Shown here: one piece after another, positions 1-64,000 of the stretch | Position numbering within the stretch: position 1 is the stretch's first letter | How the letters are laid out: the number at the start of each line of letters is the position of its first letter | Assembly: GCA_021776615.1 (NCBI GenBank) | Contig: JAJFFO010000007.1 | Location: 124,001 to 188,000 of the forward strand | Direction of reading: 5' to 3' | Length of the DNA stretch: 64,000 bases | Source of the DNA: Robiginitomaculum sp. | GTDB lineage: Bacteria; Pseudomonadota; Alphaproteobacteria; Caulobacterales; Maricaulaceae | The notes under the pieces: generated by a model | The model's database searches: none | Told to the model about the DNA's origin: nothing | The model's input: only the letters and a program-made list of their open reading frames with translations | Made by a program: the position numbers and the translations under genes

Positions 1-168
1 CACGATATGCAGGGCTGCCTCTGCTTGTCCATGCCCCAAGAGTCCCGTACGGGACATCAAATAGCCGAAGGCCAGAAAAACCATCGGTGCGGTGACAATC
101 GTTGCGGAAAGCCGTTTGGTGATCATGCTGAAACTTGCAACGAACATGGCTACAATGAGTAATGCCAT
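1..168 (-). CDS. Cation/proton antiporter, N-terminal fragment
   Basis: The minus strand reads an open frame of 56 codons from an ATG at 168 to the window edge, so only the N-terminus is present. GAGGA lies about 9 nt upstream of the ATG. The peptide is hydrophobic: one membrane segment (MALLIVAMFVASF), then a run containing TIVTAPMVFLAFGYL that resembles the start of CPA1/NhaP-type Na+/H+ antiporters. By family it would exchange protons for monovalent cations across the inner membrane. The assignment rests on 56 residues only. Confidence 0.55.
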   Translation of the reverse strand, partial: MALLIVAMFVASFSMITKRLSATIVTAPMVFLAFGYLMSRTGLLGHGQAEAALHIV

Positions 169-249
169 CAATCAGTATCCTCTATGTAACCATCAGGCTT
201 TGAAGCCGCCGGACTTTTGAAAGGGACAGGCTTTGGGTGAGAAAAAATT

Positions 250-2238
250 TCACACCAATTCCGCGTCTGTGAGTATTTCGACCAAAGCCGGGCCTTTATG
301 GTCCAAGGCTTCCTTGATCGCCGCTTCCAATTGGTCTCGGTTTTTCACACGAACCCCGTGACCGCCACAGGAGCGGGCAAAACCGGCAAAATTCGGATTA
401 TGCAATTCGGTTTGCCAAACCGGCCATTCGCCGGCCCGCTGCTCTTTGCTGATTTTTCCCAATTCACCATTATTGAGCAGAATATGGGTGATATCCATGC
501 CGTATTTTACCGCCGTGGAAAACTCCATGGCGTATTGACCAAAGCCGCCATCCCCGGACACTGAGATGACTTTATGACCAGCATATTCCGCGAAATCCTG
601 GGTTGCCGCCCATGCGCCCATTGCCGCCGGCAGCCCGAAGCCAATGGAACCTAAATAACCGGACATTAAAACCCGCTGATTGTCCTGCGGCTCAAAATAT
701 CGACCAAAGGAATAGGTATTATTCCCCACGTCGACGGCAAAGATGGCTTTTGATGAAACCAGGCGCGTCAGAATATCAAAAATCAGCGCGGAGCTAATAC
801 CCTTGCCATTATCTTCAGCAATGCGCTTGGCCTTTTCGCGACGCCAAATCGCCCAGCGATCGGCAATTTCCTGACGCTGATTATTAGCCGATTTACCGGC
901 ACTCTTCGCCATCGCCCGCGCCGCAATGGCCCCATCGCCCCAAATCGGGGCCGCCACCGCGTGGGTTTTGCCCAGCATCATCCGGTCCGTGTCGACTTGT
1001 ATGATAGGTTTTGACGGCTCAATACCCGTATGATCCGAGAATGAGGCCCCAAACACCAGTATTGCGTCACATTCATTCATAAACCATGAGGCAATCGGCG
1101 TGCCAGACCGGCCAAGAACCCCGGCGGCCAGCGGATGCGTATCGGCAATCTGGCCCTTGGCTTTGAAAGTGGTGGCAATCGGCGCGTTCAGCTTTTCGGC
1201 AAGCGCAATAATATCACCCATGCCATCAAGCGCACCATAACCGACAATAATAAAGGGCCGCTTGGCACCGTTCAAAATATCTATGCCCGCTTGCAAATCC
1301 GCAGGGTCCGGCGCAATGGCAAGGCCTGCCATTCGTCCCTCGGGTCCCTGCGCTTTGGCGTCTTGCGCTGCGGGACGGGTTTGTACATTGTCAGGGAACA
1401 CCAAATGCGACACATCGCGGTGCACTAATGCATTTTTCATCGCCAATGCGGCTAATTCCGCATGATTGGACTCGGACAATACCGGTTGCGAGAATTTAGC
1501 TACCGGGGCGAAAGCCGCACTGAGATCTATATCTTGAAATTTCCCGGGGCCAAAAACCTGCACCTGCACTTGGCCGGTTAACGCCAATACCGGCGCCCGG
1601 TCGACTTTGGCATCCCAAAGCCCGGTCATTAAATTGGTCGCTCCGGGCCCGGCAATAGTAAGACAGGCTGCAGGCTTGCCGGTCAGTTTACCATAGGCTG
1701 AACAGGCAAAGGCGGCAGCGCCTTCATGGCGAATACCATAATAGTTGAGGTTTCCTTCAGCTTCTTGAACGCGCAAAGCGTCAGACAGGCCAAGGTTGGA
1801 ATGGCCAACCATACCGAAAACTGATTTCAACCCCCAATTGACCAGGGTTTCCGCTATCACATCGGTCACGGTGCGCGCACGCGGTGCCTCCGCCGGCACA
1901 CAAACAAAAACGTCATCGCCGCGAATTTCCACCGGAAAGGTATCCTGCCCCGAATCTTCATGGCCGCCCGGTGGCTTGCCAGTTAGCGGGTGAAAGTCCC
2001 ATCCGTGCCACGGGCAACGCAACCAACATTCGCCGTCCACGCCTTTCTCAATCGACCCTTCCCCAAGCGGCCCCCTTTGGTGCGGGCAATGATTGTCCAT
2101 CGCCGCCCATTGCCCATCGAAATGCACCAGCGCCAAAGAGCGGGTGCCAGCGGAAATGGACTTGACCCGCCCCTCCGGAAGCTCGCTTACCTGCGCGACC
2201 TTTAGCCACTTCGTTTCCAAATTTTTTTGATTAGTCAT
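250..2238 (-). CDS. Rieske ferredoxin / ThDP acetolactate synthase-like fusion
   Basis: A 662-residue protein joining two modules. Residues 10-110 form a Rieske [2Fe-2S] domain with both ligand pairs (C51-P-H53 and C75-P-W-H78). Residues 115-660 form a full thiamine-diphosphate enzyme of the acetolactate synthase/pyruvate oxidase family: the activating glutamate in RHEGAA (about 172), a central FAD/DHAP-like domain, and the ThDP-binding GDGG...NN motif near the C-terminus. I chose the ATG at 2238 because GGAG lies 8 nt upstream; an in-frame ATG at 2286 has no comparable site. Family members decarboxylate 2-keto acids. The fused Rieske domain suggests electrons are passed to or from the active site, which is inference. 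The substrate is unknown. It is not an obvious ilvB, since no ilvH small-subunit gene follows. Confidence 0.8.
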   Translation of the reverse strand: MTNQKNLETKWLKVAQVSELPEGRVKSISAGTRSLALVHFDGQWAAMDNHCPHQRGPLGEGSIEKGVDGECWLRCPWHGWDFHPLTGKPPGGHEDSGQDTFPVEIRGDDVFVCVPAEAPRARTVTDVIAETLVNWGLKSVFGMVGHSNLGLSDALRVQEAEGNLNYYGIRHEGAAAFACSAYGKLTGKPAACLTIAGPGATNLMTGLWDAKVDRAPVLALTGQVQVQVFGPGKFQDIDLSAAFAPVAKFSQPVLSESNHAELAALAMKNALVHRDVSHLVFPDNVQTRPAAQDAKAQGPEGRMAGLAIAPDPADLQAGIDILNGAKRPFIIVGYGALDGMGDIIALAEKLNAPIATTFKAKGQIADTHPLAAGVLGRSGTPIASWFMNECDAILVFGASFSDHTGIEPSKPIIQVDTDRMMLGKTHAVAAPIWGDGAIAARAMAKSAGKSANNQRQEIADRWAIWRREKAKRIAEDNGKGISSALIFDILTRLVSSKAIFAVDVGNNTYSFGRYFEPQDNQRVLMSGYLGSIGFGLPAAMGAWAATQDFAEYAGHKVISVSGDGGFGQYAMEFSTAVKYGMDITHILLNNGELGKISKEQRAGEWPVWQTELHNPNFAGFARSCGGHGVRVKNRDQLEAAIKEALDHKGPALVEILTDAELV

Positions 2239-2346
2239 ACCTGCTCCGTCAATAACTTGTTTGGCAAAGGGCCGCTTTACGCGCAAAACCTCGGGTTTTT
2301 GATGTTGCCAACACCATAAAGTTACAAAAAAATGGCAATATGCGAA

Positions 2347-2619
2347 CTAGCGGGCGGCAAGGATGGCTTGCACCAAATCATCCGGCATCGGGCCAACATC
2401 CTCATCACCCTCCCCCATGATCGATTTGGCGATCGCCCGAGAGGCCTCATAAGCACGAAGATACGCATGGCATTCAACACACGTGGCAATGTGTATTTTG
2501 AATTTTAATTTTTGCGCCACCGACAACTCACCGTCCAGATAACGGTCGATAAAGTCTTCCGCGTCCCGACAACTCATACCGCCGGGGAAATGCGCGGCGA
2601 TAACCTTCATTCGCGTCAT
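2347..2619 (-). CDS. Zinc-finger (ZAS-type) anti-sigma factor
   Basis: A 90-residue protein overlapping the upstream sigma-factor gene by 4 nt. It has the zf-HC2/ZAS signature: C17 in MSCRDAEDF, then HIATCVEC giving the H-x3-C-x2-C zinc-binding arrangement. There is no transmembrane segment, so it would act as a soluble anti-sigma factor rather than a membrane one. By family and position it should bind and hold the ECF sigma factor encoded just upstream, releasing it on a redox or other stimulus sensed at the zinc site. Confidence 0.8.
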   Translation of the reverse strand: MTRMKVIAAHFPGGMSCRDAEDFIDRYLDGELSVAQKLKFKIHIATCVECHAYLRAYEASRAIAKSIMGEGDEDVGPMPDDLVQAILAAR

Positions 2620-3284
2620 GAGGGCTCCCCCTTCGCTGTCGCGCCATTGGATCCGTAAACCGGTTCCAGGAGCTTTTTAAGCGCTGCCCTTGCACGATGC
2701 AGTCTTACTTTGACCGCACCTTCGGTTATCTCAAGGGTTTCGGCAGTTTCTCGCGTACTGAACTCCTCAATATCGCGCAATAATAACACGTCACGTGCGG
2801 CATCAGGCAGGCTGATAATGGCGGCGCGCACCTGATCGCGCACATGCTTGCTGTCAATCAGCGTCTCAACATCTTTGGGGATTTGCCACGAGGCCTCGAC
2901 CCGGCAATTTTGACTATCAAATTCCGGCATTAGCGGATCTAACGCCACCTCGTTTTGCCGATTGCGCGTTCGGAGTTTCATCAAGCATTGATTGAGTAGA
3001 ATGCGGTAGAGCCAGGTGCCAAGGCTGGACCTTCCTTCAAACCCGTGAAGCCCGGCAAATGCCTTGGAAAACGTCTCCTGAACGCAATCGCGCGCATCTT
3101 CCTCTTGCCCCAAAACTCGCCGCGCGGCGCTCAGTAACCTTGGACCATGGGCGGCGACAAATTCCTCGCACGCCCTTGGTTCTTTGGCTAATAGGGGGGC
3201 AAGACTGGAATCAATAATATCCGGCGTCGGATTGCCAGGCTGGCCTTTTAGTATCGCCGTTCCCTTGGGTAATTTTGATTTCAT
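2616..3284 (-). CDS. ECF-type RNA polymerase sigma factor
   Basis: A 222-residue sigma-70 family protein with only regions 2 and 4. Region 2 is about residues 45-110 (ARDCVQETFSKAF...SLGTWLYRILLNQCL) and region 4 about 155-210 (LPDAARDVLLLRDIEEFSTRETAETL, then EGAVKVRLHRARAAL, the helix-turn-helix). The start has GAAGG 10-12 nt upstream. It is co-transcribed with, and overlaps, the zinc-finger anti-sigma gene, the usual ECF pair. The first 30 residues are a variable leader. The regulon cannot be told from this window. Confidence 0.88.
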   Translation of the reverse strand: MKSKLPKGTAILKGQPGNPTPDIIDSSLAPLLAKEPRACEEFVAAHGPRLLSAARRVLGQEEDARDCVQETFSKAFAGLHGFEGRSSLGTWLYRILLNQCLMKLRTRNRQNEVALDPLMPEFDSQNCRVEASWQIPKDVETLIDSKHVRDQVRAAIISLPDAARDVLLLRDIEEFSTRETAETLEITEGAVKVRLHRARAALKKLLEPVYGSNGATAKGEPS

Positions 3285-3311
3285 TTAACTGAATCGCCTT
3301 CGCCGCAGGCT

Positions 3312-3341
3312 ATCATAATAACAAATATTACAAGCGTCCAA
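3312..3341 (-). promoter_or_regulatory. Candidate sigma-70 promoter of the ECF sigma operon
   Basis: On the minus strand TTGGAC (3341-3336) and TATGAT (3317-3312) are separated by 18 bp and lie about 30 bp upstream of the sigma-factor ATG in an AT-rich stretch. This is a reasonable housekeeping promoter by eye. The 163 bp gap up to 3447 holds no gene. Confidence 0.35.
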
Positions 3342-3447
3342 TACGAAACAAAAAAAACCAATAGTGATAGGGTATTGCAATTTAACACGGCAGCGGTGGC
3401 TGAGCGCCCTTTAGAATATGGCGAGCCGCCCTACTAACCCCCAGCCT

Positions 3448-4053
3448 TTACCCAGCATTACTAATTTCACCGGCAATATCCTGGCTCATCTGGCCCAGCA
3501 ACCCGCTCATCACGGCTACCAAGGCCGTCTTGTCTTCTGAAGCCATTATCGGACTTTCGTACTGGGTCTTTCTAAGAGCGATCTGTTTTCCGGTTTTGTC
3601 ATGGACGGACCATTGTGCGCTTAGCAATACGCGGTCGCCGTCATGAGCGCCAAACTCGAGCACTCTGACCCTGACCGCATAATCCGCTGAAATCGCAAGG
3701 TTAGCGTAATAGTCCAAAACTTTCTCCGAGCCAAAAATCGCGGAGAGGTTTTCGGTAAGGACAATCGAAATCCCGGCGTCCAGCGGCTCGGCCCAACGAT
3801 CAAACTCCGCAACGGCAATCTGGAACGGCGCGTGGTGACTGATAATTTCCCGGCGACTAAGGTGTTCGGGAAGCGTAACCGGGCCAATTATGATCACGTC
3901 ATCAGGCGAAGCAGTCGCCACCTCAGCATTGTGGCCTTGTGTCGTCTGAAGCAGGAAAAAATTGGGGTCTGGCGTACTCGAGCACGCGGCAAAACCGCCC
4001 ATGGCGATGCACATAAAAACCGCGGCATATTTTGGTAATGCTAATTTGGTCAT
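3448..4053 (-). CDS. ABC-transport auxiliary lipoprotein (PqiC/DUF330-like)
   Basis: A 201-residue protein with a lipoprotein signal peptide (hydrophobic run, then lipobox GFAAC, Cys about 24). The family pattern follows: PNFFLLQ near the N-terminus, VTLPEHLSRREII around residue 60, and the DRWAEPLDAGI region typical of PqiC/YmbA-like proteins. These outer-membrane lipoproteins accompany MCE-type lipid transporters. It is the last gene of the permease-ATPase-MCE-lipoprotein operon and overlaps the MCE gene by 4 nt, which supports the role. Confidence 0.8.
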   Translation of the reverse strand: MTKLALPKYAAVFMCIAMGGFAACSSTPDPNFFLLQTTQGHNAEVATASPDDVIIIGPVTLPEHLSRREIISHHAPFQIAVAEFDRWAEPLDAGISIVLTENLSAIFGSEKVLDYYANLAISADYAVRVRVLEFGAHDGDRVLLSAQWSVHDKTGKQIALRKTQYESPIMASEDKTALVAVMSGLLGQMSQDIAGEISNAG

Positions 4054-5033
4054 TGGCGAGCCTTCCCTTTCAATAGCGCCTCAGGGTGTTCTTCAATATA
4101 ATTGGTCAGCTCACGAATGGATTTTGCTGAAGCGGCAATCTCCTTCAACGCCATGGTCATCTCGTAATTCAGTGGATCATTGGGCGAGAGGCGCTGACGC
4201 GTTACGGTGAGCGTTTCTTGCAGCGACGCCATGGTTTGCTTGACCGCGTCCAGCGTTTGTTCCACCGAACCAAGTGTCTCGCCAGAAATTTGCCCCGACA
4301 GTCCATCAACCGCCGATTGGCTTGTGTGTAATAACGCGCGAAGGTCCGCCAGCGTGTTCGGCAAGTCGTCCGAAGCCAGCGTGTCAAAATTTGAAACGGT
4401 AGACGTCGCCGCGGCAAACAATGACGGCAGTGCGTTGAGCGCGGATTGCAGGTTTTCGCCCTGCAACAAGACCTCTAGCGAGGTCAGGGTGCTGGACAAT
4501 TGCGCCACGATCTCTTCAATTGGTAATTCCTGCCATTTGGAAAGGGCGCGGGCCAAGCCAGTGTCAAATGTTGGCATTTCAGGAAAACGATCACTACCAT
4601 CTCCAAGCCGGCGCACCGGCTTGTCCGGGCGAAAATCCAGAGAGACAAAAAGCTGCCCGGTGAGAAAGCTCTGCGTTTGCAGGCTGGCCCGCATCCCACT
4701 CTCAACGAGCGGGCCGAACAGCGTGTATTCGCCTTCATTTACAACCGCATTTTCGAGCACTTCTGGGTGGAACTCCAAGGTCAGGCGCGGCAGCACGGTC
4801 GAGGTTATCGGGTTATAGACGCCATCAATTCCGATCACTTCGCCGATGGGAATGCCCCGAAACCTTACCGGTGCGCCAAGGCTAACGCCGACAACCGATT
4901 GTTCAAAATACGCGACGAAAAACCGCTTTTTGATAAAATAGTTTTGGCTGGTGAACAGCAGAACGGCGAGAATTGTCAACGCAATTCCGCCGAGCACAAA
5001 CGCCCCAATGATCTTTGTGGTGCTTTGCTTCAT
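4050..5033 (-). CDS. MCE/MlaD family lipid-transport protein
   Basis: A 327-residue periplasmic protein anchored by one N-terminal membrane segment (residues 9-28). An MCE domain follows at about 38-125 (FEQSVVGVSLGAPVRFRGIPIGEV). The C-terminal half is helical and rich in Leu/Ser/Thr, as expected for MCE proteins that form hexameric rings and tunnels for phospholipids. It overlaps the ATPase gene upstream and the lipoprotein gene downstream by 4 nt each. The long helical tail resembles PqiB/YebT-type or Ttg2C proteins more than short MlaD. Confidence 0.85.
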   Translation of the reverse strand: MKQSTTKIIGAFVLGGIALTILAVLLFTSQNYFIKKRFFVAYFEQSVVGVSLGAPVRFRGIPIGEVIGIDGVYNPITSTVLPRLTLEFHPEVLENAVVNEGEYTLFGPLVESGMRASLQTQSFLTGQLFVSLDFRPDKPVRRLGDGSDRFPEMPTFDTGLARALSKWQELPIEEIVAQLSSTLTSLEVLLQGENLQSALNALPSLFAAATSTVSNFDTLASDDLPNTLADLRALLHTSQSAVDGLSGQISGETLGSVEQTLDAVKQTMASLQETLTVTRQRLSPNDPLNYEMTMALKEIAASAKSIRELTNYIEEHPEALLKGKARQ

Positions 5034-5812
5034 ACCGCTTCTCCCTCGTTTAAGTTTTTACCGTCACCACGCCGTAGAAATTCGCCGACCTTGGCCGTCG
5101 GCGGGTGGTCCCGCAGGTAAGCGGGTGGCCCAAGCGCCGTTTGTGTTTTGGCATCGGCATCTACAAATATGGAAGAATCGGCGATCGCATAAATACTCGC
5201 CAATTCGTGGGTAACCACAACAATGGTGGTGCCCAAACTGTCGCGCAATTCAAGAATAAGATCATCAAGGCGTTTGGCGCTAATTGGGTCCAGCCCCGCA
5301 GAAGGCTCGTCAAAAAACAGGATGTCCGGGTCCAGCGCCAAAGCCCGCGCCAGACCTGCACGTTTTTTCATGCCGCCACTTATTTCCGAGGGATAATAAG
5401 CGTCAAACCCGGCCAGCCCGACCAGTGCTAATTTGAATTGCACCAAGGCGGCAATACGTTCTTCGCCATAATTTGTGTGCTCGCGAATTGGCATGGCGAC
5501 ATTTTCGAACAACGTCATGGAGCTCCAAAGCGCGCCGCTTTGATAAAGTACGCCAAACCGTTTTGACAACGCCTTCCTTTGCGCCTCGGGCGCGTCCCAA
5601 AAGCTCATATCCGCGTAATTAATTTTCCCGAAGAGCGGTTTTTGCAACCCGATGAGATGGCGAAGCAGCGTGCTTTTGCCGCTGCCGCTATCGCCCATGA
5701 TGACAAAAATTTCACCGGTTTTGATATCGAAATTCAAATCCCGCTGGATGATGAAGTCGCCAAAACCCATTTTCAGGTCGCGTACGCTAATAGCGATATG
5801 AGGATCGGACAT
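5030..5812 (-). CDS. ABC transporter ATPase (MlaF-like)
   Basis: A 260-residue ATPase with Walker A GDSGSGKST (about 41-49), the MlaF-type signature SGGMKKRAGLARAL, Walker B DPDILFFDEPSAGLDP and the switch histidine in VVVVTHELAS. It would energise lipid movement by the neighbouring permease. The gene lies 4 bp downstream of the permease gene and overlaps the MCE gene. Confidence 0.9.
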   Translation of the reverse strand: MSDPHIAISVRDLKMGFGDFIIQRDLNFDIKTGEIFVIMGDSGSGKSTLLRHLIGLQKPLFGKINYADMSFWDAPEAQRKALSKRFGVLYQSGALWSSMTLFENVAMPIREHTNYGEERIAALVQFKLALVGLAGFDAYYPSEISGGMKKRAGLARALALDPDILFFDEPSAGLDPISAKRLDDLILELRDSLGTTIVVVTHELASIYAIADSSIFVDADAKTQTALGPPAYLRDHPPTAKVGEFLRRGDGKNLNEGEAV

Positions 5813-5816
5813 AATC

Positions 5817-7022
5817 TTAAATCCCCAATACAGCGGCGAGCACAGAAAACATCGCCGTCATGCCGATAATCGCGATAATGCCCGACACCACCGCTTTGGT
5901 TGCAGCATCGCCGACCGCCGAAGCGCTTCGCCCGCTATTCATGCCGTGCATACAACCGGTCACGGCCACCAAAATTCCAAACACGCTGCCCTTGAAAACG
6001 CCCAGGGCAACATCAACGATATCAATCGAGGCGCGGGTTTGCTCGATATATTCAATGGTGCTGATATCCAGCACGGTAATGCCGATTAAATAACCACCAA
6101 AAATGCCAAGGGCGTCCGCATAGAGAACCAAAAACGGCATCATAACCGCGAGCGCCAACATGCGCGGCAAGACCAGAAAATCAATGGGCGAAAACCCAAA
6201 TGTTTTCAGCGCATCAACTTCCTCATTGACCTGCATTGTGCCCAGCTGCGCGGCGTAGGCCGCACCGGTACGGCCAGCCATCACAATCGCCGTCATCATC
6301 GGTGCGATCTCGCGGGTTTGCCCCAAGGCGACCAGATTGGCGACATAAATCTCAGCGCCAAATTGTTTCAACTGCACCGCGCCCATAAATGCCAAAATCA
6401 CGCCGAGCAAAATGTTGACAATGCTTACAATTGGTAGTGCTTGCGGGCCGGCGGCAAAGATGAAATCCCGAACGTCCGATTTTTGGTATCGGGCTTTACC
6501 GGTAAACATCCGTCCGAACGATTGGAGCGACACGCCCAAAAACTGCGACGAGGCTTTGAAACGCGAGAACACGCCAATGGTTTGTTGGCCCACGGTTTCC
6601 AAAATGCCGGGCGCAGGCTTGGCATCGCCCCGGTCTCCGCGTGCTGGTGCGGCACGTGACAGGGCGATCAACTGGCGAAGTCCGCGCGGCAGACCGGCAT
6701 CATCAATTTCGATATTTTGCGTTTTCTGCTGTTGAATAGCGATGATCAAGACAATCAATTTACTGTCCCAATCGGTCAAATTTGACGTATCAAACCGGAT
6801 TTTGGATATGCCACCGGCCTGTAGTGCCGTTTCCAAATCAGACAGCAGGTCAGCACCAAAATTACGTCGCTTATTGTCGCCTGACGCCGAGACCAATGCG
6901 CTGTCGCCGCGCTCAGCCCAATCGCCGGAAACAACAAGCTCCAGCTCACCTTCGCCCCGATCGCTTTCGCCATACGTCTTGAGTAGGTATTCCATTTGCC
7001 CCTTGCCCCGGCGCGCACTCAT
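5817..7022 (-). CDS. MlaE-type lipid ABC permease with N-terminal STAS-like domain
   Basis: A 401-residue protein. Residues 15-105 resemble a STAS/MlaB-like domain (GDWAERGD, then IRFDTSNLTDWDSKLIVLI), fused to a MlaE permease (about 150-400) with the family motif region TREIAPMMTAIVMAGRTGAAYAAQLGTM and EEVDALKTFGFSP. In E. coli MlaB and MlaE are separate proteins; here they are one chain, a known variant. First gene of the four-gene transport operon. An in-frame ATG at 6995 is an alternative start, but the first ATG keeps the whole STAS-like domain. Confidence 0.88.
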   Translation of the reverse strand: MSARRGKGQMEYLLKTYGESDRGEGELELVVSGDWAERGDSALVSASGDNKRRNFGADLLSDLETALQAGGISKIRFDTSNLTDWDSKLIVLIIAIQQQKTQNIEIDDAGLPRGLRQLIALSRAAPARGDRGDAKPAPGILETVGQQTIGVFSRFKASSQFLGVSLQSFGRMFTGKARYQKSDVRDFIFAAGPQALPIVSIVNILLGVILAFMGAVQLKQFGAEIYVANLVALGQTREIAPMMTAIVMAGRTGAAYAAQLGTMQVNEEVDALKTFGFSPIDFLVLPRMLALAVMMPFLVLYADALGIFGGYLIGITVLDISTIEYIEQTRASIDIVDVALGVFKGSVFGILVAVTGCMHGMNSGRSASAVGDAATKAVVSGIIAIIGMTAMFSVLAAVLGI

Positions 7023-7098
7023 TTAGACACAGTATTCTTGGATGCTGACAATACGAATTGGTTACGGCGCTTTTGCGATTAAATTCGGAACGGGCCGG

Positions 7099-7551
7099 CT
7101 ATTCTGGCGTCTGACAGGCGGACAGGCCGACGACCGGCACAACCCACTCCCAACCATCTTGCGCCAGACCAGTGAGCTTTCCCTGGCGAAAGCGGGTGCC
7201 ACCGTTAATCCTTTGCGGGTTTGACAAGTCCAACGCCAACACCCGGCCTGTTCCGTCTTCTAATTCCTGGCTTGGGTATTGCCCATCGGCAATTGCGCCG
7301 GTTTGCGTATTTATATGAAACGCGGTTTCCTGATGCTCTAGCAACACCTCGGCCGTACCGCTGCTGGCTTGGCTAAACAGAATGAACCGGCGCGATGGAG
7401 CAGCCTCCCACACGAATAAACCGCAATCCCCTAAAGCCAACACGCGGGGCGAGAGCGCATCTGTCACTTGGCGCAACGGCTCAGCCGCCGGCACGCTTAC
7501 GCAGCCGCCGACCATGGCCAAACCTGCAAATACAAATATCCATTTCATCAT
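7099..7551 (-). CDS. Small lipoprotein closing the type II secretion operon
   Basis: A 150-residue protein with a lipoprotein signal (MKWIFVFAGLAMVGGC, lipobox VGGC). The mature part begins with a poorly conserved linker, then CGLFVWEAAPSRRFILFSQ. I do not recognise a family. It overlaps gspN by 4 nt and is last in the gsp run, so a role linked to secretion (pilotin-like or accessory) is possible but only inferred from position. Confidence 0.7.
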   Translation of the reverse strand: MMKWIFVFAGLAMVGGCVSVPAAEPLRQVTDALSPRVLALGDCGLFVWEAAPSRRFILFSQASSGTAEVLLEHQETAFHINTQTGAIADGQYPSQELEDGTGRVLALDLSNPQRINGGTRFRQGKLTGLAQDGWEWVVPVVGLSACQTPE

Positions 7552-8273
7552 TCTTTATACGCCCACCGTCCCTCTTCAATAAGGGTAAACCCACGACCGG
7601 TTTTCTCAAACCCTAATACCGGCAACAATGCGTCGGCATTCGGGTGCTGTGTTTGTAAAATCAAATCCGATCGATACCGCCCATTGATACCCAACCGGAA
7701 CGAGACGGTGACATTTTGCCCCGCCTCAGCACCGCGCATTTGAACCACTAAATCGCCCGCCTCGCAACGAATATCACCGCTTAAAACTGGGCCTTGCCAG
7801 CGCCATTCCGCCTGATTGCGTTGCAAAACATCACTCCATACCTGCCCATCGGCAGTGCGGCAATCGGGGCCAAAGTGCAGTTCATCAACGTCAAACCTTA
7901 TCTCTCCCCTAAGCCCTTGCAGACGCGGGTCCAAAAGTTTGGTGGAGGAAAGGAAACTCTGAATATGGACATCAGAAAAATACTTCAACCCAACTCGGCC
8001 TTGCAAAGAAAACCCCGGTGCCAATGCGGCTATATGCAGCGGCGCTTTGCTTTGCAAAATCGCCAATGGCTGCATTTTCATTTGTATTTTGTCTATTGGC
8101 CCGAAGGGAGAGTTTGCGCCCATTATCTGGCCATTCCACACCGTGCCACTGGCCACCTGCCATTCAAACTTCGCCGCTTTTGGCACCAAAACCGGCGCAA
8201 CCCACGCCAAAGGAAGCCCGGCCAGCAAAGCCAACACACCGCCTAAAATCCCGGCAATGACCAGCAGGCGCAT
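7548..8273 (-). CDS. gspN: Type II secretion protein GspN
   Basis: About 241 residues. One N-terminal membrane segment (MRLLVIAGILGGVLALLAGL) is followed by the T2SSN pattern: WVAPVLVPKAAKFEWQVAS, GTVWNG, then a long beta-rich periplasmic domain. I chose the ATG at 8273, 1 nt after the gspM stop. An upstream in-frame ATG at 8330 would add 19 residues inside gspM. GspN is an accessory inner-membrane protein of some type II systems; its exact role is unsettled. Confidence 0.78.
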   Translation of the reverse strand: MRLLVIAGILGGVLALLAGLPLAWVAPVLVPKAAKFEWQVASGTVWNGQIMGANSPFGPIDKIQMKMQPLAILQSKAPLHIAALAPGFSLQGRVGLKYFSDVHIQSFLSSTKLLDPRLQGLRGEIRFDVDELHFGPDCRTADGQVWSDVLQRNQAEWRWQGPVLSGDIRCEAGDLVVQMRGAEAGQNVTVSFRLGINGRYRSDLILQTQHPNADALLPVLGFEKTGRGFTLIEEGRWAYKE

Positions 8274-8274
8274 A

Positions 8275-8733
8275 TTAAACCCCAAGCCGGATGGTAATTT
8301 GCGCGCTGACTTTCTCATTATCCGCCGCACTTATACTTGCCCGCTCGATAATTGCTCCATTGGTCAAAATCAAATTGCTCAAAAACTGGTACAACACCGC
8401 ACTGCCCACCGAGTCCACCCACAGGGTCAGGTGCGCATCACCATCTGGCTGCACCCGCGACAAGGCAATGGCGTGGGAACGTGCGGCTTCGACCAAACCG
8501 GCGCGTGTAAGGGGTGGGGTATTTATGGCGCTTATATTTGATGCAATTTGCGGCAAGCCTTGGCCGACAATATCCAGATCGCGCACCGAGGCCGCATGCT
8601 GGGCATTTGCCAGCGTGCGATAATGGCGTACCGGCATAAATACGAATTGCCACAGCACGAATAAGCCGAGCAAACCCGCAGCAATGAGCATAAGGGCTTG
8701 CTCTCTAGGGGTGCGGTCAGACCATTTCATCAT
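8275..8733 (-). CDS. gspM: Type II secretion protein GspM
   Basis: 152 residues with the GspM layout: a short cytoplasmic N-terminus (WSDRTPREQALMLIAAG), one membrane segment (residues 14-33), then a ferredoxin-like periplasmic domain including LSRVQPDGDAHLTLWVDSV. GspM partners GspL in the inner-membrane platform. It overlaps gspL by 4 nt. Confidence 0.85.
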   Translation of the reverse strand: MMKWSDRTPREQALMLIAAGLLGLFVLWQFVFMPVRHYRTLANAQHAASVRDLDIVGQGLPQIASNISAINTPPLTRAGLVEAARSHAIALSRVQPDGDAHLTLWVDSVGSAVLYQFLSNLILTNGAIIERASISAADNEKVSAQITIRLGV

Positions 8734-9833
8734 GCCCCCGGCTCCAATAATATTTCGGCATCGCCGATGAAAGCGCCATTGCTTTCACGGACGCCGCCAG
8801 AGCGCAAATACCCCCCGACCTGAACAATGGCCGCTTCAAGGGCCGACGCACTTGCAAATGATGGATAGATCAGCCGCAATTGAATGACGGTGCGGCTGGA
8901 ATCAAAATACATGGTCTCCACCTTAACCCCATCAACCAAAGCTACGCCGTCAAAGAGGATTTGCGAAAGCTCAAGAAACGCAGCGCTGGACCCGGAAGGA
9001 GAATGCAATTGCCGGGTCACCGCCAAGGCAATATTGCCCGGTGCCGGCTCTCCCATGGCCTTCGTATAAAGCCGCGCCATTTCCGCCCGATTGGCCGCCG
9101 CCACTTTTATTAAAGCGCGGGATTGCGCCACGTTCCACAGCAACAATCCCAAGCCCAACACTGCCAACAACGCTGCCGCCCGACCAAACATTGCCAAGCC
9201 GTTCCAACCTCGCCCCGGCTTGGCAAATTCACCCTGGCGAAAATTCAATGGCAAATAAGTGGCGAGATGGGCCGCGATGTGCGTCAAGGCCGCTCCATCG
9301 TCTAGCGCCTCTATTACAGTGTCCGGCGGCAATTCCCCCCCCCACTCTTCATCAAGTGTCATGCCCAGCCGCCCCGGCACAATCAGGCGGTCAAAGGCCC
9401 GTATCGCCATGGCCTGTTCAGCAAAACTGTCAAAGTCAGCAATGGCAATTTCCGGCGATAGGCCTGCAGAAGCAAGGCGTTGCAAATGACGGGAAAACCG
9501 ATCTTTGGCAGTGACGGCCACGCGGTTATCTGCCCCCTGCCCCAAGATTATATGGTGGGCGTTGGCTGGCGCGGCTAGCTGGTCTTCAACGCTAAATATT
9601 GCCGCTTTTAGCGTATCGGATCGGCGCGCCTGCGGCAGTTCATGGGTGAACATCACCACATCCTGACCCGGTAAAACTGCCGTGCATTTGCCGGAATTTA
9701 GCGTGGCCAATGCCGCCTTTTCTATCTCGGTATTGGCCTGCGCATATTGTAAAAGCAGGCCGTCTTCAACCATACCCCAAATCCAGGGGTCCTCACCAGC
9801 GAGGGGAAGAACGACAATCAAATTGCGAGTCAT
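8730..9833 (-). CDS. gspL: Type II secretion protein GspL
   Basis: 367 residues. The cytoplasmic half (1-220) corresponds to the actin-like domain that recruits GspE. A single membrane segment is near 225-245 (AALLAVLGLGLLLWNVA), followed by a small periplasmic domain. It sits between gspK and gspM with 4-nt overlaps on both sides. The sequence is divergent, as GspL often is, so identity rests on topology, size and position together. Confidence 0.85.
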   Translation of the reverse strand: MTRNLIVVLPLAGEDPWIWGMVEDGLLLQYAQANTEIEKAALATLNSGKCTAVLPGQDVVMFTHELPQARRSDTLKAAIFSVEDQLAAPANAHHIILGQGADNRVAVTAKDRFSRHLQRLASAGLSPEIAIADFDSFAEQAMAIRAFDRLIVPGRLGMTLDEEWGGELPPDTVIEALDDGAALTHIAAHLATYLPLNFRQGEFAKPGRGWNGLAMFGRAAALLAVLGLGLLLWNVAQSRALIKVAAANRAEMARLYTKAMGEPAPGNIALAVTRQLHSPSGSSAAFLELSQILFDGVALVDGVKVETMYFDSSRTVIQLRLIYPSFASASALEAAIVQVGGYLRSGGVRESNGAFIGDAEILLEPGA

Positions 9834-10846
9834 AATACCGGCTCGGCAAGGGCGGGGCGTAATGCGTCTTCGCCTAACCCACTATGGGTTAAAGTTGCGC
9901 CGCCATTTTGGTTGAGCTCAAAGCCGTAAGCGGCGTAGCGTTCACGCCCCTCCACTTCGATCTTTGCCTCTATCCAATACCGGTTTGGTTGAAACAAAAT
10001 TTGGTCAAAGGCAGCGTTTTTTAACGACAAACCTTCAAGCGCCGGGGCGGCACGCAATTGCTCCTTGCCTACATAGCCACCTTGTGGACGCTCTGCAATT
10101 AAACGTCGCGCGACCTCAATCACTTCCGCGTCTCCCAACATCGCCGCCAGTAACGGCGCGTGACCAACATGCAAAGTATTGATATTAATCCGCGTTATCT
10201 CTCCGGCGCGGCGTGCACAAACAAAAGGCAGCAATTGTTGAAAACGGTCTTCGGACATGGCCTCCAGTGCGCGCAATTCTACGGCACTGACAAAAGCAGT
10301 GTTGGCAGTGCGGTGTACCGGTGTACGCCCCAAATAAGGAAAGTCTTCAGCACCATTTTGCAATGTCTGTCCGTCCTTATCCGCCCAATCCACAGCAATA
10401 GCTGCCAGACGATTTGCCTCGGCTTCCGACCATTCCAGCGCCCGCAATAATTGCGCAAACCGGCGCTGGCCGGGCGTATAGGCAGCACCGGCAGCTGTCA
10501 CTAATGCTCCCAAGGAAAAACAGTGACTGCCATCACGAATGGCAAAAGTAATGCGACCGTGCTCAAGGGGAAAAACAATTGAATTTTTCCGGGTAAGCGC
10601 CGTGTTAATCGCCTCGGCGGAAAGGTCGTGGGTTAATTGGGAAAGGTATTGGCCGGCAAATTCGCGCGCGCCCACAACATACCAATCAGCCTGGGCATAA
10701 GTCTGTCCATTCACGGTCCGCTTAACTGCAAACCGGATATCCTCGATAATGGCTACTGCCAGCGCCGCCATAACCGCCATGACCAAAAGCGTGGTTAACA
10801 GCACACTGCCCCCTTGCCGGTTATGGTTGTTGTTTTTATCCCTCAT
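9830..10846 (-). CDS. gspK: Type II secretion minor pseudopilin GspK
   Basis: 338 residues. The N-terminal hydrophobic helix follows a Gly-containing processing region (GGSVLLTTLLVMAVMAAL), and the large globular domain includes the helix-hairpin-helix-like ININTLHVGHAPLLAAMLG seen in GspK. Unlike other pseudopilins it lacks Glu5, as is normal for GspK, which caps the pseudopilus tip with GspI and GspJ. Confidence 0.88.
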   Translation of the reverse strand: MRDKNNNHNRQGGSVLLTTLLVMAVMAALAVAIIEDIRFAVKRTVNGQTYAQADWYVVGAREFAGQYLSQLTHDLSAEAINTALTRKNSIVFPLEHGRITFAIRDGSHCFSLGALVTAAGAAYTPGQRRFAQLLRALEWSEAEANRLAAIAVDWADKDGQTLQNGAEDFPYLGRTPVHRTANTAFVSAVELRALEAMSEDRFQQLLPFVCARRAGEITRININTLHVGHAPLLAAMLGDAEVIEVARRLIAERPQGGYVGKEQLRAAPALEGLSLKNAAFDQILFQPNRYWIEAKIEVEGRERYAAYGFELNQNGGATLTHSGLGEDALRPALAEPVL

Positions 10847-11445
10847 GACGCCACCTCAAAAACCTGCGTCAACGCATCGCCATTATTGTAAATCAGGTTC
10901 AGTTTCATAAGTGGTGGAGCTTTTTGGGTGGCATTTATGGGAATGGAAAGCCCGCTTATTTCCTCGTCATTGGCTACAAAAACCAGCTCAACACCGACCA
11001 AATCACTTATTAATGTACGATCAATGGTCGGGCTTTGCGGGGCCGGATTGGCCTGCGTTTGCACCCGGCGAATGAGCGAGCCATCTTCAAATACATAAGC
11101 AAGGCGCTGCACATCGCCGCGCCGCAAAACCCCTGCGGGATTAGCCCGGCCTTTGCGGGTAAAGCGCAATAAGGTGCCCGTGCCACTTTGCAAAGTATAT
11201 ATTTCGAAATTACCGAACGCGTCGCGAACCGGACGCAAAACCAATTGCGCCATATCAGCGCGGATCAATGCCCGTGCGATATCAATTTGTGCAAGGCGGG
11301 CCGTAGCAGTATTGATTTGCTCTTTGCCCCGCAGAGCTCCGTTAAGAGCCATCATGGTTCCCGCAGAAATCACCGCAAAAATAAAAAGCGAGATCAGCAT
11401 TTCAATAAGCGTGAAGCCACTCTGTTTCGCCGCGCTTTGCATCAA
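10843..11445 (-). CDS. gspJ: Type II secretion minor pseudopilin GspJ
   Basis: 200 residues with a prepilin signal (KQSGFTLIEMLISLFIFAVI; cleavage after Gly, Glu at mature position 5). The globular part contains LRPVRDAFG and the FVANDEEISG region typical of GspJ. Overlaps gspI and gspK by 4 nt. Confidence 0.88.
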   Translation of the reverse strand: MMQSAAKQSGFTLIEMLISLFIFAVISAGTMMALNGALRGKEQINTATARLAQIDIARALIRADMAQLVLRPVRDAFGNFEIYTLQSGTGTLLRFTRKGRANPAGVLRRGDVQRLAYVFEDGSLIRRVQTQANPAPQSPTIDRTLISDLVGVELVFVANDEEISGLSIPINATQKAPPLMKLNLIYNNGDALTQVFEVAS

Positions 11446-11807
11446 TTTTCCCTCTTGAACGCCGTGCGGCTGACCAACACTTGTTCACCCTTTTCAGCTC
11501 GCACCTCAACCACCAGCCGGTAAAACCCGGCCCGGTCGGTGGCCAGACTTTGCACGGTCCAGGCAAACCAGCGACCGGCCATCTGTTCATTCCCGGAACG
11601 CTGCCCCGGCACAAGGGGGCGGTGCCGCGCCCAGACCAGCTGGTTATCAGCCACAATGCCAGCATAGGTCTTTTGCTCGAGCGCGATAACCGTGCGCAGG
11701 CTTTGGCTGCCCGCATGGGAAAGGCTTACAATGGCGAAGCTGAAAATCATCAAAGCGGCCAGCACTTCAATCAAGGTGAAGCCAGCCTTTTTTGTAACGA
11801 AGCTCAT
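11442..11807 (-). CDS. gspI: Type II secretion minor pseudopilin GspI
   Basis: 121 residues. Prepilin signal KKAGFTLIEVLAALMIFSFA with Glu5 of the mature chain, followed by the GspI-type region containing DNQLVWARHRP and WFAWTVQ. The length is typical of GspI. Overlaps gspH and gspJ by 4 nt. Confidence 0.88.
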   Translation of the reverse strand: MSFVTKKAGFTLIEVLAALMIFSFAIVSLSHAGSQSLRTVIALEQKTYAGIVADNQLVWARHRPLVPGQRSGNEQMAGRWFAWTVQSLATDRAGFYRLVVEVRAEKGEQVLVSRTAFKREN

Positions 11808-12298
11808 AGCCGACTCTCGGCAAAGATGACCCGCCCATCGCCATGACTTTCCAGGCGATAACTTTGTTCCGGGCCCGCCAAAATCAGTACGAAAGACGTT
11901 GAAATTCCGGTAGGCTCAAATACAAGGAGCGGCGTGCTGGCAGCGGGCAGCTTGATGGGACTTTCCTCCATCTTTAGCGTGACGACCAGATCGTCCGGCC
12001 AATCGGTTTGTTTTACAACTTCCCACGCACCGGCCTTAAAACGAAACAATGCATAGCCATCATGCGACACCCCCATGGCGGTAATCCGGTTTGATAAAAG
12101 GCCCTCTTCGGCCAGGCCGTTCAGCTGCCGCACCAGATCATTTGCCTGCACTTCAGCGGAGGATTTCGCAGTGGGCATAGTCAAAATTACCGCACTCGAC
12201 ATCAGGCCGATAATGACCAGCACCGTCATAATTTCAACCAGAGAAAACCCTGATTGCGGCCCGCCTCGCGCACCGGATATGGCACGGCAACGCCCCAC
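11804..12298 (-). CDS. gspH: Type II secretion minor pseudopilin GspH
   Basis: 164 residues starting at a GTG that overlaps the gspG TAG by one base. The prepilin signal QSGFSLVEIMTVLVIIGLM lies at residues 15-33. The rest fits GspH (RLNGLAEEGLLSN, a C-terminal GRVIF-like strand). An internal start nearer the signal is not evident. Confidence 0.85.
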   Translation of the reverse strand: MGRCRAISGARGGPQSGFSLVEIMTVLVIIGLMSSAVILTMPTAKSSAEVQANDLVRQLNGLAEEGLLSNRITAMGVSHDGYALFRFKAGAWEVVKQTDWPDDLVVTLKMEESPIKLPAASTPLLVFEPTGISTSFVLILAGPEQSYRLESHGDGRVIFAESRL

Positions 12299-12747
12299 TA
12301 TTGTTGCCAGCTCACAATATCTGCCGCTAGGTTTTCGCCGCCAGCCTGCCCGTCTGCGCCATAGGAAAAAATGTCGACGACGCCATGTTCACCAGGATAG
12401 GCGTAGAGATAAGGGCGGCCCCACGGGTCATCGGGCAGAAATTTCACATAACCACCCTGGCGATAGCGCTCGGCGTTGGCCATGCCATCAGGCAAGGCCC
12501 TAAGTCCTGCCAGCCCGACACTGGCCGACGGATAATCCAGCATATCCAGCCGATACATCTCTACCGCCTGTTCGAGCAAGCGGATATCGGCCTTGGCCTT
12601 TTGCACCATCGCCTTGTCCTGACTTGGCAGGACATTGATCACCACAAACGTGACAAGCAAGCCGATAATCACCATGACAACCATCACTTCAACCAGCGAG
12701 AAACCGGCACGCTTTGACGTTCTGCTACCGTTCTGTTTCTTGTTCAT
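12298..12747 (-). CDS. gspG: Type II secretion major pseudopilin GspG
   Basis: 149 residues from the ATG at 12747, which has GGAG 6 nt upstream; in-frame TTG and ATG codons lie just before it. The prepilin signal RAGFSLVEVMVVMVIIGLL is followed by the highly conserved major-pseudopilin region: QKAKADIRLLEQAVEMYRLD, then YP...GL, WGRPYLY and the C-terminal DIFSYGADGQAGGE calcium-binding loop. It forms the body of the pseudopilus. Confidence 0.92.
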   Translation of the reverse strand: MNKKQNGSRTSKRAGFSLVEVMVVMVIIGLLVTFVVINVLPSQDKAMVQKAKADIRLLEQAVEMYRLDMLDYPSASVGLAGLRALPDGMANAERYRQGGYVKFLPDDPWGRPYLYAYPGEHGVVDIFSYGADGQAGGENLAADIVSWQQ

Positions 12748-12760
12748 CTCCATCTCCAAC

Positions 12761-13969
12761 TTAAAAGGCCAACGTGTTTAATCGCAAAATAGGCAGAAAA
12801 ATCGCGGCGATAATGACCATTATAATTCCCGCAAGCAGGATAATTATCAACGGTTCCAACAGACTGAGTACGATCGACATCGTGCCTTCAAACTCGCCTT
12901 CCAGATAGTCCGCGGATTTGGCAAAAATAACGCCAACCTGACCGCTGGCCTCGCCGCCCGCAACCATTTGCACAAGGAGCGGCGGAAATACGGCCGAGGT
13001 TTTCAATGCAGCGCTCATCGCCCCGCCCTCGCGCACTTTTGTCGCGGCGGTGGTGACGGCGTCCTGCATTATCAGGTTTCCCAAGGTGTAGCGCGCAATT
13101 TCCAGCGCGGTCAGCGTTGGCGTGCCGCTGTCTATCAGACCCGCCATAGTACGGGCAAAGCGAGCGGCATTGAGGTTGCGGATTGTTGCCCCGAGAAGCG
13201 GCAATTGCAAAACACGGCGATCAACACGGCGCCGCAAGCCCGGACGCTTTAATAAACGATTGGCCAAAAACCCGAGCGCGACGAGGAATGCCATAGCAAC
13301 AATACCCCATTTTTTGAGCCCGTTCGAAAACCCGATGGTCCATTGGGTCAGCAAAGGCAATTCCTGGCCAAAACTGTCAAACTGCGCGACGACTTTGGGC
13401 ACCACAAAAACCATCAACACCACGACAACGGCAATAGCGACAACACTGAGCACCATTGGATAGGCAGTGGCACCCAGTATTTTGCGTCTGATTTTCTGCG
13501 CTGCCTCCAAATCATTGGCCAGCCGTTCAAGAACACTGGCCAAATTTCCGGAAGTTTCGCCCGATGCCACCATGGCCGTATATAATGGCGAAAAGGTTTT
13601 AGGGTGCGCGCGCAGGGCATCCGAAAGGCGCGCGCCTTCCAAAACCTGCGCCCGCACATCAAGCAAGACATCGCGTATCGGTGATTTGTTAAATTGCAGA
13701 GCCGCCATTTTAAGCGCTTCCTCAACCGGTGTGGCGGCCCCTATTAAAAAGGCGATTTGCCGGGTCGTCTGGGTGATATCTTTATGGTTGACGCGGCGCG
13801 CAAGCGCCGGGCGGCGCTGTTGCTTGTCCGCCCGGGCGGGATCGAGGTCGATCGGCGACAAGGAACGGCTACGCAAAATATCGCGCGCTTCACGAATACT
13901 GGTCGCCATGACGGTGCCGCGCTGGCGTTTGCCATTCTTATCCAGCGCCGCATAATCAAACGCGTCCAT
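12761..13969 (-). CDS. gspF: Type II secretion inner-membrane platform protein GspF
   Basis: About 402 residues with two T2SSF domains (roughly 70-190 and 270-395) and three membrane segments. I chose the ATG at 13969, which shares its A with the gspE TGA and has GGAGG 7 nt upstream; an in-frame ATG at 13999 lies inside gspE. Motifs include TRQIAFLIGAATPVEEAL and the second-domain copy ARTMAGLIDSGTPTLTALEI. Confidence 0.92.
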   Translation of the reverse strand: MDAFDYAALDKNGKRQRGTVMATSIREARDILRSRSLSPIDLDPARADKQQRRPALARRVNHKDITQTTRQIAFLIGAATPVEEALKMAALQFNKSPIRDVLLDVRAQVLEGARLSDALRAHPKTFSPLYTAMVASGETSGNLASVLERLANDLEAAQKIRRKILGATAYPMVLSVVAIAVVVVLMVFVVPKVVAQFDSFGQELPLLTQWTIGFSNGLKKWGIVAMAFLVALGFLANRLLKRPGLRRRVDRRVLQLPLLGATIRNLNAARFARTMAGLIDSGTPTLTALEIARYTLGNLIMQDAVTTAATKVREGGAMSAALKTSAVFPPLLVQMVAGGEASGQVGVIFAKSADYLEGEFEGTMSIVLSLLEPLIIILLAGIIMVIIAAIFLPILRLNTLAF

Positions 13970-15468
13970 CAGCCTGCCTCCGCCGCTTTGGTGCGACACA
14001 CTCGCAGCACTTCTTCAGCGCTCGTGCGCCCCGCCAAAACCTGTTCAACACCGCTTTCGAGCAAGGTCTTTGCCGCTTTAAAGGCGTGCGCCGTCATTTC
14101 CGCCTCAGGGGCGGCATCATGGATCATGGCGCGCAATTCATCATCCATGGTGACAATTTCATATAATCCCAACCGCCCAATATATCCGATATCATGACAG
14201 GCCTTGCACCCGACGGGGCGACAAAATGACAGCGAAGCTTTGGCTTTCACCCCCAAATTCGCCATTTCGTGGGCGGTGGGAGTATAAGGTTGTTTGCAGG
14301 TCTCGCACAATTGACGCACCAGACGCTGGGCAAGTATCGCGGTAACGCTGGAGGCCAACAAAAACGGCTCCACCCCCATATCACGCAAGCGGGCAATGGC
14401 GGCAACCGCCGAATTAGTGTGGATGGTCGACAACACCAAATGTCCGGTCAAGGAAGCCTGCACCGCAATTTGCGCCGTTTCGGCATCACGGATTTCGCCG
14501 ATCATCACCACATCGGGGTCCTGACGCAGGATAGCGCGCAGACCCGCCGCGAAACTCATACCAATTTGCGGATTCACTTGCGTTTGGCCAACGCCGTCGA
14601 GCGAATATTCAACCGGGTCTTCGACGGTCAATATATTGCGCGAGCCATCATTAAGCCCGGTAAGTGCCGCGTAAAGCGAGGTGGTTTTGCCGGACCCGGT
14701 CGGGCCGGTCACCAGAATAATGCCATTGGGTTTGGCCAGCGCTTCGCCAAACGCTTTCAACGCGTCAGCCGCCATGCCCAGTTCAGGCAAGGTCAGCCGG
14801 GCGCTGTCTTTTTCCAAAATACGCAACACCACGCGCTCGCCATATTGCGATGGCAATGTCGAGACCCGGACATCCACCGCACGCTTGCCAAGGTTAAGGG
14901 AGAAGCGGCCGTCCTGCGGCACTCGTTTTTTGGCAATATCGAGCTGCGCCATGACTTTGACACGGCTGGCCAATAGCGGCGAAAGGCGCGATGGTAGTGA
15001 AAGTTTTTCGGTCAAAATACCGTCAATGCGAAACCGTATCGAAAGCCGTTCTTCATAAGGCTCCACGTGGATATCGGAAGCGCGGGTCCGGATTGCTTCT
15101 TGCAAAACACCGTTGATCAAACGAATTATTGGTGCGTCATCAGCGCTATCCAGAAGATCAGAAGTGCGCGGTAATTCGTCGGCCAATGCACTTAGAGATT
15201 CAGGACCATCAACGGCGTCTTCGGCCGAGCGGGACAAGTCCGCCTGGGCATAGATTTGCGACGCATGGGCATCAAACTCGGCCTCGGTTAAATCCCGAAT
15301 TGCCGCCGGCACGCCCAAAATACGCCGCGCCTCAATAAGCGCCGCCAGTGTCGCGCCGGGCCGACGTCCGATAAACACGGCTTCGCTCTCCTCCAGCGCT
15401 AATACGCCATAATTTTTGGCAAACGCATAGCGAAGTCGCAGGGGTAATATGGTACTCGAACCTGTCAT
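13969..15468 (-). CDS. gspE: Type II secretion ATPase GspE
   Basis: 499 residues, a secretion ATPase with an N1E-like domain, RASDIHVEPYEERLSIRFRI leading the core, Walker A GPTGSGKTT (about 258-266), the Asp box (LTVEDPVEY), Walker B (RQDPDVVMIGEIRD) and the His box (STIHTNSA). The C-terminal tetracysteine zinc site is present (CETC near 390, CKAC near 420), as in canonical GspE. Powers pseudopilus assembly from the cytoplasmic face. Confidence 0.94.
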   Translation of the reverse strand: MTGSSTILPLRLRYAFAKNYGVLALEESEAVFIGRRPGATLAALIEARRILGVPAAIRDLTEAEFDAHASQIYAQADLSRSAEDAVDGPESLSALADELPRTSDLLDSADDAPIIRLINGVLQEAIRTRASDIHVEPYEERLSIRFRIDGILTEKLSLPSRLSPLLASRVKVMAQLDIAKKRVPQDGRFSLNLGKRAVDVRVSTLPSQYGERVVLRILEKDSARLTLPELGMAADALKAFGEALAKPNGIILVTGPTGSGKTTSLYAALTGLNDGSRNILTVEDPVEYSLDGVGQTQVNPQIGMSFAAGLRAILRQDPDVVMIGEIRDAETAQIAVQASLTGHLVLSTIHTNSAVAAIARLRDMGVEPFLLASSVTAILAQRLVRQLCETCKQPYTPTAHEMANLGVKAKASLSFCRPVGCKACHDIGYIGRLGLYEIVTMDDELRAMIHDAAPEAEMTAHAFKAAKTLLESGVEQVLAGRTSAEEVLRVCRTKAAEAG

Positions 15469-17354
15469 TGGTTTCCAAGTACGCCGTCCAGTTTGGAAGC
15501 TTCCCGACCGGATTGTTGCATATCCTCATCACGCATTTGCTGAATACGGTTGGCGGTAAGCGGGCGGGCGTCTTCTGCGTTGCGGATAATGGTCGGGCGC
15601 AAAAACACCATTAAATTGGTGCGCACCCGCGATTTGTCCTTGCTCTTAAAAAGAGTGCCGACAATCGGCACATCGCCAAGCAACGGCACTTTGCTTATAT
15701 CAATTTGTTCGTCGTCTTGAATAAGGCCACCCAAGACAATGACCTCGCCATCATTGGCTAAAACTGTAGTTTTAATCTGGCGCTTATTGGTGACAAAATC
15801 ATTGGAGATTGCCGTTATCGCCCCGGCAATGCTGGAGACTTCTTGTTGGATGGATAAGCGTATCACATCGCCTTCGCTTATCTGCGGCAAGACATCAAGT
15901 TTAATGCCAACCTCCTTGCGCTCGAAAGTGCGAAACGGATTGACATTATCCGAGCCCAGCGACTCGCCGGTTGTGATGGGAATTTCCTGTCCAACCAAAA
16001 ATGTCGCCGCGACATTGTCCAAAGTGGTAACGAACGGCGTGGAAAGTACGTTCGAGTCCTTATCGGTTTCGACCGCGTTCAAAATGGCGCTAAACAAACC
16101 ATCACTGCCGCGCGAAGAAAACCCAGCCGTACCACCATCAAGGCCCAATAGAGAGTTAATCGCCGCCTGTTCAAGCGAGTCCTGGGAAGATTGCGAAAGC
16201 CCCAGCCCACCCCCGGCCAAAGCCCCAGTAAGGGCAAGAAGATTGGGGGCAGAACGCGAAAAATTTGTCGATATAAAGGGAATGCTGCCACCATCGGTAC
16301 CCGCCACGGCAAATTGCACGCCCAGTTCTAGTGCGGCGGTGTTAGATATTTCGACGATAATCGCTTCAACCAACACTTGCGGGCGACGCACATCAAGACT
16401 GTGAATGACGGACTCCAACGCACTTTGCGCTTCAGCACTGGCACTGATTATTATCACATTAGAGCCGGACTCATGCGCGACAGATGGCGTCGGTTGTCCC
16501 TCGCGGACATAAGCGGGCAACAGGGATTTTAAAATCTCGACAAGCTCGGCACCGCTGGCATAGCGCAAGGGAATGATGCTCACCGGGCCGCGTTTGCTAA
16601 TACCCCCGGCATCCAGTGCCGCAATTATTGGGCTAATTTTGGCGATGTCACGCGCGTCACCTTGCAAGATGAGGGTGTTGCTGCCGGGTATGGCGACGAC
16701 GTTGATTTTAGCCCGCTGGCCTTGCAGTTCGCGCACCGCGCGCTCCGCATCAATTGCCGAAAGGTTGGCCAATTGTATGGTTTCAATCACCTCTTCATCG
16801 GTATCCATGGCCGCAATAATAGCCCGTGCTTTGCGCAGGTTTTCTGGATAGTCGGTGAGAACCAAAATACGGCCACCGGGATTGGCCGTCAGCTGGCCCT
16901 GATTATGCAGAACCGGTTTGATCAGCTTCGCCGCTTCGGCCGCATCCACATAATTGAGCTTCATTATAATGGTTGAAAACTCACCGCTTATGCCGCCACC
17001 TCTAGTGAAAGGGGCATCTTGGGCAGCGCCCTGAATGAGGGAGATGCGGTACTCCCCGGAGGCGGTCGGAACGGCAGTATAACCATGAACGCGCAGCACA
17101 TCTTTGAACACGCTAAATATTTCGTCCGGGCTAAGCGCACTTTGTGATGATATCGTAACCTTACCTTGAACCCGCGGATCAACAATGAAGGTTTTATTAG
17201 TGGCGATTGACACATCACCAATAAAAGCACGGATGTCAGCGTCCTGCATGGTGATCACCTGTGCGCTGTCTTCAGACGTTTGGGCCATGGCCATGCTGAT
17301 CGTCAGGCAGGCCGCCAGAACGCCTCTTATGATACTAAATGCGAACACTTTCAT
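15465..17354 (-). CDS. gspD: Type II secretion outer-membrane secretin GspD
   Basis: 629 residues with a Sec signal peptide (cleavage near ISMAMAQT). An N0 domain (ITMQDADIRAFIGDVSIATN), three N1-N3 repeats and the C-terminal secretin domain follow, ending VPLLGDVPIVGTLFKSK and RTNLMVFLRPTII. The N3-to-barrel segment holds a Gly-rich insertion (ALAGGGLGLSQSSQDS). Overlaps gspE and gspC by 4 nt. No separate pilotin is recognised, although the lipoprotein ending the operon is a candidate. Confidence 0.94.
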   Translation of the reverse strand: MKVFAFSIIRGVLAACLTISMAMAQTSEDSAQVITMQDADIRAFIGDVSIATNKTFIVDPRVQGKVTISSQSALSPDEIFSVFKDVLRVHGYTAVPTASGEYRISLIQGAAQDAPFTRGGGISGEFSTIIMKLNYVDAAEAAKLIKPVLHNQGQLTANPGGRILVLTDYPENLRKARAIIAAMDTDEEVIETIQLANLSAIDAERAVRELQGQRAKINVVAIPGSNTLILQGDARDIAKISPIIAALDAGGISKRGPVSIIPLRYASGAELVEILKSLLPAYVREGQPTPSVAHESGSNVIIISASAEAQSALESVIHSLDVRRPQVLVEAIIVEISNTAALELGVQFAVAGTDGGSIPFISTNFSRSAPNLLALTGALAGGGLGLSQSSQDSLEQAAINSLLGLDGGTAGFSSRGSDGLFSAILNAVETDKDSNVLSTPFVTTLDNVAATFLVGQEIPITTGESLGSDNVNPFRTFERKEVGIKLDVLPQISEGDVIRLSIQQEVSSIAGAITAISNDFVTNKRQIKTTVLANDGEVIVLGGLIQDDEQIDISKVPLLGDVPIVGTLFKSKDKSRVRTNLMVFLRPTIIRNAEDARPLTANRIQQMRDEDMQQSGREASKLDGVLGNQ

Positions 17355-18187
17355 TGCAGATCAACTTTCACAATAATAGCGCGATCGGCGCGCAATAGGG
17401 AGAGATACACGGCGGGCATGGTGGAAAATTTGGCAAAAAGGGAAGTAAAATCCGGACGGCCCGCGGTCAAATCCTGCGCGCCAATTTTTGTCAAAACATC
17501 GCCAGCTTGCAGGCCGAAATTGCCAAGGTCAACGGCGGCGGATTTAGGCTGCACTTCATAGCCAACGGTCTGGCCATCTTTTAAGATTTGCTTCAACGTC
17601 ACCAAAGACAGGAATTCAGACGCACGCACACCGCCCATGTCATTTGCGTTTTGGGCGGACTTTGCTTGGCTGCGAATGGTCTTTTTTGGGCGCTCGAAAG
17701 TCAGGCGCTCCAACCGTCCCGCTTGCGACAAGACAATATAATCACGGGTTACACCCTTGAGCACCACGCCATCCGTAACTTCATCTTCAACATAATACAC
17801 CCGCTGAATATTATCCGGCGTTTCAATGATGGCGCTGCCGCGGTCAGAGCCCGCTTCGCCGGAGCGCAATCCAAATAGCTTTAGGTCCAAATTTGTCTCC
17901 GGCGCGCTTTGCCCCATCACGACGGCTGCAATCGGCGCGGCGCAGTGAAACGGGTCATCAGTAAAGTTAAAGGTGCGCCCTTGTCCGGACGGGGTTGCCG
18001 CCCGCGGGCTTTGATCTGCAATCACATCGGAGACCAGACTAAGCGGCGCGAGAAACACAATAATCGTGCGTACTAATACATAGACGCAGGCCAGCGCCAG
18101 CGCCATTTCGGCGACTAAAGCGAACTTTGGCAAAATGCCCGACGGCACCGGCCAGAAATTGGCTGGTCCATTCATATCTATCCTCAC
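17351..18187 (-). CDS. gspC: Type II secretion protein GspC
   Basis: 278 residues and first gene of the gsp operon. One membrane segment is at about 25-48. An HR-like domain (LKLFGLRSGEAGSDRGSAII, then VVLKGVTRDYIVLSQAGRLE) and a C-terminal PDZ-like region (GLQAGDVLTKIGAQDLTAG) follow. GspC links the secretin to the inner-membrane platform. A second in-frame ATG lies 12 nt downstream. Confidence 0.88.
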   Translation of the reverse strand: MRIDMNGPANFWPVPSGILPKFALVAEMALALACVYVLVRTIIVFLAPLSLVSDVIADQSPRAATPSGQGRTFNFTDDPFHCAAPIAAVVMGQSAPETNLDLKLFGLRSGEAGSDRGSAIIETPDNIQRVYYVEDEVTDGVVLKGVTRDYIVLSQAGRLERLTFERPKKTIRSQAKSAQNANDMGGVRASEFLSLVTLKQILKDGQTVGYEVQPKSAAVDLGNFGLQAGDVLTKIGAQDLTAGRPDFTSLFAKFSTMPAVYLSLLRADRAIIVKVDLQ

Positions 18188-18358
18188 TTTTGCGCCTGAA
18201 CGTCAAAACCGACACCCAGAGCACACCGCAAACAGGACTTCACTCCCCTTTGCTTAGTATTTTAGATCCGGCTACCCGAGGCCCGACACCTGCTTCGTTT
18301 AAGTAGGAGCGAAACTGCTAAAAATTGTGACGGCAAAAAGTGCACACCGCAAGGAAAT

Positions 18359-18541
18359 TTAAAATCGACGTTTCAAGCTTATGGCAAAAGCTTGACCAAG
18401 ATCATGCACATCAATGCCGACCTTGACGCGGCCCTGCTACCACATTGCTGTATAATCGACTTCAGGAATACCCTGGGCTTTAAAGCCCGCACCGCCACGC
18501 AGCGCAAAGCCCCGATTGAAAACAAAATCAATCGTTAGTGG
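18359..18541 (-). pseudogene. C-terminal remnant of an outer-membrane barrel-like gene
   Basis: Between gspC and the element's left repeat the minus strand keeps a readable frame of about 60 codons. It reads RGGAGFKAQGIPEVDYTAMW, then an in-frame TAG (18439-18437), then QGRVKVGIDVHDLGQAF and finally AISLKRRF before TAA (18361-18359). Ending in Phe, with alternating hydrophobic residues, suits the last strands of an outer-membrane porin or barrel. There is no start codon or 5' portion: at higher coordinates the frame runs into the att repeat. I read it as a decayed 3' fragment. The rest of 18188-18543 shows no gene. Confidence 0.5.
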
Positions 18542-18543
18542 AC

Positions 18544-18618
18544 GTTTTTCAGTGTGTTGTTGTTTTGGTGTTTGGTTGCGGGGGTAGGATTTGAACCTAC
18601 GACCTTCAGGTTATGAGC
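18544..18618. repeat. Left attachment repeat (attL) with displaced tRNA-fMet 3' half
   Basis: Matches 43374-43448 over 75 bp with a single difference (G at 18554, A at 43384). It covers the tRNA-fMet 3' half, from the anticodon stem through the encoded CCA, plus about 30 bp of downstream sequence. After 18618 the sequences diverge, so crossover lies within or at the edge of this segment, probably near the anticodon loop. Confidence 0.9.
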
Positions 18619-18876
18619 GCAATTTTAATTTTCATATATCGTTGATCTATATACATTATTTCTAATTATATAGAAAAATGTGTAAGAAACTGTGTAACTT
18701 TTGCTATTTTTTACCAATCGATTCGAGAGCTGTCGATTTCACACACCTTAACTGTCCAGCGTTAACATTTCCCCTACACAAAACCAAAGCTGACATACAG
18801 GTTTACCACAAGCCTGTTCGGGTGCCTCTAAAATGCTCCAACTCAAAATAAAATGCCACAAACGCAAAACATAAAC
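18619..18876. other. Left-end non-coding DNA of the element
   Basis: AT-rich, no credible gene. Two TGTGTAA copies (18679-18685 and 18691-18697) lie 12 bp apart close to attL and could be integrase arm-type sites. The rest carries no structure I can name. Confidence 0.4.
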
Positions 18877-18904
18877 TTACTTTTAGTATCAATAATGATA
18901 GAAT
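18877..18904 (+). promoter_or_regulatory. Candidate promoter of the XRE-methyltransferase-ATPase-receiver operon
   Basis: TTACTT (18877-18882) and TAGAAT (18899-18904) are spaced by 16 bp, about 38 bp upstream of the first ATG. It is the only promoter-like pair I see in the leader, and both elements are close to consensus. Confidence 0.45.
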
Positions 18905-18920
18905 TAATATCAGAGTTGAT
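18888..18920. promoter_or_regulatory. Paired operator dyads ATCA-N4-TGAT
   Basis: ATCA-ATAA-TGAT (18888-18899) and ATCA-GAGT-TGAT (18909-18920) have identical arms and are exactly 21 bp apart (two helical turns). The first lies in the promoter spacer and touches the -10 element; the second covers the probable transcription start. A further TGAT half-site lies at 18927-18930. The pattern fits a dimeric XRE repressor such as the one encoded 20 bp downstream, which implies autoregulation (inference). Confidence 0.55.
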
Positions 18921-18941
18921 TCATATTGATTTAGAGACAGA

Positions 18942-19193
18942 ATGCTAAAGAGCAAACAAATTAAAGCGGCTAGAGCGCTTTTGGGGTGGTCGCAGCAAAA
19001 ACTTGCAGATTCTTCCGGCGTATCTATAGCGTCAATTCGGCGAATTGAATGCCAAATGAACTACCCAAAAGCACACACGGATACATTAGTGAAAATTGAA
19101 AATGGCTTTTTTCATGCCGGGATAACATTCACTAATGATGCCTCCGGCGAGGGAGTAGCTATAAAACGCGAGAACAGTAAGGGGATAACATGA
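18942..19193 (+). CDS. XRE-family regulator of the methyltransferase operon
   Basis: 83 residues. The helix-turn-helix spans about residues 5-58 (IKAARALLGWSQQKLADSSG, VSIASIRRIE). There is little else beyond a short C-terminal tail. Its stop overlaps the methyltransferase start (ATGA), so the two are translationally coupled. Position and size recall controller proteins of restriction-modification loci, but the HTH is of the general XRE type. The dyads upstream are likely its binding sites. Confidence 0.85.
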   Translation: MLKSKQIKAARALLGWSQQKLADSSGVSIASIRRIECQMNYPKAHTDTLVKIENGFFHAGITFTNDASGEGVAIKRENSKGIT

Positions 19194-20356
19194 ACGTAAT
19201 AATCCCTTCTCATTCTTTCATTCCAGAAAAAAAGAAAAAGCTCACAAGGCTTAATTGTGTTGACTTGTTCGCTGGCGCTGGCGGGTTTTCACTTGCCGCT
19301 ATTCAAGCTGGGTTTGAAATTAGAATGGCAGTAGAGTTCCATAGTCATGCTTGCGATACCTATCGGGCCAATATTCGTAACGGATCAAATAAACCTATCA
19401 CCCTATACGATGAAGACATTCATGGCTTGGACCCAAAGAAGCTGGCCTCCAAACATTTCGGTAATGACAATGTTTGTGATTTGCTTTTAGGCGGGCCGCC
19501 CTGCCAAGGATTTTCAACCCATAGAATTAACGACGCTGGCATTAACGATCCTCGCAACCAATTAATTCACAAGTACTTTGATTTCGTGGACGCGCTCCAG
19601 CCACGTATTTTTTTGATGGAAAACGTGCCCGGAATGCTCTGGCCTCGCCACCAGGCCTACCTAGATGAGTTTTATAAAACAGCTGGCGCAGCTGGCTACG
19701 ATGTTCATTCTCCATCTATTTTGGACGCTCGTGACTATGGCGTGCCTCAACGCCGTAAAAGAGTATTCGTCCTTGGAGTAAAAAAGGGGCTTGGGCACAC
19801 GATGCCATGGCCGCCCGCCCCTACGCATGGCAATAAAAACACTCGTCTGATCACTCCAAATTTAAAACCATGGCTAAGCTGTCAGCACGTTTTTGACCCG
19901 GCACCCATCGGCGATTCAAATGACATACACATGAACCACAATCATGAACTGGTTCAGGCCTTCCAGAAAACTCCCGCTAATGGCGGTAGCCGGCGAGATT
20001 CAGGCAGAACACTTAAATGTCATGAAAACCATGATGGCCACAAGGACGTGTATGGCCGTATCAACTCATTTGAGCCCGCCCCCACAATGACAACGGCTTG
20101 TATCAATCCTTCGAAGGGTCGTTTCGTGCACCCAACCGAGCATCATGGCATTACGCTTAGGCAAGCAGCACGCATCCAGACCTTCCCGGATAGCTTTGTG
20201 TTTAAAGGCGGACTAACGGCTTCTGGACAGCAAATTGGTAATGCCGTTCCAATAGAATTAGGAAAAATTCTCACACAACATTTATCACGTCATCTTAATA
20301 AATTTAGCAAAGACAGTAGTGTTTCAGGGAACCAAAGAGTTATAGTGGACGTATGA
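19190..20356 (+). CDS. DNA (cytosine-5) methyltransferase
   Basis: 388 residues with the full C5-methyltransferase motif order. Motif I is DLFAGAGGFSLAAIQAG (25-41), motif IV GGPPCQGFS with catalytic Cys105, motif VI MENVPG (near 147), motif VIII VPQRRKRVFVLG, and motif X GQQIGNAVPIELGKI near residue 346. The region between VIII and IX (about 210-300) is the target-recognition part; the target cannot be read from it. It overlaps the regulator upstream and the large ATPase downstream by 4 nt each. No restriction endonuclease gene is adjacent. Confidence 0.93.
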   Translation: MNVIIPSHSFIPEKKKKLTRLNCVDLFAGAGGFSLAAIQAGFEIRMAVEFHSHACDTYRANIRNGSNKPITLYDEDIHGLDPKKLASKHFGNDNVCDLLLGGPPCQGFSTHRINDAGINDPRNQLIHKYFDFVDALQPRIFLMENVPGMLWPRHQAYLDEFYKTAGAAGYDVHSPSILDARDYGVPQRRKRVFVLGVKKGLGHTMPWPPAPTHGNKNTRLITPNLKPWLSCQHVFDPAPIGDSNDIHMNHNHELVQAFQKTPANGGSRRDSGRTLKCHENHDGHKDVYGRINSFEPAPTMTTACINPSKGRFVHPTEHHGITLRQAARIQTFPDSFVFKGGLTASGQQIGNAVPIELGKILTQHLSRHLNKFSKDSSVSGNQRVIVDV

Positions 20357-23300
20357 TCGAAACTTTACCATTCCAAACTCGTGCGCGTACGATTGATCAT
20401 TTGGGTCGCGAGCAAATCGCAGATTGCCCTACAGCAATTTCAGAGCTTTGGAAAAACGCTTATGATGCGTATGCGAAGAAAGTTGAACTACATGTATTTG
20501 ATGGTGAGGTTCCCGTCGCCGCTATCGTAGATGACGGCCATGGCATGAACCGCGAAGAATTTGTGGAAAAGTGGTTGGTGGTTGGCACTGAATCAAAAGC
20601 AACCAACAATCGCACAAACAAAGAAGATCGCATGGGCCTGCCAGAAAGAGTCCGCCAAGGCCAAAAGGGCATTGGCCGACTATCATGCGCCAATATCGCC
20701 CCCCTTCTTCTCTTAGTATCCAAACGAAAGAATGACAAATTTGTAGCTTCTCTTCTTGATTGGCGGTTATTCGAAAACCCTTACCTCATACTCTCAGACA
20801 TCAAAATTCCAGTTGTAGAATTTGATAAATGCCATGATATTATTGGCCTAATACCTGAATTGTTTGACCAGCTTCTAGTGAACTTGTGGGGTGAGAAGCC
20901 TTCTAAGGGAGATGGGGATTTACAAAAGGCGGCCAAGGATGAACATAGGGCGCGGGTTGGGGCTGCTTGGGCATCATATGATGAATATATGAAGCAAGGG
21001 CGCATGGCCGACAACGACCTCACCGATGAAGAAAAAGCGGCACCCTTGCCGTCAGCAGAAATTGAATCAACTTTAGTGTCAACGCTGTTTGAAGAGCGTC
21101 ACTTTTCTGTCTGGCCTGTGTGGGATGAAACCAGTGACTGCGGCACCATCTTGATGATGGCAAATCTAAACTTTGACCTTCTAGCACAGCTAAATGTTAC
21201 CATTGACGACACCGCAGTCAAAGAAACCAAGGCTAAATTTTTTGAGACGTTATCATCTTTTGTCGACCCTTGCTGGGCACAGAGCCGTCTATCTAGCTTT
21301 TCTGAAGGAGTTCCCATTCAATATGGGGCCTACAAATGGAACGGCAACAAAAAAGATATAATTTTGGGAACAACAAACAATTTTACGATTACAGATGTAG
21401 AGGAAATGGAACACGTTGTTGAGGGTAGAATCAACCACGAAGGCACTTTCCAGGGACGAATTAAGGCCTTTGGTAAATGGCACGATGACGTTGCAATCCC
21501 GCCCCCCAGCGATCTCATAATTCCGCATGGCCCTTCAACAAAACTAGGACCAATTGATGTTTATTTAACAGCTGTTGAATTTCAGCAAAAAAATACAACC
21601 CATGAAAAAGGTACGTACGCGCATTACAAAGAGTTAGCTCAACTTTACTCGGGCTTGATGATTCACCGGGATGGCCTTCGCGTTCTCCCATTCGGCCGCA
21701 CTGATGTTGATTTCTTTGACATTGAAAAACGCCGCTCGCTAAGTGCTGGTCGTGAATTCTGGAACGCGCGACAAATGTTTGGCCGCCTTGGGGTATCGAG
21801 AAAGTTTAACCCTAACTTAACCGACAAAGCTGGGCGTGAAGGGCTGCTAGACAACCGAGCCGCCAAAACTTTTAAGGCAATCGGAATAAACCTTTTAAAG
21901 ACAGTTGCGCGTGTATATTTTGGTTCTGCATCAGACATTCGGAAAAAAATACTGCCCGAATTACAGGAGACATATAAGGAAAAAAAGGCCGAAGATGATC
22001 GGGTTAAACTTAGGACAAAAAGGCGAAAACAATTTCGCAATAACCTAAAGCACTTTGCTCCAGAGATCGCGGCACTTCGCGAACGAGCAATTAAATCGAT
22101 CAGCAATTTCGACGTGTCGGACGAGAACACTATAGACCAGGCACAAAAAATTCTTGATGAAATTAACAACGATTATAAAAAGTTTGTGCTGGGCGATGTG
22201 CCCAAAAACCTGAGTGACAGTTATCAACAGCAGTACGATGAATTTTCGGAAGATAAAAAATCCATTCATGCATTGGTTAGAGAAACACAAACCTCGCTGA
22301 ACAAAGCATTACAACTGGCTTCAGAGAAATCCCCAGCGGAACATGCGGCCAAAAAAATCAAAAGCCAAAAAGCAATTCTAGAACATAGCAGCCGGCAGTA
22401 TCGCGACCAAATTGGCGCATTGCAGAAAAGTGAATTTGAGCGTATTGGCAAACTCATTTTAGAACGTAAAGAGCTTTTTGAAGAACGTATCAAACCCATA
22501 GTGGTAAAGCTTGAGAGCGAAGATATCGAGCTTTATGAAGCGCTAAGTCTTTTCGAGGAAATTCGCACGAGTATTGAAGTTGAAAACGCGGACCTATTCG
22601 AGCCCTATATTCGAGCCCTCGAATGCATGGAAGAGAGTATCGATCTTGAAGTCTTGGCAACATTTGGGATGGAACAGGTATCGGACCTCAGCGCCGAAAT
22701 TAGCCGTTTAAACTCTTTAGCGCAACTTGGCATTGCGATTGAAATTATCGGCCATGAATTACAATCGTTTGATGACCTTATCGGTGCTGGACTTCGTGAG
22801 TTGCCCGATAAAATAAAAAATACCGATCCTTATGTGAGCATACAATTGGGGTATGAGGGCCTGACAAATCAACTTCGCTTCTTGTCGCCGTTAAAGCTAG
22901 CTGGAACCAAAAAAGAATGTTGGGTCACTGGCGAAGAGCTGTACGAATATGTAAAGAAATTCTTTGGTCAATCATTTGTAAAAAATGACATAAGCTTTGA
23001 CGCTACTGAAGCATTTAAAAAATTCAGCGTATTTGACCAACCCTCCCGCTTGTATCCCGTATTTATTAATCTTGTGAATAACAGTCGGTATTGGTTAGCT
23101 CACAAAAAGTCCAAAGAGCGGAACATACTTCTGGATATAAAAGATAGTCAGGTCATAATTTCTGACAATGGCCCTGGCGTCGATAAATTAGATATCGATA
23201 ATCTATTTACCCTCTTTTTTACCAAAAAGCTAAAAGGCGGTCGAGGAGTAGGTCTGTATCTTTCCCGTGCCAATCTCACAGCTGGCGGCCATCGTATTGC

Positions 23301-23379
23301 ATACGTCAAGGACAACGAACAATGCCCAATGCAAGGGGCCAATTTTGCAATAACTTTTAAAGGCGGCAAATATGTCTGA
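20353..23379 (+). CDS. Dual GHKL protein: MORC-like ATPase plus histidine-kinase-like module
   Basis: 1008 residues. The N-terminus is a GHKL ATPase of MORC/paraMORC type: N-box ELWKNAYDAYA (E31, N35, D38), G1 DDGHGM (60-65), WLVVGTESKATNN with the MORC-like Ser-Lys (74-86), and G2 GQKGIGRLS (103-111). A long charged, coiled-coil-prone middle follows (540-780). Near 790-815 comes a DHp-like helix GIAIEIIGHELQSF with His801 in the place of a phosphorylatable histidine. The C-terminus (895-1005) is a second GHKL fold like a histidine-kinase ATPase: NNS (909-911), DNGPG (938-942), LFFTKK and GGRGVGLYLSR (962-972). It has no membrane segment. Prokaryotic paraMORC ATPases are known from restriction-modification neighbourhoods. 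That it signals to the adjacent receiver protein is inference. It overlaps both neighbours (4 and 8 nt). Confidence 0.88.
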   Translation: MIETLPFQTRARTIDHLGREQIADCPTAISELWKNAYDAYAKKVELHVFDGEVPVAAIVDDGHGMNREEFVEKWLVVGTESKATNNRTNKEDRMGLPERVRQGQKGIGRLSCANIAPLLLLVSKRKNDKFVASLLDWRLFENPYLILSDIKIPVVEFDKCHDIIGLIPELFDQLLVNLWGEKPSKGDGDLQKAAKDEHRARVGAAWASYDEYMKQGRMADNDLTDEEKAAPLPSAEIESTLVSTLFEERHFSVWPVWDETSDCGTILMMANLNFDLLAQLNVTIDDTAVKETKAKFFETLSSFVDPCWAQSRLSSFSEGVPIQYGAYKWNGNKKDIILGTTNNFTITDVEEMEHVVEGRINHEGTFQGRIKAFGKWHDDVAIPPPSDLIIPHGPSTKLGPIDVYLTAVEFQQKNTTHEKGTYAHYKELAQLYSGLMIHRDGLRVLPFGRTDVDFFDIEKRRSLSAGREFWNARQMFGRLGVSRKFNPNLTDKAGREGLLDNRAAKTFKAIGINLLKTVARVYFGSASDIRKKILPELQETYKEKKAEDDRVKLRTKRRKQFRNNLKHFAPEIAALRERAIKSISNFDVSDENTIDQAQKILDEINNDYKKFVLGDVPKNLSDSYQQQYDEFSEDKKSIHALVRETQTSLNKALQLASEKSPAEHAAKKIKSQKAILEHSSRQYRDQIGALQKSEFERIGKLILERKELFEERIKPIVVKLESEDIELYEALSLFEEIRTSIEVENADLFEPYIRALECMEESIDLEVLATFGMEQVSDLSAEISRLNSLAQLGIAIEIIGHELQSFDDLIGAGLRELPDKIKNTDPYVSIQLGYEGLTNQLRFLSPLKLAGTKKECWVTGEELYEYVKKFFGQSFVKNDISFDATEAFKKFSVFDQPSRLYPVFINLVNNSRYWLAHKKSKERNILLDIKDSQVIISDNGPGVDKLDIDNLFTLFFTKKLKGGRGVGLYLSRANLTAGGHRIAYVKDNEQCPMQGANFAITFKGGKYV

Positions 23380-25156
23380 TGAGAGAATTCAGACGTTGAG
23401 AGACATCGTGGAAGATGTGTTTATTTCTCCAGTCCGGTCAGTACTTTTAGTGGATGATGAGTACCCTACATTAGACCTGATGCTAGATGGCTATATTGAT
23501 AGCCAAGATGTTTGGAGTAAAACCAAAGGCACTGCAAAGGAGAGTGCGAGAAGAGTCGCTAAAATATTAAATTTTTGTCGATCTGATCGGCGCAACTGGC
23601 TAGTTGACGTTCATGATGGTCAAAATGTTGAGTTTGGAGATGAGGCTCAATCCGTTTCTCATCTTCATCAAAGCGATCTACTATTTCTTGATTTACACTT
23701 GGAAGGTGACAGCGAAAGTACAGAAAAATGCATAAATATTCTTAAGCATTTGGCGAACAGTGACCATTTTAACCTGGTAGTTGTTGTGACAAAAACAGAA
23801 ATCAGTGAAGCAATTGAGCAAATTTTACCCGAATTTGTGCCTCAGAGGTTTAATGCTGATATCGATATTGCTAAAAAGGACCAGACTGAAAGCGCCCTAG
23901 AGGATTGGTCCGATAAGGACGACAGCATTATTAAAAATCTCAATAATTGCATCTCCCTTACAGCCTTCGTAAATATATCCAAAGTGCCAATCAACAAAAT
24001 TGGAGCTGAGGAGCCAAACGTTGAACCATACATTGGCGATTTTTTAACCCTTTGGGATGCTAAACCAAACGACATTGAACTGGAGGTTGACGACCTGCTA
24101 ATTTGGGTGTTGCAGAAAGCTGAGTGTCAATTGAACATTAAGGGATCCGCTGATCATCACCTAGAGCATTCATCAATGGGCGCAGCTCAACCTTGGTTGT
24201 GTGACAGGAATGTGTTCCTAACCGTACACAAAAAAAGCGAATCTGACGAAGAGGGTCAGAACATTTTGGACTCTCTAATTGCCGCAATGGTTGACTGGCA
24301 GCCAACAGCAAATCGACTGATACTAGCTAAACTCAGATCAGAGGTGGAGAGTCGCGGAATTTCGGTAGGCGAAGAAATATTCACTGAACGTGAGATGCAG
24401 GCTGATTGGTTGCATAAAATGGTTGCCGCAAAACCGGAAGAACAAAAATCCGCCGTAGATATAATCGTATCCAGGTACTGCGAAGCGCTAATTTCGTATA
24501 TTTCTTATCCCATCCGCGACACTGTTATTTCCTCTTTAGCCCTTGAGACAGGGGCCGAAGTGCTTCAGCGCTCTAAAGCTGCATTTGGCGTGGATTTATC
24601 CTCAAGGGAAGGAAAACAGCTGGCCGCACTTCAACACAACATTGTTGTCTCAAACTGCCGAATAAGTGGATGGCACCTGCAGCCTGGGCATATATTCTTG
24701 CGAGATGATGAGTTTTGGATGATTTTGACACCCTCGTGCGATCTAGTGCCGTTAAAATCTCGAAAACGCTCTGAACACCTTTGTGGATTGATGCCATTTA
24801 AAGCCGTAAAGCTACGAAAGATAGAGAACCCAACTACCGGATTAAGAAAAGCCAACCAAAACCTAACAACCTTTATTTATCATGACGGAAAGCCGATCCT
24901 TCTTCATTTTCTTACAGGTAATTCGTCCAACTCAGAGGTCCATTGGAATGAGTTTTTTGCAAAAAACCACGGAAAACTAACGCCACCCGATTACACTTCC
25001 GAAGTGGCCACCGTTACACATGATGATGATGATAAATTTCATACCACATGGTTTAATGTACGAATCGTTGCTCAACTTCGTTACGAATATGCAATTAATT
25101 TATTGCAAGTCTTGGCAAGTCGGACATCAAGAGTAGGTTTGGATTTTGTGCAATAA
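23372..25156 (+). CDS. Receiver-domain protein partnered with the dual GHKL ATPase
   Basis: 594 residues. The N-terminal 150 form a CheY-like receiver: acidic pair in LLVDDE (D28, D29), phospho-acceptor Asp107 in LLFLDLHLEG, and the Thr-Lys switch at VVVVTK (T140, K141). The gap between the acidic pair and Asp107 is about 78 residues rather than about 40, so there is an insertion around 45-95. The remaining 440 residues match no family I recognise. They include WMILTPSCDLVPL near 450 and a C-terminal helix ending RVGLDFVQ. There is no helix-turn-helix or known nuclease motif. The start overlaps the ATPase gene by 8 nt, so both are made together. Output function unknown. Confidence 0.82.
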   Translation: MSDERIQTLRDIVEDVFISPVRSVLLVDDEYPTLDLMLDGYIDSQDVWSKTKGTAKESARRVAKILNFCRSDRRNWLVDVHDGQNVEFGDEAQSVSHLHQSDLLFLDLHLEGDSESTEKCINILKHLANSDHFNLVVVVTKTEISEAIEQILPEFVPQRFNADIDIAKKDQTESALEDWSDKDDSIIKNLNNCISLTAFVNISKVPINKIGAEEPNVEPYIGDFLTLWDAKPNDIELEVDDLLIWVLQKAECQLNIKGSADHHLEHSSMGAAQPWLCDRNVFLTVHKKSESDEEGQNILDSLIAAMVDWQPTANRLILAKLRSEVESRGISVGEEIFTEREMQADWLHKMVAAKPEEQKSAVDIIVSRYCEALISYISYPIRDTVISSLALETGAEVLQRSKAAFGVDLSSREGKQLAALQHNIVVSNCRISGWHLQPGHIFLRDDEFWMILTPSCDLVPLKSRKRSEHLCGLMPFKAVKLRKIENPTTGLRKANQNLTTFIYHDGKPILLHFLTGNSSNSEVHWNEFFAKNHGKLTPPDYTSEVATVTHDDDDKFHTTWFNVRIVAQLRYEYAINLLQVLASRTSRVGLDFVQ

Positions 25157-25242
25157 TATGGGCGCAACACTATAAGGTAAACTTTTCGCGTTGGGACAAT
25201 ATAGTAACAACTTGCTGAAAAACACATCCTATCGTTAAAAGT

Positions 25243-26475
25243 TTAATGTTCAAATGCTGACGTCATTCGGTTAATTTCGCCGACCGCTATACCAAGTCCT
25301 GCGGCAACATTTCGCCATTCGGCTACAGCGGTTTCAACCTGCGAAACAATGCCACGTGCCTCACTAGTTGCAAGTTCAAAATATTTTGCAACACTGAACG
25401 CTAATTCGACCGAGGCGGTGGCTTCATCAAGATCAATATTAGTCGAAAGAACGCGTGGCTTAATATCCACCGGCACTGGGTTTAGATCATATGCAGGCGC
25501 TAATCGCCACCCATCTGGTCCCTCATAAAGAAAACCATGATTGCGCAAATGATCATCTGTATTGGAAATCATGACATTAAAAACGATACGTCGCCACAAG
25601 GCATGCATATCTTCCTTTGGCGATGCCCCATACTGACGCAACGCATCTACAAATTCGAGATAACTGCGCGTCTCGTTATCACTTGCACCAAGCATACTCA
25701 TGGCTGAGAGAAAAGGTATGCGAGTATCATCAAGACGGTCAAATCTCTGTAAGAGAAGAACTGGCTTCCCAGCAATATTCTCTAATCGCCATTTCGGCAC
25801 ACAAAGCCCGGCATTGGCGGCCAGAGTTAAAGCTACAGCCTCCCACCTCATTATATCGATTTCATCGTCCCTATGCGGGAACTTGGCAATCGCCAACGCG
25901 CCATTCCGATCACGGACCGAAGCTTTTGGGCGAGCACCGCCTAATGAGGAGCCAGGAGCAAGTAATAATCGTAAATCTTCATCGCTATCTGAATCGTTAG
26001 CGACATGATCCGCAGCCGATAACAATCTTGGAAGTTCTAACAATGGGGGGATATGACCTGCATTGTGCTCTGTAAGAAAGGGGCCGCCCTCCTGCACGGA
26101 AAAGCGTAACGCTCCCTGACGTGCTTCATCACCAACTCTGAGCAAGTAATCCATTTCCATTAAACTGCGAGGCGCTTGACCTTCGTTTTCCGCTCGGCGG
26201 CGTTCAGCACGGCGCATAAGAACCCTTCCCCAACGGTCTGGCGCTGAATCTCCAATCGCTCCAAATAGCGGTTTATGCCCCGCTGTATGAAAAGGCCCCG
26301 GCCCCAACTTTAAAGCAGGCTCCAATGAAAAATGATCCTTATAGGCCAGCCATGACGGATCATATTCAAAGGTAGCACTTTGACGATTATGGCGCGTACG
26401 TGCCCAGAGACGCCCGACAAGATGTTGGACCCCCTTAATATCGACGCTAACGAAAACCTCTGATTCTACGCTCAT
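25243..26475 (-). CDS. hipA: HipA-family Ser/Thr kinase toxin
   Basis: 410 residues. N-terminal HipA N1-type domain (VGRLWARTRHNRQSATFEYD, then PDRWGRVLMRR), the Gly-rich ATP loop GSSLGGARPKASV (near 185), the catalytic loop NVMISNTDDHLRNHGFL (near 305) and the metal-binding LAPAYDLNP. By family it is a toxin kinase that blocks translation by phosphorylating an aminoacyl-tRNA synthetase. The HipA start overlaps the hipB stop (TAATG). Convergent with the receiver-protein gene. Confidence 0.92.
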   Translation of the reverse strand: MSVESEVFVSVDIKGVQHLVGRLWARTRHNRQSATFEYDPSWLAYKDHFSLEPALKLGPGPFHTAGHKPLFGAIGDSAPDRWGRVLMRRAERRRAENEGQAPRSLMEMDYLLRVGDEARQGALRFSVQEGGPFLTEHNAGHIPPLLELPRLLSAADHVANDSDSDEDLRLLLAPGSSLGGARPKASVRDRNGALAIAKFPHRDDEIDIMRWEAVALTLAANAGLCVPKWRLENIAGKPVLLLQRFDRLDDTRIPFLSAMSMLGASDNETRSYLEFVDALRQYGASPKEDMHALWRRIVFNVMISNTDDHLRNHGFLYEGPDGWRLAPAYDLNPVPVDIKPRVLSTNIDLDEATASVELAFSVAKYFELATSEARGIVSQVETAVAEWRNVAAGLGIAVGEINRMTSAFEH

Positions 26476-26807
26476 TACTCTTTTCTTTTCGTCGAGACGG
26501 ATTTGCGAATTCGTTTGGGCAAACGCTCTTCTTCCAATTCAAGGCCAATGGTATCGCTTTTTATGTCGGCAAGGTCACTAAGGCGGTGGGCCATCCCCAA
26601 AACAAACAACACCGTTGCATAGGTGCCCATGGCCACACCAGGATCGCCGTTTTCTAGTTTATTCAGGGTGACCCGACTTGTTGATGCGCGCTCAGCTAAA
26701 ATTTTTGTCGAAATACGTCGCCGCAATCTTGCATCCCGAATATCCTGACCGAATTTACGCAAAGCTTTCCGAACCGGAATTGGCATCACAGGTTTTGATT
26801 TTTTCAT
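26475..26807 (-). CDS. hipB: HipB-like XRE antitoxin
   Basis: 110 residues with an XRE helix-turn-helix at about 22-75 (DIRDARLRRRISTKILAERA, STSRVTLNKLENGDPG). First gene of the hipBA pair. It should bind HipA and repress its own promoter. The C-terminus is Lys/Arg rich. Confidence 0.88.
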   Translation of the reverse strand: MKKSKPVMPIPVRKALRKFGQDIRDARLRRRISTKILAERASTSRVTLNKLENGDPGVAMGTYATVLFVLGMAHRLSDLADIKSDTIGLELEEERLPKRIRKSVSTKRKE

Positions 26808-26823
26808 CTAAAATTCCTCATAA

Positions 26824-26876
26824 CGTAAATAATATTATACGATAAAGCACTTAGTGTAAATAATATTTATCGTTAC
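26824..26876. promoter_or_regulatory. Candidate HipB operators
   Basis: Two copies of GTAAATAATATT (26825-26836 and 26856-26867) lie exactly 31 bp apart, three helical turns, just upstream of hipB. Each is embedded in an imperfect palindrome: CGTA...TACG at 26824-26841, and GTAA...TTAC at 26856-26876. Such spaced dyads are expected for hipBA autorepression. Confidence 0.5.
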
Positions 26877-26898
26877 AACTTAACGTAATTCTATTTCC

Positions 26899-28437
26899 TT
26901 ATCGCTCAAACCCCCGGTCCTTATTGCGTTCTCGTTCCCGCTCAATCTCCACCTGCCGCTCTTGTTCCCGCTGGCGTTGGCGCAAGGCTGCCATCGCCTT
27001 ATCCGCGAATTTTCGGACCGTGTCGGACCTCATGGTTTGGCGGGCTTCGGTGATGGCTTTTTTGGTGGGCCATGGCAGGGATTTCCAGGTTTTGTTGTTC
27101 ATGCCGGTGGCGGCTTTTTGGATTTGGCGTAGGGCTATTAGGCGTTCGGCGGTGGGGTGGTTTTCTATGGTTTCTTTTTGTTGGGTTAGGGCCTGGTGGC
27201 GTTGTCTGGCTTTGGTGATGTTTAGGGTGGATTGGGCTTGTTTGTTGCGGATGTATTCGGCTTTGGCGGCTTTTTCGGCGAGGATTGGGATGGTGGTTAG
27301 GGCCTCTTTGCGGGTGCGGCTGTGCCATAGGTTTCCGATGGCGTAGCCTTTGAGGCGGCCGTAATAGGTGGGGTGTTGTTTCATTAGGCGTGCGGCGTTG
27401 TTGGGGTTGCTGGCCTTGTGGTGGGCGCGATTTATGTAGGCTATTTGGGCTTTTTCGGGGTTGCGGTAGACGCTGGCTAAGCCGCCTTTTACGGCCAGGT
27501 CCAGCTGTTTCAGGTTTTCTTGGCGTTTGTCGTGGGCGAATATTTGTTTGCGCAAAGTGGTGATTTTTCTGCGCAGGTTGTTGAGCGCGGTATTTTGTTG
27601 GTCAACCATGCGCAGGCTTTTGAGGGCGGATTTTAGGTCGGGCTTCGTCTGGCTGGCCAGGGCTTTGGCTAATTCCGGGCGGTCTATTATTAGGGATATT
27701 TCCAGGTATTGGTTTTTGAGTTGTTCGCGCTGGGCATTTCTTTTTTGTCTGTTTTCATTGGCGATGGCGGCATCTGCTTGTTCGCCTTCGCGGGTCATGG
27801 CAGTGACTTCCGGGCCCTCGTGTAACGTGGGTTCCTGTTTCAGACCCTGATCTTCCAGCGTACGGTGATCGACGCGTTCGGGTCTGCCTGCACGTTCCAG
27901 GGCTTTATTGACATGATCCTGCCATGCGATACGCCAGTGTTCCAACTGGGTGCGGGAGTTCCATTCGCGGGCTTTGCGGGTGAAACCGTCAGGGTCTATT
28001 TCGCGCATTGTCAGCATGGCATGGGCGTGGTGGTTGCGTTCGTCGCCTTCGCCGTCAGGCAGGTGCAGGACAAAATCCGCCACCATTCCTTTTGAGACGC
28101 ATTCCTCATTCAGGAAGCCTCGCACGAGATCCAGACGTTGTTCGTCATTAATCTCGTGCGGTAGCGCCATGGTCAGCTCTCGCGCTGTCTGGGCGTTGGC
28201 TCGCGTCTCCTTTGCCTCGACCTTATTCCAGAGTTTCTCTCGGTCGAGGGTCCAGTCAGGGGCATTTTCGGGGGTTAGAATCTCCGCATGGAGAACGCCG
28301 CCTTTTCGGGAATAATCGTGGGTCTGGCCGGTAGTTTCATTGGCCAGGCTTTCGGCGGCACGGTACGCCGCCGACGCAACGGCGTTGCTGCCATTGGCAC
28401 GCTTCACGATTGATACCCGAAACGAATATATTGCCAT
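26899..28437 (-). CDS. mobA: MobA/MobL (MobQ) family relaxase
   Basis: 512 residues. The relaxase domain occupies about 1-210. Tyr25, in the conserved AAYRAAE context, is in the same place as the nicking tyrosine of RSF1010 MobA. The metal-binding histidine motif is NHHAHAML (near 135). The C-terminal 300 residues are a charged, helical, Arg/Lys/Gln-rich tail without a primase motif. It would cut one strand at the oriT about 110 bp upstream and pilot it into a recipient. Confidence 0.92.
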   Translation of the reverse strand: MAIYSFRVSIVKRANGSNAVASAAYRAAESLANETTGQTHDYSRKGGVLHAEILTPENAPDWTLDREKLWNKVEAKETRANAQTARELTMALPHEINDEQRLDLVRGFLNEECVSKGMVADFVLHLPDGEGDERNHHAHAMLTMREIDPDGFTRKAREWNSRTQLEHWRIAWQDHVNKALERAGRPERVDHRTLEDQGLKQEPTLHEGPEVTAMTREGEQADAAIANENRQKRNAQREQLKNQYLEISLIIDRPELAKALASQTKPDLKSALKSLRMVDQQNTALNNLRRKITTLRKQIFAHDKRQENLKQLDLAVKGGLASVYRNPEKAQIAYINRAHHKASNPNNAARLMKQHPTYYGRLKGYAIGNLWHSRTRKEALTTIPILAEKAAKAEYIRNKQAQSTLNITKARQRHQALTQQKETIENHPTAERLIALRQIQKAATGMNNKTWKSLPWPTKKAITEARQTMRSDTVRKFADKAMAALRQRQREQERQVEIERERERNKDRGFER

Positions 28438-28527
28438 GCGCCCCCTGACGGGTCAGGCCGTTTTTGCGCCGCAAAACAAGGGCTGAGAGAGCCTGATCGG
28501 CGCCAGAAGAACAGGCGTGATACGTGC

Positions 28528-28556
28528 ACAAACGGTAGTTTGTATAAGTGCGCCCT
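28528..28556 (+). other. oriT of RSF1010/MobQ type
   Basis: A perfect inverted repeat ACAAAC-GGTA-GTTTGT (28528-28543) is followed directly by ATAAGTGCGCCCT (28544-28556). Repeat plus TAAGTGCGCCCT is the architecture of MobQ origins such as RSF1010, pSC101 and pTF1. By analogy the nick falls between G28552 and C28553 on the plus strand. It lies between the divergent relaxase and mobC-like genes, the standard location. Confidence 0.85.
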
Positions 28557-28615
28557 TAGTCTCACCTGCTGATTATAGCATATTTATGATAGAATGAAGG
28601 TTAAGGAGGCATATT

Positions 28616-28942
28616 ATGACGGGTGACAAAGATCATAATGAGCGGATTCGCGAATTGCAAAAACTGCGAAACAAGATCGATGCAGAGATCAAGCATCTGG
28701 ATTCGCGCACTGCCAAGTCAAGATTCAAGCGCGAAGCGCGGCGGCAATATCTTGCAGGCCGGGCTGTGCTGGACTTAGCTGGCAAAGACGAGAATTTTGC
28801 GCAGGTCCTGTTCAAAATACTGGAAGCAGCATTAACCGGCACGGACAGAGGTTTATTTGAGCTGGATTCAGATTTACAAAACTCATTCGGCTTCAATGCG
28901 GCGGACTATTCCAGGAAGCCAAAACCGAAGCCAAAGCCTTGA
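28616..28942 (+). CDS. MobC/TraD-like oriT accessory protein
   Basis: 108 residues, preceded by a strong site (AAGGAGG about 8 nt before the ATG). The N-terminus is a charged helix (RIRELQKLRNKIDAEIKHLD). Next comes a region like small relaxosome proteins (RRQYLAGRAVLDLA, then ALTGTDRGLFEL), and a Lys-Pro repeat tail (KPKPKPKP). Divergent from the relaxase across oriT. The family match is weak by eye; position is the stronger argument. Confidence 0.65.
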   Translation: MTGDKDHNERIRELQKLRNKIDAEIKHLDSRTAKSRFKREARRQYLAGRAVLDLAGKDENFAQVLFKILEAALTGTDRGLFELDSDLQNSFGFNAADYSRKPKPKPKP

Positions 28943-28989
28943 ATGAGGAATCCCAGCGCATATTCATGCATGCAGAATGCGCAACTTTA

Positions 28990-29391
28990 TCAAAAATTTT
29001 GCGCCAGGCTGGCGGCGATATAGGCGGTACGCCCATCGGCCAGCTTAAGCTCCAGCCAGTCGCGCCCGTCATTATTCAGGCGGCGAAGGATGGTGAACTT
29101 CTGGCCCGCTTTTAAGGTGCCGATAATATTGGCATTGGAATTTGTATTCGGGCTGGACCGTACACGGCCAGAACGGATCATTTGATATCGCCCCGAAACC
29201 TGTGCCGGGGCCTTGTTGCTTTTTGTATTGGCTTTACTTTTTTTGGTTTTGGCGATTTGCGTGCAAAATTCATCTTGTGGATTTTCCGCGCAAAAGCGCG
29301 TCAGGAACGAGCCACTGGGAATTGCTTGCGCCAATGTCGGCGTGGCCATCATTAAAGGTGCAAGGAACAGGAATGTTAGAATTGCTTTCAT
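28990..29391 (-). CDS. Exported SH3b-domain protein
   Basis: 133 residues with a Sec signal peptide (cleavage after LAQA, about 22), a Lys/Ser/Asn-rich linker and a C-terminal bacterial SH3 domain (RSGRVRSSPNTNSNANIIGT, LKAGQKFTILRR, WLELKLADGRTAYI). Such domains usually bind peptidoglycan or partner proteins in the periplasm. Lies 3 bp downstream of the coupling-protein gene and probably belongs to the transfer operon. Confidence 0.78.
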   Translation of the reverse strand: MKAILTFLFLAPLMMATPTLAQAIPSGSFLTRFCAENPQDEFCTQIAKTKKSKANTKSNKAPAQVSGRYQMIRSGRVRSSPNTNSNANIIGTLKAGQKFTILRRLNNDGRDWLELKLADGRTAYIAASLAQNF

Positions 29392-29394
29392 GGC

Positions 29395-32052
29395 TTAATC
29401 AAAATCATGTTTGAGAGTGATGATGTCCTGGCGCATGGCACCGGCACGCTGGATCAGAGCGTAGGCGTGCCAGCGACCCATGCCGATAACATCGGCGGGG
29501 GTGAGAGCAGCGGTCATCTGGTTGCCTTCGGTGCGGTATTTATGTTCAAGGTCTTCGGAGCGCCAATGGGCGGCCTGCAAGGCCTGAAGGCGGGCTGTGT
29601 TGGTGGCGTCCTTATCATAGCCAAGTTTGAACCAGCTTGTGATCGGCACGAAGCGTAAGTCCGGGGAATAGGTTTGTTTGCTTTGTGCTGTTCCGATTTG
29701 CTGCCTGTTTATAGAGATCAACATTCGGGCGGCACCCAATAGCAATCGCCAGCCGCTTGTCATGGGGATGGCATCTTCAGTGTCAATGGGGTCGTAGGGG
29801 TTCCAGCCGTCTATCAGATAACGGTGATCGATACTTTCTTTCTGGTTGTTATCGAATACGCGGTTGCGTTCGAACTCTCCGGCGCACCAGCAGGCGTAAT
29901 CGACTGTCGCGCGGTCTTCGGAACGCAGGAATATTTTTGATCGGGCCTGTTGCAGGAAGTTTTTGGCGGCGGCCTCGCCCATGGATTGTTCCAGCGCGGC
30001 AATGGTTTGTGTTGCAAAAACACCGACCAGGCCCGTGCTGCGGGCCACATTCCAGAAGCTGGCATCACTAAGACCGGAGGTTGCATCAACGGTTACAATC
30101 TCCTGCACCTCGTCCATCATCACCACGCAAGGGGAGCTTTGCGGGTTTTCACCCTTGGCCTTTAACCGTGCCTCGCGCAGACGGGCTTCGCGATAGAGGC
30201 AGGTTTTAAGGAGGATATTGACAAGCGTGGCTGGTAATCCGTCCTCGACATTGGATAAGGCGCTTAGAACGATTTTACCGTTCAGGGCATCTGAAATTGA
30301 GATCGTATTTTTACTCGGACCAGAGATAAAACGTTTGCGAAGTTCCGGCGCGCCGGAAAACCCATCCATCAACTGGCTGACGCTGGCGATAATACCGGTG
30401 CGGGTTTTACCCGCCAGTTCCTCCCATTGGCCAGCCATATAGGAACGGCTGGCGCTAAGCGCTGAAGCGGTCAGGATGGTGTAGGCCGGTTTATCCGGTG
30501 ATTTTTGGTCAACAAAGCCTTCTAAACTGGCGTTAATCGCGTCCAGAGCGGTTTTAAGGACAGCTTCATCAATAAGGGCCTGGTAGGCCCACCACAGACT
30601 GTAAGGGGCAGCGTTCTCGCTGCTCTCGGCCTTATAGCGTTTTCCTTCTTCGGTTTGCGCAAAGCCGTGACCAATAGTCAGAGCGTGGCGCATGGCGGTT
30701 GCGGCCATATCGGGCCAGAAACTGTCAGAATTGTTGCCGCCGCCCAGTTGGGTGAGCACCGAACGCAAAACACCGGCAATTTGCGAGGGCGTTAGCGAGG
30801 AGAGCGCATCAACGCCATGTTGCCCTTTGGCGGTGCCAATAACGCGAATATCGGCTTTGCGGCCTGCGGCCTCGGCAATGGTTTTTGCGTCCTTCCACAA
30901 AACGCCTTTGGCATCACAGACATAAAGGCCCATAAATTCCACGCCAAGAAATTGCTTCAATAAGGGTTTGAGGATGGCCGTTGTTTTACCCTCACCCGTG
31001 CCGCCCAACACCATTAAATGCTGGAATAATGAGTCCCCATCCAGATTCATGGATACATCATCAAGCGGCGCATTTAAATCGCCACGCAACCGTAATGTGC
31101 CTGTTGATTTGCCAACCTCGAATAAAGGCGAGTCTTCAAGGTAGTCCAAACTTAGTTCAACCTGCCGGGCATATGTATTATTGGCTATCTTGCGTGCCTC
31201 TGCCCTGTAGGGCCAGCGCACATCAGCATCCTTGGAGACGATTTCATAAGGCTCTGCCTTCTGCCGCCGCCAGCGCTCAATGACCACCAGCATGGTCAGA
31301 ATTCCGGCTCCCGCACCGAAAATCACCCAAAGCAGCAGGTACAATGCGCCTTTCCACAGAAAATCCAGAAAAGTGAGCACGGCAAGGCCTGCACCTTGCC
31401 CGAATAAGGTCCATCTGCTTTCGCGAACAACGGAGCCATCCGGCCAGCGTTCCAGAATGGCCAGTTCTGCGTTCATAGCCTCGGATAGTGGCGCAAAAAC
31501 CGCCCCCATAGAGATCACCAAAAACAACGTAACCGGAACCAGAACAAGCAGGATCGCCGCTACAAGCCCGGCTCTGGCGGCCTCCTTGACAAGATCGGTG
31601 CTGATATGGCGATCTGCCAGCCATGTCAGATCAAACCCGCCCGGAAGACGGCCATCCTCCCATAAAGGTCGGCGAATATCTTCCGGCACCTCTTCATATA
31701 ACCAGGGATAGTCATCTGTAGCCCAAATACTCTTCGCAAACGCCTCGCGCTCGCCCTGAACAAGCTTGTCCTTCTTGCGACGAGCTAGCCAGTTCACACT
31801 CCCTTCAACCCGTGCCGGTACCGCATCCAATAATGAAACCCGGCTCACCACCCACAATAAAGGCCGCCACAATGGGACCGCCAGCAGAGACAACAGCATC
31901 AAAATGGCCGCCGGAAACAGCGCCAAAAATCCAAGAACCAGCCGTTGAACAATCCCAATTTGAAGGATCAAAACTATGGCGATAAGCCCGGATAAAAGCG
32001 CAATCAGAACATTCGCCGACATCATAGAAGGAAATGCCAGCACCGCGCTCAT
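29395..32052 (-). CDS. VirD4/TraG-type conjugative coupling protein
   Basis: 885 residues. Several N-terminal membrane segments (about 7-65, 170-200, 225-255), then a P-loop ATPase with Walker A LGGTGEGKTT (near 350) and Walker B CVVMMDEVQEI (near 645), then a C-terminal all-alpha region. This is the type IV coupling protein that hands the relaxase-DNA complex to a secretion channel. It is longer than VirD4 (about 650), the extra length being N-terminal. It overlaps the upstream 219-residue gene by 4 nt. No channel genes accompany it. Confidence 0.85.
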   Translation of the reverse strand: MSAVLAFPSMMSANVLIALLSGLIAIVLILQIGIVQRLVLGFLALFPAAILMLLSLLAVPLWRPLLWVVSRVSLLDAVPARVEGSVNWLARRKKDKLVQGEREAFAKSIWATDDYPWLYEEVPEDIRRPLWEDGRLPGGFDLTWLADRHISTDLVKEAARAGLVAAILLVLVPVTLFLVISMGAVFAPLSEAMNAELAILERWPDGSVVRESRWTLFGQGAGLAVLTFLDFLWKGALYLLLWVIFGAGAGILTMLVVIERWRRQKAEPYEIVSKDADVRWPYRAEARKIANNTYARQVELSLDYLEDSPLFEVGKSTGTLRLRGDLNAPLDDVSMNLDGDSLFQHLMVLGGTGEGKTTAILKPLLKQFLGVEFMGLYVCDAKGVLWKDAKTIAEAAGRKADIRVIGTAKGQHGVDALSSLTPSQIAGVLRSVLTQLGGGNNSDSFWPDMAATAMRHALTIGHGFAQTEEGKRYKAESSENAAPYSLWWAYQALIDEAVLKTALDAINASLEGFVDQKSPDKPAYTILTASALSASRSYMAGQWEELAGKTRTGIIASVSQLMDGFSGAPELRKRFISGPSKNTISISDALNGKIVLSALSNVEDGLPATLVNILLKTCLYREARLREARLKAKGENPQSSPCVVMMDEVQEIVTVDATSGLSDASFWNVARSTGLVGVFATQTIAALEQSMGEAAAKNFLQQARSKIFLRSEDRATVDYACWCAGEFERNRVFDNNQKESIDHRYLIDGWNPYDPIDTEDAIPMTSGWRLLLGAARMLISINRQQIGTAQSKQTYSPDLRFVPITSWFKLGYDKDATNTARLQALQAAHWRSEDLEHKYRTEGNQMTAALTPADVIGMGRWHAYALIQRAGAMRQDIITLKHDFD

Positions 32053-32708
32053 CCCCCGGCCCTGCCACTTTCAAACGCAGGCACCAAATGCCGAAAAGTC
32101 ACCGGAAAATCCGCCGGATCAATAGCCTGCCCGCGCCCCGCAGGCACAAAAGCCCCGGAAAACCGAAGGGACACTCCGTTCCACTTCCCGCCACTTTGCC
32201 GAAAAACCCCGATCCAACGAACAGGTGACCGCGCCTTGCGCGTGGCGGAAACTTGCCTCTCATCAGCAACAACCGCCCCAACAAGAATGACATTGCCCTT
32301 CCTGAAAGACCCAAGCCGATCAACCGGCCAGCCAAAGTCCCAAAACCCTTGCCTGTCAACTTTTAGAACCGGCAGCACCTCCGGCACCCGCCCGTCATCA
32401 TTCAACCCGTCAACAATCAACTGAACAACCCGTTCAATCTCAAAAGCAGGCGCAAGCTTCAAAGCCTCCCCCTGCTCAAGATCAATATCCGGTAAATTAA
32501 AACACGCCGTCTCAACCCGCCGCCGGTCCGCTAGTTGGCCACGCTCACCCTGCCGCTCAAACTCCCGAACCACAGGCCCATCAACAACAAGGGCCCCAAA
32601 CCCGCCAATCACACAAAGAACAATCGCCACCCACAACAAAACCGGCTGCACCGCCCGCAGGCGCGCCGCGCGCACATGTCCATCAGTAACAAGCTGTTCC
32701 CAGAGCAT
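32049..32708 (-). CDS. Membrane-anchored protein of unknown function, coupling-protein partner
   Basis: 219 residues with one membrane segment near the N-terminus (LLWVAIVLCVIGGFGALVV, about 24-42), then a periplasmic domain with no family I recognise. It ends with a region around VRWIGVFRQSGGKWNGVSLR. It overlaps the coupling-protein start by 4 nt, so the two are expressed together. A TraD/TrbJ-like accessory role is speculative. Confidence 0.65.
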   Translation of the reverse strand: MLWEQLVTDGHVRAARLRAVQPVLLWVAIVLCVIGGFGALVVDGPVVREFERQGERGQLADRRRVETACFNLPDIDLEQGEALKLAPAFEIERVVQLIVDGLNDDGRVPEVLPVLKVDRQGFWDFGWPVDRLGSFRKGNVILVGAVVADERQVSATRKARSPVRWIGVFRQSGGKWNGVSLRFSGAFVPAGRGQAIDPADFPVTFRHLVPAFESGRAGG

Positions 32709-32764
32709 ACGGACTCCTACATCAATTTGAGAGGTTACTTTAGGTTATAAGTAATGACGACAAG

Positions 32765-33430
32765 TTATTTTTTTGGGAACAGCGGATAAAATATTTTACC
32801 TATCCACTTACCAACACTCACGACAGCGCCAATATATCTATTTTTAACTAAGGCAGTTTGATGCTCTCGTTCTCTAAAATTTTCATGGGCATTACTCCAA
32901 TCTTTTTTTCGTATTTTTGTTTTTTGTAACAAATCTTGTGTTTGTAAAACAAATACATCGAATTCCGAAAGTCCAAATTGGTTTTTGAGCTCAATTTCTA
33001 AAATTCTATTCAATCTCAACTTTATCAAATTTTGCGTGGATTCCATCCTAGCTATTGTTGGAAACCCATAAACGTTATCTCGGTTTTCAATTTTTTTCGA
33101 TTTAATAAATTGATTTTGCTTGTTGACCAAATTTTGGATATCTTTTTCCAGTGCCAAAAATGTACCCTTAGCGTACAAATAAATGTCACGTTCTATCGTA
33201 GTCACAATTTGATCAATAGAAACACCTTTATCTATCTCATTATCAAGGTATGCTTGGAAATCCACCTTATCGTGATATATAGAGTCGGTAGTTATTCCGC
33301 CGTGATCTATGGCAAAATCTGAAATTAATTTAATCAAATAAAATTTCTCTATTAGAGCTATGCGTTTTTGTTCAATTTGCTTTTGCATGGACTTGCGCAA
33401 CAAAATTGTTTTGTCCACTTCACGGGACAT
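32765..33430 (-). CDS. AT-rich gene of unknown function (221 aa)
   Basis: 221 residues, Lys/Ile rich and helical, with a hydrophobic C-terminal patch (IGAVVSVGKWIGKIFYPLF) that may associate with membrane. No family recognised. Its start overlaps the stop of the 146-residue gene upstream by one base, so they form a pair. Base composition is much more AT-rich than the transfer genes alongside, indicating a separate origin. Confidence 0.6.
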   Translation of the reverse strand: MSREVDKTILLRKSMQKQIEQKRIALIEKFYLIKLISDFAIDHGGITTDSIYHDKVDFQAYLDNEIDKGVSIDQIVTTIERDIYLYAKGTFLALEKDIQNLVNKQNQFIKSKKIENRDNVYGFPTIARMESTQNLIKLRLNRILEIELKNQFGLSEFDVFVLQTQDLLQKTKIRKKDWSNAHENFREREHQTALVKNRYIGAVVSVGKWIGKIFYPLFPKK

Positions 33431-33870
33431 CAGTTCATTCGAAAGGAACGAATATGTTTATTTGCCTTTTCATTCCATTTCTCTCTATCTGCCTTATACA
33501 GCTCATCCACTTTATGAGGCATAGCATCCAATTTTTGTTGGTGTTCTTTTCTGTGTTTTTTAATGTGCTTGTCAACATCCTGATCCGTAATGTCGTCAAC
33601 GTTCTTCCCTAGCTTTTCTGCAAGCAATAAATAGGTGTATTTTGAATATTTTATTTTTTCTTCATCCTTCACAACACCCCCTCTTTCTATGTTTTCATAA
33701 GCATTAATTAATACATTTATAATATATTTAGATATATCATAATCTTTTTTCTTAAGCAAAGCATTAATTGTACTTATAAATTTTCTCGCATCCTCAGGGC
33801 CGATATTTTTTATCAGCAAATCTTCGTTTAACGTTTCATGTTGGGGACGTTCTGGTTGCTCAGGCATCAA
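33430..33870 (-). CDS. AT-rich gene of unknown function (146 aa)
   Basis: 146 residues, acidic/basic and helical (NEDLLIKNIGPEDARKFIS, KNVDDITDQDVDKHIKKH), soluble, no recognised family. First of a two-gene pair. A two-gene AT-rich module next to mobility genes could be defence, toxin-antitoxin or partition related; nothing in the sequence decides between these. Confidence 0.55.
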   Translation of the reverse strand: MMPEQPERPQHETLNEDLLIKNIGPEDARKFISTINALLKKKDYDISKYIINVLINAYENIERGGVVKDEEKIKYSKYTYLLLAEKLGKNVDDITDQDVDKHIKKHRKEHQQKLDAMPHKVDELYKADREKWNEKANKHIRSFRMN

Positions 33871-34088
33871 AGAACCTTCATTTTTTTTGGTCTATATCAA
33901 CGTCTTAATTATGTAACCACGAGTGTAGAGAGTCAACGTTCACAATTAATCACGAATTTAGACAGCGCAATGAGTAATTCAAAACTTCGGAATAAATATT
34001 TATTCGCACGATAAGTCCCCTTTTCCTCCCCAAACCTATCCAGAGGTCTTTTCCTCGCTTTATCTCACAATCTTAGCTGCATGAGGCA

Positions 34089-34138
34089 AGGGGGCAAGCC
34101 CCCTCCTACTCTTCGTTGCGGCCTCACCTATGGTGAGG
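34089..34138 (+). promoter_or_regulatory. Two tight hairpins upstream of the 66-aa gene
   Basis: AGGGGGC-AA-GCCCCCT (34089-34104) and CCTCACC-TAT-GGTGAGG (34122-34138) are perfect 7-bp stems with very short loops. They lie within the 347-bp non-coding stretch 33871-34217. They could be a terminator, an attenuator or a DNA-level hairpin. The rest of that stretch holds nothing I can name. Confidence 0.4.
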
Positions 34139-34217
34139 TGCCACAGCGCCATCTGGTGATTTTTGCTTGTTTTACAAAGACCTGGATAGGCCGGGTCTCA
34201 AGACAAGGAGACGCACC

Positions 34218-34418
34218 ATGCAAACATTTAATTCACATTCAACATTGATGAGTTGTTCAGTGGCAGAGTTACTCGCCCAATATAACGGCTTGGCTCAACA
34301 GTTGTCCGTAACCGATCCTGACACACCGGAATATCAAACCATTCTCGGTGCCATGGCGAACATCAAACGCGCCATTTTCACCAAAAGGCGTATGGCACCA
34401 AGACCGCCGGGATTTTAA
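34218..34418 (+). CDS. Small hypothetical protein (66 aa)
   Basis: 66 residues from the ATG at 34218, preceded by AAGGAG 9 nt upstream; an upstream in-frame ATG at 34167 lacks such a site. Soluble, with a helical region SVAELLAQYNGLAQQL and a basic C-terminus (FTKRRMAPRPPGF). No family recognised. Convergent with the small lipoprotein gene. Confidence 0.55.
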   Translation: MQTFNSHSTLMSCSVAELLAQYNGLAQQLSVTDPDTPEYQTILGAMANIKRAIFTKRRMAPRPPGF

Positions 34419-34431
34419 CCGGCGGGAGGCG

Positions 34432-34755
34432 TCACTGCTTCTTGTAAATACAATCGCCACCGCCAGTAATGTTGTCTCTGGCCAGGCGAGAGCCTTTTTT
34501 TGTAAAAGTCATGGGGCTGCCATCATCCATAATGATGTCTATGCGATTGCCCTTTATTATATACTCGACTTTTATGGGAGAACCGCTCAGGCGGAGCACA
34601 TCTTTTTCAAAACGGTAGGTCATCTGGTCCCATTTGCATACGTCAGGATGATCGGCACTTTGATCGATCATCCACTCACCGGTCGGCAGGCCAGAACCGC
34701 AAGCGGCAAGGGTAAGGGCGGCGCAGGACAAAGTCGTGAGTATTTTGAGTTTCAT
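34432..34755 (-). CDS. Small lipoprotein (107 aa)
   Basis: Lipoprotein signal with lipobox LAAC (Cys about 19), then a short beta-rich domain (GEWMIDQSADHPDVCKWDQM, IIMDDGSPMTFTKKGSRLAR). Resembles small periplasmic lipoproteins of unknown function. Lies 14 bp downstream of another lipoprotein gene, probably one transcript. Confidence 0.68.
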   Translation of the reverse strand: MKLKILTTLSCAALTLAACGSGLPTGEWMIDQSADHPDVCKWDQMTYRFEKDVLRLSGSPIKVEYIIKGNRIDIIMDDGSPMTFTKKGSRLARDNITGGGDCIYKKQ

Positions 34756-34769
34756 AATGGGTTCCTTTG

Positions 34770-35759
34770 TTAAAAATCGACATCGGCGGCGGATTTTTTA
34801 GCCGCCTCAAGCTCTTTGGCTTTGCGGGCCTTGTTTTCGTTGTTAAATTGCGTTTCCAGAATTTGACGAAGCTTGGCCGATTCCGTGTACAGGTGCGCCT
34901 GATCAACAATGCCAACAGAGAATCCCTCTGCCAGAGCGTCATTGCTGTAGAAAGATTCTATATGAACTACGATGGACAAGCCGCATTCGGCTGACCATTG
35001 CTGGCGATCAGTCCCATCAGACGAGATATTCGTGCATTTGTGCTCGCCATAGCGGCTGTAAAGCGAAGAGGCTACGGCTTTGCCATCTGGTAGATAGTGC
35101 CAGGAAAGATCAATGCCGCCAGAATCCTTGTCGCGGTAATGAGGTTCGCCGTATTTTTTGATAAAGCCATTAGTAATGCTTTCAATGGGTGGGCGCTTAT
35201 CTGATCTAAAAAGCCGTGAACGCCACATGCCAACGACTTTTTCCTGATCCTTCACGCCCGCAAGCGCAAAATAAAATTGCTGGGCGACTCTATGATGAGT
35301 GTCTTCATCTTCTACCGACAAGCAATCAGACACCACTTGGGACAGGTCCCAAGAACCATCCGGGCGTTTGTATTGTTCCGGGCGGTTGATATCTGCCGGG
35401 TCACAGTGATCATAAATATTTGCGCTGAGAAACTGGCGGCCTTCCTGTCTGAAAACGCCCTGTAAATGATATTGATCAGCATATTCGATCTCAAAGCTGT
35501 CCCCCGCACATTCGATGACCGCCAGAGCATCGCTTAACGGCGCACCGATGCGAACGGACAAAAGGTCGTCTGTCTGCGCACTGGCCGATCTGGGGGAACC
35601 TTTCAAGGCGGGCGGGCATTGTTTTTTGACGCGTTTGGAAGGCTTCGCCTTGTTTAACTTTGCCGTATTGGCCGCACTATCCGATGCGGCAGTCTCGCTT
35701 GCCGGGGCGCAAGCGTTCAGGATCAAGGCGCAACTGGCCCATAATATCATGCGAGACAT
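34770..35759 (-). CDS. Lipoprotein of unknown function (329 aa)
   Basis: Signal peptide with lipobox LNAC (Cys about 17), a Lys/Ser linker, then a domain starting LLSVRIGAPLSDALAVIECA with several Cys, and a charged C-terminal helix (RQILETQFNNENKARKAKEL). The GAPLSDAL segment is of the kind seen in many uncharacterised envelope proteins. It sits between a DsbC-like gene upstream and the small lipoprotein downstream. The multiple cysteines make it a possible client of that disulfide enzyme (inference). Confidence 0.65.
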   Translation of the reverse strand: MSRMILWASCALILNACAPASETAASDSAANTAKLNKAKPSKRVKKQCPPALKGSPRSASAQTDDLLSVRIGAPLSDALAVIECAGDSFEIEYADQYHLQGVFRQEGRQFLSANIYDHCDPADINRPEQYKRPDGSWDLSQVVSDCLSVEDEDTHHRVAQQFYFALAGVKDQEKVVGMWRSRLFRSDKRPPIESITNGFIKKYGEPHYRDKDSGGIDLSWHYLPDGKAVASSLYSRYGEHKCTNISSDGTDRQQWSAECGLSIVVHIESFYSNDALAEGFSVGIVDQAHLYTESAKLRQILETQFNNENKARKAKELEAAKKSAADVDF

Positions 35760-35776
35760 GGTGAAGTTCCTTTATA

Positions 35777-36418
35777 TTATTTACCAAGGGGCGGGACGCC
35801 CAGATCGCGTCTGACAGTTTCAAAGCTGGCGGTCGTGTAGCCTGTTGAAACCATCCAGCGGCCAGATTTTGTTTGGTACAAAAACACCGGTGTTCCGGCT
35901 ACAATCCCGGCATTCTCGGCGATTTCGCTGGCTGTAACGGCGGCGGTTCGGGTGGCGTTAAACGCGTTTATTAAATCACTGGACGAATGGGCGTCGGGCG
36001 CATCTATCGGCCTGTGCATCATCTGATCGACGATCAGGGCCAGGCTGCGTTCGTGGGCAATCCATGCGGTTTCATCAAGAGAATCTGCCGGGCGAGGATA
36101 AAGTAAAACCCGTACATCAACGCCATGAACAGAAATCAGATTGTTGATCTGTTGCTTCATGAATAACTGACAGAAGGGGCAAGTCGCCGAATGCAGGGCA
36201 TAGAGCACGGTCTTGCTATCGGCGACATTGGATGCCGCCGCCCATGGCCCACCAACAATATCGCGCTCAACTCTGGCAATATCTGCCGGGGTGACGGGGG
36301 CGGTTCGGGCCAAACCTTGATATGGCATCATGAGAGTGAAGACACACAGCACAAGCCCTAGCCATCCAGAACGAAGCGTAATTTTTTTATGAATACCCTG
36401 ATCGCTCATTAGTCCCAC
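35777..36418 (-). CDS. DsbC/TrbB-like thioredoxin-fold protein
   Basis: 213 residues with an N-terminal signal segment (GWLGLVLCVFTLMMPYQGLA) and a thioredoxin-fold domain: active site CPFC (HSATCPFCQLFMKQQ, near 80) and the cis-Pro loop GTPVFLYQTKSG near 180. There is no DsbC-style dimerisation domain before it. It would isomerise or form disulfides in the periplasm. Such proteins are common in conjugative elements, where they help fold transfer proteins. Confidence 0.78.
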   Translation of the reverse strand: MGLMSDQGIHKKITLRSGWLGLVLCVFTLMMPYQGLARTAPVTPADIARVERDIVGGPWAAASNVADSKTVLYALHSATCPFCQLFMKQQINNLISVHGVDVRVLLYPRPADSLDETAWIAHERSLALIVDQMMHRPIDAPDAHSSSDLINAFNATRTAAVTASEIAENAGIVAGTPVFLYQTKSGRWMVSTGYTTASFETVRRDLGVPPLGK

Positions 36419-36426
36419 CTGATTTA

Positions 36427-36587
36427 CCCAATTGCTTTATAAAAGTTGGGATTGACTGCTGGCTCTAAGCCCTCGCTTGGTTTTTCCTTTCACTTTTTTG
36501 TGTTCGCAAAGCTAAACCACTTGACCTGTTAGGTCTTTACATATTATACCAACTTTTATAAAAAACTTGGGATTAATTACTGACTCT
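36427..36587. repeat. Paired imperfect repeats before the small recombinase gene
   Basis: Two related copies lie about 120 bp apart. The first (36427-36467) has CCCAA...TTGGG arms around TTATAAAAG; the second (36549-36587) has CCAA...TTGG arms around TTATAAAAAAC. Both are followed by GGGATT and a matching xxCTxxxGxCTCT-like tail. Inverted arms around a short AT core resemble tyrosine-recombinase core sites. The stretch 36419-36638 otherwise contains only a possible 15-codon frame at 36620. Confidence 0.45.
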
Positions 36588-36638
36588 GCTATCCTCAAAA
36601 TTCGTCAGGAAGGTGAGATATGCGAGGCATAAAAATCA

Positions 36639-37271
36639 ATGAAAAAGACGCCGGTTCGCGTGGCTAGAAAAGCACTTATCCGCAACCCCAATCATCCCAA
36701 AAAAGGTTCCTCCATCAAGGTCGAACCCATTCGTGATTCAAAATCGATCAAGGCGATTAAAACCCTTCTTAAAGATCACCCTCGCGATCTTTGCCTGTTC
36801 ACTTTCGGGATCAACACCGCCTATCGCGCCAGTGAAATTCTGTCTTTAAGCGTCGGGCAGGTCGCCTATCTAAATGCCGGAGACCGGCTGGAAATAAAAC
36901 AACCCAAAAGCGGTAAATACCGCGCTATTACCGTCAACAGAAAGGTAGTCGATGCATTTGAGGCATGGCTGAAAATTCACCCGGGCAAACACCCGGATGC
37001 GCCCCTGTTTATCTCACAGCGTACGAACAAGGCCCTAAGCGTCTCAACGGTCAACAACATGGTCAAAAAATGGTGCCGCAGCATTGGCCTTACAGGCAAT
37101 TACGGCTCGCATTCCATGCGCAAAACATGGGGCTACCACCAACGGGTCAGGAACAAGCAACCTATTCCCTTACTCATGGTCGCTTTCGGTCACACCAGCC
37201 AAGCGCAAACACTGGATTACCTGTGCATCCAGGACGATGAAATCAGAGATTTATACGGTATGGAATTGTGA
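36639..37271 (+). CDS. Compact tyrosine recombinase
   Basis: 210 residues, essentially only the catalytic domain. All catalytic positions appear: Arg in TAYRASEI (near 68), Lys in KSGKYRAI (near 92), HSMRKTWGYH (H-x-x-R, near 158), GHTS and Tyr in TLDYLCIQDD (near 196). The N-terminal core-binding domain of typical integrases is missing or very short. Distinct from the large integrase at the right end, so not the element's main integrase. Preceded by paired inverted-arm repeats. Confidence 0.85.
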   Translation: MKKTPVRVARKALIRNPNHPKKGSSIKVEPIRDSKSIKAIKTLLKDHPRDLCLFTFGINTAYRASEILSLSVGQVAYLNAGDRLEIKQPKSGKYRAITVNRKVVDAFEAWLKIHPGKHPDAPLFISQRTNKALSVSTVNNMVKKWCRSIGLTGNYGSHSMRKTWGYHQRVRNKQPIPLLMVAFGHTSQAQTLDYLCIQDDEIRDLYGMEL

Positions 37272-37487
37272 GTGTTTCGTTTTGAAAATTTATGCTTTCA
37301 ACCTTGAATACCTCAACGCCGGATACCCAAAGCTCAATAGGAGACATAATTTATCACGTCCTAGCCGCCGTCGCCTAATTCGAACACGACATAAACTCTA
37401 AAAGCTAAACACTCCTCAGGTCGACGCTAGAGTTAGAGTTAAGAAACTCGGTCGCCAAAGTAGTTAACAAGCGTCCAATTTTTGCAC

Positions 37488-37778
37488 CTACTCTTTCGAG
37501 TTAGTGTGTTGGGTGTTTTCATCTTTTTTAAATTGACATGAACTGGTTTCAATAACGCAGAACTCTTTATTCAAAGACATCAAGCCATCTGCGGTTACTG
37601 CTAAAGACGCAAGCAAAGTGATAATTGAAAACAAAGTAGCCCAAATGAGCTGCGGCCACGTCAAGCTTGTTTTTGACTTCAATACCTTATTTTTCCAGTA
37701 AAGAGCGCCACCCTTAATTGTTAAATTTTTAAGCTCTTCAGCACTTACAACAGTATGGCCCTTCAACAATTTATTCAA
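37488..37778 (-). CDS. Small membrane protein of unknown function (96 aa)
   Basis: 96 residues with one clear membrane segment (LIWATLFSIITLLASLAVTA, about 44-63) between a basic N-terminal and a charged C-terminal part. AT-rich. Upstream of the second AT-rich gene at 37817 on the same strand is not the order: it lies downstream of it, 38 bp after that stop. No family recognised. Confidence 0.5.
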   Translation of the reverse strand: MNKLLKGHTVVSAEELKNLTIKGGALYWKNKVLKSKTSLTWPQLIWATLFSIITLLASLAVTADGLMSLNKEFCVIETSSCQFKKDENTQHTNSKE

Positions 37779-37816
37779 AACGATAACCCTCTTTATACCC
37801 TTAACTGGCGCTCATT

Positions 37817-38479
37817 CTATGTAAGTATATTTTTTTTCTTCTCTCTTTTTTTTGCTTTCTTTGCTTCTTTCTTTGCTTTTTTTTCTGCTTTCTTTACCTC
37901 AAACAATCGCTCTAATTCTGTAGAAAAAAACCGTCGGGTATGAAGGTGGTTATTTGTGGATTGAACTTCCACTCTATCAAACTCTGGCAAAACCACGCGC
38001 TTGAGAGCATTACGAATATCATCTCGATTATCTTCTCCAACACCCTTGCGTCTATTTATTTGCTCCTTCATCCTATTTATTGTATCTATTTCATTTACAG
38101 AGTCAATATCAAACACACCTTCTTCTATTATTTCTGAACTACTCTCCACAAATTTTACTATATTTTCGCCTTTATCATAAATATAAACACTAATAGCTCG
38201 TTTTATATGATTTACTACTATTTCTCTTATTATTTCCTTTGAGGTGATTGAATTACTTTCTCCTAAATCCTTAATGACATGCTCTAATTCATCAATTTTA
38301 CTCGAAATTCGTTGTGGGAGAATGGCAGTAGATGGGGCTATTATATATATTTTTTCAATAAATTCATCGACACCAAGAACTGCATTGCGCATAGGATCAA
38401 GCTGCCACGAAACCACTCGTTCAAGCTGCTCTAAAGAAATTTGGTTTGCATCGATTTTAAGCGTTTTACTAATGGGCAT
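37817..38479 (-). CDS. AT-rich gene of unknown function with Lys-rich tail (220 aa)
   Basis: 220 residues. The main part is helical with alternating acidic and hydrophobic residues (SSEIIEEGVFDIDSVNEID). It ends in a strongly basic segment of repeated K-A-E-K-K units (about 190-216), which could bind nucleic acid or be a low-complexity tail. No recognised family. Very AT-rich, like the 32.7-34.0 kb genes. Confidence 0.5.
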   Translation of the reverse strand: MPISKTLKIDANQISLEQLERVVSWQLDPMRNAVLGVDEFIEKIYIIAPSTAILPQRISSKIDELEHVIKDLGESNSITSKEIIREIVVNHIKRAISVYIYDKGENIVKFVESSSEIIEEGVFDIDSVNEIDTINRMKEQINRRKGVGEDNRDDIRNALKRVVLPEFDRVEVQSTNNHLHTRRFFSTELERLFEVKKAEKKAKKEAKKAKKREKKKNILT

Positions 38480-38606
38480 AACATTTTATCGCTTTAAGCG
38501 CCTTCATTTCTATAAATTTCTCCCAACGGTTTATCAAAAATTATAACAAAATCTCACTTCTTCAGCTCCCACTGCCCCAACCCTAGCGTTTAACATACAA
38601 GAGATT

Positions 38607-39110
38607 TCAACAAACCTGAACTACGTAATGTGTACTATCAATCACAGTTCTAGAAATATCACCATTTAGCACAAGATCACGGGCGAAACTTTCAGTATCG
38701 AAATAGTAGCGTAGGTTTTCTGGAATCTGATCCAAAAGGCCGGTATCTTCGAGATAGCGCATCGCATATTCGATGACAGTGCCCTCAAACAGGACCACCT
38801 CATCAAGACGGTCAAGAATGCCGTCCATGGCATAACCTAAATCCTCTGTCAGATAGATAATTTTTATAACGTCTTCGCCTTCGATCTCTTCAAACTTATC
38901 GAACCAATCTTTGAGATTGGCCTGATTGATGCCAAGGGCATCGAACAGACGGTAATTATCGCCGTCAATGAACTGGATTTCGTATTCCTCTACCGGGTCA
39001 CCATAGTAATTGCGATGGGTGGCGGATTTTTCGAGATAATCTTCATAGGTGTTGAAATAAAACCCTGAAGCTGAAATGTCGTAAGGCGTTGCGTGATATG
39101 TATTTGTCAT
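38607..39110 (-). CDS. ardA: ArdA-like antirestriction protein
   Basis: 167 residues, strongly acidic. I chose the ATG at 39110 because AAGGAG lies 8 nt upstream; an ATG at 39146 is in frame but lacks a site. Pattern: ISASGFYFNTYEDYLEKS near the N-terminus, EEYEIQFIDGDNYRLFDALG in the middle, and LRYYFDTESFARDLVLNGDI at the C-terminus, the region most like ArdA. ArdA proteins mimic B-form DNA and inhibit type I restriction during conjugative entry. The fit is by pattern and size, not by alignment. Confidence 0.78.
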   Translation of the reverse strand: MTNTYHATPYDISASGFYFNTYEDYLEKSATHRNYYGDPVEEYEIQFIDGDNYRLFDALGINQANLKDWFDKFEEIEGEDVIKIIYLTEDLGYAMDGILDRLDEVVLFEGTVIEYAMRYLEDTGLLDQIPENLRYYFDTESFARDLVLNGDISRTVIDSTHYVVQVC

Positions 39111-39164
39111 TGTTTTTCTCCTTGTTTTGAACAAGAAGACGAGCACTGGCTGTCAGGGAGAGGA

Positions 39165-39218
39165 CACAACAGCCTTCACGGAAAGCGAAGCGTCTCTGTG
39201 AGCGGAAGGTCAGTTGTG
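39165..39218 (-). promoter_or_regulatory. Imperfect hairpin in the ardA leader
   Basis: CACAAC (39165-39170) pairs with GTTGTG (39213-39218), and CCTTC (39173-39177) with GAAGG (39205-39209), with a further CAC/GTG step inside. The hairpin starts 55 bp upstream of the ardA start. Some plasmid antirestriction genes are transcribed from hairpins formed in entering single-stranded DNA; this could be one, but is unproven. The palindrome TGACGTCA lies at 39336-39343, closer to the divergent gene. Confidence 0.35.
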
Positions 39219-39379
39219 AACACGAGTGCCGCCATTATAAGGGCGATGACTCAAAACGAGGGGGTGAAAAGCAAGATAACGTATACTTACTTAACATGAA
39301 CAAAAAAAGCACAGCCCCTTGTCTTCATCAAATAATGACGTCAGTTTATACGAATTAAAAATGAGAAAGAGGTTCTTGC

Positions 39380-41536
39380 ATGGCTGTTTTGACACGGCGG
39401 ACATTACGTGTTTTTGCAGTTTTAGAAGATTGCAGGAAGGGTTCAAGGGATGTGCTTGAAGCACTTCTTCCCTTCTTTCAACCGCTAATAGTAGATTTTG
39501 AAGATAGAGTCTTTGATCCAAATGCATTTGCTGACCTTGTTGCAAACACATATGGGTGGAACTTTACCAGTGACATTGTTGAAGAGTTAATCCCACGTTT
39601 TTTAGATAAAGGATGGCTAACTCAAATTGCAAATGATGGACAAAGTAAATCATACAAGGTTACCGTCCAAAATGCTGAGGAGGTTGAATATGATGAAAGA
39701 GGCAACCAACTGGCCGACGCATTATCTGAAATTGCAGATAATTTTTTCCTCTTTCTTGAAACGATCTCTCCAATTTCTACATACAAAAAAACCAAAGCGG
39801 AGTTTTGTGATGTCCTCGTTGAGTGGTTAGTTTCTATTGACGCTTATAATGAAAGCGTTCTCAAAAAAAATGCCATTCAAAAAAACACTGAGGGTAAATT
39901 TAACATTTACCAAATTTTGCCTGATGGAACTGACCTTTCTTCTGATGACAAGTATCTATGTGCCAGATTCGTAAAATATTTGTTTGAAACCAATTCCACT
40001 TACACAGAACACTTATGTGGCATAGCTGCCGCCGGTCTACTAACAGAAGTAGTAAGAGACTTTCAAAAGCCAGTTACTCAGGTGGATGACAGTGACCTCG
40101 AAATTTATCTGGATTCATCAGTTGCCCTCGAATTGCTTGGGGTTTCTGGAGCGCTTGCATGTTCAAATGTCCTTGCGGTTGTGAAAAATGCTAAAGAAAT
40201 TGGCTGCAAGGTTAAAGTCTTCCAAAAATCTACAGAAGAAATGCAAAAGGTGCTTGATGCTGTATTAAAGCGCCCCACTCCGGCTCGAATTGGGCGAACG
40301 GCTGACGCTATACGAAAGAACGAAGCATCAGAAGCTTATGTGCGGGAAGTCGCTCGGGATCCACAATTATTTTTAAAAAAACTTGGTATTGGAACAGTTC
40401 CACGCACACTTAATCAATATCCAAACGAACATGATTTCTTTAATTCTGACATGATAGAGGCGTCTATATCAAAAATGTCATGGCATTTGGAAGTTGAGCC
40501 AAAAGTACATGACGCCTCTGCAATGGCTTTTATTATGAGAATGAGAAGAGGAAATAAGCAACAAGATATATTCAATTCTAAGCGTATCTTTGTAACGCGA
40601 AACGGATCGCTCTCACAAATGGCTAGAAAATTCTGTATAGGTGAAGATCTCATTGACAGAAATACTGTGCCTCCGATTATCCACCAAAGACAGCTGGCAA
40701 TGGCTCTTTGGTTACGTACGGGAGACGGTATTTCGTCAATGTCTTTGCCTCGCCACATGATGTTGGCTGCATGTGAACAAGTTTTAAGCGTGAATCCAAC
40801 AATCATTGATAAAGTAAAACTTGAAGCACGCTCTCTGACAAAAGAAAAAGCCGAGCAGCTTGACGTATTATTGACCATAGATCGTAGCGTACAACTCCTT
40901 CAAGATAAGACGCTTGGCATTTCTAGCGTAATTACGGCAGACAATATTGAAGAACTGAGTGAATTGATGAAACGCGAGATGAGCGCTGAAATAAAAGAGC
41001 GCGCTGACAAGAATGTAGCAAAAGTAAAAAAGAACGCTGGAAAGCGTATTAACGAGGCAAACAAACGTCGGATTAGTGCTGAGAGTCGTGAACACGAACT
41101 AAAAAGCACTTTACTGCGTGTCGAACAGGAAGATTTGCTAGCAATTAACGCATTGCTAAATGATGCAAATAATAGATCAAAAAAAGAACGTATAATTATT
41201 TATATTTTGATTGCAATATCAATATTTATAGCTGCAATTGCAGGCTCGCTTCAAGAATTTTTGACCGGGTTAATAAGATGGCCCGTATTGATATTTTCTG
41301 CTGTGTTCATTTTCCTTATGAGCGCCATTCAGATTTTTGGAAACAACACGAGCCTTAAAAAACTTTTTGCAAAACGAGCAAAGCAAAGCCTTACGAGCAT
41401 GGCAGAAAAACGGCAGCTGACGGAGAAGCTGGCTAAATTCGAACCGTGTTGGGATAAAAATAGTAAAAAATTTATGTACTTAGAAAGTGTGGAGTCAAAA
41501 ATTGAACCGCCACAAACTCAATCTAAATTGCTTTAA
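39380..41536 (+). CDS. PIN-like protein with membrane hairpin (718 aa)
   Basis: 718 residues. A PIN-like nuclease core is suggested by YLDSSVALELLG (Asp245), EE (286-287), HDASAM (Asp378) and FVTRNGSLS (Asn408): the D-E-D-D/N order of PIN folds with extended loops. An N-terminal winged-helix-like region occupies about 20-95. A coiled coil at about 515-585 is followed by two membrane segments (604-625 and 633-653). The pairing of a putative RNase with a membrane anchor is typical of abortive-infection or similar defence proteins. No established family recognised. Divergent from the ardA-like gene. Confidence 0.72.
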   Translation: MAVLTRRTLRVFAVLEDCRKGSRDVLEALLPFFQPLIVDFEDRVFDPNAFADLVANTYGWNFTSDIVEELIPRFLDKGWLTQIANDGQSKSYKVTVQNAEEVEYDERGNQLADALSEIADNFFLFLETISPISTYKKTKAEFCDVLVEWLVSIDAYNESVLKKNAIQKNTEGKFNIYQILPDGTDLSSDDKYLCARFVKYLFETNSTYTEHLCGIAAAGLLTEVVRDFQKPVTQVDDSDLEIYLDSSVALELLGVSGALACSNVLAVVKNAKEIGCKVKVFQKSTEEMQKVLDAVLKRPTPARIGRTADAIRKNEASEAYVREVARDPQLFLKKLGIGTVPRTLNQYPNEHDFFNSDMIEASISKMSWHLEVEPKVHDASAMAFIMRMRRGNKQQDIFNSKRIFVTRNGSLSQMARKFCIGEDLIDRNTVPPIIHQRQLAMALWLRTGDGISSMSLPRHMMLAACEQVLSVNPTIIDKVKLEARSLTKEKAEQLDVLLTIDRSVQLLQDKTLGISSVITADNIEELSELMKREMSAEIKERADKNVAKVKKNAGKRINEANKRRISAESREHELKSTLLRVEQEDLLAINALLNDANNRSKKERIIIYILIAISIFIAAIAGSLQEFLTGLIRWPVLIFSAVFIFLMSAIQIFGNNTSLKKLFAKRAKQSLTSMAEKRQLTEKLAKFEPCWDKNSKKFMYLESVESKIEPPQTQSKLL

Positions 41537-41785
41537 TTCTAATAATGTTTTTTCATGTTTGTTAAACATTTAAGGCTTGTGCCACCACTAGTAATTAAAA
41601 GTAGCATTCCTGCAAAAGTTGGAAGGTACTTTTGCTCAACAGCAATTACGCATTTCCCATCGGGGCTTCATTGCAAAGCAAAAAGAAATACGCGCTAAGA
41701 TCGTCTCAAAGTAATGTCACCCGTAAACATCAAGAGGGCAGACTTCGCTCATCAACTCTCCATATGAGCGGCACATAGGACGATC
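41537..41785. other. Non-coding stretch 3' of the PIN-like gene
   Basis: No credible gene, RNA or mobile-element end seen. Composition resembles the rest of the element's right arm. Confidence 0.4.
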
Positions 41786-41893
41786 CTAGAAAGGTATGCA
41801 TATTTTCACCACCGCCCTGTTAATGCCATGGGCCAGGGCGGACGCCTTGAACAGGTGCCTGTTCGTCTCGGTGGAAACAGCGATTAAACGCAT
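41786..41893 (-). CDS. Possible 35-codon gene behind a hairpin-masked ribosome site
   Basis: The frame reads MRLIAVSTETNRHLFKAS..., 35 residues, stopping at TAG (41788-41786). AAGGAG is spaced 10 nt before the ATG but is buried in a hairpin just upstream. No family recognised. It could be a real regulated small gene, a leader peptide or a chance frame. Confidence 0.35.
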   Translation of the reverse strand: MRLIAVSTETNRHLFKASALAHGINRAVVKICIPF

Positions 41894-41898
41894 CCTAC

Positions 41899-41930
41899 AA
41901 GCTCCTTTGATGTCCAACGGACAGGAGCTT
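41899..41930 (-). promoter_or_regulatory. Hairpin covering a ribosome-binding site
   Basis: Perfect outer arms AAGCTCC / GGAGCTT (41899-41905 and 41924-41930) and inner arms TGTCC-AAC-GGACA (41911-41923), with a 5-nt bulge. In minus-strand RNA the AAGGAG before the 35-codon frame falls in the bulge and 3' arm. It lies about 45 bp after the integrase stop, so it might instead be an integrase 3' structure; no T run follows. Confidence 0.45.
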
Positions 41931-41975
41931 ATGGCCCAGAAGGCTACCCTCAGGACCTAACGGATGAGATAGAGT

Positions 41976-43253
41976 TCAGGCCTGTGGCCTTTGTTCGGAA
42001 TCGTCTTCTTTGGCGATTTGGGCTTTGCGGTTCGAGCGCTCGCGCCGGACATTGATTAGCGAGGTGTCGATCATGTCTTTGAGGTGGGCCGCATAGTGTT
42101 TTTCGATCATCTCGACACTGGTGCGGCAGTTCTTGGCTACCTGATAGATGTCTGCGCCTTCGAGAAGGCGGAAGCAGATATAGCTGTGACGCAGGCTGTA
42201 GGCCGTGCGGGGTTTGTCGCTGCGGTCAAACTTTAGGTTATTTTCGATCATGATGCCGTTGAACATTTTTTTGAATTCATTGGGGAAGAGTTTGTCGGTT
42301 GGCTTTGGCAGGGCCGATATGCTTTCACCCTCTTCGTTTTTCGTGGGCCGTTCGCGATCACGCAAACGCTCAAAAGGCCTGACGGCACCCGGCATGCTTT
42401 TGCAGTAACCAACACCACGCTTGCCGCGCACTTCGATTTCCAGGATATTTTGGCCGGAATAATCGTCTTCAACAATCTCAATGTCACGGAATTCCACATG
42501 CTTCACCTCATCCGGGCGCAGGCCAGTATTGGCCATAAAGAGCACGAAGTCATGCAGCTGTTCAGCGTGCCATTTAAAGCGTTTGCTTTTTGGATTGGCG
42601 GCATTTTTTCGGGTCGCCTCATAAAGCTGTTTGTATTCCTTGGGCGTAAACCACGGTCTATGTTCAACCTTGCTCTGTCGTCTGTAAGGATCGGACAGGT
42701 CGGGTACCTGCTCTATCCATTTATGCCGTCTGGCGGCTTTCAGGACCATGCTTAAAGTTACGACTTCATTGTGGAGGGTGTTTCGGGCCGGTGGTTTCCA
42801 GGGACGGACCTCGCCCTTCTCACCGATCTTGTTTTCTTCATCCCAGTTTTCCGGCTTGGTCATCCGGTGCACACGATATTCCTGCGCTGTACCAGACGTG
42901 AACTCGGATACAATCTTGTCGCCGAAATAAGGCAAGAGATGCAGGCGCAAGCGGTCTTTATGACCCTGCACCCATTTGGGACTTCGGTGACCACGCGTGG
43001 TCGCTTCATACTCGGTTTCGAAGATTTTTGCTGCTTGAGTGAGGGTTTTTCCTGTTTTCAGTTCGCCAAAATGATCCTTGGCGCACAGTTCCATATACCA
43101 ATCGGTGGCAATATCTCTGGCTTTACCAAGGCTTTTCTCTTTGGTGCTACGCCGCCATTCCCTTCCTTTCAGGAAGGTATAGTAGTGCCAACTGCCGCCT
43201 TCAGAGCGGCGGTAGAGAATCACTTTGTCGCCTAATATTCGATGCCTTTCCAT
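41976..43253 (-). CDS. int: Tyrosine-family integrase of the element
   Basis: 425 residues. N-terminal SAM-like core-binding domain (about 50-180) and a catalytic domain with Arg in NTGLRPDEV (near 250), YSLRHSYI (near 352; the usual first His of HxxR is Tyr, as in a common phage-integrase subgroup), and the nucleophile Tyr in EKHYAAHL (near 390). Transcribed away from the adjacent tRNA. It lies 120 bp from the right attachment repeat, the standard arrangement of an island integrase with its target tRNA. Confidence 0.93.
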   Translation of the reverse strand: MERHRILGDKVILYRRSEGGSWHYYTFLKGREWRRSTKEKSLGKARDIATDWYMELCAKDHFGELKTGKTLTQAAKIFETEYEATTRGHRSPKWVQGHKDRLRLHLLPYFGDKIVSEFTSGTAQEYRVHRMTKPENWDEENKIGEKGEVRPWKPPARNTLHNEVVTLSMVLKAARRHKWIEQVPDLSDPYRRQSKVEHRPWFTPKEYKQLYEATRKNAANPKSKRFKWHAEQLHDFVLFMANTGLRPDEVKHVEFRDIEIVEDDYSGQNILEIEVRGKRGVGYCKSMPGAVRPFERLRDRERPTKNEEGESISALPKPTDKLFPNEFKKMFNGIMIENNLKFDRSDKPRTAYSLRHSYICFRLLEGADIYQVAKNCRTSVEMIEKHYAAHLKDMIDTSLINVRRERSNRKAQIAKEDDSEQRPQA

Positions 43254-43267
43254 GCGCTACTTTCTGC

Positions 43268-43308
43268 TTGTGCGAAACGTGCGATTTTGTGCGGCACTTG
43301 TGCGGCAC
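43268..43308. repeat. GTGCG repeats beside attR, candidate integrase arm sites
   Basis: Four TGTGCG/CGTGCG units occur in 41 bp, including a perfect 11-bp tandem pair TTGTGCGGCAC (43287-43297 and 43298-43308), between the integrase start and attR. Likely integrase arm-type sites or the integrase promoter/operator. Confidence 0.45.
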
Positions 43309-43373
43309 GTTTTTAGTATATCACAGAGCGGAAATTGCACCAAATAAAATTGGTCACAACGTTAAATATCGTT

Positions 43374-43479
<106 letters not shown>

Positions 43480-43545
43480 TTAAAACCATTTACAAGCCGC
43501 GTAAACGGCCCGGGAGCATTTTTGTTGTCGCTTGAAGGCGACGGG

Positions 43546-43592
43546 CGGGCTGCTCCACCCCGCGTAAAACCACTTTCAAGCCCCATAAATTG
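43546..43592 (-). repeat. Second copy of the tRNA-fMet 5' end and leader
   Basis: 20 bp at 43546-43565 match the tRNA 5' end at 43461-43480 exactly. The following bases (CGTAAAACCACTTTCAAGCC) imperfectly match the bases upstream of the real tRNA. The copy stops before the D-loop is complete, so it is not a tRNA. It may be a scar of an earlier integration or a decayed tandem tRNA. Confidence 0.6.
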
Positions 43593-43694
43593 ACCTGCGA
43601 AGTGAGCGGTGTTTGTAGTCCTTTTTTCGGGGTTGTGAAGTCCTAGAAGGTGTTTTTGTTTTATTTTTCACATGCCGGAATTATCGCCGATGAA

Positions 43695-45002
43695 TCACGC
43701 GCCGTGCCCATCGCCATACCAGTCTTTCTTTATGTTTCGCGACGCGAGATAAAAGAACACCGCCGCAAAAACATACACCCACACAATAATCGACAACGCC
43801 AATTGCAGCGCCTGCGCTTCATTGCTGCCATCGGGCAAGGTGAGAAAGGTCGATAAGCCGCCGGTCAAGGTTGGCCCGATACCCAGCCCGATAATATTGA
43901 TGATGAATAAATTCACCGACGAGGTAAATGCACGCATATTCGGCGGCACCAAATTTTGCATGGAGCCAAAAACCGGCGCAAACCAAACACCGGAACACAA
44001 GGATGGAATTACCCAAATCGCCATCAAAATCCACGGGTTTTGCATTTGCAGCGCGACAAAAAACAATGGCGCCATGAGCACGCTGGAAAGCGCCGGCACC
44101 AGCGCATACCATTTCAGATCGCGCTGGCCGAGTTTGTCGACCAGCCAGCCGCCAAGATAGGTGCCAACCGCCATCGGCAAAATCCCGACCATGCCAAATT
44201 TAAAGCCGACCTCAGCATAGCTCATGTCAAAGCTGCGGATGAAATGCGGCACCATCCACGCCTGCACCGCATAGCCACCCAGCGACGTTAAGGCGCCAGC
44301 AAAGCTAAACACCCAGAAGGTGCGTTTTCCCAACAGGGTTTTAAAAACTGCGCCCGCCGAAACCGGGGCAATCTTTTTAGCCTCAAAAACACCCCGCTCC
44401 GGTTCTTTAATAATCATTTTGGCAAGTACGGCGACGGCGACCCCCGGTAACCCGATGATGAAAAACGCCTGTCGCCAGCCAAGGTGCTCAACCACCCAAC
44501 CACCGGCAATCAGGCCCAGAAGGCTGCCAAAGGGAATGCCAAGCGAATAAACCGCAATGGCGCGCGAGCGCTCACCGGCGCTGTAATAATCCGACAATAA
44601 TGAGTGGGCGGGCGGCGTACACCCGGCTTCGCCAAACCCGACGCCCAAACGCGCAATAAACAAATGCCAAAAATTCGTCGCAAAGCCGGACACCGCGGTA
44701 AACCCGCTCCAAATCGCCAGCGACACACTGATAATGCTGACCCGGTTAAAGCGGTCTGCGGCCCACGCAATGGGCAAGCCTACGGCGGTGTAAAACACCG
44801 CAAATGCCAAGCCGCTCAACACCCCCATTTGCAAATCCGACAACCCCAATTCATGGCGAATTGGCTCTTGTAAAATGCTGAAAATAAGCCGGTCGACAAA
44901 ATTGAAGGTGTAGATGATAAACAAGGTGCCAAGAACAATATTGCGATACGCCTTGGTCGGCGCGGGCGCCGCGCTCGGGCTGGAAGCTGGGTTATTTTTC
45001 AT
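43695..45002 (-). CDS. MFS transporter (spinster-like)
   Basis: 435 residues from the ATG at 45002 (GAGG 7-8 nt upstream; an ATG at 45026 is also in frame). Twelve membrane segments. The loop-2 motif AWAADRFNRVSII and the N-terminal FNFVDRLIFSILQEPI fit the spinster-like group of the major facilitator superfamily. Substrate unknown. Divergent from the short-chain dehydrogenase gene 125 bp away, so the two may be co-regulated. Confidence 0.88.
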   Translation of the reverse strand: MKNNPASSPSAAPAPTKAYRNIVLGTLFIIYTFNFVDRLIFSILQEPIRHELGLSDLQMGVLSGLAFAVFYTAVGLPIAWAADRFNRVSIISVSLAIWSGFTAVSGFATNFWHLFIARLGVGFGEAGCTPPAHSLLSDYYSAGERSRAIAVYSLGIPFGSLLGLIAGGWVVEHLGWRQAFFIIGLPGVAVAVLAKMIIKEPERGVFEAKKIAPVSAGAVFKTLLGKRTFWVFSFAGALTSLGGYAVQAWMVPHFIRSFDMSYAEVGFKFGMVGILPMAVGTYLGGWLVDKLGQRDLKWYALVPALSSVLMAPLFFVALQMQNPWILMAIWVIPSLCSGVWFAPVFGSMQNLVPPNMRAFTSSVNLFIINIIGLGIGPTLTGGLSTFLTLPDGSNEAQALQLALSIIVWVYVFAAVFFYLASRNIKKDWYGDGHGA

Positions 45003-45127
45003 GTTGCCTCTTATTCCTGCAAACACCGGCGAGGCATAGCTTTATTTTCAAATCCATCCACAATTAATGTTCCGGTTCTGGCTAAACTGCCGTAAGAAAC
45101 ACCGCCCAATGGCAATGGAAAACCGCT

Positions 45128-45880
45128 ATGCAACTTAAAAATCAAACCATTTTGGTCACCGGCGCTTCTCGCGGCGTTGGCGCAGCCATTGCCCGGCAAT
45201 GCGCACAAGACGGTGCCAAAGTCATCCTGCATTACGGCGCTAACGAAGCCGCCGCCCGCACCGTACAACACAGCATTGGCGGTAACGCCCTTGCCTGCGT
45301 CGGCGAGGATTTGCGCGCCGCCGGTGCCGGAGCGCGCCTGTGGGACGCGGCGGCGCAACATGGCCCGATCACCGCTCTGGTCAATAATGCGGGCATAGAC
45401 CCGGCCAGCCCACTTGATGGGCCTATAGAGGACTGGCGTGCCGCGTGGACCGCCAACCTGGCCGTCAACCTACATGCCCCCGCCGAGCTTAGCCGCTGCG
45501 CGGTGAGCGCCTTTCGCAGTAACGGCAGCAGTGGCGGCACCATTATCAATATCACCTCGCGCGCTGGCATTCGCGGCGATGATGCGCATCACGACGCCTA
45601 TGCCGCCGCCAAAGGTGGCCTGCTGGCCCATACCCGCACATTGGCCCGCGCTTTGGCCGCAGAGAACATCTTGTGCTATGCGATTGCGCCGGGCTGGATA
45701 GACACCGACATGGCCCCCAAGGGCGGCGACAAGCTCACCCATGCCTTGTCCGAGATTCCGCTTGGTCGCATGGCCGCCCCCGGCGAAATTGCCAAGCTGA
45801 CCAGCTTCCTGCTCTCTGGTGCCTGCCCCTCTGCCACCGGCGCAACCTTCGACGTCAACGGCGCATCGCACGTGCGCTAA
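45128..45880 (+). CDS. Short-chain dehydrogenase/reductase
   Basis: 250 residues, classical SDR: TGASRGVGAAIA cofactor loop (12-23), NNAG (near 87), Ser in ITSRAG (near 142), YAAAKGG catalytic Tyr-x3-Lys (near 157) and PGWIDTDM. NAD(P)H-dependent oxidoreductase of the FabG-like group; substrate not predictable. High GC, native codon use. Confidence 0.9.
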   Translation: MQLKNQTILVTGASRGVGAAIARQCAQDGAKVILHYGANEAAARTVQHSIGGNALACVGEDLRAAGAGARLWDAAAQHGPITALVNNAGIDPASPLDGPIEDWRAAWTANLAVNLHAPAELSRCAVSAFRSNGSSGGTIINITSRAGIRGDDAHHDAYAAAKGGLLAHTRTLARALAAENILCYAIAPGWIDTDMAPKGGDKLTHALSEIPLGRMAAPGEIAKLTSFLLSGACPSATGATFDVNGASHVR

Positions 45881-46672
45881 AGTTTAGCCGCAAACAGGGA
45901 CAATAAGCGCAATTTTAGCGCTGCATGAGCGGCGCAAAACGCACTATAAGCACAACATAAGGGACGAATGAGGGGCACTTAAGGGGCACCGCACGAGGGT
46001 CATTTGACCCTTGCGTACAAAACCGAGAATAAAACGCCCTTATCCTCGTGAATATGTCGGTGCTTCCCCTTCTCCCCCCCTTGCTTTTGGGAGGGAGAAG
46101 GTCGGGATGAGGGGAAGCGGACCTGAAGAATGCGGCAAAGCCTTCAACGACCATACCCCCTCACCTCCTATCCTCTCCCCTAGGAGAGGAGGAAGAGCGC
46201 TTGCCCTCGGCATTCCCCAAACTTATTCAACACCTGCCCGTTTTGGTCTAAAATCATGGAAGTTTGACATCGTGAATACACCACCCTCGACACAATAACG
46301 GGAAGCCGCCACCTCCCGCTTTGTTGTCACCCCGGCGTAGGCCGGGGTCCATCTTCATTTGTTTCAAGGCGTAAAAGAAAGAGTGGATTCCGGCCTGCGC
46401 CGGAATGACGCGGTGAGAAGGTCGCCTGTCCCGGCGAAGGTCGGGGCCTGAATGACGTTTTGTCTCATTCCACACCTTTCTTTCGTCGTCCTCCGGCTTG
46501 ACCGGAGGATCCATTTTATGGGCTAGCGTGGGTTAGATGATTGCATGGGTCCGCCGGTCAAGCCGGAGGACGACGAGGTGAAAGGGAAGCCACAAACATA
46601 AAGGTGTCACCCCGGCGCAGGTCGGGGCCGGAATGACGCGGTGAGGGAGGCGGAGTATACCGCCCCAATCGC
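45881..46672. repeat. Intergenic block of palindromic repeats
   Basis: No gene. At least five stem-loops: CCTTCTCCC/GGGAGAAGG (46068-46076 and 46093-46101, with outer arms GCTTCCCC/GGGGAAGC); TCCTCTCC-N4-GGAGAGGA (46171-46190); CCCCGGC-N4-GCCGGGG (46330-46347); ATTCCGGC-N4-GCCGGAAT (46387-46406); and a perfect 22-bp inverted repeat (46484-46505 and 46554-46575). The motifs (CCGGC-rich cores, GTCATTCCGGC edges, GTCGTCCTCCGG arms) are those of dispersed intergenic repeats common in Alphaproteobacteria. Several families are stacked here. Confidence 0.75.
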
Positions 46673-47584
46673 CTAACCTTTACCCGTCATCTCGCCACTG
46701 AGCATTTGGATGATGCCGGAAAAATCGGTGCTGCCGCCGCCTAGGTTTTCAAACATGGCGTAAAGGGCTTGGGCTTCTGCGCCCAGCGGGGTAGCGGCGC
46801 CGGAGGTTTGGGCGGCGTCTTGGGCGAGGCGTAGGTCTTTGAGCATCATGGCGGCGGCAAATCCGGCTTTGTAATCATTATTGGCGGGGGATGTGGGCAC
46901 CGGGCCGGGCACCGGGCAATAGGAGGTCATGGACCAGTTTTGCCCCGATGCCTTGGAGGAAATATCGAAAAACCGTTGCCGGTCGAGGCCCAATTTATCG
47001 GCCAGTACAAAAGCCTCAGCGGTGCCGATCATGGTAATGCCCAGCAACATATTATTGCAGATTTTGGCCGCCTGCCCGGCCCCGGCATCACCGGCATAAA
47101 TCACCGCTTTGGCCATTGGCGTCAATACCGGTTCGGCAAGGGCGAAATCCGCTTCCGCGCCGCCAACCATAAACGCCAATGTGCCAGCCTGCGCCGCGGC
47201 AACGCCGCCGGAAACCGGGCTGTCGACCATGGAAAAACCTGCCGCCACCGCGTCGCTGGCCACGGCGCGCGCGCTTTGCACATCAATGGTCGAGCAATCA
47301 CAAAACAGCGCCGAAGGCTTCGCATTGGCAATGACGCCATCTTCGCCGCCATAGACCCCGCGCACATGTTTGCCCGCTGGCAACATGGTCACCACCGCGT
47401 CCTTGCCAGCCACCGCATCGGCGACACTGGTCGCAATAGCACAGCCACCGGCTTTGGCCGTCGCGCAGGCGTCGGCGCTAAGATCAAAAGCGGTGACGGC
47501 AAAGCCGCCTTTGACCAGATTGAGCGCCATTGGTCCGCCCATATTACCAAGCCCGATAAAGCCGATAGATTTGATTGCGCTCAT
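46673..47584 (-). CDS. mmsB: 3-hydroxyisobutyrate dehydrogenase
   Basis: 303 residues. N-terminal NAD-binding motif GFIGLGNMGGPMALNLVKGG, substrate motif DSPVSGGVAAAQAGTLAFMV (near 120), catalytic Lys in KICNNMLLG (near 172). It oxidises 3-hydroxyisobutyrate to methylmalonate semialdehyde in valine breakdown. Third gene of the valine operon; a 36-bp gap separates it from the hydrolase. Confidence 0.92.
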   Translation of the reverse strand: MSAIKSIGFIGLGNMGGPMALNLVKGGFAVTAFDLSADACATAKAGGCAIATSVADAVAGKDAVVTMLPAGKHVRGVYGGEDGVIANAKPSALFCDCSTIDVQSARAVASDAVAAGFSMVDSPVSGGVAAAQAGTLAFMVGGAEADFALAEPVLTPMAKAVIYAGDAGAGQAAKICNNMLLGITMIGTAEAFVLADKLGLDRQRFFDISSKASGQNWSMTSYCPVPGPVPTSPANNDYKAGFAAAMMLKDLRLAQDAAQTSGAATPLGAEAQALYAMFENLGGGSTDFSGIIQMLSGEMTGKG

Positions 47585-47620
47585 TTTGGTTTCCTCTTTG
47601 ATTTTGATTTATGTCCTGAT

Positions 47621-48682
47621 TTATTCGCTCAGAAAGCGCAAAGCGTCCGGCCCGGCCAACGGCACAAAATATGCCGCCACATCATCATTACTAATGTCGC
47701 TCAAATCTGCTGGCTGCCATACCGGCGTATTGTCGCGGTCGACCAGCAAAGCGCGCACGCCTTCGTAAAAATCATTGCCAGCCAGAAATTTAAGGCTAAG
47801 CCCCAACTCCATCTGCATGGCGGCGCGAAAGTTCAAATTCTGTCCCTCGCTCATTTGGCGTAGGGTGATCTTTAACGCCAAAGGCGATTTTGTTTTAAGA
47901 ATTTTCTTTTGTTTACGCGCCCAATCGCCATCATCTTCACGCAAATTTTCGATAATGCTTTCTACGCTGTCCGCGCCAAAGCAATGGTCAATCACTGCCT
48001 GCTGGGCCGGCACCTGGCCGTCTTCCGGTGTGCCGGTGAGGCTATCGACAATCACCGCAACATCGTCTGCACGCTTGGCATCTTCGACCAGACGCGCTTT
48101 GATTTGTTCGTGTTGATCGGAGGGCGCATAGTCGGTGGCAATGCCCAAAGCATACGCATCTGGCGCTTTTAGGCGCGCGCCGGTCAGCGCCAGCCAAATG
48201 CCGGTTTTGCCTTCCATACGCGGTAGAAAATAGCTGCCACCAACATCGGGGTAAAAGCCAATGCCGGTTTCGGGCATGGCAAACAAGGTCCGGTCCCCGG
48301 CAACGCGCCGTGTGCCATGCACCGATATGCCAACGCCGCCGCCCATAACAATGCCATCAATCATCGCCACATAGGGTTTGGGATATTCCTTGATCAGCGT
48401 GTTCAGGCGATATTCCTCGGCGTAGAAATTCGCCGGGCCGGATAGATCGCCGCCGCGCGCGCCGGTCAGCGCCAATATGTCGCCGCCCGCGCAAAACGCC
48501 TTTTCGCCGACCGCATCGACCATTATGGCGACCACGGCGTCGTCATCGCGCCAGTCAAGCAAAGCCTTGGTCATCAGCCGGATCATATCCAGATCCAGCG
48601 CGTTCAGCGCCTTGGGGCGGTTCAGGGTCAGGCGGCCAATGCGGCCTTCCTTGCGGGCAATAATGCTTGGCAAATCGCTCAT
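47621..48682 (-). CDS. 3-hydroxyisobutyryl-CoA hydrolase (enoyl-CoA hydratase superfamily)
   Basis: 353 residues, crotonase fold: RPKALNALDLDMI at the N-terminus, oxyanion-hole GGDILALTG, and MGGGVGISVHGTRRV followed by MPETGIGFYPDVGGSYFLPR, the pattern of 3-hydroxyisobutyryl-CoA hydrolases. The C-terminal extension beyond 260 residues also fits that group rather than hydratases. It releases CoA from 3-hydroxyisobutyryl-CoA in valine catabolism. Overlaps the dehydrogenase gene by 4 nt. Confidence 0.88.
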   Translation of the reverse strand: MSDLPSIIARKEGRIGRLTLNRPKALNALDLDMIRLMTKALLDWRDDDAVVAIMVDAVGEKAFCAGGDILALTGARGGDLSGPANFYAEEYRLNTLIKEYPKPYVAMIDGIVMGGGVGISVHGTRRVAGDRTLFAMPETGIGFYPDVGGSYFLPRMEGKTGIWLALTGARLKAPDAYALGIATDYAPSDQHEQIKARLVEDAKRADDVAVIVDSLTGTPEDGQVPAQQAVIDHCFGADSVESIIENLREDDGDWARKQKKILKTKSPLALKITLRQMSEGQNLNFRAAMQMELGLSLKFLAGNDFYEGVRALLVDRDNTPVWQPADLSDISNDDVAAYFVPLAGPDALRFLSE

Positions 48683-49836
48683 AATTTACGGTCCTGATTC
48701 TGGCCCAACTCATGGCGGGCGATAATCACCCGCATAATCTCATTCGTGCCTTCCAAAATCTGGTGCACCCGTAAATCGCGCACGATGCGCTCCAGCGGAT
48801 AATCCTTCAAATAGCCATAACCGCCATGCAATTGCAGCGCGTCATTGGCGATTTTAAAGCCCATATCGGTGGCGAAGCGTTTGGCCATGGCCGCGTATTT
48901 GCCCTTTTGCGGGTCCGCCGCATCAATGGCCGCAGCGGCGCGGTAGAGCATCATGCGCGAGGCCTCCAACTCGGTGGCCATATCGGCAATTTTAAACTGG
49001 CTGGCCTGAAACGCACCAATGGGTTTGCCAAATTGGCTACGGGTTTGAATATATTCCTTGGCCAATGCCAAAGCTTCCGCCGCGCCGCCAAGCGAGCACG
49101 ACCCGATATTCACCCGGCCCCCATCAAGCCCGGACATAGCGATTTTAAAGCCCATGCCCTCGTCCGACAGAAGGTTTTGCACCGGCACTTTACAATCTTC
49201 AAAAACCACTTCGGCGGTTGGTTGAGCGTTCCAGCCCATTTTGCGCTCATTGGCACCAAAACTGAGGCCCGGCGTGCCCTTTTCCACCACCAAGGTAGAA
49301 ATGCCCTTGGGACCGGCCTCACCAGTGCGCACCATAACCACATAAATGTCGGACACCCCGGCGCCGGAGATAAATGCCTTGGTGCCATTGAGCACATAAT
49401 GATCACCATCGCGCACCGCTTTGGTGCGCAAGGCCGCCGCGTCAGAGCCGGAACCCGGCTCGGTCAGGCAATAGCTGGCGATCAGGTCCATGCTCATCAG
49501 CTGGGGAAGATATTTGGCCCGCTGCATTGCGTCGCCATAGCTGTCAATCATCCACGACGCCATATTGTGGATGGAAAGATAAGCGGCAGTGGCCACACAG
49601 CCCATGGACAATTGTTCGAAAATAAGCGCCGCATCGAGACGGCTAAGCGCCGAGCCACCAAATTCCTCAGCAACATAAATGCCGGCAAAGCCAAGCGCCG
49701 CCGCCTCGCGCATTACCGCTACGGGGAAGTGTTTTTCCTCATCCCATTGTGCCGCATTAGGGCGCAATTTATCGGCCGCGAATTGCCGCGCCATATCTTG
49801 AATGAGAACCTGTTCTTCGCTGAGGGTGAAATCCAT
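48679..49836 (-). CDS. Acyl-CoA dehydrogenase, probably isobutyryl-CoA dehydrogenase
   Basis: 385 residues, acyl-CoA dehydrogenase fold: FAD-binding YCLTEPGSGSDAAALRTKA, RSQFGKPIGAFQ, QLHGGYGYLKDYPLERIVRD and the C-terminal ILEGTNEIMRVIIAR with the catalytic Glu. First gene of the valine operon. Its hydrolase and dehydrogenase neighbours point to isobutyryl-CoA as substrate (inference). Divergent from hemB with a 189-bp gap. Confidence 0.9.
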   Translation of the reverse strand: MDFTLSEEQVLIQDMARQFAADKLRPNAAQWDEEKHFPVAVMREAAALGFAGIYVAEEFGGSALSRLDAALIFEQLSMGCVATAAYLSIHNMASWMIDSYGDAMQRAKYLPQLMSMDLIASYCLTEPGSGSDAAALRTKAVRDGDHYVLNGTKAFISGAGVSDIYVVMVRTGEAGPKGISTLVVEKGTPGLSFGANERKMGWNAQPTAEVVFEDCKVPVQNLLSDEGMGFKIAMSGLDGGRVNIGSCSLGGAAEALALAKEYIQTRSQFGKPIGAFQASQFKIADMATELEASRMMLYRAAAAIDAADPQKGKYAAMAKRFATDMGFKIANDALQLHGGYGYLKDYPLERIVRDLRVHQILEGTNEIMRVIIARHELGQNQDRKL

Positions 49837-49974
49837 AGCTCGCTTTCCTTCTTCGAGGATTTTTTATCACATAATGAGATCGTATCGGATCAAATTTTGC
49901 GTGTTTTATTTCCAAGCAGCACAATTAATCCGGCAACCGCTTCTGACTTTTCATATTGCGCTCAACCGTGATAG

Positions 49975-51009
<1,035 letters not shown>

Positions 51010-51174
51010 CGTTAAAACTTCCCCGGCGATGCCACTCAAACAGTGAGAATAACTCTAAAAACACATCCATACATATCCATTAAACATATTTCAGTATTTT
51101 GATCCTAAACTAAGCGGTGATTGGGGTGCTCGCATGTCTTGTGCGTTAGCATTCGCATAGCATTAGGAAAGACC

Positions 51175-54087
51175 TTGCGGGCCATATTTTTACTCATTCT
51201 GTTTCTCATCACCGCTCTTTTGGGCAGCAATGCGAATGCGCAGAGCGCTACCCCGCTCGCGCAAGACGGCATTCTTGATCTCAGGGGTTGGGACTTTTCC
51301 GCCAAAGGGAGCACCATAGCGCTGAAAGGTGAATTCGATTTTGCGTGGCGCGAATTCACCCCTGCCGATACCGCTTTCCCGGCCGACAAATATGGAACCA
51401 CCATAGCCCCCCAGACCTGGCGCGATCAGGAGTTTGGCGGCGAGGTATCCGATGGACGTGGTTACGGCACCTACCATTTGCGCATTCTGCTGCCCGCCAA
51501 TACACCGCCGCTGGCCATTCGCACCTCTTCGCTGACCTATGCCGCCGCCATATATGTCAATGGTGATCTGATCACCTCGGTCGGCAGGCCGGGCACCGAC
51601 AAGCAATCCGAGCACCCGCGCAATATGATTGACGCTACGCGCCTGCCATTTGCCTTTTCAGACGGCGAGGCGCTGGAGCTTGTGGTCCATTATTCCAACT
51701 TCATCCATGCGCGCGGCGGCATGACCTCGGCTATTCAACTTGGTGCCGCCGATCAGTTAATGACCAGCCACCGGCATTTTGAACAAATTCTGGTCGGCAT
51801 GTTTGGCAGCGGCATAGCGCTAACCATTTTATATCTGATGGCCTACTTTAGCCGCTGGCACTATCGCCCACCGCTATACTTTGCCTTACTTTTATTGTCG
51901 GTCGCCACCCATATCAGCGTCAATAACGGGCTATTCGGCGACCTGTTTCCAATGCTGGTCGGCGGTCCATTCTTACGCCTTGAATACCTTTCTATTCTTG
52001 GCTCATCGTTTTTTTGCTATCTGTTTTCGGCCGGTCTTTACCCGCAATCGGTCAATAAGTTCGTCGATATGGTGGTCCGCATCTATACGGCAATTGCGGT
52101 TTTGTCTTTGCTTACCCTGACCAGCTACCAATTTTCATTCCTGCTTCCTTTTTATCAATTGGGTATGATGTTTTGCGTGGCCGCGGTGATTGGCATATTG
52201 GCCACCGCTGCTTGTCGCCGCGAGGAAGATGGGCTTTTTCTCCTGATCGGAGTGCTGGCCGCTTTTATCGGCCTAAGCATAGGCCTGAGCATGCAAACGC
52301 AGATCGCCACCCCGCCTTGGTTATATGCCTATATTTCCATCGGCCTTATCGTTATCTCCCAAGCCATCACGCTGGGCCGCCATATCGCCCGAACGGCAGC
52401 GCGATCCGAACTCTTGCGGGCCAAGCTGACGCAAGCCAATGAGCAGCTCGAAACGCGCGTTGCGGCGCGCACCAGCGAGCTTCAGGCCAGCCAGGAACGT
52501 TTCTCCTTGGCGGTCGAGGGAAGTCATGATGGGATATGGGATTGGGCCAATATTGAGCGCGACGAAGCCTATTGGTCACCACAATTTAAAAAACTGCTGG
52601 GCTATGACGATGATGAGATCACTGCCAGCTATTCAGATTTCGGGTCGCGTCTGCATGAAGACGATGTCGAGCGCGTCGCCGAAGATTTTAAGAGCGCTGA
52701 GTCTTTTAATTCAGAATTCAGGCTGCGTACAAAGTCGGGTGAATATCGCTGGTTTCGGGCCAAAGCCGTAACCAAAATGGACGAAGACGGCAAACCAAGG
52801 CGCATGGTCGGCTCGCTTTCCGATGTTACTGAGCAAAGAACCACCCAAGACGAGCTGATTAAAGAAAAGAAAATTGCCGAAGCCGCGAATCGGGTTAAAT
52901 CTGACTTTCTATCGGCGATGAGCCATGAGATCCGCACGCCAATGAATGGCGTGATTGGCATGACCGAAGCGGTACTTGATGGTGAATTGCCCGATGAACA
53001 GCGGCAGAACGTCAATGTCATCAAACAGTCGGCAGATGCGCTAATGGTTATTTTGAATGACATTTTAGACATATCCAAAATCGAAGCCGGGAAAATGACT
53101 CTGGAGACCCGCGCCTTTAGTCTGGATAACGTCATTAAAAGCGCACTGGCCTTGTGGCAGGAACCCGCGGCGCAAAAAGGGCTAAAGCTGAAAACACAAA
53201 TTGAGGGCGACATTTGCGGCTATGTAATGGGCGATGAAATTCGCCTTGGCCAAGTGCTCTCCAACCTGTTGTCCAATGCCTGTAAGTTCACCGCGAAGGG
53301 CCATGTGAAACTGGCCATTAGCACCAACATCATTGGCGACAAGGCCGCATTGGAGTTTCGCGTTGAAGACACCGGGGCTGGCATTAGCCCTGATAAGGTG
53401 GCCAATATTTTTGAAGCCTTCACCCAGGAAGATCAAACCATTTCCCGCCGCTATGGCGGCACTGGCCTAGGGCTGAACATCTGCACCCAACTTGCCGACC
53501 TGATGGGCGGCACGCTGGCATATGATAGCGACTATAAGGACGGGGCGGCCTTTGTATTGACGCTAACCCTACCCACGGCAAATGCCCCGGCCAAAGCCCT
53601 TGAGAGCAACGCCAAAACGCCAAAGCCCAAGACGCGCCGCCTCAAACTGCTGGCTGCCGAAGACAATGCCATCAACCGCAAAGTTATGCAGGCGCTGCTT
53701 GGCAAAATGCCGTTCGACCTGATCTTCGCCGAAGACGGGCTGAAAGCGGTGGCTATGGCGCAGGCCGAACCGTTCGATGTAATATTGATGGATATTCAAA
53801 TGCCCAATATGGGCGGTGAAGAAGCAACCCAAATCATCCAAGGTTCAAACGGCCCCAATGCGCAAACCCCGATTATCGCCCTGACCGCCAACGCCATGGC
53901 CGGCGCCAAAGAGCAATACCTCGCCGCCGGCATGCAAGGCTTTGTGGCCAAGCCCATTGATGCCAAAACCCTGATCATGGCCATTAGCGCTGCCGCCAAC
54001 TCGCGCAAAGCGTCCAATACCGCGAACGGTAAAGCATCTGAGCAGGCCAATGACCGCACTGCCAAATCAGCAAAGCGCTCCGCTTAA
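51175..54087 (+). CDS. Hybrid sensor histidine kinase / response regulator with 7TMR-DISM sensor
   Basis: 970 residues from a TTG at 51175 (AGGA 6 nt upstream), which gives a clean signal peptide (RAIFLLILFLITALLGSNANA). A TTG at 51121 is an alternative. Then an extracellular 7TMR-DISM-type sensor (about 40-185), seven membrane segments (200-400), coiled coil, PAS fold (450-560), HisKA with phospho-His584 in SHEIRTPMNG, HATPase_c (NACKF, DTGAGIS, GTGLGLNI) and a C-terminal receiver with Asp873 in LMDIQMPNMGG. The tail is low-complexity. It lies convergent to lpdA; the stimulus and partner are unknown, as no other regulator gene is near. Confidence 0.9.
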   Translation: MRAIFLLILFLITALLGSNANAQSATPLAQDGILDLRGWDFSAKGSTIALKGEFDFAWREFTPADTAFPADKYGTTIAPQTWRDQEFGGEVSDGRGYGTYHLRILLPANTPPLAIRTSSLTYAAAIYVNGDLITSVGRPGTDKQSEHPRNMIDATRLPFAFSDGEALELVVHYSNFIHARGGMTSAIQLGAADQLMTSHRHFEQILVGMFGSGIALTILYLMAYFSRWHYRPPLYFALLLLSVATHISVNNGLFGDLFPMLVGGPFLRLEYLSILGSSFFCYLFSAGLYPQSVNKFVDMVVRIYTAIAVLSLLTLTSYQFSFLLPFYQLGMMFCVAAVIGILATAACRREEDGLFLLIGVLAAFIGLSIGLSMQTQIATPPWLYAYISIGLIVISQAITLGRHIARTAARSELLRAKLTQANEQLETRVAARTSELQASQERFSLAVEGSHDGIWDWANIERDEAYWSPQFKKLLGYDDDEITASYSDFGSRLHEDDVERVAEDFKSAESFNSEFRLRTKSGEYRWFRAKAVTKMDEDGKPRRMVGSLSDVTEQRTTQDELIKEKKIAEAANRVKSDFLSAMSHEIRTPMNGVIGMTEAVLDGELPDEQRQNVNVIKQSADALMVILNDILDISKIEAGKMTLETRAFSLDNVIKSALALWQEPAAQKGLKLKTQIEGDICGYVMGDEIRLGQVLSNLLSNACKFTAKGHVKLAISTNIIGDKAALEFRVEDTGAGISPDKVANIFEAFTQEDQTISRRYGGTGLGLNICTQLADLMGGTLAYDSDYKDGAAFVLTLTLPTANAPAKALESNAKTPKPKTRRLKLLAAEDNAINRKVMQALLGKMPFDLIFAEDGLKAVAMAQAEPFDVILMDIQMPNMGGEEATQIIQGSNGPNAQTPIIALTANAMAGAKEQYLAAGMQGFVAKPIDAKTLIMAISAAANSRKASNTANGKASEQANDRTAKSAKRSA

Positions 54088-54109
54088 GCTAACCAGCCAC
54101 CATCAGCTT

Positions 54110-55525
54110 CTAAATATGAATAACCTTATCATAGGCATCGAGCACGCTTTCATGCATCATTTCTGACAATGTTGGATGCGGGAAGACGGTTTCCATTAGC
54201 TCTTCTTCGGTGGTCTCCAAGGTGCGTGCGACGGTATAGCCCTGAATAAGCTCGGTCACTTCAGCGCCAATCATATGGGCGCCCAATAATTCACCGGTTT
54301 TGGCGTCAAAAATGGTTTTGACCAGCCCTTCCGGCTCTCCAAGGGCGATGGCCTTGCCATTGCCCATGAACGGAAAACGGCCAACCTTGACCTTGTGCCC
54401 TGCTGCCTTGGCCGCCGCTTCGCTCAGGCCCACCGATGCCACTTGCGGGCGGCAATAGGTGCAGCCCGGAATGCTGGCGTGATCGAGAGCATGAGGTTTG
54501 TTACCGGCTATTTTCTCGACGCATATCACCCCTTCATGGGACGCCTTATGGGCCAGCCATGGCGGCGCGGTGAGATCGCCAATGGCCCACAGGCCCGGCA
54601 CATTGGTGCGTGAAAATTCATCTACAACCACATGGCTGCGATCAACCTTGACGCCCAATGCTTCCAGCCCAAGATCCTCCACATTGCCCTGAATACCAAT
54701 GGCCAACACCACCCGTTCGGCGGTAATGCTTTGGGTTTTGCCGTCTTTGGTCTTAACGGCGGCGGTGATGGTGTCTTTGCCCGGCTTTACGCTTTCAACC
54801 TGGGCACTGGTGAGAATTTTCATACCTTGTTTTTCAAAGGCCTGTTGCGCCAGAGCACTGATTTCCGCGTCTTCAACCGGCAATACCCGGTCCATCATTT
54901 CGACCACCGTAACCTCGGCACCCAGCGTGCGGTAAAAACTCGCAAACTCAATTCCGATCGCGCCGGAGCCAATCACCAGTAATGATTTTGGCATCACGTC
55001 CGGGGTCATGGCTTCGCGTGCGGTCCAGATAAATTTGCCATCGGGGGCAAGGCCAGCGGCAGGAATAGTGCGCGCCCGCGCACCAGTGGCGAGGATAACA
55101 TTCGTCGCGGTATAGGCGCTGTCTTTACCGGCTTTGTCTTTGACAATCACTTTCGGGGCCTTCGCCGCTTTCTCCAAACGCGCCGCCCCGTCAATCACCG
55201 TCACCTTGTTTTTTTTGAGCAAAAATTTAACACCGCCGGAAAGTTGCCCGGCAATTTGGCGCGAGCGCTTGACCACCGCATCCAACTCAAAATCCGGCTT
55301 TTCACAGCTCAGGCCGAAATCCTTGGCGTGCTCCATCAGCTCAAAAACTTCGGCGGAGCGCAGCAGTGCTTTGGTGGGTATGCAGCCCCAATTGAGGCAC
55401 ACGCCGCCCAAATGCTCGCGCTCGACAATGGCGGTTTTCAGCCCCAATTGCGAAGCGCGAATTGCCGCCACATAACCGCCCGGCCCGGCACCGACAATGA
55501 TAAGGTCAAAATTTGTATCGCTCAT
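54110..55525 (-). CDS. lpdA: Dihydrolipoyl dehydrogenase (E3)
   Basis: 471 residues: FAD motif GAGPGGYVAAIRA, redox-active GGVCLNWGCIPTK (two Cys, near 42-47), NAD motif GSGAIGIEFASF, and the C-terminal FPHPTLSEMMHESV with the catalytic His-Glu. Reoxidises the lipoyl groups of the pyruvate dehydrogenase complex encoded upstream on the same strand. Confidence 0.95.
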   Translation of the reverse strand: MSDTNFDLIIVGAGPGGYVAAIRASQLGLKTAIVEREHLGGVCLNWGCIPTKALLRSAEVFELMEHAKDFGLSCEKPDFELDAVVKRSRQIAGQLSGGVKFLLKKNKVTVIDGAARLEKAAKAPKVIVKDKAGKDSAYTATNVILATGARARTIPAAGLAPDGKFIWTAREAMTPDVMPKSLLVIGSGAIGIEFASFYRTLGAEVTVVEMMDRVLPVEDAEISALAQQAFEKQGMKILTSAQVESVKPGKDTITAAVKTKDGKTQSITAERVVLAIGIQGNVEDLGLEALGVKVDRSHVVVDEFSRTNVPGLWAIGDLTAPPWLAHKASHEGVICVEKIAGNKPHALDHASIPGCTYCRPQVASVGLSEAAAKAAGHKVKVGRFPFMGNGKAIALGEPEGLVKTIFDAKTGELLGAHMIGAEVTELIQGYTVARTLETTEEELMETVFPHPTLSEMMHESVLDAYDKVIHI

Positions 55526-55537
55526 ATTCTCATTTCC

Positions 55538-56329
55538 TCAATCCATCGTCTGGTTTAGCGGTGGTGCCGGTTTTGGCCGCCCGTCATCGCCCAAGGCGAC
55601 CATGATAAATTCGCCAATGGTGGCTTGTCGACGGTCGCCGGTCTTCAAATCTTCCGCGCACAGTCGCACCGCGACGCGCATGGATGAACGACCAACACTG
55701 GCAACGCGCGCTTCTATTTCAACCATCTCGCCAACAAAAATTGAAGCGGCAAAATCAATCTCTTTCAGCGCCGCCATCACCACTTCGCAACGGGCGTGGC
55801 GGCTAGCGGCAATAAAGGCGGCCTTTTCCATCATGTTGAGGGCGCGGCCGCCAAACAAAAATCCGCGATGGTCGGTGTCGCCGGGAAACACCAATTGCGC
55901 CATACGGGTGACATCAGCAGGCTCCGGCGCATAATCCGGCACCGGGGGCAATGGCGTCTTATTGGTCTTACGGTCGACGGCCACCATGGTGAAATCGCCT
56001 TGCGTGGTCAGTCGTCGCTCGCCGGTCAGCAGGTTTTCGGCCCAAAGGCTGACCTGCACCGACATTGAGCTGCGCCCGACGCTGCGTACCTGCCCGACCA
56101 CGTCGATAAATTCGCCAACCAAGACCGGGCTTTTAAAATCTGTGCACTCAATAGAAGCGGTAACAAAGCCGCGCTTTGCCAGACGGGCGGCAGCCAAAAA
56201 AGCCACCTTGTCCATCACCGCCAAAGCCACGCCGCCAAACATATTGCCCTGATGGTTGGTCTGGTCGGGAAACACCAGATCACCCAGCCTTACCCGAAAC
56301 GGCAAGGCGGTTTGTGCGGCTGCGCTCAT
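55538..56329 (-). CDS. Double-hotdog acyl-CoA thioesterase
   Basis: 263 residues made of two related hotdog domains. The first has FPDQTNHQGNMFGGVALAVM (near 18-37); the second FPGDTDHRGFLFGGRALNMM (near 145-164). By family it hydrolyses acyl-CoA. It overlaps marC by 4 nt and is 12 bp from lpdA, so it probably shares the pyruvate dehydrogenase transcript. Confidence 0.88.
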   Translation of the reverse strand: MSAAAQTALPFRVRLGDLVFPDQTNHQGNMFGGVALAVMDKVAFLAAARLAKRGFVTASIECTDFKSPVLVGEFIDVVGQVRSVGRSSMSVQVSLWAENLLTGERRLTTQGDFTMVAVDRKTNKTPLPPVPDYAPEPADVTRMAQLVFPGDTDHRGFLFGGRALNMMEKAAFIAASRHARCEVVMAALKEIDFAASIFVGEMVEIEARVASVGRSSMRVAVRLCAEDLKTGDRRQATIGEFIMVALGDDGRPKPAPPLNQTMD

Positions 56330-56973
56330 CCGCCGAAAAAGACGTTGTGCACGCCATCAAAGATCAGTTGCACCGACAATGCCGCCAAAATCACCCCGAA
56401 TACGCGGGTGATCAGCGCACCCACCGTATGGCCGAGTACTTTGAGCAGCCATGGCGCGATCAGCAATAAAATCAGCGCAATCAGCAAGTTTGCCAACATC
56501 GCCGCAATGACCACCAATTGCCGGACCGGATCACCGTCCTGCTGCGACATAAAAATCATCACCGCGGCGATGGAGCCAGGGCCGGACAGCAGCGGAATGG
56601 CCAGCGGAAACACGGAAATATCTTCCGGCCCGTCTTGGTCTTCGAGCATGGTTTCGGCGCGGGTTTCGCGCCGAGCCTGGCGTTTTTCAAACAGCATTTC
56701 AATGGACATGAGCAGCAGCATTAGACCGCCCGCTGCGCGAAATGCGTCGAGACTTACGCCCATGCGCGACAATAACCATTCGCCACCATAGGCAAAGGCC
56801 AGCAAAAGCAACATGGCATAAAATGAGCCACGAATGGCCATTTTACGACTATGGGCCGGGCTCGACCCGGCAGTCAGCGTTGCAAAAATCGGGGCTACGC
56901 CAAGGGCGTCAATCACCACAAACAGGGTGACAAAACTTGCTAAGAACAGATCAAACATCGCCAAATCCATCAC
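56326..56973 (-). CDS. MarC-family membrane protein
   Basis: 215 residues with six membrane segments. MarC/NAAT signature: FVVIDALGVAPIFATL near the N-terminus and FPLAIPLLSGPGSIAAVM in the middle. Function in bacteria is not established. Overlaps the thioesterase gene. Confidence 0.88.
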   Translation of the reverse strand: MMDLAMFDLFLASFVTLFVVIDALGVAPIFATLTAGSSPAHSRKMAIRGSFYAMLLLLAFAYGGEWLLSRMGVSLDAFRAAGGLMLLLMSIEMLFEKRQARRETRAETMLEDQDGPEDISVFPLAIPLLSGPGSIAAVMIFMSQQDGDPVRQLVVIAAMLANLLIALILLLIAPWLLKVLGHTVGALITRVFGVILAALSVQLIFDGVHNVFFGG

Positions 56974-57069
56974 AAAAACCTTCCAAGAATTGGCCGTACA
57001 TGGCGTTTACAATTGGAGCAAGGGCACCATAGAGCGGAGCAGGTCTGCGTTTTTGCATATGTCAGCATT

Positions 57070-57624
57070 TTAAGAACCTAAACTTGGTAGTTGACCATCA
57101 AACATAACCAAGGCTGTGATCACAGCACTCACAACCAAATAGCTGACGACATTAGTCCGCCACCCAATATGAAGAGCACGCGATGCAACAACCGTCATCC
57201 AGAACAACCCTCCCACAACGATCATGGGTAAAACATACCATGCGAGGCCAAGGTACACGCTAATACGCGCTTCGTCATTAAGGCTTGAAAAGCTAACTCC
57301 AAATGCCAAAAGTCGCATCAAAAAAGAAGAGAAGATCAGCGCATACCCCCAAATCGCGTCATATCGAAGCGCCGCAAAAAGTCCAAGTATCGCAACCAAT
57401 ATCGTAAATATTGGGCCAGCCATGCCTATAATTTGATAATGAACGGGAGCGCGATAGCTTCCCCCAACCGGCCACGCCTTACCGATCGTCATTTTCATAT
57501 CATAACCCAAAGCTTCTCCGGCCAACCAATGCGCGCCTTCGTGTAGTAAAAATCCCAGCACAACGGTAATCAGCAAGAAAAAATACCAAGCGATACCAAC
57601 CTGCGCCTTGTTTACATCATTCAT
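57070..57624 (-). CDS. HExxH-motif membrane protein, M50-like
   Basis: 184 residues with about five membrane segments. The first helix carries [10 protein letters not shown], an HExxH zinc motif of the kind in site-2 protease-related proteins, followed by [10 protein letters not shown] and a [11 protein letters not shown] helix. The second zinc-ligand motif of M50 proteases (an Asp in LDG) is not clear: only NDEAR appears. It may be a remote or non-proteolytic relative. Its start overlaps the pdhC stop by 4 nt, placing it inside the pyruvate dehydrogenase operon. Confidence 0.65.
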
Positions 57625-58898
57625 AGCAGCATCAGTGCCGGGTTTTCGATAAATTGTTTGAAGTATTTCAAAAGGGAAGCGCCGATTGAGCCATCCACCA
57701 CCCGGTGATCGCAGGTCAGGGTTACGCTCATCACGGTGGCAATACCCAGTGTGTCGCCATTGACCACCGGGCGCTTTTCGCCCGCGCCGATCGACATGAT
57801 GCAGCCTTGCGGCTGGTTGATGATCGAAGCGAAGGACTTGATCCCCATCATGCCAAGGTTGGAGATGGTAAATGTACCGCCCTGATATTCTTCCGGCATA
57901 AGTTTGCGGGCTTTGGCGCGGCCTGCCAAATCCTTCACTTCGTCGGAAATTTGCGCCAGACCTTTAAGGTGTGATTGGCGCACTACCGGGGTAATCAAAC
58001 CGCCCTCAATAGCCACCGCCACGGCAATATCCACATCATGCCACAGCTTCAACCCTTGCGGCGTGTAGCTGGCATTGGCGGCGGGTTCTTTTTTTAACGC
58101 CAATGCGCAGGCGCGAATAATGAAATCATTGACCGAGATTTTGACGCCATCTTCAGCAGCGGCCTCATTAACCGCTTTGCGAGCGCTCAGCAGCGCATCC
58201 AGACGGCAATCTATGGTCAGCGGGAAATGCGGCACATCGCGAAAGCTTTCGGTCATGCGCGCAGCAATGGTTTTGCGCATACCATCCAATGGCACCACAT
58301 CGAAACCGCCGGGGGCCTGAACCGCCGGGGCACTGGAAGTCTGAACGCTGGCCGCTGGTGTAGCACCGCCGCTGGCCTTAGCTGTTTCAATATCGCTTTT
58401 GACAATGCGGCCATTGGGACCGGTGCCGACAATCGTCGCCAAATCCAGACCGGCTTCCTTGGCCAGACGTTTGGCCAGAGGCGACGCTTTCACCCGGCCG
58501 GTATTGGGTGCCGGTGCTGTTATTGCAGCCGGGGCAGCTTCTGCTGCCGGAGCGCTTGCTGGCGCTTGCACTGCCACTGGGGCTTCTGCCGGAACAGCGC
58601 TCGGCGCTGGTCCATCAGAACTGGTATCAAACCCGTCCAAAACCGAGGCGTCTTCGCCCTCTTCGAGAAGCAGCGCAATCACCGCGTTCACCGGCACATT
58701 TTCGGTGCCGCCGGGAATGAGGATTTTGGCAAGCACGCCCTCCTCTACCGCTTCCACTTCCATGGTCGCTTTGTCGGTTTCAATCTCGGCAAGCACGTCG
58801 CCAGAACTGACTACATCACCCTCTTTCATCGACCATTTGGATAAATTGCCTTCTTCCATGGTCGGGCTGAGGGCGGGCATGAGAATTTTTATTGGCAT
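57621..58898 (-). CDS. pdhC: Pyruvate dehydrogenase E2, dihydrolipoamide acetyltransferase
   Basis: 425 residues: one lipoyl domain (residues 1-78, Lys in [10 protein letters not shown]), an Ala/Pro linker, a peripheral subunit-binding domain ([20 protein letters not shown], near 137) and the catalytic domain ending [12 protein letters not shown] with the active-site His and Asp. The order pdhA-pdhB-pdhC-lpdA identifies it as the pyruvate rather than 2-oxoglutarate enzyme. Confidence 0.95.
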
Positions 58899-58907
58899 TG
58901 CTAATCC

Positions 58908-59288
58908 TTAAGCAAGGTGCGCGAGGTGCGCGGCATTGTCTTCCCAGTTTTGACCATCAAATGGCTCAAGGGAAATTTTGGTAAATTCGGTTTGGTTCAG
59001 GCAACGCAAATTGACTGACCAGCCATTGGGGTTGGAACGCGGCACATAAAACGACTTCACACCGCAAGTCTTGCAAAATAAATGGCGCGCGGTGCCGGTG
59101 TTAAAATTATATTCGGTCAGATTGTCTTCGCCGCCGCGAAGGTCAAAGCGGTCCTTGGGCACGATCAGATGTAAAAACCCAATTTTGTCGCACAAAGAGC
59201 AATTGCACGCCTGCGCGGTAATTTCATCTGGCAGGGACACAGCAAATTGCACGGCGCCGCAATGGCAACCGCCATCATGCCACGCCAA
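58908..59288 (-). CDS. GFA-family (glutathione-dependent formaldehyde-activating-like) protein
   Basis: About 126 residues of a GFA/CENP-V fold: GGCHCGAVQF, CNCSLCDK, then FCKTCGVKSFYVPRSNPNGW, with all Cys pairs for zinc. No ATG fits. I place the start at a TTG (59288) giving LAWHDGGCHCG, close to the usual start of the family; a TTG at 59306 overlaps the pdhB stop. The same frame stays open upstream through pdhB, but that part is antiparallel-free noise from pdhB coding. The catalytic identity of such proteins is usually uncertain. Confidence 0.75.
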   Translation of the reverse strand: MAWHDGGCHCGAVQFAVSLPDEITAQACNCSLCDKIGFLHLIVPKDRFDLRGGEDNLTEYNFNTGTARHLFCKTCGVKSFYVPRSNPNGWSVNLRCLNQTEFTKISLEPFDGQNWEDNAAHLAHLA

Positions 59289-59298
59289 TGCCGCCGCT

Positions 59299-60675
59299 TC
59301 AGCCAAGATAGCACACCCCTTTGGCTGCTTTGACGATGTCGTCCGGGCCGGGCAAGGCCATAGCTTCGAGATTGCCAGCATAGGCAAGCGGTGCTTCGAC
59401 CTGATGCACGCGCGCAGGCGGCGCATCGAGATAATCAAACGCACCAATGGTGACCGCGGCAGCAATCTCGGCCCCAACGCCCATACAGCCCCAGGATTCT
59501 TCTGCGGTGACCAAACGGTTGGTCTTTTTGACTGAATTAAGCACCGTCTCCATGTCCAGCGGCCGAATGGTACGCAAATCCACCACTTCGGCGTCAATGC
59601 CCTCAGCGGCCAGCTTTTCCGCCGCTTGCAGGGCATAACCGACCATGCGCGAATAGGTGACGATGGTAACATCTTCGCCCGGACGCACGATGCGGGCCTT
59701 GCCGATAGGCAATACCCAATCGTCGACATCGGGCACATCAAAGGTTTCGCCATAGACCAGCTCGTGTTCCAAAAACACCACCGGATTGGGATTGCGAATG
59801 GCGGCTTTGAGCAAGCCCTTACAATCGGCTGAATCATAAGGCGCAATCACCAGCAAGCCCGGCACATGACCATACCACGGCGCATAATCCTGGCTGTGTT
59901 GCGCGCCAACCCGGCTGGCCGCAGCATTGGGACCGCGAAACACAATCGGGCAGCTCATTTGCCCGCCGGACATATAGCGGGTTTTAGCAGCCGAATTGAT
60001 AATATGATCCATTGCCTGCATGGCGAAATTGAAGGTCATAAACTCGACAATCGGCTTCAGCCCGCCAAAGGCCGCGCCAACCCCGAGACCGGCAAAACCA
60101 TATTCGGTAATTGGCGTATCAATCACCCGTTTGGGGCCAAATTCTTCCAAAAGACCGCGGCTGACCTTGTAGGCACCTTGATATTCAGCGACTTCCTCGC
60201 CCATCAAAAATACTTTGTCGTCGGCGCGCATTTCTTCGGCCATTGCGTCGCGCAGGGCGTCGCGCACAGTGACCGGGACCATGGCCGTGCCCTCCGGGAT
60301 AGCCGGGTCAGAAACGGTAATGGTCGGTGCAACCTCTGTCTGCGTATCTGGCGATGCGTCGGCCTCAGCCGGTTCAGCGGCAGGGCTTGGCGCAGGCGCG
60401 GATTCCAGAGCGGATAAATCGCCCATTTCCTCGCCTTCCTCCAGCAAAATTGCAATCGGTGTATTCACCGCCACATTCTCACTGCCGCCATCAATCAAAA
60501 TTTTGGCAAGCACGCCTTCATCGACCGCTTCCACTTCCATGGTCGCTTTGTCGGTCTCAATTTCGGCAAGTACATCGCCAGACGAAATGGTGTCGCCTTC
60601 TTTCACCAGCCATTTGGCCAGCGTGCCTTCTTCCATGGTCGGACTGAGGGCGGGCATTAGAATTTGGGTTGGCAT
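59299..60675 (-). CDS. pdhB: Pyruvate dehydrogenase E1 beta with N-terminal lipoyl domain
   Basis: 458 residues from the ATG at 60675. An in-frame ATG lies 18 nt further upstream. Residues 1-78 are a lipoyl domain (Lys in [10 protein letters not shown]), followed by an Ala/Pro/Glu linker and a transketolase-like E1-beta domain ([50 protein letters not shown]). A lipoylated E1-beta is characteristic of alphaproteobacterial complexes. Confidence 0.95.
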
Positions 60676-60739
60676 CTTTATTTTTCTTCCCATTCATGCG
60701 TCATGCTCAACTTCGCCGTTGAGCGCGATGACCACGCTA

Positions 60740-61135
60740 TTATTGTTCGCTTTCAAGGCGCACGCGCAGCGCATCGAGATCGGTTTTCAAAGCGTCAATT
60801 TCTCTTTGTGCGCGGGCAATAGCCTCTTGCCCGCCAGCAAAAATGATTTCCTGCAAAGCGCGCATATCCTCGCCCGCTTCGCGTTCAACACAGTCGACAA
60901 ATTGTTGCTGGGCCATGGCAAAGGCCTGATAAGCGATGGACGCTTCCTCATAGCCCTCAATGGTTTCGTCTTTGACCTTTGGCGAATCCGGGCGCTTGCA
61001 CTCGGTCACTTTATAGACCGTGTCCTGTTTGATTTTTTCGCCGCTTAATTTGCCAGCGAAGGCCGGGCCTGCCGCACACAGCAATAGCGCACTGCCCATT
61101 GCCAACATTGATTTAGGATTTGCTGCCGCCATCAT
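60740..61135 (-). CDS. Exported helical protein of unknown function (131 aa)
   Basis: 131 residues with a Sec signal peptide (MLAMGSALLLCAAGPAFA, cleavage near 28). The mature part is mostly helical and acidic, with a C-terminal coiled coil (IARAQREIDALKTDLDALRV). Two Cys (VTECKRPD and FVDCVERE) may form a disulfide. No family recognised. It sits between pdhA and pdhB and overlaps the pdhA stop by 4 nt. Confidence 0.72.
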   Translation of the reverse strand: MMAAANPKSMLAMGSALLLCAAGPAFAGKLSGEKIKQDTVYKVTECKRPDSPKVKDETIEGYEEASIAYQAFAMAQQQFVDCVEREAGEDMRALQEIIFAGGQEAIARAQREIDALKTDLDALRVRLESEQ

Positions 61136-62163
61136 GCAACCTCAGGGGCCAAAATGTCGGTCATCAAATCACTGGCCGGTGGCTCCGGGCTTTCGCGGGC
61201 ATAATCGGCCGCATCGCTAACGATAGCGCGCACCTCTTTGTCAATTTCCTTCAATGCCGCATCATCGGCCCATTTTTCATCAATAATCCGGGCTTTTACA
61301 TAATCAATCGGATCATTATGCTGGCGCACGTCGTTAACTTCCTCGCGGGTGCGGTATTTAGCCGGATCCGACATGGAATGGCCACGATAGCGATAGGTTT
61401 TCATTTCCAAAATCATCGGCCCTTTGCCAGAGCGCGCATGTTTCACCGCACGAAGCCCGGCCTCGCGCACGGCCAACACGTCCATGCCGTCAACCTGCTC
61501 GCCGGGAATACCAAAGCTGATGCCGCGCTTGTATAATTGGGTCTCCGATGAGGCACGCTCAATCGATGTGCCCATAGCATACTGATTGTTTTCAATGACA
61601 AAAACCACTGGCAAACCCCACAGCTTGGCCATATTGAAACTCTCATAGACCTGGCCCTGATTGGCCGCGCCATCGCCAAAAAAGGTCAGGCTGACACTGC
61701 CATTGCCAAGATAATCATTGGCCAGCGCCAAACCGGCGCCAAGCGGCACTTGCGCGCCAACAATGCCGTGGCCGCCATAAAAATTCTTCTCCACGGAGAA
61801 CATATGCATGCTGCCGCCTTTGCCGCGCGAATAGCCGCCAATGCGGCCGGTCAGCTCGGCCATAACGCCGGTGGGCTCCATGCCAAGCGCCAACATATGC
61901 CCGTGGTCGCGATAGCCGGTGATCATTTGATCGCCGTCTTTAATGGCCGCTTTCATGCCCGCAACCACTGCCTCCTGACCGATATATAAATGGCAAAAGC
62001 CGGCAATAAGCCCCATGCCATATAATTGACCGGCCTTTTCTTCAAACCGGCGGATCAGTAGCATTAGCTGGTAAAATTCCAGCATTTCAGCTTTGGTGGT
62101 TTTCTTCAAATTCTTGGGCGCTGCCGCTTTGGATGCCGCGGCTTTGCTTGGGGATTTAGCCAT
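61132..62163 (-). CDS. pdhA: Pyruvate dehydrogenase E1 alpha
   Basis: 343 residues: ThDP motif FGDGAANQGQVYESFNMA (near 175) ending in NNQYAMGTS, YRYRGHSMSDPAKYRTREEV with the phosphorylation-loop-like region, and the N-terminal MLLIRRFEEKAGQLYGMG. Begins with a Lys/Ala-rich linker. Heads the pyruvate dehydrogenase gene run. Confidence 0.95.
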   Translation of the reverse strand: MAKSPSKAAASKAAAPKNLKKTTKAEMLEFYQLMLLIRRFEEKAGQLYGMGLIAGFCHLYIGQEAVVAGMKAAIKDGDQMITGYRDHGHMLALGMEPTGVMAELTGRIGGYSRGKGGSMHMFSVEKNFYGGHGIVGAQVPLGAGLALANDYLGNGSVSLTFFGDGAANQGQVYESFNMAKLWGLPVVFVIENNQYAMGTSIERASSETQLYKRGISFGIPGEQVDGMDVLAVREAGLRAVKHARSGKGPMILEMKTYRYRGHSMSDPAKYRTREEVNDVRQHNDPIDYVKARIIDEKWADDAALKEIDKEVRAIVSDAADYARESPEPPASDLMTDILAPEVA

Positions 62164-62305
62164 TATTTCACACGTGAATTAAATTGAAGTTCACCCCTGT
62201 CTAGCTCAGTGCATCAACTTCGTCCATACGCTTTTATTGCCGCACAAACACAATGTTGGCATTAGTGGTGATGGCAAATTTAAAAGAAATATGTAATTTG
62301 GCCAG

Positions 62306-62362
62306 AACGCTAGGCCTGAACGCTAGGCCTGAACTCTAGGCCTGAACCCTAAGCCTAAATCC
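62306..62362. repeat. 13-bp tandem repeat between pdhA and ftsB
   Basis: AACGCTAGGCCTG occurs twice perfectly (62306-62318, 62319-62331), then as AACTCTAGGCCTG (62332-62344) and AACCCTAAGCCTA (62345-62357), and ends in a partial unit abutting the ftsB stop codon. Rich in CTAG, otherwise a rare tetranucleotide in proteobacteria. The rest of 62164-62305 holds the pdhA leader with no other gene. Confidence 0.8.
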
Positions 62363-62715
62363 TAGGAAGCGGCGGTCTGATCACAGGGGGCGACACCTTG
62401 GCCACCCACAGCACCGTCATCGCCAAGCTGAACCAGCACATCCCTGGCATCGGCCATATACAATACGGCGCGCGCGCGCTGTTCAAGATAATCCAGATCG
62501 AGGCTTTGGTCGCTGAGCAAATTAACGCGCTTTTCCAAATCCGAACGACAAGCCTGCAATGCTGCTAATTGATGCGCCAACGCCGCCTCGCGCTGGTGAT
62601 ACACCATCAATTTTCCAACACTCTGTTCACCGGTGAAGGTGTGGTAGGCAAAATATGAGATCAGGCAAGCAAAGCCCAAAAACGGCAAGAGATTTTTTAA
62701 ACGCGACATATTCAA
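62362..62715 (-). CDS. ftsB: Septum formation initiator FtsB/DivIC-like
   Basis: 117 residues: one membrane segment (about 9-27), then a periplasmic coiled coil with AALAHQLAALQACRSDLEKR and the conserved LSDQSLDLDYLEQRARAVL near 72-90. Typical FtsB size and layout. Its place between eno and pdhA matches the gene order of many Alphaproteobacteria. Links FtsL/FtsQ in the divisome. Confidence 0.88.
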   Translation of the reverse strand: MNMSRLKNLLPFLGFACLISYFAYHTFTGEQSVGKLMVYHQREAALAHQLAALQACRSDLEKRVNLLSDQSLDLDYLEQRARAVLYMADARDVLVQLGDDGAVGGQGVAPCDQTAAS

Positions 62716-62855
62716 CCATTCACCGCCTCGCTTTCTGCGTTATTTGGCGTTATGCGCGTCAAATTCTCTGACGCCACCACAACTTGCCGGTAAATGGTAA
62801 AAAAGCGGTTAGGGTTAGACGCTTTTAATTTTGGTCTATGCTGCCAGAGCCGGTT

Positions 62856-63089
62856 TTAATCATCTTTCACTTTCAGATCCAATTCGTCCCGGTCATAATC
62901 AAGGATGTCGCCCGGCGCGCAATCGAGGACGAGGCAGAGTTTTGACATCGTGTCGAAACGCACGCCGCGCACTTTGCCGGTGCGCAGTAGGCTAAGCTGG
63001 GTTTCTGACAGGCCTATTTTTTCGGCGACATCGCGGGCGCGCATTTTGCGCCGGGCCAGCATGACATCCAGTGTGACACGCACCGGCAT
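62856..63089 (-). CDS. XRE regulator (YozG-like)
   Basis: 77 residues, entirely an XRE helix-turn-helix (MLARRKMRARDVAEKIGLSE, TQLSLLRTGKVRGVRFDTM, LCLVLDCAPGDIL). Its start overlaps the end of the DUF2975 gene. XRE plus DUF2975 is a recurrent gene pair in many bacteria. Confidence 0.85.
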   Translation of the reverse strand: MPVRVTLDVMLARRKMRARDVAEKIGLSETQLSLLRTGKVRGVRFDTMSKLCLVLDCAPGDILDYDRDELDLKVKDD

Positions 63090-63580
63090 CAGACGAAGCT
63101 CTCCAGCTTGGATTTGAGCTTCTGCCCATGGCGCGCCAGCAAAACAAGAGCCAGGCCGACCAAAGCCAATGTCAAATTCTCAATGGTAAAGTTCAATCTG
63201 ACGCCCTGTACCGCGCGAAAGTTATTGGTAATAAGGTGGATCATGATCGGCTGGAATATGATAGCCGCCCACGCGCCCAGCATCAGACCGCCGCCCATCG
63301 CCCTGAGGCCCTTGACCAGTGCCGGGCCGAAAGCGTCGCCTTGGTCCAAGCGGGTGAAAACACTGGACGCGGCCCACATTGCCCACAAATAAAACGCCGG
63401 GGCCACCAGACTAATCCAATGAGTCGGCGTCAGCATCATACCGGAATTCACCCCGCCCAAATGCAATAATTGCCGAGCCCCGGCCTGTTCGAAAAACAAA
63501 GCCAACCCCAACAAGACAATGGCAGTTCGGGTCACAAGAGCAGTAGTTGGCATGTTTAACTTCAACATGAGAGACTCCAT
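63089..63580 (-). CDS. DUF2975 membrane protein
   Basis: 163 residues with four membrane segments (about 15-33, 55-75, 98-118, 137-155), typical DUF2975 layout including LDQGDAFGPALVKGLRAMGG. Function not known. Paired with the XRE gene on the same strand. Confidence 0.82.
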   Translation of the reverse strand: MESLMLKLNMPTTALVTRTAIVLLGLALFFEQAGARQLLHLGGVNSGMMLTPTHWISLVAPAFYLWAMWAASSVFTRLDQGDAFGPALVKGLRAMGGGLMLGAWAAIIFQPIMIHLITNNFRAVQGVRLNFTIENLTLALVGLALVLLARHGQKLKSKLESFV

Positions 63581-63773
63581 TTAAAAGGTAAAATAATTTA
63601 ACTAAAACATAAATTATTTTAAATTCTATATGGAGTCAAGCGACGCGCCTGCACACGCCAAAACGTGGCAGAACGCCGGGCGGGGCATATCAATGCCCGC
63701 CCGTATATTTTCTTACGGCAGATGCGAGGTGCGAAAAGGCGCAGCCCTTGCGGGTTTTGATATTCCGGCGACG

Positions 63774-64000
<227 letters not shown>

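Follow-up and report, generated by a model that had tools for sequence, protein, structure and literature searches.

In this study, we identified the operon at 18942-25156 of the window (the whole 64,000-nucleotide stretch of Robiginitomaculum sp. DNA that was analysed) as a mobile-element-borne member of the HEF_HK/Response_reg_2 family with a C5 methyltransferase. Its four ORFs, all on the plus strand, encode an XRE-family regulator, a C5 methyltransferase, a dual-GHKL kinase and a receiver protein, and the ORF coordinates agree with the overlaps of 4, 4 and 8 nt, in gene order, that were read in the first-pass annotation. That annotation took the composition to be undescribed, which does not hold: the gene set was reported in silico in 2021 by Bellieny-Rabelo et al. 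(PMC8011034). The available text of that survey defines HEF_HK (PF19191) and Response_reg_2 (PF19192) from this gene pair and, by genome comparison, places C5 methyltransferases beside it. The features of the operon are as follows.

18942..19193, plus strand, XRE-family HTH regulator, first gene (83 aa; HTH_3, E 1e-7)
19190..20356, plus strand, C5 cytosine DNA methyltransferase (388 aa; PF00145, E 3e-63)
20353..23379, plus strand, predicted MORC-like GHKL/S5 ATPase, coiled coil and histidine kinase core (1008 aa; Pfam and structure model)
20353..21942, plus strand, N-terminal GHKL and S5 module, about aa 1-530 (E31, N35, D60, K105 and K492 invariant in 74/74)
22753..22755, plus strand, H801 codon, HEF_HK-helix histidine predicted as phospho-acceptor (invariant in 74/74)
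23372..25156, plus strand, Response_reg_2 receiver protein (594 aa; PF19192 at 21-181, E 2e-13)
23690..23692, plus strand, D107 codon, aspartate predicted as phospho-acceptor (invariant in 70/70)
24623..25153, plus strand, C-terminal module, aa 418-594, presumed output (G439, C456 and R587 invariant)

The maximum 19-residue hydropathy across the four proteins is 1.29, so that by hydropathy, rather than by a trained predictor, none has a stretch that looks membrane-spanning. The methyltransferase carries the catalytic motifs PCQGFS, ENVPG, PQRRKR and GNAVP, supplies the DNA methyltransferase of a type II restriction-modification system, and matches the PADLOC models DruM, DrmMII and MTase_II. 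The required partners of the PADLOC systems (Druantia, DISARM and others) beyond the methyltransferase are absent at the operon. The XRE profile matched three ORFs among the loci, namely the copy in the window and two whose distance to a trio is approximately 2.8 and 6 kb. No homologue directly beside another trio was found with this profile, which a dissimilar XRE protein would escape, and the XRE gene is not counted in the conserved module.

The kinase contains HATPase_c_3 (residues 27-140, E 3e-17), HEF_HK (791-848, E 4e-6; 27.6 bits against a cut-off of 24.1) and HATPase_c (897-1002, E 3e-13), and both HATPase models exceed their own cut-offs. HEF_HK sits between the two ATPase modules, as in the architecture of the family. 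In the predicted structure (pLDDT 84.8), the N-terminal half matched MORC3 (Z 17.1, 331 residues) and SMCHD1 (Z 16.3, 356 residues), HK853 was matched at Z 16.7, and the top Foldseek match was MORC2 with DNA (E 1e-9). Residues 11-539 match MORC3, SMCHD1 and MORC4; together with the invariant E31, N35, K105 and K492, this gives the GHKL-then-S5 order with intact motifs that characterizes MORC/paraMORC ATPases. The predicted kinase is a fusion of a MORC-like GHKL+S5 clamp with a histidine kinase core. The ATP-site residues of both ATP-binding modules are invariant in alignment A4 (73 of 83 sequences plus that of the window).

The Response_reg_2 match of the partner protein reaches 51.5 bits against a cut-off of 27, and its gene overlaps the kinase gene. 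Its structure model (pLDDT 90.8) consists of a receiver at about aa 20-310, a helical middle and a beta-rich C-terminal module. The receiver fold was matched at Z about 9 by receiver domains, PorX among them. These matches and those of Pfam agree with the first-pass reading of MORC-like GHKL, histidine kinase and receiver domains. K288 is invariant like D107 in alignment A3 (69 of 85 sequences plus that of the window), and the core histidine and receiver aspartate of the family are both conserved. Sequences with doubtful or non-ATG starts and near-duplicates were dropped from A3 and A4; alignment A5 comprised 37 sequences plus that of the window. No PADLOC model matched the receiver protein, and Foldseek gave no PDB match at E 0.001 or better. 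CbbX matches of the receiver alignment in a PDB sequence search were at chance level, and weak viral Foldseek matches, including one PemK-like protein (E 0.23), were disregarded.

The kinase, receiver and methyltransferase form a near-obligate trio. Among 80 homologous loci (kept from 116 relatives), the receiver gene adjoins the kinase gene in 79 and a methyltransferase lies within 1 kb in 73, a co-occurrence far beyond chance; the profiles used for locus annotation and for these counts were built from the same loci. A methyltransferase was also present in 10/10 further genomes found through the receiver family alone, two of which probably correspond to loci L027 and L030. The link to methyltransferase claimed in the first-pass annotation is borne out by these counts, and homologues of the kinase have so far not proved to occur mostly without their partners. 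Four loci (L019, L029, L051 and L081) have an intact kinase and receiver with no methyltransferase within 1 kb, and a contig end does not account for this. Of 5426 E. coli genomes, 7 carry a homologue that spans 80% or more of an enterobacterial kinase used as query, and 214 carry any match. Separately, 21 loci were hand-picked among the better search matches rather than randomly drawn.

The three genes have diverged together to different degrees. Over 82 loci (excluded were sets in which the methyltransferase or receiver is not adjacent, the methyltransferase is partial or the kinase stands at a contig start), the distance correlation was 0.93 between kinase and receiver, indicating tight co-divergence, and 0.52 between methyltransferase and kinase. 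The lower value argues against a tight match of the methylated and the read sequence. By parsimony, the methyltransferase subfamily switched four times on the kinase tree, suggesting that a methyltransferase is retained while its type varies; in one case, a group of four that had switched falls together with the common-type locus L018 (support 0.95).

We propose, tentatively and with slightly less than even confidence in the chain as a whole, that the trio is a methylation-coupled His-Asp relay. What we infer here are the DNA input, the use of methylation to mark self, the direction in which the relay runs, the effector role and the part in defence. The methyltransferase would mark the cell's own DNA, and the MORC-like N-terminal ATPase would be a clamp by which unmarked (foreign) DNA is read. 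Once the clamp closes, the signal would travel along the coiled coil and the kinase core would phosphorylate H801; D107 in the receiver protein would then accept the phosphate, and the transfer may free or activate the C-terminal Cys-Asp module, the putative effector. The invariant H801, ATP-site residues, D107 and K288, the adjacency and co-divergence, the frequent and type-independent presence of a methyltransferase, the MORC-like fold, a receiver protein with no DNA-binding domain recognised by Pfam and the mobile context count for the relay. The four loci without a nearby methyltransferase, the Vsr or HNH_2 genes near half of the loci, the lower methyltransferase-kinase correlation, an effector chemistry that went unrecognised and the generic PADLOC matches count against it. 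Methylation state as input and phosphorelay as output, as suggested in the first-pass annotation, are compatible with this evidence. Should methylation be what the relay reads, the trio would amount to an immune system in which the recognition of self and non-self DNA is converted into a His-Asp phosphate signal. Two-component signalling would then be tied to MORC ATPases, which in eukaryotes are silencing factors.

The C-terminal module of the receiver protein is a concrete puzzle. Next to the invariant C456, D457 is near-invariant (69/70), and no known family was found, either for 38 members compared with Pfam (E values up to 10) or with the module alignment in a PDB sequence search. A search for the module in 299 genomes gave six places, all of them in proteins and genomes already caught by Response_reg_2. 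An exonuclease family matched 1 of 70 receiver proteins at E 0.034, which was taken as chance. The kinase and receiver protein could together be an endonuclease with an unrecognised site, for example in the Cys-Asp module, and phosphorylation only its switch. The invariant C456, R587 and G439 do resemble an active site, and among curated NCBI models the N-terminal GHKL is closest to NF050001 (BbrUII/HgiDII; E 1e-18, residues 12-132), in a region where PADLOC also reports its generic restriction-enzyme model (REase_II, residues 12-127, E 2e-9; the only other PADLOC match of the kinase was AriA, E 0.19). However, the NF050001 match concerns the ATPase only and, at 67 bits against a cut-off of 550, falls far short of a whole-protein match, and the module has no nuclease family by sequence; we consider this explanation quite unlikely. 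As to the cognate endonuclease of a type II restriction-modification system, no nuclease domain was recognised by Pfam in any of the four operon proteins, the two large ones included. The first-pass idea that the relay acts instead of a direct endonuclease is uncertain, given the nuclease genes near many relatives.

These nearby genes bear on a regulatory explanation as well. Vsr genes occur in 35/80 and HNH_2 genes in 9/80 loci, so that 40/80 have one or the other within approximately 6 kb, and in two of the three E. coli loci inspected the trio is followed by a gene with an HNH_2 match whose annotation is restriction endonuclease. The 2021 survey likewise has restriction-modification genes enriched around the pair, and its authors speculated, in the text available, that the pair regulates the linked genes (PMC8011034). 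The trio could then be a two-component system tuning the expression or activity of restriction-modification genes, with a receiver that acts through protein contacts rather than as an effector. Against this, the other 40 loci have neither Vsr nor HNH_2, the only types sought, within approximately 6 kb, and often little besides the methyltransferase would be left to regulate. Moreover, the genes overlap and appear co-transcribed with their supposed target, and Pfam recognised no DNA-binding domain at E 0.1 over 70 members of the receiver protein family. We regard regulation as unlikely. Under the methylation-coupled relay, the nearby Vsr or HNH_2 gene could act in repair beside the trio or could itself be the true effector.

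In the window, an integrative element of 24.9 kb inserted in tRNA-Met carries the operon as cargo and has the following features.

18555..18618, no strand, far att site, 64 bp that repeat the 3' half of tRNA-Met exactly and in direct orientation
43385..43448, no strand, matching att repeat, overlapping tRNA-Met
43403..43479, minus strand, tRNA-Met(CAT), the integration target
41976..43253, minus strand, tyrosine integrase beside the tRNA (PF00589, E 9e-5, under the Pfam cut-off)
26899..28437, minus strand, MobA/MobL relaxase of the element (PF03389, E 9e-70)
29395..32052, minus strand, type IV coupling protein of the element (TraG-D_C, E 2e-8; T4SS-DNA_transf, E 8e-5)

A HipBA-like toxin-antitoxin pair neighbours the operon. 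Two of the three E. coli loci inspected lie in a tRNA-Leu island with an integrase (frameshifted in DEC5E), a MobH relaxase and ArdC. An alignment-based scan found trios in 6/6 viral contigs detected, and a single-sequence scan of viral contigs gave no match. Carriage on integrative elements and the adjoining HipBA-like pair would also suit a selfish stabilisation of the element, in which loss of the methyltransferase activates the relay, harms the cell and so keeps the element in place. We judge this improbable: the analysis gave no sign of toxicity, and the four loci that have no nearby methyltransferase keep kinase and receiver intact. For the methylation-coupled relay, the role is probably defence against phages or plasmids.

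Several known systems share parts of this composition. The MORC/paraMORC ATPases of restriction-modification operons (Iyer et al. 2008, PMC2292703) likewise place GHKL and S5 beside a DNA methyltransferase, whereas the window protein adds a C-terminal histidine kinase core and a partner receiver, a word absent from the available text of that paper. BbrUII/HgiDII shares the N-terminal GHKL, and the one clear representative seen here (L141) also has a C5 methyltransferase next to it; outside the matched ATPase residues, the window protein is a kinase. The L141 methyltransferase is closer to the type-B methyltransferases tested (33-38%) than to that of the window (29%), and descent of the window system from BbrUII is therefore not supported. 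GHKL-type Shedu (VcSduA, paraMORC3) has a GHKL ATPase in a phage-defence protein but, unlike the window protein, bears a PD-(D/E)xK nuclease, and the words receiver and methyltransferase are absent from the text available (PMC12137116). PorX-type regulators with PglZ output combine a receiver with a non-DNA-binding output; only the receiver aligned, and the window module belongs to no recognised family. The Fig. 6 legend of PMC13092281, the part of that paper considered, names HATPase and REC among the domains of eight predicted defence systems (panel F).

Shorter dual-GHKL kinases (708-842 aa) with receiver-like partners were found at 11 loci, most of them beside C5 or adenine-type methyltransferases, and were not seen in the available text of PMC8011034. 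In profile-profile comparison, the receiver alignment weakly resembles five shorter or divergent partners: Campylobacter L010 (72%, 36 columns within the Cys-Asp segment), L148 (40%, 29 columns at the C-terminal end), L012 (17%, in a receiver segment), L011 (2%) and L146 (0.3%). These kinases and the HEF_HK branch might belong to one immune set of DNA-modification-gated phosphorelays, in which DNA lacking the modification is read by a MORC clamp-kinase that then triggers an effector linked to a receiver, not a nuclease, C5 and adenine-type methyltransferases are interchangeable, and the shorter kinases use other receivers; we hold this wider proposal to be somewhat doubtful.

The closest relative is the pair of PMC8011034 itself. 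The literature search, outside which lay preprint servers, supplements and most subscription papers, found no experimental test of HEF_HK/Response_reg_2 function. According to the available text, the window operon shares with that pair the kinase with HATPase_c_3, HEF_HK and HATPase_c (group 1, 174/222 there), the receiver family and the neighbouring C5 methyltransferase; it differs in the XRE gene in front and in that no Vsr gene was found in its source genome, which is 71% complete. Beyond that text, the present analysis adds the counts for the whole trio, the structure models and the conserved C-terminal module of the receiver protein, which is absent there by name.

The four operon genes were confirmed on one strand at the positions called by the first-pass annotation, with overlaps of 4, 4 and 8 nt between the ORFs. 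Pfam assigned an HTH domain to the first product, a C5 methyltransferase domain to the second, HATPase_c_3, HEF_HK (PF19191) and HATPase_c to the kinase, and Response_reg_2 (PF19192) to the receiver protein; hydropathy analysis indicated no membrane segments in any of the four proteins. The annotation's observation holds and its inference is sensible, but its claim that no system of this composition had been described was wrong: the operon belongs to a family already reported from in silico work in 2021 (Bellieny-Rabelo et al., PMC8011034). According to that paper, the kinase-receiver pair is linked in 91.6% of cases across 644 regions, and the three-domain kinase is the most common architecture (174/222). 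It also reports frequent upstream C5 methyltransferases, Vsr genes often immediately 3' of the pair, and HNH_2 as the most common endonuclease domain nearby.

The trio of methyltransferase, kinase and receiver is nearly obligate. A scan with the kinase alignment at one genome per species found 116 relatives, 80 of which were kept. The receiver gene adjoins the kinase gene in 79 of the 80 loci, the exception being a 3.6-kb contig (L032), and a C5 methyltransferase gene lies within 1 kb in 73 (57 upstream, 9 downstream, and 7 downstream on the opposite strand); this is not the pattern named by the first-pass annotation as refuting, namely homologues mostly lacking either gene. Among the seven loci without a methyltransferase, the contig breaks off at the kinase in L016 and L032 and right after the receiver in L087; the gene is truly absent within 1 kb in the remaining four (L019, L029, L051 and L081; 4/80). 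The receiver family was present in 11/398 genomes of the phylum, including the window, and all ten others have the kinase and methyltransferase within 1 kb, two of them probably being the same loci as L027 and L030, whose contigs have equal lengths. In the class sample (4/289 genomes, window included), the trio was found in two of the other three, and the third contig begins inside the kinase. Three full-length plasmid homologues, three E. coli loci and 6/6 putatively viral contigs also carry the trio.

The window itself contains a 24.9-kb integrative element, as shown by terminal repeats and by relaxase, coupling-protein and integrase genes between them. The element also includes a HipBA-like pair. 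The operon is the outermost cargo, at the end distal to the tRNA-adjoining integrase.

18555-18618 and 43385-43448: identical 64-bp copies of the 3' half of tRNA-Met
25243-26807, convergent with the operon: HipA-like kinase toxin gene with a small HTH gene (PF07804, E 6e-48)
36639-37271: second phage-integrase-family gene within the element (PF00589, E 8e-20)
39380-41536: 718-aa element protein, unmatched in Pfam at E 0.001

Type II secretion genes (GspL, GspE and GspD-like matches) lie to the left of the element at 8733-17354. All three E. coli loci read hold the trio. In SE15 and DEC5E the trio is part of a tRNA-Leu island that also carries an integrase gene (frameshifted in DEC5E) and genes for MobH relaxase, ArdC and Fic. 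Strain 400660 has the trio amid insertion sequences, and the stretch read contains no integrase, MobH, ArdC or Fic. An enterobacterial kinase query gave some match in 214/5426 complete E. coli genomes, with at least 80% query coverage in just 7.

Across 82 loci, distance correlation was 0.93 for kinase and receiver, 0.52 for methyltransferase and kinase, and 0.51 for methyltransferase and receiver. One methyltransferase subfamily (type A) with a recognisable target-recognition segment comprised 71/82 sequences (45% single-linkage cut); type B (8/82) has a different segment and in every case follows the receiver, and three were outliers. Parsimony required four subfamily changes on the kinase tree, against a mean of 10.8 and a minimum of 9 in 200 shuffles, and four type-B loci group together with the type-A locus L018 (support 0.95). 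A methyltransferase is therefore retained while its type is replaceable. This favours modification being a required partner and speaks against the kinase being rigidly matched to a single methylation site. The reading we favour, tentatively and at somewhat less than an even chance, is a modification-gated His-Asp relay directed at foreign DNA, in which DNA would be sensed, methylation would be the input, and effector action would serve defence. What the data establish directly is the gene composition, the invariant residues, the linkage and the mobility.

Invariant positions were E31, N35, D60, K105, K492, H801, N906, N910, D938, G963, G965 and G967 in 74 kinases, and D28, D102, D107, K288, G439, C456 and R587 in 70 receivers. 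In the kinase model (pLDDT 84.8, pTM 0.66), the N-terminal half resembles MORC3 (Z 17.1, rmsd 4.3, 331 residues) and SMCHD1 (Z 16.3, rmsd 5.2, 356 residues), and the C-terminal part resembles histidine kinases (2c2a, Z 16.7, rmsd 5.4, 219 residues); the top Foldseek match (E 1e-9) was the MORC2 ATPase with DNA. Foldseek alone gave no match at E 0.001 for the receiver protein model (pLDDT 90.8, pTM 0.87), in which residues 20-310 form a receiver fold with insertions (EvgA, Z 9.1, rmsd 3.1, 118 residues). K288, after predicted strand 281-287, is probably the Lys conserved in receivers. The C-terminal module (418-594) is beta-rich in the model. Searches of 38 members against Pfam (E up to 10) gave just scattered chance-level matches and no family, the PDB gave none, and PADLOC gave a single match (E 0.013) in one member. 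A hidden nuclease, one of the two main rival explanations, is regarded as improbable.

The search for nuclease neighbours of the trio covered two types. Within about 6 kb around the kinase in 80 loci, a Vsr-like gene was present in 35, and 9 have a relative of the gene that lies 3' of the trio in E. coli SE15; at least one of these occurs in 40 loci and both in 4. Representatives matched Vsr (PF03852, E 1e-21) and HNH_2 (PF13391, E 9e-9 and 1e-11), respectively. The window's own genome (assembly 71% complete) gave no Vsr match. Such a neighbour is common, but not universal. The other main rival explanation, that the system regulates linked R-M genes, seems rather unlikely.

This kind of gene set may extend beyond HEF_HK proteins. 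A further 27 loci were examined: three plasmid homologues, three taken from the HEF_HK search and 21 selected among the hits of an N-terminal GHKL profile. In 11 of them, both GHKL modules sit in a shorter protein (708-842 aa). By eye, the next same-strand gene is receiver-like in all 11 (acidic pair and beta-3 Asp; just the Asp part in L012). Sub-cut-off Response_reg matches in three (L010, E 3e-5; L152, E 2e-6; L153, E 0.005) weakly suggest receiver identity; the other eight had no receiver-family match in Pfam, and the shorter receivers carry just weak traces of the C-terminal Cys-Asp module. The fetched stretches contain a C5 methyltransferase in 7/11 loci and an N4/N6- or Eco57I-type enzyme in L011, L147 and L149, giving some DNA methyltransferase in 9/11; none was found in those of L012 and L148. 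Coordinates below are within each locus.

L010 6001-10451, L152 4103-8656, L153 4512-9005: shorter dual-GHKL kinase, CheY-like receiver and C5 methyltransferase
L147 1653-6416, L149 3530-8418, L011 4600-10356: Eco57I- or N4/N6-type methyltransferase neighbouring a dual-GHKL kinase and a receiver-like gene

In L149 a C5 gene is also nearby. The gene at L011 8560-10356, which adjoins the kinase, is annotated as "cytochrome P450"; this label looks wrong, as the protein starts like a receiver and Pfam matched nothing to it at E 0.1. In L146, a GIY-YIG nuclease-like gene (5707-6303; PF22945, E 2e-9) lies directly upstream of a dual-GHKL kinase, a receiver-like gene and a C5 methyltransferase.

L010, L152 and L153 have the operon's composition in another form. 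We found no shorter dual-GHKL kinases in the available portion of PMC8011034, and no experimental function of the HEF_HK/Response_reg_2 system in the literature searched. The system stays interesting because these searches turned up no test of it, because the trio is near-obligate, and because HEF_HK systems could be a single branch within a wider group.
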